A stretch of DNA of 35,627 nt from NCBI GenBank assembly GCA_026415035.1, contig JAOAHX010000025.1, forward strand, positions 1 to 35,627. Direction: 5' to 3'. Positions 1 to 35,627 of this stretch are shown here, piece by piece (positions within the stretch are counted from its first letter, which is position 1; each line of letters begins with the position of its first letter). The DNA comes from Thermodesulfobacteriota bacterium. Its GTDB lineage: Bacteria; Desulfobacterota; BSN033; UBA1163. A program made the position numbers and the translations under genes. The notes below the pieces were generated by a model that ran no database searches, was not told the origin of the DNA, and saw nothing but the letters and a program-made list of their open reading frames with translations.

Positions 1-224
1 ACGACCTCTTGGGTCTTTATCAGGGGATCCCCATCACCCAACGAGGGGTTGCTTACGGAAACGTCCTTCCCGACAAGATCACCCTCTTTCAGCGGCCCAT
101 CGAATCGGTCTGCAAGACGAAAAAGGAGGTCGAAGAGAAGGTCGCCGAAGTGATCCTCCACGAGGTAGGTCACTACTTCGGCTTAGACGAGGAAAGGTTA
201 GAAGAGCTGGAGGAGGAAGAGTAG
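1..224 (+). CDS. Zincin-like metallopeptidase family protein, 5' truncated by window edge
   Basis: Only the C-terminal part is present; the reading frame is open to the left edge (codons start at base 3), so the true start lies outside. The visible residues carry HEVGHYFGLDEERLEEL, a HExxHxxG(x)FG zinc-binding motif, preceded by a GLYQGIPITQR segment typical of the small bacterial zincin-like metallopeptidase family (about 115-130 residues). It ends in an acidic Glu-rich tail. The function in the cell is not established for this family; a small soluble zinc protease or related hydrolase is the usual guess. It is followed after 89 bases by the aminotransferase gene and may be unrelated to the glyoxylate genes. 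Confidence 0.8.
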   Translation, partial: DLLGLYQGIPITQRGVAYGNVLPDKITLFQRPIESVCKTKKEVEEKVAEVILHEVGHYFGLDEERLEELEEEE

Positions 225-313
225 GAGACGGAAGGGAAAGTTGCCATCCCTCTATGGGTCGTGTTAAAGAAAAGAAATTCTTCGACGATGGCGTTCCCTA
301 AGAGGAGGTTGTC

Positions 314-1435
314 ATGGAGAAATGGTTGGGCGGGGATCAGCATCCGAGCTATCGAATCCTGATGGGGCCCGGGCCGAGCAACGTCCACTACCGGGTCTAT
401 CAGGCGATGTCCAATCCCGTCATCGGTTACCTCGACCCACAGATCCTTTCCTGCATGGATGAGATCAGCGAGCTGTTGAGGGGGGTGTTTCAGACGAGGA
501 ACCCCGTCACCCTGGCCATCTCGGCCACGGGGAGTGCCGGGATGGAGACCTCTTTTGTCAATTTCGTGGAACCGGGCGACGTGGTCGTCATCGGGGTCAA
601 CGGTTTTTTCGCGGACCGGATGACCCAGGTGGCCTCCCGATGCGGGGCAAAGGTGATCCGGGTGGAAGCGGAGTGGGGCAGGATCATCGAGCCCGAGAGG
701 ATGATTCAGGCGTTGAAGGAGCATCCCGAGGCCAAGGTCTGCGGCATCGTCCACGGGGAGACCTCCACCGGCGTTCGGGAGCCCATCGAGGAGATCGGAG
801 CCTACTGCAAAGGGAAGGACGTCCTTTTCGTGGTGGATGCGGTGACCACCTTGGGCGGTTATCCGGTCAAGGTGGACGAGTGGGGGATCGATGTCTGCTA
901 TGCCAGTTCCCAGAAATGTTTGGGCGTGCCGCCCGGACTCTCTCCGATCACGGTCAGCCCCAAAGCGATGGAGGTCCTCCGCTCCCGAAAGAGTCCCGTC
1001 CAGAGCTTCTATTTCGACCTCACCCTGCTCGAGAAATACTGGGGATCGGAGAGGGTCTACCACCACACCGCTCCGGCCTCCCTCTTCTATGCCATGCGGG
1101 AGGGGTTGAAGATCATCTTCGAGGAGGGGCTGGAAGAGCGGTTCAAGAGACACCAAACTCTGGGGGACCGTTTGAAGATGGAACTGGAGGCCCTCGGGTT
1201 TAAACTCTTCGCCCAAGAGGGCTACCGCCTGCCCATGCTCACCTCGGTGGTCCTCCCCGAAGGATTCGACGACGTCAAGATGCGATCGAAGCTTTTGAAC
1301 GAATACAATATCGAGGTGGGGGGAGGATTAGGCATCCTGAAAGGAAAGATCTGGAGGATCGGCCTCATGGGCGAGACCTGCAAGCTCCGTTACATCCACT
1401 GCCTCATCGGCGCCCTGAAGGAGATGCTTTTTTAA
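314..1435 (+). CDS. Alanine/serine:glyoxylate aminotransferase (class V PLP enzyme)
   Basis: Predicted to transfer an amino group from alanine or serine to glyoxylate, giving glycine plus pyruvate or hydroxypyruvate, in the cytoplasm. The 373-residue protein has the usual length and layout of the AGXT/SgaA branch of class V aminotransferases: LMGPGPSN near residues 16-23, the PLP-phosphate loop SATGSAG at 70-76, the PLP ring Asp at 175 in VVDAVTTLGG, and the Schiff-base Lys201 in ASSQKCLG. The C-terminal IWRIGLMG segment is also typical. The ATG at 314 has an AGAGGAGG Shine-Dalgarno 6-7 bases upstream. The gene converges on glcF1 with an 8-base gap. With a reductase for glyoxylate/hydroxypyruvate and glycolate oxidases nearby, glyoxylate is the likely acceptor. 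The exact donor cannot be read from sequence; serine-pyruvate activity is possible. Confidence 0.9.
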   Translation: MEKWLGGDQHPSYRILMGPGPSNVHYRVYQAMSNPVIGYLDPQILSCMDEISELLRGVFQTRNPVTLAISATGSAGMETSFVNFVEPGDVVVIGVNGFFADRMTQVASRCGAKVIRVEAEWGRIIEPERMIQALKEHPEAKVCGIVHGETSTGVREPIEEIGAYCKGKDVLFVVDAVTTLGGYPVKVDEWGIDVCYASSQKCLGVPPGLSPITVSPKAMEVLRSRKSPVQSFYFDLTLLEKYWGSERVYHHTAPASLFYAMREGLKIIFEEGLEERFKRHQTLGDRLKMELEALGFKLFAQEGYRLPMLTSVVLPEGFDDVKMRSKLLNEYNIEVGGGLGILKGKIWRIGLMGETCKLRYIHCLIGALKEMLF

Positions 1436-1443
1436 AAACCCTC

Positions 1444-2562
1444 TCAGGCCGTCGCCTCGGTTTGAGAGGACGCCTCTTTCTCCCGATAGAGTTTGGCCAG
1501 AAATTCGGTGAGGTTGTAGATCTCGATCTTCTGCTTCTGCCGTTTGGCATTCTTGAAGTTGTGAAGGCACGAGGGGCATTCGGTCAGGAGCACCTCGGCG
1601 CCGGTATCTTCGATGATCTGGCTCAGGCGATTTCTGGCGATCCGGACCGACTCCTTGGCAAAGGCCCCCCGGAAGCCGCCTCCCGCGCCACAGCACATGG
1701 CGTTTTCCCGGGTCCTTCTCGGCTCCACAAAATTGGGCGCGATCTTCCGGATGATCTCCCTCGGTTCCTCGTAGATGCCCGCATGGCGGCCCAGGTCGCA
1801 GGGGTCGTGGTAGGTGACCCTTTTGTCGGTCTTGACGCCGAAGTCGAACCCCTTGAGAAACTGGGTGATATGCTGAATGTCCACCGCAAGCCCCTGGTAG
1901 GAGGGATGGTCTTTGAACACGCGGTAGCAATACGGGCAGGTGGTGATCAGGGTCTTCGCCTCGGTCTTGTGGATGGCCTCGATATTCTTTTTCGCTAAAT
2001 CCTCTTTGATCTTATACCCCACGTCCTCGAGGACACCGCTGCAGCAGACCTCGTCGATCAGGGTGTAGTCGACCTTCAAGAGGTCGAGCAGCCGGAGGAC
2101 CTCCTCGACGCCCTCTTCCTCTCGAAAGGTCCCCACGCAACCCAGGAAGAGCACATAGGCGGCCTTGCCCTTTTTGTGTCCCCAGTCGTGACGCTCCGTT
2201 TCGCCGTAGATGTTTCCGTACTTTTCTACGGTTTCGCCCATGGCCTTGAAGAGATTGTCGAAGCCAGCGGCGACCAAATCTTTTCGCATCGCCTTGACCA
2301 TCTCCTGGGGATCGACGCCCGAGGGGCAGTTGACCGTGCAGTTCATGCAGGTCGTGCAGCGCAGAAAGGCCTGGGCCACTGCCTCGGTGAGGGGGAGCTT
2401 ACCCTCCATGATCTCCTTGAGGAGGATCATCTTGCCGCTGGCATTCGTCATCGGCCTTTTGGTCAAGTCGAAGATGGGGCAGACGGCCCGGCAGAAACTG
2501 CACCGGGAACACTGGGCGATGGCCTTTCGGCGTTTTTCATCGAACTGGAGCTGGGGGGACAT
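1444..2562 (-). CDS. glcF: Glycolate oxidase iron-sulfur subunit-like protein (GlcF1)
   Basis: Predicted electron-transfer partner of the adjacent FAD oxidase, passing electrons from a 2-hydroxy acid (glycolate or lactate type) to an unknown acceptor. The protein has two ferredoxin clusters near the N-terminus (CSRCSFCRAVCP and CTTCMNCTVNCP), then two cysteine-rich CCG domains (EVCCSG and AMCCGAGGG), the standard GlcF/LldE/HdrD architecture at about 372 residues. I prefer the ATG at 2562, because AAAGGTG lies 6-7 bases before it; a GTG three codons upstream overlaps that site. It is the last gene of the leftward operon, 57 bases after glcD1. That gap holds two tiny hairpins, GGGAT/ATCCC and GGCC/GGCC. 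A second GlcF is encoded at 17,652. Confidence 0.88.
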   Translation of the reverse strand: MSPQLQFDEKRRKAIAQCSRCSFCRAVCPIFDLTKRPMTNASGKMILLKEIMEGKLPLTEAVAQAFLRCTTCMNCTVNCPSGVDPQEMVKAMRKDLVAAGFDNLFKAMGETVEKYGNIYGETERHDWGHKKGKAAYVLFLGCVGTFREEEGVEEVLRLLDLLKVDYTLIDEVCCSGVLEDVGYKIKEDLAKKNIEAIHKTEAKTLITTCPYCYRVFKDHPSYQGLAVDIQHITQFLKGFDFGVKTDKRVTYHDPCDLGRHAGIYEEPREIIRKIAPNFVEPRRTRENAMCCGAGGGFRGAFAKESVRIARNRLSQIIEDTGAEVLLTECPSCLHNFKNAKRQKQKIEIYNLTEFLAKLYREKEASSQTEATA

Positions 2563-2619
2563 GGGATTCACCTTTCAGGGCCTTTTGGGCCTCGGGCTTC
2601 AACTTTGGGATTTTTATCC

Positions 2620-3984
2620 CTAAAGGGCTCTTTTGCCCGGGTTCATGATGTTGTTGGGGTCGAGGGTCCTCTTGATCTTTCTCATCAGTTCCATCTCGAC
2701 CGGATCGTGTTCCAGATCCATGTAGGCTGCCTTGGAGAGGCCGATCCCGTGCTCGCCGCTCAGGGTACCGTTGAGGCGGATGGCGAGGCGAAAGATCTCC
2801 TCCTCCACTTTATGGGTCCGTTCGACCTGGTCGGGGTCGTATTCATCGAAGAGGATCTGCGGATGGAGGTTCCCATCGCCCGCATGGCCGAAGGTGGCGA
2901 CCGTGATCCGGTATTTTTGGGAGATCTCCTGAATGCCCACCAATAATTGGGGAATCCTTGAGATGGGGACGGTCACATCGTCGAGGACGAAGCTGTTGCT
3001 CACACGGGCCAGGGTCGCATAGGCGGACTTTCTCGCCTTCCAGAGATGGAGACGATCCTTCTCGTCTTTGGCCGTTTTGATCTCGATGGGATGGTTCTTC
3101 TTCAAGATGTCGAGGACCACCTCCATCTGGGCCTCGACCTCTTCCCAGGTGAACCCGTCGGTCTCCGTCAGGATCATGGCCTCGGCTTCGGGCAGGGGGA
3201 TGTCGGTATTCTCCTTAATCGATCGGAGGGTCACCTTGTCCATGATCTCCATGACACTGGGGATGACCCCGCTCGTCATGGTCTGGAAGATGGCCCGGCC
3301 CGCATCCTCCAGCCTCTGGTAGGTGGCCACCGCGGTCATCGCATGTCGGGGCAGGGGATTGATCTTCAGAGTGACTTCGGTGATGACGCCCAGGGTGCCC
3401 TCGGCTCCGACGAAGAGCTTGGCCAGATCGTAACCCGAGACGCTCTTCATCGTATAGGCCCCCGTGCGCATCCGTTCGCCCGTGGGAAGGACGACCTGAA
3501 GTCCGAGGACATAATCGCGGGTGGTTCCGTATTTGGCGCCCTTGATGCCCCCTGCATTGGTGGCGACATTGCCTCCGATGGTCGCCACAGAACTGCTTGC
3601 GGGATCGGGAGGGAAGACAAACCCGTGTTTGGCCAACTCCCGGTTCAGATCGTCACAGATCACCCCTGCTTCGACCCGGGCGTAACGGTTCTCGATGCTG
3701 ATCTCGAGGATTCGATTCATCTTGGAGAGGTCGATGACGATCCCGCCTTGGATGGGGACGACCCCGCCGCTCAGGCTGGTTCCGGCCCCCCTGGGGATGA
3801 TGGGGATCTTCTCTTCGTTGGCAAACTTGACAATTTGGATCACCTGTTCGGTCGATTCAGGCCAGACCACGGCGTCGGGCCGATGGACGTTCATGGAGGC
3901 ATCGTAACTGTAAGGGACAAGCTCTTCCAACTGGTCGGTGGCGTTGTCCCGACCCACCATCTCGATCAACTTTTCGATGATCAT
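2620..3984 (-). CDS. glcD: FAD-linked 2-hydroxy-acid oxidase/dehydrogenase, glycolate oxidase subunit GlcD1
   Basis: Predicted flavoprotein that oxidises glycolate to glyoxylate, or D-lactate to pyruvate. The 454 residues follow the GlcD/vanillyl-alcohol-oxidase fold: a PCMH-type FAD domain with PRGAGTSLSGG at 64-74, the DPAS...IGGNVATNAGG stretch, and SVSGYDLAKLFVGAEGTLG. The C-terminal cap carries FGHAGDGNLHP and SGEHGIGLSK. Start ATG 3984 follows the GntR stop by one base, so the two genes are translationally close; an AAAGGA site lies upstream. It pairs with glcF1, with no GlcE in this operon, as in two-component GlcD-GlcF or lactate dehydrogenase systems. The substrate cannot be fixed from sequence. 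The nearby glyoxylate enzymes favour glycolate. Confidence 0.9.
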   Translation of the reverse strand: MIIEKLIEMVGRDNATDQLEELVPYSYDASMNVHRPDAVVWPESTEQVIQIVKFANEEKIPIIPRGAGTSLSGGVVPIQGGIVIDLSKMNRILEISIENRYARVEAGVICDDLNRELAKHGFVFPPDPASSSVATIGGNVATNAGGIKGAKYGTTRDYVLGLQVVLPTGERMRTGAYTMKSVSGYDLAKLFVGAEGTLGVITEVTLKINPLPRHAMTAVATYQRLEDAGRAIFQTMTSGVIPSVMEIMDKVTLRSIKENTDIPLPEAEAMILTETDGFTWEEVEAQMEVVLDILKKNHPIEIKTAKDEKDRLHLWKARKSAYATLARVSNSFVLDDVTVPISRIPQLLVGIQEISQKYRITVATFGHAGDGNLHPQILFDEYDPDQVERTHKVEEEIFRLAIRLNGTLSGEHGIGLSKAAYMDLEHDPVEMELMRKIKRTLDPNNIMNPGKRAL

Positions 3985-3985
3985 C

Positions 3986-4690
3986 TTAGGATCCTTTCTC
4001 GGAGGTCTGCCTCTTGAGCTCGGCCTCGACGAAATTGAGGTGATCCAGGGTCTTCTGCCTTGCCTTTTCAGGGGCTCGGTTTTTGATGGCCAGGAAGATC
4101 TGGTGGTGATGGTCGATCAACTTTTTGACCTGATCCCGGTTGATGAAGACTTTGGCCATGGATTGCCTCAACAGGTCATAGATCCCGGACATGATGTGGA
4201 CCTGGATCGTGTTATGGGTCGCTTGGGCGATGGCCAGGTGAAAGTCCGCATCCTCCTTTTCCCAGGACCGACCTTCTTCAAAGGTCTTTCGCATCTGCTC
4301 AATGATGGAGCGAAGCCTCTCGATGTCTTCTTTTGAGGCCTTCTGTGCCGCATGATAGGCGGACCAGGTCTCGATGGCCTTCCTCACCTCAATGAGGTCG
4401 AAGACCTTCTGCGCGTCGGCTTTGATAAGAAGGGCGAGGGGGTCTTCGATCAGTTTCGAGGTGACCGAGCGGACATAAGTCCTCTTGGCCTGCCTCACTT
4501 CAAGGAGCCCCATGGCCACCAGGGCGTTGAGGGCCTCCCTCAAGGAGGGGCGGCTGACCCCCAACTGTTTGACAAGCTCTCGTTCGGGGGGAAGCTTGTC
4601 TCCGGGCTTTAACTTCCCTTCTGAAATTAACCTCTTGATTTGATTGACGATATCCTCTGAGATCTTGGTCCGTTTGATGGCGTTGAACAT
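3986..4690 (-). CDS. GntR-family transcription regulator, FadR subfamily
   Basis: The N-terminal winged helix contains KLKPGDKLPPERELVKQLG and SRPSLREALNAL, typical of GntR. The C-terminal half is an FCD ligand domain with DADFHLAIAQATHN and later His residues (DHHHQIF) that commonly bind metal and a small carboxylate. This branch includes GlcC, LldR and PdhR. I set the start at ATG 4690, giving 234 residues. The open frame runs up to a TTG at 4744, but that TTGACA looks like the -35 box of the gene's own promoter (TTGACA, 17 bases, TATTAA). A GGTNNNACC palindrome sits at this promoter and at two others in the island, so self-control and control of the whole island are inferred. The ligand is probably glycolate, glyoxylate or a related acid. 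Confidence 0.9.
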   Translation of the reverse strand: MFNAIKRTKISEDIVNQIKRLISEGKLKPGDKLPPERELVKQLGVSRPSLREALNALVAMGLLEVRQAKRTYVRSVTSKLIEDPLALLIKADAQKVFDLIEVRKAIETWSAYHAAQKASKEDIERLRSIIEQMRKTFEEGRSWEKEDADFHLAIAQATHNTIQVHIMSGIYDLLRQSMAKVFINRDQVKKLIDHHHQIFLAIKNRAPEKARQKTLDHLNFVEAELKRQTSEKGS

Positions 4691-4700
4691 AGATTTGTCC

Positions 4701-4717
4701 AGTGGTCTTACCTTTTT
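4701..4717. promoter_or_regulatory. Candidate GntR/FadR-type operator O3 at the regulator's own promoter
   Basis: Read on the minus strand the 17 bases are AAAAAGGTAAGACCACT. The core AGGTAAGACCA fits the FadR-subfamily pattern TnGTnnnACnA with one mismatch. It abuts the -10 box (4716-4721), a position expected for autorepression. It is the weakest of the three sites found. Confidence 0.5.
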
Positions 4718-4744
4718 AATAAAGGATGGAATGACCTTTGTCAA
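4716..4744 (-). promoter_or_regulatory. Internal sigma70 promoter of the GntR regulator gene
   Basis: On the minus strand, TTGACA (4744-4739), a 17-base spacer and TATTAA (4721-4716), 26 bases before ATG 4690. The consensus -35 coincides with the TTG that opens the longer reading frame, which argues against that start codon. It would allow the regulator and glcD1-glcF1 to be transcribed separately from the TRAP operon. Confidence 0.6.
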
Positions 4745-4810
4745 GACAACGAACGGGAGGAAAGGGCCTCAGGACGGTAGATGGAAGGACCCCGGGGGAG
4801 AGAGGTGATT

Positions 4811-5776
4811 TTAGAAAGGATTGAGCCAGTTCGGGGGTTTTCCCGTGGTGAGGGCCGCTACCAGGTTTTCTGCGGCCAGCATCGCCATCCGGTAGCGGGT
4901 AGCCCGTGAAGAACTGGCGATATGAGGGGCGAGGACCACGTTCTTCAATTCGAGGAATTGAGGGTTGAACTTCGGCTCATTCTCGAAGACATCGAGGCCT
5001 GCGCCTGCGATCGTTCCCGAACGGAGGGCCTCGATCAGTGCGGCATCGTCCACCACCCCGCCCCGGGCCGCGTTGATGAGGACCGCGGTTGGTTTCATCC
5101 GCCTCAATTCAACGGGACCGATCAGGTGGTGGGTTTCCGGAGAATAGGGGACGTGGAGGGTGAGAATATCGGCCTGGGAGAGAAGCTCTTCCTTGGTCAC
5201 GAACGTCGCCCTGCAGGCCTGTTCAACCTCCGGAGCGGCCCGGCGAATGTCATGGTAGAGGATCTTCATCTCGAAACCGACGGCCCTTTTCGCCACGGCC
5301 TGACCGATGCGTCCGAGGCCGAGGATACCCAGGGTGGCATGGTGAACGTCGAGGCCGAGAAACTGTTTGAGCTTCCACCCATCCCACTGGCCGGAGCGAA
5401 GGTAGGCCTCGGCTTCGGTCAACCGACGGGCGGTGGCCAGGATCAAGGCCCAGGTGAAATCCGCGGTGGTGTCGTCGAGGACGCCCGGGGTATTGGTGGC
5501 CATCACCTTGGCCCGGGTACAGGCCTCGAGATCGATGTTGTTGTAACCCACGGCGATGTTACAGACGGCTTTTAGATGGGGACACCGTGAGAGGAGGACG
5601 GAATCGATCCTGTCCGACAGGGTGATCAGGGCCCCCTCTTTATCGGAGAGTTTGGCAGCGAGCGTTTCGGAATCGAACGGGACATCCGATTGATTCGAGG
5701 TCACCTCGAAGTATCGGGAGAGATAATCGAGCACCTCATCGAAGACCTCTCGGGTCACCAGGACTTTAGGCCTCAT
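4811..5776 (-). CDS. D-2-hydroxyacid dehydrogenase, glyoxylate/hydroxypyruvate reductase type
   Basis: Predicted NAD(P)H-dependent reductase that turns glyoxylate into glycolate or hydroxypyruvate into glycerate in the cytoplasm. The 321 residues match the GyaR/GRHPR branch: nucleotide-binding GLGRIG at 153-158 with a Rossmann fold, the substrate Arg238 in NAARGG, Glu267 in DVFENEP, and the acid-base His285 in APHIASSS. VCNIAVGYNNID near 71-82 is characteristic of glyoxylate reductases. Start ATG 5776 has AAGGGAGA before it. It sits between dctM and the GntR gene on the same strand, with 60- and about 120-base gaps. The aminotransferase at 314 could make the hydroxypyruvate it would reduce. 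Cofactor preference and exact substrate are not visible with confidence. Confidence 0.88.
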   Translation of the reverse strand: MRPKVLVTREVFDEVLDYLSRYFEVTSNQSDVPFDSETLAAKLSDKEGALITLSDRIDSVLLSRCPHLKAVCNIAVGYNNIDLEACTRAKVMATNTPGVLDDTTADFTWALILATARRLTEAEAYLRSGQWDGWKLKQFLGLDVHHATLGILGLGRIGQAVAKRAVGFEMKILYHDIRRAAPEVEQACRATFVTKEELLSQADILTLHVPYSPETHHLIGPVELRRMKPTAVLINAARGGVVDDAALIEALRSGTIAGAGLDVFENEPKFNPQFLELKNVVLAPHIASSSRATRYRMAMLAAENLVAALTTGKPPNWLNPF

Positions 5777-5836
5777 CGTCTCCCTTTCATCGATTCCCTA
5801 TGCACAGACACAGATCCCTCGCCATGAGACCCTTCT

Positions 5837-7786
5837 TTATTTATACACCAGGGAGGGAAGCCACAACCCGATCTGTGGGAAAATATATAGGATGATGATG
5901 GCGATGACCTGAATTCCCATGAAGGGCATCATCCCCAAAAAGATCTGGTTCAGGGTGACATGGGGAGGGGCAACCCCTTTCAGGTAAAAGGCCGCCATGG
6001 CCACCGGTGGGGAGAGGAATGCGGTCTGGAGGTTGAGGGCTACCAGGAGGCCGAAGAAGAGGGGATCGATCTGGAAGTGCGACAGAAGAGGGATGAAGAT
6101 GGGCATGAAGATGACGATGATCTCTGTCCACTCCAGGGGCCAGCCGAGGAGGAAGATGATAACTTGGGCCAGGATCATGAACTGAATGGCCGTCAGATCG
6201 AGCGACTTCACCCAATCGTTGATGATCTCCTGTCCTCCGAGGAGGGCGAAGGCCGCGGCGAACATGCTCGAACCCACGAAGAGCCAGCAGACCATCGCGC
6301 TTGTTTTGGCCGTGAGGAAGACCGATTCTTTGAGCATCTTGAAGTTGAGTTGTCGGTAGGCGGCCGCCAGGACAATCCCTCCAAAGGAGCCCATCGCAGC
6401 GGCTTCGCCGGGCGTGGCCAGGCCGAGGATGATCGTTCCCAGAACCCCCAGGACCAGGATGGCCAAGGGGAAGAAGGACTTTAGAAGGATTTTGAAGATT
6501 TCGAAGCGGACGAAGTTGAAAATGGAATAGAAGAGGACGAAGCCGGCGGCCACGATTCCTACGGCAATCCAGAACCCCCTTGGAGCGGGTTTTCGTTCTC
6601 CCGTGGCGACCTGGGACGGCGGGGCTTCCTGAGGGGCTTCCGCCTCGGTTTGAGGCTGGGGAGCCTCTTCCACGGCTCCGGAGGGCTTCTCACCTTCGGC
6701 CGCTTCCTCGGAAGGGGGTTCTTGCAGTCCGGTCAACTCTTCCACCTTCAGGGAGGTTTCGGTTTCGGGCGCGGCCTCTCCTTCTATTCTCGAGGCCAAA
6801 CCCATCTCCTGGACGCCCACTACGACCGCCTCGGGCGCGGTCAAGGTGAGATAGATCCCCCCCAGCAAAAGGACTGCCGCGAAGACGGGCAGGAGGCCGA
6901 TCCCCAATTGGCCGATGAGCGTGCGTGGAGGGATCTTCACCACTCTGTTTTTCAATAAGGCTTTCACAAACCCTTTCATGACATTCCGGGTTTTCAAGTT
7001 TTCGATGATGGACTTTTCATAGGAGGGCAGCTCCACTCGGCGTTCCTCTTCCGGAAGGGGAGGGGCGACGTCTGGCCTCAGTTTCGCAAGGACGATGACG
7101 TACGCGATATAGAGAGAGGCGAGCATGAAGCCGGGGAAGAAGGCGCCTGCATAGAGCTGAACGACGGAGACGCCCGCGGTGGCCCCGTATAGGATGAGAA
7201 GGACCGAGGGAGGGATCAGGATTCCCAAGGTCCCACCCGCGGTGACCGCTCCGGCAGAGAGCTTGATCCCGTATCCCGCCTTGAGCATGGCCGGAAAGGC
7301 CAGAAGCCCCATCAACGTCACGGCCGCACCGATGATCCCTGTGGCCGTCGCAAAGACCGCGCACGTGGCAATGGTGGCCACCGCCAGCGAACCTGGAATG
7401 CGCGCGGTCGCCAGATGCAGCCCTTTAAAAAGCATCTCGATGAGGTTGGAACGCTGGACCAGATAACCCATGAAGACGAAAAGGGGAATGGCGATGAGGA
7501 CGTCGTTGTTCATCACAGCGTAGGCCCGGGCCACCATCAGATCCAGGGTCTGGCGCACGGCCGTCTCCGGGTTCACGCTCCGATAGGCGAAATAAGCGAA
7601 CATGGTGCCCATTCCCATCAAGGTGAAGGCGGTGGGGAAGCCGAGCATGATCGCCACCACGATCATGGCGAGCATCAATAAACCCAGATGGCCGGTGGTC
7701 ATTTCGGAAGGCGGGGGCATGATCATGAAGACGATAAACACCACCACCGCCATGATCGACAGTCCAAACCAAGCCTCTTTCTTCAC
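5837..7786 (-). CDS. dctM: TRAP transporter large permease DctM, extended form with acidic insert
   Basis: Predicted ion-driven inner-membrane permease that works with DctQ and DctP to import an organic acid. It has many hydrophobic segments and TRAP-M signatures such as GGTLGILIPPS (184-194) and LATPGEAAAMG (456-466). The length of 649 residues is well above the usual ~430. The extra length lies around 300-440: a first copy-like LLPVFAAVLLLGGIYLTLTAPEA segment (298-320), a Glu/Pro/Ala-rich low-complexity stretch (about 331-402, 17 Glu against 5 Lys/Arg), an extra membrane segment (404-425), then the canonical segment FFPLAILVLG...ATPGEAAA (438-464). ATG 7786 overlaps the dctQ stop by 4 bases (ATGA). 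Longer DctM forms exist in nature, so this may be a subfamily trait. Confidence 0.92.
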   Translation of the reverse strand: MKKEAWFGLSIMAVVVFIVFMIMPPPSEMTTGHLGLLMLAMIVVAIMLGFPTAFTLMGMGTMFAYFAYRSVNPETAVRQTLDLMVARAYAVMNNDVLIAIPLFVFMGYLVQRSNLIEMLFKGLHLATARIPGSLAVATIATCAVFATATGIIGAAVTLMGLLAFPAMLKAGYGIKLSAGAVTAGGTLGILIPPSVLLILYGATAGVSVVQLYAGAFFPGFMLASLYIAYVIVLAKLRPDVAPPLPEEERRVELPSYEKSIIENLKTRNVMKGFVKALLKNRVVKIPPRTLIGQLGIGLLPVFAAVLLLGGIYLTLTAPEAVVVGVQEMGLASRIEGEAAPETETSLKVEELTGLQEPPSEEAAEGEKPSGAVEEAPQPQTEAEAPQEAPPSQVATGERKPAPRGFWIAVGIVAAGFVLFYSIFNFVRFEIFKILLKSFFPLAILVLGVLGTIILGLATPGEAAAMGSFGGIVLAAAYRQLNFKMLKESVFLTAKTSAMVCWLFVGSSMFAAAFALLGGQEIINDWVKSLDLTAIQFMILAQVIIFLLGWPLEWTEIIVIFMPIFIPLLSHFQIDPLFFGLLVALNLQTAFLSPPVAMAAFYLKGVAPPHVTLNQIFLGMMPFMGIQVIAIIILYIFPQIGLWLPSLVYK

Positions 7787-8409
7787 TTCTCGTCCCCTTT
7801 CTTCGTTTTAATCAATTCGTCCAGTTTCTGGATGTCTTCGTCCTTTACGTGGACCATCTCCTTCAGCTCTTCGACGTCCACCTCCTCCACATCCTTTTCG
7901 CGAGAGGGCCACTGGCCGTTTTTGATGCAGCGAATACAACGGATCATTTCGACAAATCCCTGAAGCAAGATGATCCCTCCCGCGACCGGAATGACCGTCT
8001 TGAACCAGTAAAGAGGAGGTCCATCGGCGATGATGCTCGACCGCTCCCGGATGGCCCAGGATTCCCCGGCATAGATATAGCCGGCCCAACAGAGCCCCAC
8101 GATGCCCGGGATGAAAAAGAGGGTATAGAGGATCAAATCGAGCGTGCCCTGGACCCTGGGGGGAAAGAACCGGTAGAGGACGTCCCCGCGGACATGGGCA
8201 TTCGTCGCAAGCGTGTAGGCGCCTGCCATCATAAACATCGTCCCATACATCTGGAGCATGATGTCGAAGGCCCAGGGATGGGGAGAGCGAAGCACATAGC
8301 GGCTGAAGACCTCGAAGGTGATGAGGAAGGTAAGGGAGACGATGAGCCAGGAGAAGATTTTCCCGACCCACGTGCTGAACTCATCGATGAAGAGGAGTAT
8401 TTTTTGCAT
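7783..8409 (-). CDS. dctQ: TRAP transporter small permease DctQ
   Basis: Small membrane subunit of the TRAP transporter. The 208 residues show about four membrane segments in the first 165: ILLFIDEFSTWVGKIFSWLI, the region after HPWAFDIMLQ, LDLILYTLFFIPGIVGL, and TVIPVAGGIILLQGFVEMI. A charged, probably coiled-coil tail follows (about 170-208, rich in Glu and Lys) and makes it longer than typical DctQ (~160-180). ATG 8409 follows AAGGGA. Its stop overlaps the dctM start, so the two permease genes are translationally coupled. A strong terminator-like hairpin separates it from dctP, so it is probably made in lower amounts than the binding protein. Confidence 0.9.
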   Translation of the reverse strand: MQKILLFIDEFSTWVGKIFSWLIVSLTFLITFEVFSRYVLRSPHPWAFDIMLQMYGTMFMMAGAYTLATNAHVRGDVLYRFFPPRVQGTLDLILYTLFFIPGIVGLCWAGYIYAGESWAIRERSSIIADGPPLYWFKTVIPVAGGIILLQGFVEMIRCIRCIKNGQWPSREKDVEEVDVEELKEMVHVKDEDIQKLDELIKTKKGDEK

Positions 8410-8425
8410 GACCGTTCCCTTTTAC

Positions 8426-8465
8426 AAAAAACATCCACCCGGACGCGGGCGGCGTCCGGGTGGAT
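8426..8465 (-). terminator. Strong hairpin with U-tract between dctP and dctQ (attenuating terminator)
   Basis: A perfect 14-bp stem (8433-8446 with 8452-8465; arm ATCCACCCGGACGC) closes a 5-base loop. On the minus strand it is followed by G and six T. It lies 21 bases after the dctP stop. It looks like an intrinsic terminator allowing partial readthrough, setting more binding protein than permease. Confidence 0.85.
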
Positions 8466-8486
8466 TGTGGGATCCTAACGAACCGA

Positions 8487-9722
8487 TTACTTCTTCGCCG
8501 GGGCGGCCGGTTTGGCTTCGGGTTTCGCCGGAGCCTTTTCTGCGGGCTTGGGGGCTTCTCCGGGTTTCACCGCCGGTTTCGCCACGGGCGCCTTGGGTGC
8601 GAAGTAGTGTCGGTAGGCCATCTTTCGGTCTACGATGGTGTCCATCTCCCAGGCCAGGGCCCGTTTCGCAAAGGCGATCTGGGATTCGACGATCTCCTTG
8701 AAGAGGGGAACGTCGGCCGATTTTTTCTTGACGATCTCATCGTAGACCTCGAGCTGTTTCCGGAGGATGGCATCCGGCGTCTTGTAGAACTTCACGCCGT
8801 CTTTGGTCTGCATCTCGATGTAGTCTTTCGAATACCGGTCGATCGCCTTCCAGGACATATCGGCCGAGGCTGCCTCGACCGCATTCTCGATGATCGCTTT
8901 GAGCTTGTCCGGCAGGGCATCGTATTTGGTCTTGTTGAAGAGGATCTCGAACTGCTCGCCGTTCTGATGGAAGCTCTGGAGCATACAGACCTTGGAGACG
9001 TCGGGGAAGCCGAGCAGGCGATCCGAAGAGGCATTGTTAAACTCCGCTCCTTCGATGAGGCCGCGGTCCATGGCCGGGACGATCTCCCCTCCTGGCAGCG
9101 CGACGACCGAAAGGCCCATGGCGGTGAACAGGTCGACCGAAAGCCCCACCGTCCGATATTTCATGCCCTTCATGTCCTCCAACTTGGTGATCGGCTTCTT
9201 GAACCACCCCAAGGGCTGCGTGGGCATCGGTCCATAGAGGAAGGAGACGACGTTGGCACCGATGGAGGCATAAATTTTGGCCAGGAGTTCCTTGCCTCCG
9301 CCATATTTGTGCCATGCCAGTAACATGTTGGCATCCATTCCGAAAGCCGGACCCGACCCCCAGAGGGCTAAAGCGTTCTGTTTCCCATAATGGTAAACGA
9401 GCACGCCGTGGCCTCCATCGAGGGTTCCCTTGGAGACCGCGTCGAGCAATCCGAAGGCAGGGACCACGGCGCCCGCAGGCAACACCTCGATCCGGAGTTC
9501 GCCGCCGGTCATGTCGTTTACTTTCTTTGCAAAGTCGAGGGCGAACTCATGGAAGATATCCTTGGCAGGCCAGGTGGACTGCCAGCGGAAGTTGATCGGG
9601 GTGGCTGATTTCACAATGGCGGGGAATCCCACCGTCGCGGCAGCCCCTGTGACCGCAGCCGCCTTGAGGAAATGACGGCGCGTGACCTTCTCCTCTCCTG
9701 TTTTCTTCAATTTTTCGGTCAT
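8487..9722 (-). CDS. dctP: TRAP transporter substrate-binding protein DctP, TakP/lactate-like, Tat-exported
   Basis: Predicted periplasmic receptor for a 2-oxo or 2-hydroxy monocarboxylate. The N-terminus has a twin-arginine signal (TRRHFLK at 14-20, then a hydrophobic Ala-rich stretch to about residue 39), so export of the folded protein is likely. The mature part resembles TakP and the lactate-binding TRAP group: VLPAGAVVPAFGLLDAVSKG, PFKPITKLEDMKGMK-like spacing, and LPGGEIVPAMDRGLIEGAEF. The last ~37 residues are a Lys/Ala/Pro-rich low-complexity tail (9 Lys, 3 Glu), not part of the normal fold. ATG 9722 has an ideal AAAGGAGG 5-6 bases upstream. It is the first full gene of the leftward operon. 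Glycolate, glyoxylate, lactate or pyruvate are plausible ligands given the neighbours. Confidence 0.9.
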   Translation of the reverse strand: MTEKLKKTGEEKVTRRHFLKAAAVTGAAATVGFPAIVKSATPINFRWQSTWPAKDIFHEFALDFAKKVNDMTGGELRIEVLPAGAVVPAFGLLDAVSKGTLDGGHGVLVYHYGKQNALALWGSGPAFGMDANMLLAWHKYGGGKELLAKIYASIGANVVSFLYGPMPTQPLGWFKKPITKLEDMKGMKYRTVGLSVDLFTAMGLSVVALPGGEIVPAMDRGLIEGAEFNNASSDRLLGFPDVSKVCMLQSFHQNGEQFEILFNKTKYDALPDKLKAIIENAVEAASADMSWKAIDRYSKDYIEMQTKDGVKFYKTPDAILRKQLEVYDEIVKKKSADVPLFKEIVESQIAFAKRALAWEMDTIVDRKMAYRHYFAPKAPVAKPAVKPGEAPKPAEKAPAKPEAKPAAPAKK

Positions 9723-9733
9723 ACACTCCTCCT

Positions 9734-9823
9734 TTAAATAGAATACGAATCCCTCCGATTGGCCCTAAAAACCCGACATGGATGATCCAAGAGAAGCTCC
9801 AAGCCCGTCCAAACCGGACTCAC
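9734..9823 (-). CDS. Possible 29-codon leader peptide ahead of dctP
   Basis: A GTG at 9823 follows AAAGGAGGTGA (9837-9827), a near-perfect anti-SD match at 6 bases. The frame encodes MSPVWTGLELLLDHPCRVFR and nine more residues, ending in TAA at 9736-9734, which overlaps the dctP Shine-Dalgarno. The peptide matches nothing I know. The placement suggests translational coupling or a leader function; chance is possible because the composition is not distinctive. Confidence 0.35.
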   Translation of the reverse strand: MSPVWTGLELLLDHPCRVFRANRRDSYSI

Positions 9824-9983
9824 CCTTCACCTCCTTTCGATTCGATTCTTTGCCGTTTTTTGAAGGTCCTTAAGCATCGCCTCTTCTATAGGATATTTCC
9901 CTATCGAATTCAAGATGGCCGCAAAAAGCGGTTCTTGGGGTTGAAAAGGGAGGAAAGAGGTTGCCGGATGAACAGGGTTTAAG

Positions 9984-10000
9984 AATTGGCCTGACCAATG
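9984..10000. promoter_or_regulatory. Candidate GntR/FadR-type operator O2 at the dctP promoter
   Basis: AATTGGCCTGACCAATG is a palindrome matching AATTGGTNNNACCAATT, the PdhR/FadR-subfamily style, except at the first half's T and the final T. It lies directly downstream of the leftward -10 box (10,003-10,008), over the expected transcription start, consistent with repression. Confidence 0.6.
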
Positions 10001-10002
10001 TT

Positions 10003-10030
10003 TTATTAATCTTCGGGGGGGCATTGTGAA
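10003..10030 (-). promoter_or_regulatory. Candidate promoter of the dctPQM operon
   Basis: On the minus strand TTCACA (10,030-10,025), 16 bases, TAATAA (10,008-10,003). The match is moderate, but the operator immediately downstream supports it. The resulting leader before dctP would be about 275 bases. Confidence 0.45.
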
Positions 10031-10308
10031 TAAATCCTTAACATTATGAGATTTTTTTGTCAAGGGAAAAAGTTTCAGGCAAGGCCTTTTTCATCCGAGG
10101 GGCGAATGAAGAAGGGGTCCCGACCTGATTCTGGATGTTTTTATCCAAATTCATTTTGAAATTTCAGTAAGTTAATTCTATCGCAGAAATGGGCCAAAAT
10201 TTTCCCTGAAAGGTGGGATACCAAGCGCTCGATGTTGGCTCCGAAGGAATTTTCTCGTTCTGACCCAGAAATCCTATCCAAATCGGGAGGGATTCGAGGA
10301 TAGTGGAA

Positions 10309-10325
10309 AAATGGTCAGACCAATT
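10309..10325. promoter_or_regulatory. Candidate GntR/FadR-type operator O1 upstream of the CoA-ligase operon
   Basis: AAATGGTCAGACCAATT; its core TGGTCAGACCA is a perfect palindrome and fits TnGTnnnACnA fully. Flanks also agree with AATTGGTNNNACCAATT apart from one base. It lies 8 bases upstream of the -35 box, centred about 50 bases before the expected start, so either activation or repression is possible. Confidence 0.7.
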
Positions 10326-10333
10326 AATTTTTG

Positions 10334-10362
10334 TTGACAAAAAGGTTCCGATTTGTTATAAA
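10334..10362 (+). promoter_or_regulatory. Consensus sigma70 promoter of the CoA-ligase/malyl-CoA lyase operon
   Basis: TTGACA (10,334-10,339), a 17-base spacer and TATAAA (10,357-10,362), close to ideal. The first gene starts at 10,442, leaving a leader of about 70 bases. Confidence 0.8.
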
Positions 10363-10441
10363 GGGAAAAATTTTATCATCAAGGTTTTTCTGCCTCGAGT
10401 CCGTCTGGAAGGTTTTAACTGAAACCCGAGAGGAGGTTTTT

Positions 10442-11698
10442 ATGGCTCGATTGTACGAGTATCAGGGGAAGCAATTGTTGAAGACCGCCAAAGTGGCCGT
10501 GCCTCAGGGAGAGGTGGCGACCACCCCCGAGGAGGCGAGGAAGATCGCCGAAAAGATCGGAAGGCCTGTGGCGATCAAGGCCCAGATCTGGGCAGGGGGC
10601 CGTGGAAAAGCAGGTGGCATCAAGTTCGCCTCTTCGCCGGAGGAGGCGGAGAAGGTCGCAAGCGAGTTGCTCGGCTCCAAGCTCAAAGGGCTGACGGTTG
10701 AGAAGGTCCTGGTCGAGGAGAAGCTCGATATCGACCAGGAGTATTATGCCGGGGTCATCATCGACGCCTCCCGGGAGGTCCGTGCGCCGGTGGTGATGTT
10801 CAGCACCGAAGGCGGGGTGGAGATCGAGTCGGTCCCCTCGGAAAAGATCTCCCAGATGACGGTCAATGTGCTCAGGGGTTTCAAACTCTATGACGCCCTG
10901 AACCTCGCCGTGAGTCTGAAGGTCCCCAACAAACACCTTCAGGGGGTGGCCCAGGCCATCATGGGTCTCTTTCAAACCTTCAAAAACTATAACTGCCGGA
11001 CCGCAGAGATCAATCCCCTTGTCCTGACAAAGGACGGAAAGATCCTTGCGGGAGATTGCCGGATGGCCATCGATGACTCTTCGGTCTTCCGCCATCCCGA
11101 GCTGGGGATCGAGGTGGCACGGGAATCTGCCACGCCCCCTACCGAACTGGACAAGATCGCCTGGAAGATCGAGGAGGATGATCTCCGGGGCACCTGCTAC
11201 ATCGCTCAGATGGCCGAGGACATCAAGGAGCTCAATTACGTGGGATACCACGGGATCGGCGGCGGTGGGGCGATCCTCGGCGTGGATGCCCTGAACCGGC
11301 AGGGATTGAAGATCGCCAATTATGCCGATACGAGCGGAAACCCCACGGCCGCCAAGGTTTACCGGGCCGCCAAACTGATCCTCAACCAGCCCGGGATCGA
11401 GGGCTACATGTTGGGGGGCTTCATCGTGGCCAATCAGGAGCAGTGGCACCACGCCCATGGCGTGGTGAAGGCCCTCCGGGAGGAGATCCCCAAGAGGCCC
11501 GGCTTCCCCTGTGTCATCCTCCTCTGCGGGAACAGGGAGAAGGAATCGATGGAGATATTAAAGGAAGGGACGGCGGATCTTCCTGGCCGATTTGAATTCT
11601 ATGGAAGCGACAAGGTTTATGAGACCGAATTTTTGGCCAAACGGATGAAGGCCCTGATCTTAGAATATCGGAAGGACCGCGGGATAAAGGAGGAGTAG
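10442..11698 (+). CDS. ADP-forming acyl-CoA synthetase beta subunit, SucC/malate-CoA ligase (MtkA)-like
   Basis: Predicted ATP-grasp subunit that couples ATP to formation, or release, of an acyl-CoA. ATP-grasp residues are visible: VAIKAQIWAGGRGKAGG (43-59) and the AEINPLVLTKDGKILAGDC stretch. At 418 residues it is longer than SucC or MtkA (~390). The C-terminal CoA-ligase domain is divergent: where SucC has a DVGGGA-like loop after the glycine-rich segment, this protein reads YADTSGNPTAAKVYRAAK. ATG 10,442 has GAGGAGG 5-6 bases upstream; the open frame extends further 5' but without a ribosome site. The operon partner is a malyl-CoA lyase-like protein, so malate is the favoured substrate. 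Succinate or another dicarboxylate is possible. Confidence 0.85.
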   Translation: MARLYEYQGKQLLKTAKVAVPQGEVATTPEEARKIAEKIGRPVAIKAQIWAGGRGKAGGIKFASSPEEAEKVASELLGSKLKGLTVEKVLVEEKLDIDQEYYAGVIIDASREVRAPVVMFSTEGGVEIESVPSEKISQMTVNVLRGFKLYDALNLAVSLKVPNKHLQGVAQAIMGLFQTFKNYNCRTAEINPLVLTKDGKILAGDCRMAIDDSSVFRHPELGIEVARESATPPTELDKIAWKIEEDDLRGTCYIAQMAEDIKELNYVGYHGIGGGGAILGVDALNRQGLKIANYADTSGNPTAAKVYRAAKLILNQPGIEGYMLGGFIVANQEQWHHAHGVVKALREEIPKRPGFPCVILLCGNREKESMEILKEGTADLPGRFEFYGSDKVYETEFLAKRMKALILEYRKDRGIKEE

Positions 11699-11701
11699 GC
11701 C

Positions 11702-11995
11702 ATGATCGAGTTTAAAGAGAGGACGATCAAAGTCATCATCGACGACAGCAAGTGCGCCGACTGTAAGACCCATGCCTGCGCGGCCGGCTGCAAGCTCTAC
11801 GATCGTGGGATATTGGTGATCAAGGATGGGAAACCCGCCCTGAATGGGGATGCGGCCTATGCCGAGAGGACAGGAACGGAATGCCTGGCCTGTGAATATG
11901 AATGCTGGTTCCGGGGCAACAAGGCGATCAAGATCGAGGCCCCCATCCCCGGGTTGAAGGAGTATCTCGAAAAGCGCGGTTTGACACTATCGTAA
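11702..11995 (+). CDS. Small Cys-rich FixX-like ferredoxin protein between the CoA-ligase subunits
   Basis: A 97-residue protein with seven cysteines: 18, 21, 26 and 30 (CADCKTHACAAGC), then 61, 64 and 68 (CLACEYEC). The spacing resembles FixX-type ferredoxin-like proteins, which partner electron-transfer flavoprotein oxidoreductases, although the last cysteine of a classic two-cluster ferredoxin is absent. It probably binds one 4Fe-4S cluster. ATG 11,702 follows GGAGGAG inside the end of the ligase beta gene, and the ligase alpha gene starts 14 bases after its stop, so the three are made together. Its role with a CoA ligase is not known to me. It could carry electrons for the nearby flavin oxidases or stabilise the ligase. 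Confidence 0.8.
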   Translation: MIEFKERTIKVIIDDSKCADCKTHACAAGCKLYDRGILVIKDGKPALNGDAAYAERTGTECLACEYECWFRGNKAIKIEAPIPGLKEYLEKRGLTLS

Positions 11996-12009
11996 AAAAG
12001 GAGTGACGT

Positions 12010-12906
12010 ATGGCTATCTTGCTCGAAAAGAATACGACGGTTCTCGTTCAGGGAATTACGGGTCGAGAGGGTTCGGCCCGGGCCGTTTTTATGAAAAACT
12101 ACGGGACCAAGGTCGTCGCCGGCGTCACCCCCGGACGGGGTGGGGAGGATGTTTCCGGGATACCCGTTTACAACACGGTGGCCGAGGCGGTCAAGGCCCA
12201 TGGCCCCATCGATGCCAGCGTCACCTTCGTTCCCGGGCCTGGGCTGAAGGATGCCGTTTTTGAGGCGATCGACGGCGGCATCAAATTCATCGTGATGCCG
12301 GTGGAACGCGTCCCTCTCTACGATATTCTTGAGATGATGGCCTATGCCAAACAGCACGGGGTCCGGCTCCTCGGTCCCGGGTCGATCGGGATCATGAGTC
12401 CCGGCATCGCCGTGATGGGCTGGCTCGGTGGATCTCCGGATTTCGCCAAGAGGGTCTTCGTGCCGGGGCCGATCGGCGTCATCTCCCGAAGCGGGGGACA
12501 GTCGGGGACCGTTCCCTGGGCGATCAAAGAGGCCGGGATGGGGGTGAGCACGGTGGTCCACATCGGGACCGAACCGGTGATCGGGACCTCTTGCGGCGAT
12601 CTCCTCCCCCTCTTTGAGAAGGACCCGGATACGAAAGCGGTGGCCATGTTCGGTGAGATCGGTGGCCCATACGAGGAGGAGGCCGCCGAGGCGGTCAGGA
12701 ATAAAACCTTCACCAAGCCTTTGGTGGTCTATGTGGCAGGTGCCTGGGCCCCTGAAGGGATGCGGTTCTCCCATGCGAGCAGCATCATCGAGAGGGGGAG
12801 GGGCTCGGCCAAGGACAAGATCAAATCCCTCAAGGAGGCCGGAGTCCATGTGGTGGACCGACCCGACGAGATCGCTCCCACGCTGAAGAGGTTGCTGAAC
12901 CTTTGA
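12010..12906 (+). CDS. ADP-forming acyl-CoA synthetase alpha subunit, SucD/malate-CoA ligase (MtkB)-like
   Basis: Predicted CoA-binding subunit carrying the phospho-histidine. The 298 residues match SucD/Mtk[11 protein letters not shown] (12-21), [11 protein letters not shown] (35-45), [12 protein letters not shown] (50-61), [10 protein letters not shown] (157-166), [11 protein letters not shown] (215-225), and the active-site His255 in [16 protein letters not shown]. SucD usually reads GHAGAII at that point, so the site is conserved but altered. AAGGAG precedes ATG 12,010. It works with the beta subunit at 10,442, and the lyase follows after 34 bases. The order beta, Cys-rich protein, alpha, lyase suggests one functional unit. 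Confidence 0.88.
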
Positions 12907-12940
12907 ATCTCATTTCCAAGGCCTAACAAGGAGGTGTCCT

Positions 12941-13834
12941 ATGACAGTCATGCGGTCAGTCTTTTACATTCCCGGCAATAACGAGAAGATGATCTCGAAG
13001 GCCCCTGAAATTCCGGCCGATATCATCACCCTCGACCTGGAGGACTCTGTGCCCCCGGCCGAAAAACCGAAGGCTCGGGAGATGGTGCGGGAGAATCTGA
13101 AATACGCTGGATCGGGCGGTTCGACGGTGTATGTCAGGATCAACAATTGGGAGACCCTGATGACCAACGACGACCTCGAGGCCATCGTCTACGAGGGGCT
13201 ATCGGGCGTCTGTTTGGCCAAGTGCGGGGGGCCCGACCATGTCCAGCGCCTCGACTGGAAATTGGAAGAACTGGAGAGGCGAAGAGGCCTTCCCGTGGGG
13301 AGCATCGCCATCCAGCTTCTGATCGAGACCGCCAAAGGGGTCATCAACGCCTATCCATCGGCCATCGCGAGCAAAAGGGTCAACTCCCTCATCTTCGGGG
13401 CGGTGGATTATACGAAAGATATGAGGGTCAAATTGACGACCGAAGGGGAGGAACAGTTCTACGCCAGGGCCCATACCGCCGTGGCCGCGAGGGCGGCGGG
13501 CTGCATTGCGATCGATTGTCCTTTCGTGGCCTTCAAAGACACGGAGGCCTTCGAGAAGAATACCCGTTTCGGCCGACAGTTGGGCTATGAGGGGAGGATG
13601 CTCATCCATCCCAGCCAGATCGAACCGGCCCACCGGATTTACACCCCAGCCCCAGAGGATGTGGAGTGGGCGAAGGGGGTGGTCAAGGTCTTCGAAGAGG
13701 AGGGCATTGCCAAGGGAGTCGCAGCCGTCTCCTACCAGGGGAAGATGGTCGATACCCCGGTCTATGAGAATGCAAAGACCATCCTGGCCATCATGGCCGA
13801 GATTGAGGCCTTCGACGCCAAACGGAAGAAATGA
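12941..13834 (+). CDS. HpcH/HpaI-CitE family lyase, malyl-CoA lyase-like
   Basis: Predicted to cleave malyl-CoA into acetyl-CoA and glyoxylate, or to run the reverse condensation. The 297-residue TIM-barrel protein has the CitE/Mcl signatures: RSVFYIPGNN (5-14), LDLEDSVPPAEK (31-42), the CoA/oxalate-binding Arg66 in YVRINN, metal ligands Glu129 (LLIETAKG) and Asp156 (FGAVDYTKDM), and LIHPSQI (221-227). ATG 12,941 has AAGGAGGTG upstream. Coupling to a SucCD-like ligase is the hallmark of malate thiokinase plus malyl-CoA lyase in the serine cycle and in glyoxylate fermentation. A citramalyl-CoA or beta-methylmalyl-CoA lyase would look the same at this level. Confidence 0.87.
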   Translation: MTVMRSVFYIPGNNEKMISKAPEIPADIITLDLEDSVPPAEKPKAREMVRENLKYAGSGGSTVYVRINNWETLMTNDDLEAIVYEGLSGVCLAKCGGPDHVQRLDWKLEELERRRGLPVGSIAIQLLIETAKGVINAYPSAIASKRVNSLIFGAVDYTKDMRVKLTTEGEEQFYARAHTAVAARAAGCIAIDCPFVAFKDTEAFEKNTRFGRQLGYEGRMLIHPSQIEPAHRIYTPAPEDVEWAKGVVKVFEEEGIAKGVAAVSYQGKMVDTPVYENAKTILAIMAEIEAFDAKRKK

Positions 13835-13849
13835 AAGGCAATCCTTTTC

Positions 13850-13920
13850 GAAAGGGCAAGGCCCATCTCCCACCCTTTTACCCCCACCAACCCCGATGGG
13901 CCTTGTCCTTTTCGATTTTT
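13850..13920 (+). terminator. Long inverted repeat after the lyase gene, terminator or attenuator
   Basis: Arms 13,850-13,867 and 13,895-13,912 pair over 18 positions with one G-T wobble (core GGCAAGGCCCATC with GATGGGCCTTG), with a 27-base C-rich loop, then GATTTTT. It lies between the lyase and the next gene on the same strand and probably lowers downstream expression. Confidence 0.7.
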
Positions 13921-13933
13921 GAGGGCAAGGGAG

Positions 13934-14845
13934 ATGAGAATTGTCATCGTCGGGCAAGGGCCTTTCGGTGAGAAGGTGTTGGAGCGATTGCTCCAGAAGG
14001 GGGAGCAGGTGGTGGGCGTCTTCGCCCCTCCTGACAAGAGGGGAGAGCCGCTGAGAAAGCTGGCCGAGAAGTCCGGCATCCCCGCCTTTCAACCCTCCCT
14101 GATGAAAGCTCCAGAGGTGGAGGACCAGTTCCGCAGTTTGAGGCCCGACCTCGCCATCCTCGCCTTCGTCACGGATATCGTTCCAGAAAGGTTGCTGAAC
14201 GTCCCCTCCATCGGGACGATCTGCTACCATCCCTCGCTTCTCCCGAGACATCGCGGGGCAAGTGCCATCAATTGGGCGATCATTCAAGGCGACACCCGCA
14301 CGGGATTGACCATCTTTTGGGTCGATAAGGGGATCGATACCGGTCCCATTCTGCTTCAAAAGGAGGTGGAGATCGGCCCCGAGGAGACGACCGGGAGCCT
14401 CTATTTCAACACCCTCTTTCCGATGGGTGTGGATGCCATCGCCGAGGCCGTAGACCTCATTAAAGCGGGGAGGGCCCCTAAAATCCCCCAGGACCATTCG
14501 AAGGCCACCTATGAGCCTCCCTGCGACGACCGGGTGGCGGCCATAGACTTTGCAAGGCCCATCGGAGAGGTTTACAATTTAATCAGGGGCTGTGATCCGC
14601 AGCCAGGGGCCTACACCGCCTTCAGGGGAAAGAGGATCCGGTTGTACGAGGTTAAGAAAAGGGAAACCCCTTCCAAGGGAAGCCCGGGAGAGGTGGAGGC
14701 CATCGGAGAGAAAGGGCTGGAGATCGCGGTTCCGGGCGGAACACTCCTTATCGGGAAATTGAGGATCGATAAAGGGGAGAAGATCGGGCCCATGGAATTC
14801 GCCCAATCGGTGGGCTTAAAAGTGGGAGATCGGTTGGGGGAGTAA
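13934..14845 (+). CDS. 10-formyltetrahydrofolate hydrolase-like / formyltransferase family protein
   Basis: The 303-residue protein follows the folate formyltransferase fold. It looks closest to the N-terminal hydrolase domain of 10-formyl-THF dehydrogenase (ALDH1L1) rather than to Met-tRNA formyltransferase: YHPSLLPRHRGASAINW (98-114) and FWVDKGIDTGPILLQKE (128-144), with the catalytic pair His99 and Asp135 at the 36-residue spacing of that domain. Fmt normally has an N-x-H-x-SLLP motif instead. The C-terminal domain is present, but no aldehyde dehydrogenase part follows. Start ATG 13,934 follows AAGGGAG. Likely role: release formate and THF from 10-formyl-THF, balancing one-carbon units when glyoxylate is made into glycine and serine. 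A formyl transfer to another acceptor cannot be excluded. Confidence 0.75.
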   Translation: MRIVIVGQGPFGEKVLERLLQKGEQVVGVFAPPDKRGEPLRKLAEKSGIPAFQPSLMKAPEVEDQFRSLRPDLAILAFVTDIVPERLLNVPSIGTICYHPSLLPRHRGASAINWAIIQGDTRTGLTIFWVDKGIDTGPILLQKEVEIGPEETTGSLYFNTLFPMGVDAIAEAVDLIKAGRAPKIPQDHSKATYEPPCDDRVAAIDFARPIGEVYNLIRGCDPQPGAYTAFRGKRIRLYEVKKRETPSKGSPGEVEAIGEKGLEIAVPGGTLLIGKLRIDKGEKIGPMEFAQSVGLKVGDRLGE

Positions 14846-14856
14846 AAGGAGGTCGT

Positions 14857-16242
14857 ATGAACCGCGAACAGAGGATCGAGGCGCTGGCCCAGATCGTGGG
14901 CAAGGAGAATGTGGCCCACTCGGAGACAGACCTGTTGCTCTATGGATATGATGCCTCCCTTTTCAAAGGGAAACCGGATTGCATCGTCTACCCGGGGTCG
15001 ACCCAGGAGGTCTCCGAGGTCGTCAAGTTCTGCCATCGGGAGAAGATCCCCGTCATCGCCAGAGGCTCTGGGACCAACTTAAGCGGGGGCACCGTGCCCA
15101 CCAACGGCGGGGTCATCCTCCATTTCTCCCGGATGAATCGGGTCCTTGAGATCGACATCGAAAACCAGCGGGCCGTCGTCGAGCCCGGCCTCTTCACCCT
15201 CGCTCTCAAAAACCAATTGGCCCGATTCGGGTTCGTCTATCAGCCGGACCCGGCCAGCGAGAAGGTCTCGACGTTCGGTGGGAATTTCGCCGAGAATTCG
15301 GGAGGGCCTCACTGCCTCAAATATGGGGTGACGACCAATCACGTCCTCGGAGCCGAGATCGTGCTTCCTGACGGGGAGGTGATCCAGGTGGGAGGGAAGG
15401 CCCTCGATAGCCCCGGGTACGACCTGACCGGATTGCTCGTCGGTTCTGAGGGGACCCTCGGGATCGCCACCAAACTGATCCTCCGGATCATGCCCAAACC
15501 CGAGGCCGTGAAGACGATGCTTGCGATTTACAACTCCCTCGAGGATGCGGGAAGGACCGTTTCGGCGATCATCGCCGAAGGCATCGTCCCCGCAACGCTC
15601 GAAATCCTCGACAAATTGACGATCAAGGCGGTGGAGGCCTCGGTGCGGGCGGGTTTCCCCCTCGACGCAGAAGCCGTTCTTTTGATCGAAATCGATGGAC
15701 TCCAGGACGGCCTGGAGCGGCTCGCCCAGCGGATCATCGAGATCTGTTGGGCGAATCATGCCCGCGAGGTGAAATCGGCAAAGACCGAAGCCGAACGGAC
15801 CCAGCTCTGGGCGGGCCGAAAAGGGGCCTTCGGGGCCGTGGCAAGGCTCCGGCCCAATTACCTCGTCTGCGACGGCACGGTGCCGAGGACCAAACTTCCC
15901 GAAGTCCTCGGCCGGGTCATGGAGGTCAGCCGAAAGTACGACCTTCCCATCGCAAACGTCTTTCACGCGGGCGATGGTAACCTCCACCCCCTCATCCTTT
16001 TCGATGAGAGGAATCCGGAGGAGCTGGAGAAGGTCCATCGTGCGGGATCCGAAATCATGAAGATCTGTGCCGAAGCGGGCGGGACGATCAGCGGCGAGCA
16101 CGGGATCGGCACGGAGAAGATGAAGGAGATGTTCTTCATCTTCTCGGTCCAGGATATCGCCGCCATGAAGAAGGTGAAACGGGCCTTCGACCCCGAAGGA
16201 ATTTTTAACCCAGGCAAGATCCTTCCCGAGGTTTCTGCCTGA
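14857..16242 (+). CDS. glcD: FAD-linked glycolate oxidase subunit GlcD2
   Basis: Second GlcD paralogue in the window, 461 residues. It shows the FAD-binding ARGSGTNLSGG (68-78), DPASEKVSTFGGNFAENSGG, LDSPGYDLTGLLVGSEGTLG, the cap motif FHAGDGNLHPLILFDE, SGEHGIGTEKM and a FNPGK end. The AENSGG and SPGYDLTGL wording is typical of the bacterial GlcD branch with GlcE and GlcF. GGAGG lies 5-6 bases before ATG 14,857, and 11 bases separate it from the formyl-THF hydrolase-like gene. Predicted to oxidise glycolate to glyoxylate as the catalytic subunit of a GlcDEF complex. It differs clearly from GlcD1 at 2,620, so the two may differ in substrate or electron acceptor. Confidence 0.92.
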   Translation: MNREQRIEALAQIVGKENVAHSETDLLLYGYDASLFKGKPDCIVYPGSTQEVSEVVKFCHREKIPVIARGSGTNLSGGTVPTNGGVILHFSRMNRVLEIDIENQRAVVEPGLFTLALKNQLARFGFVYQPDPASEKVSTFGGNFAENSGGPHCLKYGVTTNHVLGAEIVLPDGEVIQVGGKALDSPGYDLTGLLVGSEGTLGIATKLILRIMPKPEAVKTMLAIYNSLEDAGRTVSAIIAEGIVPATLEILDKLTIKAVEASVRAGFPLDAEAVLLIEIDGLQDGLERLAQRIIEICWANHAREVKSAKTEAERTQLWAGRKGAFGAVARLRPNYLVCDGTVPRTKLPEVLGRVMEVSRKYDLPIANVFHAGDGNLHPLILFDERNPEELEKVHRAGSEIMKICAEAGGTISGEHGIGTEKMKEMFFIFSVQDIAAMKKVKRAFDPEGIFNPGKILPEVSA

Positions 16243-16265
16243 GGGGTCTTGATGAGGAGAGGGAC

Positions 16266-17630
16266 ATGGTCAGAATGGGAGGACTCCTTCCCCAGTTGAA
16301 AGCGATCGTCGGAGAGGCCAACCTGATCGACGATCCCGATCGCCTGCAAACCTATGGAGTGGATGGGAAGAGGCCCAAAGCGGTCGCCCTGCCGGGGAGC
16401 CAGGAGGAGGTCTCGAAGCTCCTCGCTTTGGCCAATGATCACGGGCTGGCCGTGATCCCCATGGGGAGCGGGACGAAACGGGAGATCGGCGCCCTTCCCA
16501 AGAGGCTCGATCTGGTCGTCTCGACCCTCCGGCTCAACCGGATCACGGATTGCGATTGTGACAACCTCACACTGTCGGCCGAAGGGGGGCTCACCCTCGG
16601 CGAGGTCCAGAAGAGATTGGCCCGGGAGGGGAGGGGCTATTTTCTACCCCTCGATCCTCCCTTTTCAGAGAAGGCCACGTTAGGGGGCATTGTGGCCTCC
16701 AATGCGAGTGGACCCGGGCGGCTCCTCTATGGCACCGCGAGAGACCTGGTCATCGGCGCCAAGGCGGTCCTTCCGAACGGAGATCTGGTGGCCACGGGCG
16801 GAAAGACGGTGAAGAATGTTTCGGGCTACGATCTCTGTAAACTTCTGATCGGGTCCTACGGGACCCTCGGCATCCTCTGTGAAATCACCTTCAAACTCCT
16901 CCCCCTTCCGGAGAAGGCGGCTACCTTGGTCCTTCCCTATCCCGGCCTGGAAGGGGCGGTGGCATTCAGCCAGGAGATCCTTAGGTCCCAATATCTTCCC
17001 TCTTCGATGGAGATCCTCAATCCCTCGGCCGTTGAGAGGTTGAACTTGGAGGTTTCTTCGAAGGGATATTATCTTCTGGCCATCCGGCTGGAGGGAGTGG
17101 TCGAGGCGGTAGAACGACAACTTTCCGAGATGGGAGAGAAGGGGAGGCAGAAGGGGGCGATTTCCCAAGACGTCCTCCAGGGGGAAGCCCACGAGGCCTT
17201 CTGGGAGGCGATCCGGAATTTCCCCGAAAGGATGAGGGGAGAAGGAGGGAAGGGGATTCGCCTGAAGTCAAGCTTCCTGATCTCCCGGTGCGGAGAGGTG
17301 ATGGCCCAATACGAACGGATCGGCCAGGACCATCGCCTCAATTGTGCCCTTCTCTGCCACTCCGGGAACGGGATCCTCTATACTTCCGTCTTTCCTGACG
17401 GGGGAAGAAGGGTATCGAAAAAGGCGGTTCTGGATGCGATCGGAGCATTTTCTTCGGTGGCCTCTCAATACGAAGGTCATCTCGTTGTGGAACGGTGTCC
17501 TTCCTCTTGGAAGGGGGAGATCGAGGTCTGGGGACCTCCCCGGAGCGATTACGGGATCATGCGGAGGCTGAAAGAGGAATTCGATCCCAAGGGCATCCTG
17601 AACCCTGGGCGGTTCATCGATGGCCTCTGA
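16266..17630 (+). CDS. glcE: Glycolate oxidase FAD-binding subunit GlcE-like
   Basis: Predicted second flavin-binding subunit of the GlcDEF complex. FAD-domain motifs are present: VIPMGSGTKREIG (63-75), EKATLGGIVASNASGPGRLLYG, and TVKNVSGYDLCKLLIGSYGTLG. At 454 residues it is longer than E. coli GlcE (~350), with a GlcD-like C-terminal cap ending in FDPKGILNPGRF. The GlcD signature FGHAGDGNLHP is replaced by CHSGNGILY, as in GlcE proteins. ATG 16,266 follows GAGGAGAGG; spacing to glcD2 is 23 bases and to glcF2 21 bases. Function follows from family and position; it may be non-catalytic. Confidence 0.87.
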   Translation: MVRMGGLLPQLKAIVGEANLIDDPDRLQTYGVDGKRPKAVALPGSQEEVSKLLALANDHGLAVIPMGSGTKREIGALPKRLDLVVSTLRLNRITDCDCDNLTLSAEGGLTLGEVQKRLAREGRGYFLPLDPPFSEKATLGGIVASNASGPGRLLYGTARDLVIGAKAVLPNGDLVATGGKTVKNVSGYDLCKLLIGSYGTLGILCEITFKLLPLPEKAATLVLPYPGLEGAVAFSQEILRSQYLPSSMEILNPSAVERLNLEVSSKGYYLLAIRLEGVVEAVERQLSEMGEKGRQKGAISQDVLQGEAHEAFWEAIRNFPERMRGEGGKGIRLKSSFLISRCGEVMAQYERIGQDHRLNCALLCHSGNGILYTSVFPDGGRRVSKKAVLDAIGAFSSVASQYEGHLVVERCPSSWKGEIEVWGPPRSDYGIMRRLKEEFDPKGILNPGRFIDGL

Positions 17631-17651
17631 GAAGCGGCGAGGAGTGGGTTC

Positions 17652-18797
17652 ATGAACGTGGAGGAGTTGAAAACCTTATTTTACGACGAAGTGGCCAAAT
17701 GCAACCATTGCGGATTCTGCCTGGCCCACTGCCCGATCTACACGATCACGGGCCGGGAATGGGCAACGCCCAGGGGGAAGAATGCCCTGATCCGGGCGGT
17801 CATCGAGGGCAAGATCGACTGGACCCCCGAGATCGAAGCCACCCTCTTTCGGTGCACGGGTTGCCGGCTCTGCACCCAGACCTGTTTCCCGGCGGTCGAG
17901 ACGAACCAGGGCGTCCTCGCAGGTCGGCAATGCCTCGTGAACCGGCGGCTCTATCCGAAGGTGATCGATCAGGTGACCGAGGCCTTGGAGACCCGCCATA
18001 ATATCCTGAATGAACCCAACGAGAACCGGACTCTCTGGCTGGAAAAACTGGAGGGCCTTCCAGAGCATCGGTTTCAGAAGGAGAGGGCGAAGGTCATCTA
18101 TTTTGTCGGGTGTGTTTCCGCTTTCTACCCCATGGCCCAGAAGATCCCCCAAACCTTCGTCCAGATCTTAAGCCGGGCCGGGGTCGACTTCACCCTTTTA
18201 GGGGGCGAGGAGTGGTGCTGTGGATTTCCCCTCATCCAGGCCGGGATGAAGGAGAAGATGGAGGAGTTGATCGAACACAACCAAGAGAGGGTGAAAGCCA
18301 TAGGGGCGGAGACGGTGGTCTTCGCCTGCCCCTCCTGCTTCCATACGTGGAAGGAGAAGTATCGGACCGAAGCGGAACTCCTCCATTCGACCCAGTTCCT
18401 CGAGCGTTTGATCGGTGAGGGGAAGATTGTCTTTCGCAACGGCGTCGAACGGAAGGTGACCTATCACGATCCCTGCGATCTGGGGAGAAACAGCAAGGTC
18501 TTCGAGGCGCCGAGAAACGTCCTGAAGCAGATCCCGGGCCTGAATCTCGTGGAGCTTGAAGGGAACCGACAGTTGAGCGTCTGCTGCGGTGGGGGGGGAG
18601 ATCTGGAGATGATCGATCCCAGCCTTTCCTCGGCCATCGCCCAGAAGAAGATCGAGGAGATCCAAAGAACCGGGGCGGACGAGGTGGTGACCTCCTGCCA
18701 GCAGTGCATCCGGACGATCTCCGGCTATGCCCGAAAGAACAAGATCAAATTGAAGGTGCGGGACATCACCGAGGTCGTTCTGGAGGCGATGGGGTAG
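17652..18797 (+). CDS. glcF: Glycolate oxidase iron-sulfur subunit GlcF2
   Basis: Electron-transfer subunit of the GlcDEF complex. The 381 residues hold two N-terminal cluster motifs (CNHCGFCLAHCPIY and CTGCRLCTQTCFP) and two CCG domains (EEWCCGFPL and LSVCCGGGGDLE), with further CPSC and CQQC motifs. The second cluster's last Cys is followed by Phe-Pro rather than directly by Pro, a small departure from the norm. ATG 17,652 has GAGGAG about 10 bases upstream. It ends the rightward operon. Its last 32 bases overlap the end of the convergent aldolase gene, and I see no terminator between them. Confidence 0.9.
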   Translation: MNVEELKTLFYDEVAKCNHCGFCLAHCPIYTITGREWATPRGKNALIRAVIEGKIDWTPEIEATLFRCTGCRLCTQTCFPAVETNQGVLAGRQCLVNRRLYPKVIDQVTEALETRHNILNEPNENRTLWLEKLEGLPEHRFQKERAKVIYFVGCVSAFYPMAQKIPQTFVQILSRAGVDFTLLGGEEWCCGFPLIQAGMKEKMEELIEHNQERVKAIGAETVVFACPSCFHTWKEKYRTEAELLHSTQFLERLIGEGKIVFRNGVERKVTYHDPCDLGRNSKVFEAPRNVLKQIPGLNLVELEGNRQLSVCCGGGGDLEMIDPSLSSAIAQKKIEEIQRTGADEVVTSCQQCIRTISGYARKNKIKLKVRDITEVVLEAMG

Positions 18798-19677
18798 GGT
18801 TTTGTCTGGCCTGATCCAGTAACTTTCTCAACGCCTCTTCGACTTCTTTGCCCGGCCTTTTGAGGGGCGATCTCGGATCGCCTCCGAAGTAGCCGTTTAG
18901 ATCCATCGCCATCTTTAACCCGCCGATCCCGTAGGTGACCGTGACCGCCTTGGCCAGGGGCGTCAAACGGTTCTGCAGGGCGGCTGCCTCCTCCCATTTC
19001 CCCTGTTTGAAGAGGGTGAAGAGCCGGACGCATTCTTCGGGGATCGCGTTGGCCACCGCGAGGATCCCGCCCACGGCTCCGACGCAGAGGGCGGGAAAGA
19101 AGACCGGCGCCGAGCCCACGAAGACCGCAAATCCCTTCTTGGAGAGATGGACGATCTCGCTCAGCTGACCGATGTTGCCCGAGCTGTCTTTGATGCCCAC
19201 GATATTGGGATGGAGGGAGAGTTTGGCCACCCATTCGGCGTCGAGGTTGATCCCCGTGAACTGGGGGACGTTATAAAGGAGGATCCCCATCTTGGAGGCA
19301 TCGGCCACGGCGAGGAAGTGGTCGTAGAGGACCTGGGGCTTCATCGATCCTTTGAAGTAGGAGGGGGTGACGACCAACCCATAATCGGCTCCTGCCTGGG
19401 CGGCCTGATTGGTCAGACGGATCGTCTCGCGGGTCGATTCGGCGCCGGTGCCCACGATCATGACCTTTGATGAGGGAATCGATCTCCTCGAGACCTCGAT
19501 CACCTTCCTCTTCTCCCTCTCGTTCAAATAGACGGCCTCACCGTTGGATCCGAGGACCAGGTATCCCGAAAGGCCGGTCCGATTCCACTTCTTGAAGTTC
19601 TCCTCCAGTCGCTTGGTGGAAAGGTTTCCTCTCTCAAAAGGGGTCGTAATGGGAGGGATGACACCGCCGAGTTTCAT
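18766..19677 (-). CDS. DapA-family aldolase, 4-hydroxy-2-oxoglutarate aldolase (HOGA)-like
   Basis: Predicted class I aldolase cleaving 4-hydroxy-2-oxoglutarate to pyruvate and glyoxylate. The DapA fold is clear, with Schiff-base Lys163 in NIVGIKDSSG and Tyr135 in ILLYNVP. The DapA threonine pair is replaced by GSNGE (43-47). The remainder looks like HOGA1: VTPSYFKGSM, LSLHPNIVGIKDS, GAVGGILAVANA, GKWEEAAALQNRL and YGIGGLKMAMDLNGYFGG. I chose ATG 19,677 because AAGGAG lies 6 bases upstream; the open frame goes 15 codons further without a site. It converges on glcF2 with a 32-base overlap and diverges from ugpB. A dihydrodipicolinate synthase or other keto-acid aldolase role is less likely from the motifs. 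Confidence 0.82.
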   Translation of the reverse strand: MKLGGVIPPITTPFERGNLSTKRLEENFKKWNRTGLSGYLVLGSNGEAVYLNEREKRKVIEVSRRSIPSSKVMIVGTGAESTRETIRLTNQAAQAGADYGLVVTPSYFKGSMKPQVLYDHFLAVADASKMGILLYNVPQFTGINLDAEWVAKLSLHPNIVGIKDSSGNIGQLSEIVHLSKKGFAVFVGSAPVFFPALCVGAVGGILAVANAIPEECVRLFTLFKQGKWEEAAALQNRLTPLAKAVTVTYGIGGLKMAMDLNGYFGGDPRSPLKRPGKEVEEALRKLLDQARQNPTPSPPERPR

Positions 19678-19758
19678 CAGGCTCTCCTTGGTAAGGGGGG
19701 ATGGGACATCTCCGGGTCCCATTATAAGAGAAAAGAGATCTTAAATCCAACCCGATGC

Positions 19759-19884
19759 GGGGTTAGCCTTCTGCTCCTCGACCAAGATTCCCATTTCTCC
19801 CCCTTTGGTTGGATTCAAACCTTAACCGAAGACACACAATCCTAACCCCATCTTCAACAAACTGTAACATGCATGGGTTAGCCT
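19759..19884. repeat. GGGTTAGCC-type repeats between the aldolase gene and ugpB
   Basis: GGGGTTAGCCT at 19,759-19,769 recurs as GGGTTAGCCT at 19,875-19,884, with an inverted relative CCTAACCCC at 19,841-19,849. They lie in the 240-base divergent gap and could be regulator sites. CTGTAACAT at 19,862-19,870 resembles one half of a Pho box, of interest because ugp is PhoB-controlled in E. coli, but no second half is convincing. Confidence 0.35.
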
Positions 19885-19917
19885 CGGTTTTAAATTTTCA
19901 TGAAAGGAGGCGGTGAA

Positions 19918-21252
19918 ATGGATCGAGCGAAACTCATCTCCCTATTATTCATCTCAACAACGCTGTTGACCTTCCTTTCCCCGGCCATGGCACAAAAAAT
20001 CGAGCTTCAGTTCTGGCACGGGCTGGCCCAACCCTTGGGAGGGATTCTCGAAAAGATCGTTGCCGACTTCAATGCCTCTCAGAACCTCTATCACGTGAAC
20101 GCCACTTTCAAAGGTTCTTATCCGGAGACGATGGTGGCGGCCATTGCCGCCTACCGGGCCGGCAATGCCCCCCATATCGTCCAGATGTTCGAGGTGGGTA
20201 CCGCCACCATGATGGCGGCCCGGGAGGCCATCAAGCCTCTGTACGAATTGATGAAGACGACCGGGGTGCCTTTCGATCCTAAAATCTACGTTCCTGCGGT
20301 CCGGGGTTATTACAGCCTCCCGGATGGCCGGATGATGTCCACTCCCTTTAACAGTTCCACCGCCGTCATGTTCTATAATAAAGATGCCTTTCGAAAGGCG
20401 GGCCTGGACCCCGAAAAACCCCCTCGAACCTGGGCCGAATTGCGTTCCTATGCCCAGAAGATCCGGGCAGCCAATGCGGCCAATATCGGATTCACCTGCG
20501 CCTGGCCCACCTGGACCCAGTTCGAGCAGTTCAGCGCAATTCATGATGTCCCCTTTGCCTCAAAGGCCAATGGCATGGATGGCCTAGATGCGGTCTTGAT
20601 GATCAACAGCCCTCTTCATATTCGCCATGTGCAGACCCTCATCGATATGCAGAAAGAAGGCTCTTTCAAATACGGGGGTAGGGATTCGGCAGGAGACGCC
20701 CTCTTTCCCTCCGGAGAGGCCGCGATCATCCACGCCTCTTCGGGATTGCGGGCTCGCATATTACGGGAGGCCAAATTCGAATGGGGAGTGGCCACGCTCC
20801 CTTACTATGAGGATGTCAAGGCCGCGCCCAAGAACTCCATCATCGGGGGAGCCAGTTTCTGGACCATGACGGCTCCCAAGAGGACCGCAGAAGAATACAA
20901 GGGGGTGGCCGAGTTTTACCGTTTTATCAGTCAACCGGAGGTGGTGGCCAAGTGGCACATGGAGACGGGCTTCCTTCCCATCACCTTTGCCGGTTATGAG
21001 AAGGTCGTGGCCTCGGGCTATTACAAACAGAATCCGGGAGCCGACCTGCCCTTCCGTCAGCTCACCCGGACCGAGCCCACCGAGAATTCCCGGGGGTTGA
21101 GATTGGGCAACATGCCGGAGATCCGGGTCATCATCCAGGAAGAGTTGGAAAAGGCCTTACAGGGACAGCAGACCGCAGCCGAGGCGATGGATAACGCCGT
21201 CCGGCGCGGCAATGTGGTCCTCCGAAACTTCGAACGGCTCCACCGTCAGTAA
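19918..21252 (+). CDS. ugpB: ABC transporter binding protein for glycerol-3-phosphate/glycerophosphodiesters, UgpB
   Basis: Periplasmic receptor for sn-glycerol-3-phosphate and glycerophosphodiesters. A Sec signal peptide with a hydrophobic core ends at an AMA-Q site near residue 25. The mature part tracks UgpB closely: [77 protein letters not shown] and [19 protein letters not shown] set the start at ATG 19,918, which follows AAAGGAGG by 5-6 bases; the ATG at 19,900 would place the Shine-Dalgarno inside the gene. It is first in a ugpBAEC-ugpQ operon. A short G/C hairpin follows the stop. Confidence 0.93.
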
Positions 21253-21275
21253 ACGATCGATTTCAAGGACTCCTT

Positions 21276-21300
21276 AGGGGGGCACCCCATGGGCCCCCCT
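21276..21300 (+). other. GC-rich hairpin between ugpB and ugpA
   Basis: AGGGGGGC (21,276-21,283) pairs perfectly with GCCCCCCT (21,293-21,300) over a 9-base loop. No T-run follows, so it is more likely an mRNA-stability or processing element protecting the ugpB message than a terminator. It ends 4 bases before the ugpA ribosome site. Confidence 0.55.
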
Positions 21301-21314
21301 TGGCAAGGATGGGG

Positions 21315-22199
21315 ATGCAGCGTCGTGTCATTTTCCACAACAAACTCCTTCCCTATGTGCTCTTGGCCCCCCAGATTTTGCTCACCCTCCTCTTCTTTTT
21401 CTGGCCCGCCTTTCAGGCCGTTTTCCAATCCGTTTTTATCCAGGACCCTTTTGGACTGAGGGCGACATTCGTCGGGATGGAAAATTTTAAGGCCATCCTC
21501 TCCGATCCGTATTATCTTCATTCCGTTCGAGTCACCCTCATCTTCGCCTTTGCCGTGACGGCGATCGCCATGGCAAGCGCCCTCTGGCTTGCCGTGATGG
21601 CCGATAAACAGATCAAAGGTGCGGGGATCTACAAGACCCTTCTCATCTGGCCATACGCCGTGGCCCCTGCCGTGGCCGCTGTGCTCTGGCTGTTCATCTT
21701 CCATCCTTCCATCGGAATCCTGGGACGGGTTTTGCGAGAGCTGGGAATCCTCTGGGACTACAAGCTCAACGGCACCCAGGCCCTGTTCCTGGTGATCCTG
21801 GCCGCCTCCTGGAAGCAAGTCAGTTATAATTTCCTCTTTTTTCTCGCAGGGCTTCAGGCCATTCCCAAATCGGTGTTGGAAGCGGCCTCGATCGATGGGG
21901 CCGATGAACGGAAACGTTTCTGGACCATCGTCTTTCCGCTTCTCTCCCCGACCACCTTCTTTCTCCTGATGGTCAATCTGGTCTACTCCTTCTTCGATAC
22001 CTTCGGGGTGATTCATGCCCTGACTGGCGGAGGGCCTGGCAAGGCCACCGAGACGCTCATCTACAAGGTCTACTCCGACGGGGTCATCCATCTCGACTTA
22101 GGGGGGTCCTCCGCCCAGTCCGTCATTTTGATGATGATCGTGATCGCCTTAACCGCGATTCAATTTCGTTACGTGGAAAGGAAAGTCCACTACGGATGA
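21315..22199 (+). CDS. ugpA: ABC transporter permease UgpA
   Basis: First inner-membrane permease of the glycerol-3-phosphate importer. About six membrane segments start with [20 protein letters not shown], as in UgpA. The EAA loop reads [20 protein letters not shown] and docks the ATPase. I prefer ATG 21,315 (294 residues), since AAGGA lies 5 bases upstream; an ATG at 21,309 and a TTG at 21,300 are in frame, but the TTG falls in the hairpin stem. The stop overlaps the ugpE start (ATGA). Confidence 0.92.
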
Positions 22200-23047
22200 A
22201 AGGGTCCCGGCCACGGGCCAACTGGAAGTCCCATTTCTTTCTCCTCGTCGGGGTGGCGGTCCTGGCCTTTCCTGTATATGTGGCCTTTGTGGGCTCGAGC
22301 TGGGATGCGGCAACGATCGCCCGGGGAGAGATGCCCCTGAAGCCTGGCCCCCACCTGCTGGATAACTATCTTCAGGCCTGGGGGAAAGGGGCGGGCCAAC
22401 GGGTCTGGGGGGTTCCGGTCGCACGGATGATGTTCAATAGCCTGGTCATGGCCGTGGCCATCACCTTCGGCAAGATCGCCATTTCCATCCTCTCCTCCTA
22501 TGCGGTCGTATTCTTCCGTTTTCCTGGCCGGATGTTCTTTTTCTGGATGATCTTCGTCACCCTCATGCTGCCGGTAGAGGTGCGGATCATCCCTACCTAT
22601 AAGGTGATCTCCGATCTGGGGATGATCAATTCCTATCTGGGGTTGACCATTCCCCTGATGGCCTCTGCCACGGCCACGCTCCTCTTTAGGCAGTTCTTCC
22701 TGACCATCCCGGACGAGCTCGTGGAGGCGGCCCGCATCGACGGGGCAGGGCCGATGAGGTTTTTCTGGGATACCGTTCTGCCCCTCTCCCGGACCAACAT
22801 CGCGGCCCTTTTCGTCATCATGTTCATCTATGGGTGGAACCAGTACCTTTGGCCCCTTCTGATCACGACCAGCAAAGAGATGGGCACAATCGTCATCGGT
22901 ATTGTCAAGATGATCGGCACGGGAGATGCCCAGACCGACTGGCAGATCATCATGGCGGCCACCGTCTTTGCGATGATGCCGCCCGTCATGGTGGTGATCT
23001 TTATGCAGCGATGGTTCGTCAAGGGGTTGATGGAAACGGAAAAGTGA
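22196..23047 (+). CDS. ugpE: ABC transporter permease UgpE
   Basis: Second inner-membrane permease, 283 residues, with an N-terminal segment ([20 protein letters not shown]) and about five further membrane helices. The EAA loop is [20 protein letters not shown]. The extracytoplasmic stretch after the first helix ([20 protein letters not shown]) is typical of UgpE. The ATG at 22,196 overlaps the ugpA stop by 4 bases, so translation is coupled. UgpC follows after 14 bases. Confidence 0.92.
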
Positions 23048-23061
23048 GAAGGGACGGTTTT

Positions 23062-24141
23062 ATGAGAAACGTCGCGGTCCGTCTCGTGAATATCAAAAAA
23101 GATTTCGGCAAGATACGGGTCATCGAAGGGGTCAGCTGCGAAATCAAAGAGGGGGAATTTATCGTGATCTTAGGCCCTTCGGGATGCGGAAAGTCCACCC
23201 TGCTTCGGATCATCGCCGGGCTTGAAACGGCCACCGAGGGAGAGGTTTTCATCGGGGGGAAACTGATGAACCAGGTGGAACCCAAGGACAGGAATATCGC
23301 CATGGTCTTTCAGAATTATGCCCTCTATCCCCACATGACCGTTTACGATAATATGGCCTATGGCCTCAAGGTGCGGGGGATGGCCAAGGAGGAGATCGAA
23401 GCCCGGGTTAAAAAGGCTGCCGATATCCTGGGATTGGAGGGGTTGATGAACCGCAAACCCCAGCAGCTCTCCGGGGGTCAGAGGCAGCGGGTGGCGATGG
23501 GCCGGGCCATCGTCCGGGAACCCTCGGTCTTCCTCTTTGACGAACCCCTCTCCAATCTCGATGCCCAGCTCAGGGTTCAGATGCGACTCGAGATCAAAAA
23601 GCTCCATCAGTCGGTGAAGACGACGAGCATCTATGTCACCCACGATCAGGTTGAGGCCATGACCCTGGCGGACCGGCTCATCGTGATGAACGCGGGCCGT
23701 TTCGATCAGGTGGCCACCCCCCTCGAGGTCTACCACCGTCCCGCGACCCTCTTCGTCGCAGGCTTTATCGGATCTCCCGCCATGAACATGATAAAGACGG
23801 AGCTTTCTCCATCGGGTGCTGCGGTAAAAATTCCCGGGGGACCCTGGTTGCCCCTCGCCCGCCCCATCCGCCTGGCCAAAGGAAGGGAAGTGATCGTGGG
23901 ATTGAGACCGGAGCATGTCCTTCTTTCTCGGGAGGGATCCGCTGCCCTCACCCTCCACGTGGATGTGGTGGAGGTGTTAGGAGCCGATACCATTGTGCAT
24001 GGCACGTTAGTGAAGGGTCAGGCTTTGACGATAAGGCTTCCCGGGGGTATAAAGATCAAAGGAGGAGAGCGGCTCCATCTGCAGACGGAGGCCGATCGTC
24101 TTCACCTCTTCGACCCGGAGACCGGCCAGAGGCTTAATTAG
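23062..24141 (+). CDS. ugpC: ABC transporter ATP-binding protein UgpC
   Basis: ATPase of the importer, 359 residues, MalK/UgpC type. It has Walker A GPSGCGKST, a Q-loop FQNYALYPHMTV, signature LSGGQRQRVAMGRAIVREP, Walker B VFLFDEPLSNLDA, an H-loop VTHDQ, and a C-terminal TOBE/regulatory domain (GLRPEHVLL). The start is ATG 23,062 with GAAGGGACGG upstream; the open frame extends into ugpE, but that part is the shadow of another frame. In E. coli UgpC interacts with UgpQ, whose homologue lies next in this operon. Confidence 0.93.
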   Translation: MRNVAVRLVNIKKDFGKIRVIEGVSCEIKEGEFIVILGPSGCGKSTLLRIIAGLETATEGEVFIGGKLMNQVEPKDRNIAMVFQNYALYPHMTVYDNMAYGLKVRGMAKEEIEARVKKAADILGLEGLMNRKPQQLSGGQRQRVAMGRAIVREPSVFLFDEPLSNLDAQLRVQMRLEIKKLHQSVKTTSIYVTHDQVEAMTLADRLIVMNAGRFDQVATPLEVYHRPATLFVAGFIGSPAMNMIKTELSPSGAAVKIPGGPWLPLARPIRLAKGREVIVGLRPEHVLLSREGSAALTLHVDVVEVLGADTIVHGTLVKGQALTIRLPGGIKIKGGERLHLQTEADRLHLFDPETGQRLN

Positions 24142-24253
24142 AGCCCCTTCCTCGCCCAGGCCTTCCGGGGACGGGGATTCCCCAAAAAGCCGGTTTAAAA
24201 TCCCATCTTGGAGGACCAATCCCTCAAGTTTGGGTCGTTTTTCGGGAAGCGGC

Positions 24254-25054
24254 ATGTCAGGCTTTTCCAAGAGTCCTAAAGAACTTTTGAAACTTAGGCC
24301 ATGGGCGGGTAAATTCGAGGTGGTGGTCGTTGCCCACCGGGGTTTTTCGGCGGTGGCCCCGGAGAATACCCTCGCCGCTTTTGAACGAGCGATCGAAGTG
24401 GGGAGCGACATGATCGAGCTCGATGTCCGCCTCTCAAAGGAAGGCGAGGTCGTGGTGATCCATGATGAAACGCTTAAACGGACGACGACGGGCCAGGGGA
24501 GGGTGATCGACCAGACGGTTGGAGAGCTAAAATCGGTGGACGCCGGTTTTAAATTCGATCCCTCTTTCAGGGGCGAGCGGATTCCCAAACTCAGCGAGGT
24601 TTTGGAATTGTCTCGGGGAAGGATAAGGGTCAACATCGAATTGAAGATAGGAGACTATCGTCCGTGGACGATTCTATATTTAACAGATCGGGTCCTCGCC
24701 GAGGTGGAGCGCCTCGACATGCTCGATCAGGTGATCCTCTCCTCCTTCGATCCCCATCCACTTGAATGGGCCTTGAACCTGCGTCCCTCCATTGCCGTGG
24801 CCTATCTCTACAGCCGGCCCTGGACTCATCCTCGGGAGGTGACCGGGGGAAGGCCCTTTCCCATCCTCCATTGCTTCAAGTCGGTACTGACCAAGGAGAA
24901 TATCCTCCGGGCTCATCAAGAAGGAATCGGAATAGGCGTCTATACCCTCAATACCGAAGAGGAGATGGCGAGGTTCGTGGAGATGGGCGTGGATGCCATC
25001 ATCACGGATCATCCGGACCGGCTCATTCGCCTCCTGAAAAAGGAACCTCCTTAA
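24254..25054 (+). CDS. ugpQ: Glycerophosphodiester phosphodiesterase, UgpQ-type
   Basis: Predicted to hydrolyse glycerophosphodiesters to glycerol-3-phosphate and an alcohol. The protein (266 residues from ATG 24,254) has the GDPD signature: VVAHRGFSAVAPENTLAAF with the catalytic His, MIELDVRLSKEGEVVVIHD with Glu/Asp metal ligands and the second His, and VNIELK. No signal peptide is seen, so it acts in the cytoplasm on imported diesters, as UgpQ does. A GGGAAG site precedes this ATG; a TTG at 24,230 is an alternative. It follows ugpC after about 110 bases. Confidence 0.9.
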   Translation: MSGFSKSPKELLKLRPWAGKFEVVVVAHRGFSAVAPENTLAAFERAIEVGSDMIELDVRLSKEGEVVVIHDETLKRTTTGQGRVIDQTVGELKSVDAGFKFDPSFRGERIPKLSEVLELSRGRIRVNIELKIGDYRPWTILYLTDRVLAEVERLDMLDQVILSSFDPHPLEWALNLRPSIAVAYLYSRPWTHPREVTGGRPFPILHCFKSVLTKENILRAHQEGIGIGVYTLNTEEEMARFVEMGVDAIITDHPDRLIRLLKKEPP

Positions 25055-25085
25055 CCCCCTTTGACCGAAGGGGAGGGGTTCTTGC
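25053..25085 (+). terminator. Weak hairpin after ugpQ
   Basis: AACCCCCTT pairs imperfectly with AAGGGGAGGGGTT, followed by only a short CTT. It sits in the 145-base gap between the convergent ugpQ and uppP genes, where a terminator is expected; the T-run is poor. Confidence 0.3.
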
Positions 25086-25199
25086 TTGGCAGCCTCCGTT
25101 CAGGGAAGCCCGGCAACCGCCCTCGGGTGTGCCTTCCTGTGCGGCCTCTCCTTCGGTTTCTGGAAAGATGGAGGGAAGGGCATCTCCCCTTGAGGCAGA

Positions 25200-26000
25200 T
25201 CAGGAGAGGATGATCGTCGTTCCGCCGATCCCCCAGCAGTAGTAAGAGAAGAGGGAAAGCTTTCCAAATCGAATCACCCTCATCAGGAAGGCGAGGGCGA
25301 GAAGGCCGGTCAGGAAGGCGATCCCTGCGGCCACGGATGCGGCCTGGAATTCGGCGAAGGAGTTCACTTCACGGAGTTCTAAAACCGTGGCCCCCAAAAT
25401 GGCCGGGATCGAAAGGAGAAAGGAGAACCTTCCTGCCCACTCCCGATTCAACCCCAAAAAGAGGCCCGCGGCGATGGTCGCTCCCGATCTCGAGATGCCT
25501 GGGAGGAGGGCGATCCCCTGGGCGGTTCCGATCAGGACGGCATCAACCCACCTCATTTCGGTCGCCCCTTTTTTCCCATTTTGAAACCACCGGGTCAGAA
25601 AAAGCATCGCCCCCGTGATCAGGAGCATCCCGGCCGCCCATTTGGGTTGGATGAAGAGGGGCTCGATCCGGTCCTTGAGAAGGACTCCCATGAGGCCCGT
25701 CGGAAGGGTGGCAACGGCGATCAGGGCAAAAAGCCGCGTGCCAGGGCCCCCCTTCCTTTTTTTCAAGAGGGCCGATCCCGTTTGGACCAAAAGGATCTGA
25801 AGGTCGTTCCGGAAGTACAGGACGACCGCGAGGAGGGTCCCGAAGTGGACCATCACATCGAAGAAGAGGTGGGGTTCTTTCATCCCGAAGAGAGACTGGA
25901 AGAAGACGAGATGGCCTGAGCTGCTGATGGGAAAAAACTCGGTCAGCCCCTGAACGATGCCGAGGAAGGCCGCCTCAAAGAAGGTCATCGCCTCTCTCAT
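25200..26000 (-). CDS. uppP: Undecaprenyl-diphosphatase UppP (BacA)
   Basis: Inner-membrane phosphatase that recycles the C55 lipid carrier for peptidoglycan and polysaccharide synthesis. The 266 residues carry the BacA motifs GIVQGLTEFFPISSSGHL near the N-terminus and PGISRSGATIAAGLFLG in the middle, with about seven to eight hydrophobic segments. The ATG at 26,000 overlaps the stop of the upstream mutase gene (ATGA); a second ATG four codons later is an alternative. Coupling to the sugar mutase and closeness to WcaJ and glycosyltransferases fit a lipid-carrier role. The last residues run close to the end of the ugpQ gap. Confidence 0.95.
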   Translation of the reverse strand: MREAMTFFEAAFLGIVQGLTEFFPISSSGHLVFFQSLFGMKEPHLFFDVMVHFGTLLAVVLYFRNDLQILLVQTGSALLKKRKGGPGTRLFALIAVATLPTGLMGVLLKDRIEPLFIQPKWAAGMLLITGAMLFLTRWFQNGKKGATEMRWVDAVLIGTAQGIALLPGISRSGATIAAGLFLGLNREWAGRFSFLLSIPAILGATVLELREVNSFAEFQAASVAAGIAFLTGLLALAFLMRVIRFGKLSLFSYYCWGIGGTTIILS

Positions 26001-27361
26001 GCCCCCACATCTCCGATGGCCTTCTGGACCTTCTCCTCGACCAGCCTCTTGATCTCCTCCAGCCTCTTTTCGGTGGAGGCCTCGAATCGGAGGACGAGGA
26101 CCGGCTGGGTGTTGGAGGCTCGCAGAAGTCCCCAGCCGTCATCGAACTTCACCCTCACCCCGTCCACATCGATGATGGGATAGTCCTTCTTCAGGGCCTC
26201 CTTCACCTTCTCCACGACCTTGAATTTGATCTCGTCCGGGCAGGAGACCCGGATCTCGGGGGTGATGTGGGTTCGAGGGACATCGGAGAGGAGACCGGAG
26301 AGCCTCTGATCGGTATTGGAGAGCAGTTCGAGGAGCCGGCAAGAGGCATAGATGGCATCGTCGTAGCCGAAGTACCGGTGGGCGAAGAAGATATGTCCGC
26401 TCATCTCTCCTCCCAGTGCGGCCTTCTCCTCCTTCATCTTCTCCTTGATCAGGGAGTGACCGGTCTTCCACATGATCGCCCGGCCCCCGTGTTTCTCAAT
26501 GTCTTCGAAGAGGGTTTGAGAGCATTTCACCTCTGCGACAAAGGTGGCGCCCTTCTGCTCCTTGAGGATTTCCCTGGCGAAGAGTATCATCAGCTGGTCG
26601 CCCCAGATGATCCTCCCTTGGTCATCCACGACGCCGATCCGGTCGGCATCGCCATCGTAGCCGATCCCGACCTCGGCCCCTGTTTTTAATACCCTATCGA
26701 TCAAATCCCTCAAATTTTCTGGGATTGTGGGATCGGGGAAATGGTTCGGGAACCGGCCGTCGATGTCGCAGTAGAGTTCTTCCACATCGCAGCCCAGCTC
26801 CCTGATCAGGGGAGCGGCCACGACGCCTCCCGTCCCGTTTCCTGCGTCGATCACCACCTTCAACCGTTTTGAAAGACGGATGTTCTTTTTGATGAACGCT
26901 TGGTAGGCCGGGATGATGGGGAACTCCGAAAGGCGTCCCTGGCCCGAGACGAAGTCTCCCGACTCGACCAGGCGGCCCAATTTCTGGATCTCCTCGCCGA
27001 AGATGGTGCTCTTCCCCACGGAGACCTTGAATCCGTTGAACTCCGGCGGGTTGTGGCTGCCGGTGACCATCATCCCCCCCTCTCGATCGAGATGGAAGAT
27101 CGAAAAATAATAGACGGGGGTGGGACAGACCCCGATGTTGACCACATCGCAACCCGTCGAGAGGAGCCCCTCGATCAGGGCCTCGCAGAAGGCCTCGGAG
27201 CTGAGCCTCCCGTCCCTTCCGACGACGAGCGATTTTTTGCCAAGGCGATTCATGTAAGTTCCAAACCCCCTCCCCAACCGCCTGACGATCTCAGGGGTCA
27301 GATCCTTATCCACGAGGCCTCGAATGTCGTATTCACGATAAATCTGGGGATTGATCTTCAT
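25997..27361 (-). CDS. manB: Phosphomannomutase/phosphoglucomutase (ManB/AlgC-like)
   Basis: Interconverts sugar 6- and 1-phosphates; mannose-1-phosphate would feed ManC at 29,013 to give GDP-mannose. The 454 residues match the alpha-D-phosphohexomutase family: active-site Ser in MMVTGSHNPPEFNGFK, the metal loop GYDGDADRIGVVD, the sugar loop GEMSGHIFF, and the phosphate-binding end GLLRASNTQPVLVLRFE. I chose ATG 27,361 with GGTGGAGG upstream; the open frame extends 19 codons further without a site. The N-terminal YREYDIRGL agrees with the AlgC group. It heads a two-gene leftward operon with uppP. Confidence 0.93.
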   Translation of the reverse strand: MKINPQIYREYDIRGLVDKDLTPEIVRRLGRGFGTYMNRLGKKSLVVGRDGRLSSEAFCEALIEGLLSTGCDVVNIGVCPTPVYYFSIFHLDREGGMMVTGSHNPPEFNGFKVSVGKSTIFGEEIQKLGRLVESGDFVSGQGRLSEFPIIPAYQAFIKKNIRLSKRLKVVIDAGNGTGGVVAAPLIRELGCDVEELYCDIDGRFPNHFPDPTIPENLRDLIDRVLKTGAEVGIGYDGDADRIGVVDDQGRIIWGDQLMILFAREILKEQKGATFVAEVKCSQTLFEDIEKHGGRAIMWKTGHSLIKEKMKEEKAALGGEMSGHIFFAHRYFGYDDAIYASCRLLELLSNTDQRLSGLLSDVPRTHITPEIRVSCPDEIKFKVVEKVKEALKKDYPIIDVDGVRVKFDDGWGLLRASNTQPVLVLRFEASTEKRLEEIKRLVEEKVQKAIGDVGA

Positions 27362-27445
27362 GGACGCCTCCACCTTTCCCGATAAAGGTTGTGAAGGGAA
27401 ATGGGACGATACGGACACGATCGGCCCTCTGCCGCGATCATGAAT

Positions 27446-27474
27446 ACGTTATCTCATTTCTCGCAAACATTCAA
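27446..27474 (-). promoter_or_regulatory. Candidate promoter of manB-uppP
   Basis: On the minus strand TTGAAT (27,474-27,469), 17 bases, TAACGT (27,451-27,446). It lies in the divergent gap with hisS. AACCCGCCGGGTT (27,473-27,485) is a perfect short palindrome partly over the -35 box. Confidence 0.4.
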
Positions 27475-27488
27475 CCCGCCGGGTTTCT

Positions 27489-27517
27489 TTGACTTTTCGG
27501 GGGGGATAGGCTAAATT
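27489..27517 (+). promoter_or_regulatory. Candidate promoter of hisS
   Basis: TTGACT (27,489-27,494), a 17-base spacer, TAAATT (27,512-27,517), 20 bases ahead of the hisS ATG, so the leader would be very short. Confidence 0.55.
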
Positions 27518-27537
27518 ACCAAAGCCGAGGAAAACTT

Positions 27538-28797
27538 ATGGAGATCAAAGCCATCCGCGGATTTAATGACGTCCTTCCTGAGGAAGTTGGAAAATGGCAG
27601 TTTGTTGAGGCCACGGCGAGGGAGGTCTTCGGGGGATTCGGGTTTTCAGAGATACGTATCCCCATTCTGGAACGGACCGAACTCTTTGCCCGCGGGATCG
27701 GAGAGGCCACGGACATCGTCGAAAAGGAGATGTATACCTTCATCGACAAAGGGGGGACGTCCTTGACCCTTCGGCCCGAGGCGACGGCCTCGATGGCCCG
27801 GGCCTACCTCGAACACAGGCTCTACACCTTCGATCCGGTCGCCAAGCTCTACTGCATCGGCCCGATGTTCCGTTACGAGAGGCCCCAGAAAGGCCGCTAC
27901 CGTCAGTTCCACCAGATCGATGCCGAGGTCTTCGGCGTGGCCAACCCTGTGGTCGATGCCGAGGTGATCCTCATGCTCGTCCATTTTCTGCGGAAGGTGG
28001 GGCTCGAGAAGCTTGAACTCCAGATCAATTCCTTGGGGTGTCGGGAGTGCCGGCCTGGGTATCGGGAGCGGTTAAAATCCTATCTATCCGAAAGGGCGTT
28101 TCGGCTGTGTGAAGATTGTCAGAGGCGCCTCCAGACCAACCCCCTCCGCATCTTCGATTGTAAGGTCCAGGCCTGTCAGGAGGCCATCGCCGAGGCTCCC
28201 AAGGTGAGCGAATTCATCTGCAGGGCCTGCGAAGACCATTTTGAGAAGGTGAAGGCGTATCTCTCGACCGCCGGGCTCGACTATGTCCTGAACCCGAGGA
28301 TGGTTCGGGGCCTCGATTATTACACCCGCACGGCCTTCGAGGTCATCTCCTACGATCTGGGCGCCCAGAATGCCGTGACGGGAGGAGGCCGCTATGACAA
28401 CCTCTTTCAGGAGATCGGCGGGCTCGACATCCCCGGCATCGGATTTGCGATTGGCATGGAGCGGTTGATCTCGCTCCTGCCACCGGAGAGGTCCTTTAAC
28501 CGGGGGCTCGATCTTTTCATCGCTGCCCTTGGGAAGGAGGCCGAGAGGGAGGCCTTCCGTCTTGCAAACCAATTCCATCTGGAAGGGATCCGGGCCGAGT
28601 TCGACTACGAAGGGAAGAGCCTGAAGAGCCAGATGAGGCGGGCCGATAAATTAGGGGCCAGATATGTGCTCATCTTAGGGGAGGAGGAGATGAAACGGGG
28701 GAGGGCGATCCTGAGGGATATGGCCGGCAAATCTCAGGAAGAAATCCCCCTGGAGGATCTATCGGGGAGGGTCAAAGATAAGATTCAAAAGGGTTGA
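27538..28797 (+). CDS. hisS: Histidine--tRNA ligase
   Basis: Class II aminoacyl-tRNA synthetase charging tRNA-His, 419 residues, normal length. Visible are IRGFNDVLP at the N-terminus, motif 2 RYERPQKGRYRQFHQID, the histidine-specific MVRGLDYYTRTAFE, the TGGGRYDNL segment, motif 3 GIGFAIGMERL, and an anticodon-binding C-terminal domain. ATG 27,538 follows GAGG by about 9 bases. A tRNA-Gln gene with its own promoter overlapping the hisS stop follows. Confidence 0.97.
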   Translation: MEIKAIRGFNDVLPEEVGKWQFVEATAREVFGGFGFSEIRIPILERTELFARGIGEATDIVEKEMYTFIDKGGTSLTLRPEATASMARAYLEHRLYTFDPVAKLYCIGPMFRYERPQKGRYRQFHQIDAEVFGVANPVVDAEVILMLVHFLRKVGLEKLELQINSLGCRECRPGYRERLKSYLSERAFRLCEDCQRRLQTNPLRIFDCKVQACQEAIAEAPKVSEFICRACEDHFEKVKAYLSTAGLDYVLNPRMVRGLDYYTRTAFEVISYDLGAQNAVTGGGRYDNLFQEIGGLDIPGIGFAIGMERLISLLPPERSFNRGLDLFIAALGKEAEREAFRLANQFHLEGIRAEFDYEGKSLKSQMRRADKLGARYVLILGEEEMKRGRAILRDMAGKSQEEIPLEDLSGRVKDKIQKG

Positions 28798-28822
28798 TTC
28801 CTCTTGCGTTTGGTGGTATATT
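28794..28822 (+). promoter_or_regulatory. Promoter of tRNA-Gln
   Basis: TTGATT (28,794-28,799), 17 bases, TATATT (28,817-28,822). It overlaps the last codons of hisS and lies 46 bases before the tRNA 5' end. Confidence 0.6.
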
Positions 28823-28868
28823 TTAGTCGTTTGCGAAGAACGACAGACCTTCCTCTCCGAGCGTTCGC

Positions 28869-28942
28869 TGGGGGATCGTTCAACGGCAGGACAACGGACT
28901 CTGACTCCGTGAATCGAGGTTCGAATCCTCGTCCCCCAGCCA
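28869..28942 (+). tRNA. tRNA-Gln (CTG anticodon)
   Basis: A full cloverleaf is visible: acceptor TGGGGGA with TCCCCCA, anticodon stem ACGGA/TCCGT around CTCTGAC with CTG at 28,901-28,903, T-arm CGAGG-TTCGAAT-CCTCG, and an encoded CCA at 28,940-28,942. The U1-A72 pair is typical of bacterial tRNA-Gln. No terminator is seen, so the transcript may continue into manC. Confidence 0.96.
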
Positions 28943-29012
28943 CTTACATCCGACATCCAGATCCATCCCCATTCACGCCACGAATCGAAACGGAAGGGAG
29001 CGAAGGGCAGAG

Positions 29013-30470
29013 ATGAAAGCACTTGTCCTTGCCGGGGGTTCTGGAACCAGGCTCTGGCCCTTGAGCCGGAGAAACTATCCCAAGCAGTTTCTCAAACTCC
29101 ATGAAGGCAAATCCCTTTTGAGACAGACGGTGGAGAGGCTTGCCAAAGTTCTCTCCTTCGATGAGATCGTGGTGATCACCAACAAGGAATATCAATTCTA
29201 CGTCAAATCCGATCTCCCCGAGATCCGGCACCTCCTCTTCGAGCCGGAGGGCAGGAACACGGCGCCCGCGATCGCCCTGGGGATCCGGTACTGTCTCGAA
29301 CGGCTCGGGTGCGGGGAGGAAGAGGTCCTCTTCCTCTCCCCCTCCGACCATATCCTTCGTCCCGAAGAAGAATTTATCCATTACCTCAAAAGGTCTGAGG
29401 AGGTTGCCCGCAAGGGGGCCGTGGTGACGTTTGGAATCAGGCCGAATCGGCCTGAGACCGAATACGGGTATATCAAGGTTCGGGTGGATGGGACAGAGGG
29501 TGGGCAGGCCACCGACCAGGGCTCCCCTACATTTTCCGAAAGGCCAAGGGAGGCCCAGGGTCCCTTTCCCGTGGAGCGTTTTGTAGAAAAGCCCGATTAC
29601 GAAACGGCCAAACGTTACGTGGAGGAGGGGCACTACTACTGGAATTCGGGAATGTTTGCCTTTCAGATCGGGGTCATGAGGGAGGAGATCGAAAGGTACG
29701 CTCCCGCGATCGGGGAGATCCTCCAGAAGGATGTCGAGACGATGATCGCCCAGTTTCACCGGATGCCCGAGATCTCGATCGACTACGCCGTGATGGAGAA
29801 ATCAAACCGCGTCTGGATGCTTCCCCTCGGGCTCTACTGGAACGACGTCGGGTCCTGGGACTCCCTGCACGAAGTTCTACCGCGAGATTCAATGGGGAAT
29901 GCTACGGTGGGGGAGGTCCTGACGCTCCAGGCCCGGAACTGTCTGGTCTTCGGCAGCAAACGGCTTCTGGCGTTAATCGGCCTGGAGGATGGCGTCGTCA
30001 TCGACACAGAGGATGCCGTTTTGGTGGCCCGGAAGGGAGAGGCGCGGAGGGTGCGGGAGATTGTCGCCCAGCTCAGGGAAGCTGGCAGGAGAGAGGTCTC
30101 CGAGCATGTGACCAACTATCGGCCCTGGGGGAGTTATACGGTTCTTGAAAGGGGGCCTCGTTATAAAATTAAACGGGTGGTGGTCAATCCGGGACAGCGG
30201 CTCAGCCTCCAGACCCATGCCCACCGGTCCGAACACTGGGTCGTGGTCCAAGGGACGGCCCGGGTGACGATCGGCGAGAGGAGTTTCCTGGTCCACGAGA
30301 ACGAATCGGCCTTCGTGCCGAAATCGACCCTTCACCGGCTCGAAAATCCCGGGAAGATCCCAGTGGAGATCATCGAGGTCCAGAACGGCGAATACCTCGA
30401 GGAGGACGACATCGAGCGCTTTTCCGACGACTACGGCCGTTCAGGCCTTCTCCCTTCTCAAAATCCCTGA
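29013..30470 (+). CDS. manC: Mannose-1-phosphate guanylyltransferase / mannose-6-phosphate isomerase (ManC)
   Basis: Bifunctional enzyme making GDP-mannose. The N-terminal nucleotidyltransferase has LAGGSGTRLWPLSRRNYPKQ, then FLSPSDH, VERFVEKP and YWNSGMFAF. The C-terminal cupin isomerase domain has RPWGSYTVLE, PGQRLSLQTHAHRSEHWVVV and FVPKSTLHRLEN. At 485 residues it has family length, but a ~20-residue Gln/Gly/Ser insertion lies before VERFVEKP. ATG 29,013 follows GAAGGGAGCGAAGGGC. GDP-mannose may supply the GT4 transferase at 34,161. It converges with the kinase-like gene with a 23-base gap. Confidence 0.94.
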   Translation: MKALVLAGGSGTRLWPLSRRNYPKQFLKLHEGKSLLRQTVERLAKVLSFDEIVVITNKEYQFYVKSDLPEIRHLLFEPEGRNTAPAIALGIRYCLERLGCGEEEVLFLSPSDHILRPEEEFIHYLKRSEEVARKGAVVTFGIRPNRPETEYGYIKVRVDGTEGGQATDQGSPTFSERPREAQGPFPVERFVEKPDYETAKRYVEEGHYYWNSGMFAFQIGVMREEIERYAPAIGEILQKDVETMIAQFHRMPEISIDYAVMEKSNRVWMLPLGLYWNDVGSWDSLHEVLPRDSMGNATVGEVLTLQARNCLVFGSKRLLALIGLEDGVVIDTEDAVLVARKGEARRVREIVAQLREAGRREVSEHVTNYRPWGSYTVLERGPRYKIKRVVVNPGQRLSLQTHAHRSEHWVVVQGTARVTIGERSFLVHENESAFVPKSTLHRLENPGKIPVEIIEVQNGEYLEEDDIERFSDDYGRSGLLPSQNP

Positions 30471-30493
30471 GGGCCCTTCTTCAAGGGGATTTC

Positions 30494-31243
30494 CTAAACC
30501 ACCTTCATTCGCCTTTCGAGAGGGAAGCCCTGATAAGCCATCCGCGTGTAATGGGCGATCACCTCCGCCACTGCCTTCTCGTCCCGCTGACGGGTATCGA
30601 TCTCTATGAGATGAAAGGCGCTTTTGTTCTGGGCGATTTCGAGGGTTTGGCGAAACTTCTGGTCGAGCACTTGGAGCGTCGCCTCATGTTCATGGAGGTG
30701 GAGCCAATAGTCCCTTCCATAAGTCGTCTCGGGATGATCTATGGAAATCCTTTTATAAATCCGCTCGATCGCCATTTGGATAGGGGTGTCCAGGAAGAAA
30801 TAGAGATCCCGGAAGGGTAACCCGGAACATTTTTGGGCCCACATCAATTTCTTTGCCACATCCATCTTTCGACTGATCGTTGGATAGTAAAAGTGGCTAT
30901 AGACGACCGGATCGATGATCATACAGCGGGTGGTCATGATCAAAACCGGTCGGTACCTTCGAATCATGTAAGGTTCAAGCCACCCCTGGAAGAGGACAAA
31001 AAGGAATCGGGTCAGGCCGATCCATGTTCTTCTTCGGGTGGCATCGACCCTTTTAAACAATTTTTCAAAAAAATCGGCTATTTTGGGAAGACAGGGGGTG
31101 ATCCCCCCTTGATAGATGAAAAAAGGATTCCTCCCCGTTTTACAGATGGAGAATCGGTGGCTGAGATTTTGGATGGCCTTCAGGGTCGTTGTGCTTTTCC
31201 CGGACCCATCGATCCCGACGATGGATATCCGAAACGGATCCAT
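30494..31243 (-). CDS. Thymidylate-kinase-like P-loop protein in the polysaccharide cluster
   Basis: The 249-residue protein starts with a P-loop (SIVGIDGSGKSTTTLKAI) and has a DLYFFLDTPIQMAIERI segment like the LID/Asp region of dTMP kinases, but it is longer than Tmk (~210) and its middle is divergent with many aromatic and basic residues. Its ATG directly abuts the GT39-like stop, so it is the last gene of the leftward polysaccharide operon. Thymidylate-kinase-like proteins of this sort occur in envelope gene clusters, where a role on other nucleotides or sugars is possible. The substrate is unknown. Confidence 0.7.
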   Translation of the reverse strand: MDPFRISIVGIDGSGKSTTTLKAIQNLSHRFSICKTGRNPFFIYQGGITPCLPKIADFFEKLFKRVDATRRRTWIGLTRFLFVLFQGWLEPYMIRRYRPVLIMTTRCMIIDPVVYSHFYYPTISRKMDVAKKLMWAQKCSGLPFRDLYFFLDTPIQMAIERIYKRISIDHPETTYGRDYWLHLHEHEATLQVLDQKFRQTLEIAQNKSAFHLIEIDTRQRDEKAVAEVIAHYTRMAYQGFPLERRMKVV

Positions 31244-32752
31244 TTAAGGATTCCTCCTGTAAACGATCACCTTTTCCATGGATTCTTCCCCGAATCGCCC
31301 CAATTCGACAAATCCCTCACGGAGGGCATCCCACCCAGAAGGGTCCTTCTGGGCCTCTCGCTCTCGAAGGACCAGATAGAAGCCATTCCGTTCTTTCATC
31401 CAACCGATGGCTTGTTCAATCTTTATCCTATCCAAATCGAGAAACTCAAATCCCCCTTCGGCATAGTAGGCCACCCTCGGGATCGTTGTAAACAAGGTTT
31501 TCCCCCTCCCCAGATGTTCCTTTATCCATATCCCCGCCCACTTCTCTGGCAGCCGCTCGTAACGCTGAGGTTTAAGGGTCTTGGGAAGGAGGATCGCTGT
31601 GATGAGCATCAGTAGAGTTGTCCAGAGGAAGATCCCTCTCGTTTTGGGGCTTAAGTGGGAGAGCCGCCCGTTCGATTCGACTTTACGCCTCAACCCCTTG
31701 GAAAAGGCCTCCAAACCGAAGCCCACCCAATAGATTGAAAAGAGAAGTAACGGGAGGACATGCCGTCCACTAAAGTGGAAAGCCTGGATCCCCCCTTCGT
31801 TTCCCCATACCGTAATGTTAAGAGCGAGAAGAAAGAGAATCACATAATGGAGCACAAAACAGAAAAACAGAAAGCCTTCCCCATTCCTAAAAAGGTTGGA
31901 TCTCCTCGAAAGCCCCCCCAAGAGCAGAAGGAGAAGATAGAGGGGGTGATAAACTCCCACCACCTCCTGGTTCACCTTTTTTAAGGCGAACAGCCCTCTG
32001 TCCAATAGGGGGGGGCGATCCCCCTCCCCTCCCAGACCGAATAATTCGAAGATGGATTTGGTCTTACTTAGGGTCCATTCTCCCGTGATCTCCTTTAGGG
32101 AAAGGAGGTAAGGGAGGGAGAGGACAAGGGCCGATAAGCTCAAAAAGGAGAGGGCGATCCATCGGTCCAACGGTTTCGAAAAAGGCTTCGCCCAAAAAAT
32201 ATAAAAAAAGGTGACGAGCAAGACTTCCACTCCATCAGGCCTGACGAGATAGGCCGGAAGAGACCAAAGCGGAATGAGCAAAAAAGAGAATTTTTCTTCC
32301 CTGTGGAGGGTTCTCCAGGTCAACCAGAGAGCCATGGCGAGGAAGAACAGATAGGTGGATTCTTTGAGAACATCCGCAGAGAATCTCCGGATAGAGGGAT
32401 GAAGGGCCAAAAGCAGGGTCGAGAGGAAAGCCACCCTCTGATTGAACAATTGCTTGCCCAGGAAATAGAGGGGGAAGACCAGGAGGAGGCCCATGAGCGA
32501 GGCCACCAACCTTCCTGCGATTTCCATATCCGGGATTAACGACGAGGCGAGGGCCATGAGAAAAGGGTAGAGCGGTTGTTGTCCCGTTGTTCTCAAGGCC
32601 TCACGAAAGGTTCCCGTGCCAAAGGCTTTGGCCAGAGGGATGTACTGAAAGGCCCCGTCCAACGAGATGACGTAGGTTCGAAAGAAAAGGTAGAGACTTA
32701 AAGGGAAAGAGATCAGGAGGAGGAGAATGAGATAGCCTCGGTCGTTTTTCAT
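31244..32752 (-). CDS. Multi-spanning membrane glycosyltransferase, GT39/ArnT-like
   Basis: About 500 residues with ten or more hydrophobic segments. The first extracytoplasmic loop carries an acidic motif, SLDGAFQYIPLAKAFG, followed by GQQPLYPFLMALASSL, the layout of dolichyl-phosphate-mannose or undecaprenyl-phosphate sugar transferases (GT-C fold). It probably transfers a sugar from a lipid-linked donor on the periplasmic side. Start choice: ATG 32,752 has GAGG upstream at a longish 12 bases; a GTG at 32,782 right after the WcaJ stop has no ribosome site. The C-terminal soluble part (about 390-502) is unassigned. The sugar is not predictable. Confidence 0.75.
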   Translation of the reverse strand: MKNDRGYLILLLLISFPLSLYLFFRTYVISLDGAFQYIPLAKAFGTGTFREALRTTGQQPLYPFLMALASSLIPDMEIAGRLVASLMGLLLVFPLYFLGKQLFNQRVAFLSTLLLALHPSIRRFSADVLKESTYLFFLAMALWLTWRTLHREEKFSFLLIPLWSLPAYLVRPDGVEVLLVTFFYIFWAKPFSKPLDRWIALSFLSLSALVLSLPYLLSLKEITGEWTLSKTKSIFELFGLGGEGDRPPLLDRGLFALKKVNQEVVGVYHPLYLLLLLLGGLSRRSNLFRNGEGFLFFCFVLHYVILFLLALNITVWGNEGGIQAFHFSGRHVLPLLLFSIYWVGFGLEAFSKGLRRKVESNGRLSHLSPKTRGIFLWTTLLMLITAILLPKTLKPQRYERLPEKWAGIWIKEHLGRGKTLFTTIPRVAYYAEGGFEFLDLDRIKIEQAIGWMKERNGFYLVLREREAQKDPSGWDALREGFVELGRFGEESMEKVIVYRRNP

Positions 32753-32782
32753 CCGGCACCAAATCCTCAAGGGGTCGGACAC

Positions 32783-34189
32783 CTAATAAGCAGACTTGCT
32801 AAAGAAGCCTTTCCACAACGTCATCAATAGGATTTTCAGATCGAAACCGATGGACCAGTTCTGGATGTAATAGAGGTCGTATTCGATCCTTTTTTCGATG
32901 GAGGTATTGCCTCTCCAACCGTTGATCTGGGCCCATCCCGTCATCCCCGCCTTGATCTTGTGTCGCAACATGTAGGAGGGGATTTTCTTTCTAAATTCCT
33001 CCACGAATTGGGGCCGCTCCGGTCTGGGGCCCACCAGGCTCATCTCTCCTTTAAGCACATTTATTAACTGGGGGAGTTCATCCAGGCTGGTCTTTCTCAA
33101 AAAAGCGCCCAGCTTCGTCCTTCGGGGATCGTTCGGGGATGCCCAGATCGGGCCGGTCTCTTTTTCGGCATCCATCCGCATCGTCCGGAATTTGAGGATT
33201 TCAAAGGGACGGCCGTCCATCCCCACCCGGGTTTGTCGGTACAGGACGGGACCCTTTGAGGTTATTTTAATCAGGAGACCGATGGCCGACATCAAGGGCG
33301 ACAGGGCGAGGAGGATCAGACTTCCCAGGAGAAGATCGAGGAGTCTTTTGAAAACATATTCCCACCCGAACAAGGGAGATCCCTGCAGGCTGACAAGGGG
33401 AAGGCCATCTAATTCATCGGGGCCTCCTCTCAATCCCAAAAATTCATAGGAGGCGGGCACCACCTTCACCTCGGGCAGGTCCCCCAAAACTTTTTGAACC
33501 ATCGGTCCGAAAAAACCATAATCGTTCACTGAAAGGGCAATAAAGAAGATGTCCACCGCCTGTTCCCGCAAGACCTTTTCGAGGTCTTCATAATGACCCA
33601 AGATCGGGAGGTTATGGATAGATCTTCCGATATGTTGGCGATCTCCATCGAGAAACCCGATCACCTTGATCCCCAGTTCCGGATGGGAGTCAATCTTCTC
33701 GAGCAGGCTCCGGCCGAGCGGTCCGGTTCCGGCCACCAAAGCAAATCGAAGATTATATCCCCGTTCTCTGATTTTTCTGAGAAGCGATCTTAACACGACC
33801 CTGAGAGAGAAAAGTCCTATGAGGCCCAGGACCCAGAAATAGAGAAAAGCCAGCCGTGAAAATTCAAAACGCCTGAAGAGATAAATTAGCGCGATCAATA
33901 AGATCGTGGTAAGGGTGAGACATCTTCCCAATTCATAGAGTTCGCGAAAGAAATGGTCAACCCGTCTCGGTCGATAAAGGTTACTTTGATACGATAGGAT
34001 TGCCCAGAGACCTAAAAGGAAGGGGAGGAACTGTAGATAGAGTCCCATCTCTGGGGTCCCGAGAATGGGGGGGCGGATGAAAGTGGTGTGAAACCGAACC
34101 ATATAGGCAAGGACCCAGGCGAAGGTCAGGATCAGAAGATCCGAAATAAAAAAGAGGGATTTAAAAAATCGAGCGTGTTTCTTTAACAT
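32783..34189 (-). CDS. Polyprenyl glycosylphosphotransferase (WcaJ-type initiating enzyme)
   Basis: Predicted to start a repeat unit by moving a sugar-1-phosphate to undecaprenyl phosphate. It shows the PHPT layout: four N-terminal membrane segments, a CoA-binding/Rossmann-like domain (LVAGTGPLGRSLLEKI and GFLDGD), a fifth helix (RLLDLLLGSLILLALSPLM), and a catalytic domain with KFRTM, LRKTSLDELPQLINVLKGE, MSLVGPRPE and IKAGMTGWAQINGWRG. I prefer ATG 34,189 (468 residues), 29 bases inside the end of the upstream gene, with AAGGAAAA at a long spacing; an ATG/GTG-type start further up (34,243) is also in frame. The donor is likely UDP-glucose or similar. Confidence 0.9.
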   Translation of the reverse strand: MLKKHARFFKSLFFISDLLILTFAWVLAYMVRFHTTFIRPPILGTPEMGLYLQFLPFLLGLWAILSYQSNLYRPRRVDHFFRELYELGRCLTLTTILLIALIYLFRRFEFSRLAFLYFWVLGLIGLFSLRVVLRSLLRKIRERGYNLRFALVAGTGPLGRSLLEKIDSHPELGIKVIGFLDGDRQHIGRSIHNLPILGHYEDLEKVLREQAVDIFFIALSVNDYGFFGPMVQKVLGDLPEVKVVPASYEFLGLRGGPDELDGLPLVSLQGSPLFGWEYVFKRLLDLLLGSLILLALSPLMSAIGLLIKITSKGPVLYRQTRVGMDGRPFEILKFRTMRMDAEKETGPIWASPNDPRRTKLGAFLRKTSLDELPQLINVLKGEMSLVGPRPERPQFVEEFRKKIPSYMLRHKIKAGMTGWAQINGWRGNTSIEKRIEYDLYYIQNWSIGFDLKILLMTLWKGFFSKSAY

Positions 34190-35288
34190 GGAACCCCAAT
34201 TTTCCTTCGAGATATTTTTTGACCTTCTCTTTGAAGATTTCACGATCCCATTGGAGAGAATGGTTTCGAATCGATTCGGGGTCGAATTCCTTCTCGATTT
34301 TAAAAAAACGATTTATAGTTTCGATCAAGGAGTCGGCGTTGGGTTCAAAAAAGAAGAGGCCGGTGGGACACCTCTTGCCCCGGGCGTCCTCCCCTATGAC
34401 CGATTCCAGCGCCCCTCCTTTTCCATAAGCGATCACAGGCCGTCCGGAGGCCATCGCCTCAAGAGGGACGATTCCGAAATCTTCCTCTCCCGGGAAAATC
34501 AATGCCCGGCATCTCGAATAGTGGTCCGCAACGATCTCATCCGGTTGCCAGCCCAAGAAACGAATGTTGGCCCCGGCCTTCGATTTGAGCCTTTTCTCCT
34601 CTGGGCCCGATCCAATGATGATCAGGGGATACTTCAGGCGTTTAAAGGCTTCCATGGCCAAGTCAATCCTCTTGTAGGGCGAGAGGCTTGAGACGATCAG
34701 AAAGAAATCCTCTCGACGATGGGAAATCTTGAACCGCTTGGTATCCACAGGAGGGTGAATCACCTCGGCTTCCCTTCGGTAATATTTTAAAATCCGCTTC
34801 GCCACATGGTGGGAGATACACGAATAATGGTCTACCCGCTGGCTCGAAGCCACGTCCCATAGCCGCAAATAATGCATCGCCACCGAGATCACCTTACTCT
34901 TTCTGTCTCCAAAGTAGTCCTTGAACATATCCCAAGCATATCGCATCGGGGTAAAAAGGTAGGAGAGATGAAGCGAGTCCGGGGGAGGGATGATCCCTTT
35001 GGCCACACAATGGCTTAAACTTATAATTAAATCGTAGCCCCTCAGGTTGAAATGTTCAATGGCCATGGGAAAAAGAGGTAAGTAGGTTCTATAGTTCCGT
35101 TTTGCGAAGGGAAGCTTTTCGATGAAGGAGGTATGAATGGCCCTCTGTTCGATGACCCGTGAAACCGAACCGGGGATATGGAGGAGGGTATAGATAGGCG
35201 CCTCGGGAAATAACTCACAAAAGACCTCGAGGCATCGTTCACCACCCCTCATCCCCGTAAGCCAATCATGGACAAGAGCGATCTTCAT
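34161..35288 (-). CDS. GT4-family glycosyltransferase, WbaZ-like mannosyltransferase
   Basis: Cytoplasmic GT-B glycosyltransferase of 375 residues. The N-terminus (MKIALVHDWLTGMRGGERCL) has the glycine-rich acceptor loop common in this group, and the C-terminal donor domain has the E-x7-E motif within FPGEEDFGIVPLEAMASGRP and AYGKGGALE. IHPPVDTKRF is typical of GT4. WbaZ and AceA relatives use GDP-mannose, which fits manB and manC nearby, but the donor is an inference. It is the first gene of the leftward operon GT4-WcaJ-GT39-kinase, with a promoter-like element upstream. Its ribosome site (AAAAGG right at the ATG) is weak. Confidence 0.85.
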   Translation of the reverse strand: MKIALVHDWLTGMRGGERCLEVFCELFPEAPIYTLLHIPGSVSRVIEQRAIHTSFIEKLPFAKRNYRTYLPLFPMAIEHFNLRGYDLIISLSHCVAKGIIPPPDSLHLSYLFTPMRYAWDMFKDYFGDRKSKVISVAMHYLRLWDVASSQRVDHYSCISHHVAKRILKYYRREAEVIHPPVDTKRFKISHRREDFFLIVSSLSPYKRIDLAMEAFKRLKYPLIIIGSGPEEKRLKSKAGANIRFLGWQPDEIVADHYSRCRALIFPGEEDFGIVPLEAMASGRPVIAYGKGGALESVIGEDARGKRCPTGLFFFEPNADSLIETINRFFKIEKEFDPESIRNHSLQWDREIFKEKVKKYLEGKLGFHVKETRSIF

Positions 35289-35365
35289 CCTTTTCTTATC
35301 TATTTCGACTCTATTTCTTCTTGCTCAAAAGGTAAAAATTGAATGAAGCGTGGGCGAATAAAGAA

Positions 35366-35395
35366 ATATTACCATTATTTCTTAACCTTTTACAA
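35366..35395 (-). promoter_or_regulatory. Candidate promoter of the GT4-WcaJ polysaccharide operon
   Basis: On the minus strand TTGTAA (35,395-35,390), an 18-base spacer, TAATAT (35,371-35,366), in an AT-rich gap just after the terminator of the next gene. Confidence 0.5.
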
Positions 35396-35415
35396 GAAGA
35401 GCCCTGCTCCGGGCC

Positions 35416-35460
35416 AATAAAAAACCCGGCCATCCATTCCGATCTCGGGAAGGCCGGGTT
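35416..35460 (-). terminator. Intrinsic terminator of the FG-GAP repeat protein gene
   Basis: AACCCGGCC (35,423-35,431) pairs with GGCCGGGTT (35,452-35,460) around a loop that holds its own CCGA/TCGG pairing. On the minus strand the stem is followed by TTTTATT, 18 bases after the stop codon of the gene to the right. Confidence 0.85.
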
Positions 35461-35478
35461 CTTTGGAAGCCTTTCTTT

Positions 35479-35627
35479 TTAATCGATCGCTGAAAGGTTC
35501 AGCCTAACAGGGATATCGCTGGGATGCCCCCCCCAACCTACACCATAAGGCGAACCTCCAGAGGAGGGGATGATGTACCACCCACCGGTTTGGCCTCGGT
35601 AGATACAAATATCAGTCTTACCATCTC
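35479..35627 (-). CDS. FG-GAP/VCBS-repeat protein, C-terminal fragment cut by window edge
   Basis: The last 48 codons of a leftward gene are visible, ending in TAA at 35,481-35,479; the rest is outside the window. The residues include DGKTDICIYRGQTGGWYIIP and then PSSGGSPYGVGWGGHPSDIP, the typical repeat of integrin-like FG-GAP/VCBS proteins (consensus DGKxDxAVYR...GxWYIxxSSGG...GxxGDIPV). Such proteins are generally large, exported or surface-bound and have beta-propeller repeats. A clear terminator follows. Confidence 0.8.
   Translation of the reverse strand, partial: DGKTDICIYRGQTGGWYIIPSSGGSPYGVGWGGHPSDIPVRLNLSAID

Follow-up and report, generated by a model that had tools for sequence, protein, structure and literature searches.

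The protein encoded on the plus strand at positions 13934 to 14845 of the window, here named FTH, is best explained as a bacterial 10-formyl-THF deformylase, similar in type to the hydrolase of ALDH1L1 but standing alone, and not as a methionyl-tRNA formyltransferase (Fmt), an assignment whose chances we regard as evenly balanced. The window is the whole stretch of DNA that was analysed (35,627 nucleotides) and represents contig 25 of the source genome G000, whose assembly is about 97% complete. Among the bacterial families met in this analysis, the FTH family, meaning stand-alone proteins composed of a Formyl_trans_N and a Formyl_trans_C domain, is by sequence comparison the nearest to the formyl-folate hydrolase domain of ALDH1L1, and it is misnamed in one case. 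The activity of FTH, its role in the cell and the pathways assigned to the neighbouring genes are what we infer.

The FTH frame starts with an ATG and encodes 303 amino acids; in a mechanical list of open reading frames it begins at the TTG at 13919. The protein starts directly with the formyltransferase domain (PF00551, E 3.8e-36), which is accompanied by the Formyl_trans_C domain (PF02911, E 3.3e-17). The sequence-only reading had stated that no aldehyde dehydrogenase follows. This is confirmed, as the frame stops at 14845, glcD begins 11 nt downstream and the 303 residues contain neither a fused carrier (4'-PP) nor an aldehyde dehydrogenase domain. No aldehyde dehydrogenase match was found among the window proteins scanned, which were part of the window's ORF list. 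Relatives of FTH were present at 33 genome-contig loci with 53-79% identity over the best segment, so the observation is not due to chance.

When FTH was compared with the sequences in the PDB, the top matches were the ALDH1L1/FDH hydrolase domains (4qpd, 219 bits, E 6.8e-64), whereas the best Fmt, 4iqf, reached 154 bits. The identity was 42-46% to the ALDH1L1 domains (4qpd, 1s3i, 2bw0), which have the same two subdomains and the Tyr-His-Pro-Ser motif, and 37% to the Fmt of the same genome. By sequence FTH is thus nearer to ALDH1L1 than to Fmt, as had been proposed for its catalytic region in the sequence-only reading. The predicted structure (mean pLDDT 93.7) had 4qpd as its top match with a Z of 35.4. 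Since Fmt followed in a near-tie with a Z of 35.3, the fold alone cannot separate FDH from Fmt. Further fold matches were ArnA (2bln, Z 33.9) and the N-terminal domain of HypX (Z 22.6, about 22% identity).

Fmt shares the fold and both Pfam domains with FTH, and its model TIGR00460 was the best NCBIfam model for FTH, with 169.1 bits below the cut-off of 201.5. These points and the near-tie of the Z values would speak for a second Met-tRNA formyltransferase, a reading that we consider highly improbable. The source genome encodes three PF00551 proteins, i.e. FTH, one on contig 14 and one on contig 17. The protein of contig 14 is an Fmt by NCBIfam (312.6 bits against the cut-off of 201.5) and is preceded by an ORF that reads by eye as a peptide deformylase; FTH is therefore not the only Fmt of the genome. 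The protein of contig 17 reads PurN-like by eye, and no NCBIfam model matched it at 1e-20. Also against a second Fmt are the missing tRNA loop, the missing catalytic asparagine and the position in the tree, all described below. PurU shares the reaction proposed for FTH and carries an N-terminal ACT-type extension, whereas FTH has the formyltransferase domain at its very start and lies far under the PurU cut-off (TIGR00655, 21.1 bits against 285.95). E. coli PurU also keeps NIHHS. No PurU was seen among the three PF00551 proteins of the source genome with NCBIfam at 1e-20. In the genomes G017 and G022, a third PF00551 protein, whose frame has the length of a PurU (275-291 aa), accompanies FTH, and G010 has FTH plus one PF00551 protein of PurU length, so FTH need not replace PurU.

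The residues His99 and Asp135 and the motif YHPSLLPRHRG are present as the sequence-only reading had described them, and Cys97, Ser101, Arg107 and Tyr193 are found in addition. In the alignment His99 and Asp135 correspond to His106 and Asp142 of the zebrafish numbering, and the ALDH1L1 catalytic His/Ser/Asp set (with Ser108) plus the equivalents of Arg114 and Tyr200 are all present in FTH. Among 80 distinct FTH-class sequences, His99, Pro100, Ser101, Arg107, Gly108 and Asp135 were kept in all 80 and Tyr193 in 74. The position of the transferase asparagine (FTH 97) is Asn in 11 of 11 Fmt, whereas the 80 FTH-class sequences have Cys in 66, Asn in 8 and Gln in 6 cases. An invariant Cys97 as a rule of the family was dropped because Gln and Asn also occur. 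In FDH this position is occupied by Ile104, and an I104N mutant is reported to retain less than 10% activity (PMC4388273). FTH further has Ile82 where FDH has Phe89, whose exchange to alanine left 16% activity according to the same source (PMC4388273). Two other cysteines, Cys197 (72/80) and Cys220 (71/80), are both missing in ALDH1L1.

The insertion loop of Fmt docks the tRNA acceptor stem, as described in PMC13234167. The loop segment comprises 34 residues in 11 of 11 Fmt, with GRG[KR]K in the five Fmt printed, whereas the corresponding segment has 26-30 residues in 79 of the 80 FTH sequences (26 in the window protein; the remaining row is truncated there). A loose GRG/G[KR][KR] pattern occurred in 11/11 Fmt and in 4/80 FTH, in the latter at chance spots within the short segments. 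Among the 63 FTH-class frames in 395 genomes none was longer than 483 amino acids. Apparent fusions of FTH at the loci L131 and L133 were rejected, since their long shadow frames are reads of the wrong frame.

A first tree was computed with 48 FTH, 11 Fmt, 2 ALDH1L1 and the E. coli proteins ArnA, PurN and PurU. FTH and ALDH1L1 formed one group (98/89), separate from Fmt (95/87), and when the three E. coli proteins were left out the split was supported with 100/100. A tree in which the window protein was forced into Fmt was rejected (AU p 0.0005). Of the two findings that would have refuted the sequence-only reading, a place inside true Fmt and the lack of another Fmt in the genome, neither was thus obtained. 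E. coli ArnA fell outside the FTH and ALDH1L1 group on a long branch. We consider it improbable that FTH is an ArnA-like transferase that formylates a small amine or sugar. The same fold and the asparagine kept in 8 of the 80 FTH-class sequences are consistent with such an enzyme; the replacement of the catalytic asparagine in the window protein, the tree and an operon in which no amine or sugar acceptor pathway was recognised argue against it.

In the first tree ALDH1L1 lay within the bacterial part, with L063 and L134 as its neighbours (98/94). When FTH was constrained as a clade of its own, this was not rejected (AU p 0.0675). A nested position of ALDH1L1 inside the bacterial FTH is thus favoured by the bootstrap values but is not certain. 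In an enlarged, midpoint-rooted tree, to which seven more Pseudomonadota sequences were added and from which eight FTH rows were thinned out, ALDH1L1 was sister to a group of nine rows (the seven added sequences, L063 and L134) with moderate support (86/91). The Asn-bearing genomes G093, G125, G214, G226, G326 and G343, counted within the 63 FTH-class genomes, were at the base of FTH in the first tree, and the four of them used in the enlarged tree were near its Fmt/FTH divide; these genomes may represent another family. The NYHPS branch (L135-L138, L141 and L144), which keeps the asparagine and is basal to FTH, may be a separate transferase family.

The features of the window around FTH are the following.

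314..1435, plus strand: class V aminotransferase of the alanine/serine-glyoxylate type (PDB 1vjo, alanine-glyoxylate aminotransferase, 394 bits)
1444..2571, minus strand: GlcF-like iron-sulfur/CCG protein (family match)
2620..3984, minus strand: second GlcD-like subunit (504.7 bits, cut-off 567.9)
3986..4744, minus strand: GntR/FCD regulator (family match)
4811..5776, minus strand: glyoxylate/hydroxypyruvate-reductase-like protein (363.9 bits, cut-off 455)
5837..9722, minus strand: TRAP transporter DctM, DctQ and DctP (family matches)
10331..11698, plus strand: SucC-like acyl-CoA ligase beta subunit (258.7 bits, cut-off 370)
12010..12906, plus strand: SucD-like acyl-CoA ligase alpha subunit (292.5 bits, cut-off 336)
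12941..13834, plus strand: protein of the HpcH/HpaI aldolase family, CitE/malyl-CoA-lyase-like (citE 214.6 bits, cut-off 443.4)
13848..13921, plus strand: terminator- or attenuator-like hairpin with 20 pairs and a T-run (fold, z -3.23)
13934..14845, plus strand: FTH (Pfam, PDB sequence matches, residues and predicted structure)
14857..16242, plus strand: GlcD-like FAD subunit (538.9 bits, TIGR00387 cut-off 567.9)
16266..17630, plus strand: GlcE-like FAD-binding subunit, named by family and order (best model glcD, 197.5 bits; GlcE 155.7, cut-off 284)
17652..18797, plus strand: GlcF-like iron-sulfur/CCG subunit, named by family and order (GlcF 105.8 bits, cut-off 333)

None of the six operon neighbours (SucC-, SucD-, HpcH-, GlcD-, GlcE- and GlcF-like) reaches its NCBIfam cut-off, GlcD being nearest, and the aminotransferase at 314-1435 meets none either (best BhcA, 196.7 against 650). 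The Pfam match of the SucC-like protein begins at residue 40, and its true start may be later. Judged from the gene families, the order sucC-sucD-hpcH-FTH-glcDEF-like would represent a malyl-CoA operon of glycolate and glyoxylate, serving anaerobic glyoxylate use, in which the SucC-like protein may act as malate-CoA ligase. A malyl-CoA route by which Syntrophobotulus glycolicus and Moorella would use glyoxylate anaerobically has been put forward (PMC8092247). Further downstream, at 19900-25054, the window contains a ugpB/A/E/C-like glycerol-3-phosphate ABC transporter and a glycerophosphodiester-phosphodiesterase-like gene.

The hairpin between hpcH and FTH was seen in the fold; a terminator scan omits it, because its loop is above the 8-nt limit of the scan. 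The gap between FTH and glcD, short in the window, ranges from -1 to 210 nt in the near relatives. With the hairpin and its T-run in front and the short gap behind, the transcription unit of glcDEF may begin with FTH. No riboswitch was detected ahead of FTH, Rfam at its gathering thresholds giving only a tRNA at 28869-28939. Inverted repeats of the hpcH-FTH type were noticed by eye also in L037, L039, L042, L043, L055 and L056. Within family f1, HpcH is 93-97% conserved, whereas FTH of the same operon is 69-79% conserved.

A survey of the window's phylum covered 395 genomes, and an FTH-class match was defined as at least 319 bits, the next match having 266 bits. Such a match was present in 63 of the 395 genomes. 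At the 33 genome-contig loci, some of which are cut by contig ends, hpcH immediately precedes FTH at 19 and glcD follows at most 2 kb downstream at 17. The operon hpcH was found in 25 of the 395 genomes, 19 with and 6 without FTH, and at the level of families FTH was present in 6 of 9 hpcH families against 19 of 106 overall; neither count is corrected for kinship, and the Fisher tests, which ignore relatedness, serve as a guide only. At L053 an aminotransferase is directly upstream of FTH (nearest aspartate-glyoxylate aminotransferase, 215 bits, cut-off 650). Its homologue in the source genome is on the FTH contig, and among the 13 family-f1 genomes with a match of at least 250 bits it is on the FTH contig in 7. 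A single-protein fusion of GlcD and GlcE near FTH in L049 passes the GlcD cut-off (586.8 bits); it lies downstream at L049:5518-8121, with a methyltransferase in between.

The core sucC-sucD-hpcH-glcD-glcE also exists without FTH inside, as was observed in L190, L194, L195 and L197; the sucD of L190, the sucC of L194 and the hpcH of L197 are overlapped by longer frames and were located by tblastn. FTH was not found in the genome of L190 (G391). In G041 and G185 it is on other contigs, whereas in G078 the contig of the core also carries FTH, at a distance of about 7 kb. For the neighbourhood outside the families f1 and f2, 47 FTH-class loci (L098-L144) were taken from the 63, excluding 14 of these two families and two contig-edge loci. 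At only 2 of the 47 (L105 and L112) does hpcH adjoin FTH, so the link to glycolate characterises a single branch. A gltX-type cluster, named from L057, is upstream of FTH in 9 of the 47. The glycolate operon named in the sequence-only reading is supported by a gene order that recurs across the lineage of the window.

For the deformylase, the following sequence of events can be proposed. Activation of the N10-formyl group would fall to His99 and Asp135, with help from Ser101 and Arg107, and the group would leave as formate, with water as the presumed final acceptor and free THF remaining. The GlcDEF-like proteins would convert glycolate to glyoxylate, which with acetyl-CoA would give malyl-CoA and then malate via the HpcH- and SucCD-like proteins. 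Alternatively, glyoxylate could be transaminated to glycine by the enzyme encoded at 314-1435, and glycine cleavage would load THF with one-carbon units. FTH would then empty surplus 10-formyl-THF, keep THF free and limit the inhibitory 5-formyl-THF. Such a relief valve in a glyoxylate-making operon appears to be the best-supported role here. The source genome encodes GcvPA/PB (a split GcvP), GcvH and Fhs, all over the NCBIfam cut-offs. A supply of formate to PurT was considered and rejected, as this genome gave no match above the purT cut-off (best 164 against 502).

Plants are described to need a 10-formyl-THF deformylase of the PurU type, which keeps 5-formyl-THF, an inhibitor of the conversion of glycine to serine, from accumulating (PMC4518198, citing Collakova 2008). 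The parallel to photorespiration suggested earlier is consistent with the glyoxylate-type aminotransferase in the window and with GcvPA/PB/H in the genome. It does not extend to the enzyme itself, since the plant deformylase is labelled PURU1 (PMC10575701) and so belongs to another family than FTH. Taken together, the deformylase is favoured by ALDH1L1 as the closest solved relative by sequence, the invariant catalytic residues, the asparagine replaced in 72 of 80 sequences, the missing Fmt loop, the rejected grouping with Fmt, the separate Fmt of the genome, the presence of GcvPA/PB/H and Fhs, the recurring hpcH and glcD neighbours and the aminotransferase of L053. This explanation is weakened by the thiol that FDH needs for hydrolysis in vitro, the core operon without FTH, the 45 of 47 loci without hpcH, the gltX-type clusters, the hairpin between hpcH and FTH, Ile82 in the place of Phe89, the co-occurrence with proteins of PurU length and the linkage to oxc and frc.

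This linkage was found in a sample of 299 genomes of Pseudomonadota, the phylum of G401 (L063, a Hyphomicrobiales MAG), in which FTH was searched at 1e-80. Seven of the 299 genomes had FTH. Five of these seven have oxc, then frc, then FTH in succession and in the same orientation. FTH has fhs as its neighbour in G683, and the 5.2-kb contig of G401 shows neither oxc-frc nor fhs next to it. The order oxc-frc-FTH-fhs occurs on the Paracoccaceae plasmid CP031587.1, in what is apparently an oxalate assimilation set. The two Oxc, two Frc and two Fhs proteins tested (from the plasmid and one each from genome loci) passed the curated cut-offs. The same plasmid region (L204, CP031587.1 65036-83950) also contains sucCD, ppc, a gene annotated as ketopantoate reductase and glyA. 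In the phylum of the window, L139 has a Frc-like gene directly downstream of FTH (375 bits, cut-off 442).

These gene orders bear on a tentative and less likely reading in which FTH would move the formyl group reversibly (formyl-CoA + THF <-> CoA + 10-formyl-THF) with a phosphopantetheine thiol as partner. Oxalate users would load formyl-CoA made by Oxc onto THF, and ALDH1L1 would have kept this chemistry, its fused carrier arm replacing CoA. The oxc-frc linkage in another branch of FTH suggests that, in that branch at least, the formyl group is exchanged with a CoA thiol, and 6 of the 9 rows in the sister group of ALDH1L1 are oxc-frc-linked. In vitro, hydrolysis by Nt-FDH or full FDH is reported to require millimolar beta-mercaptoethanol, a role that 4'-PP may take over in the full enzyme according to the authors (PMC4388273). 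Because of this thiol requirement a bare water hydrolase is not assured for FTH. The formyl acceptor in ALDH1L1 is a phosphopantetheine thiol, so FTH proteins may shuttle formyl groups between folate and CoA. The same source cites an alternative, in which the thiol merely assists product release (PMC4388273). The formyl-THF-using N-terminal domain of HypX/HoxX, which has the same fold, has been proposed to hand the formyl group to CoA (PMC6802093). HypX is fused to an enoyl-CoA-hydratase-like domain, a C-terminal feature for which Pfam gave no match within the 303 residues of FTH.

That the neighbours of FTH in the window are CoA enzymes speaks for the exchange with formyl-CoA; against it, no formyl-CoA source or user is evident there, and the source genome has no Oxc-grade match (best 25% identity, 160 bits). 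Frc homologues among the 47 loci outside f1 and f2 are limited to L139 and to L128, which is weak and not adjacent. We regard as less likely than not the wider proposal that the whole family consists of formyl-THF/formyl-CoA exchangers, with which oxalate, glycolate and glyoxylate users would carry one-carbon units from the CoA-thioester pool to the folate pool or back. Animal ALDH1L1 would have inherited its hydrolase domain from this family, CoA being replaced by the phosphopantetheine arm of a fused carrier, and in the Cys97 branch the cysteine at the former Asn position may serve as a built-in thiol relay. If the exchange with CoA were true, it would connect formyl-CoA directly with folate and would hint at the origin of the ALDH1L1 hydrolase domain and of its need for a thiol arm.

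The FTH of CP031587.1, the one annotated copy seen, is annotated as fmt_2 (methionyl-tRNA formyltransferase), and fmt is the nearest NCBIfam model. A translation label may therefore conceal enzymes that probably control the flow of one-carbon units in some bacteria that use glycolate or oxalate. A literature search, made before the oxc-frc link emerged, did not find the FTH family, and we do not claim that the family is unpublished.

Other surroundings of FTH were also observed. In the Thermodesulfobacteriota MAGs with L047 (3740-5253) and L048 (5210-6721, by clustering only), FTH is between a radical SAM gene and a piece of about 200 amino acids of the PurH N-terminus (IMP cyclohydrolase). 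In L117, L124 and L127 the gene for a Gln-form FTH comes after those of a TRAP transporter and has their orientation. L196 (G191:C15) contains an hpcH homologue with an in-frame TGA, and its neighbours are sucCD and an aminotransferase of the glyoxylate type. Among phage records there were 21 matches, and the five listed had 31-34% identity, which is in the range of Fmt.
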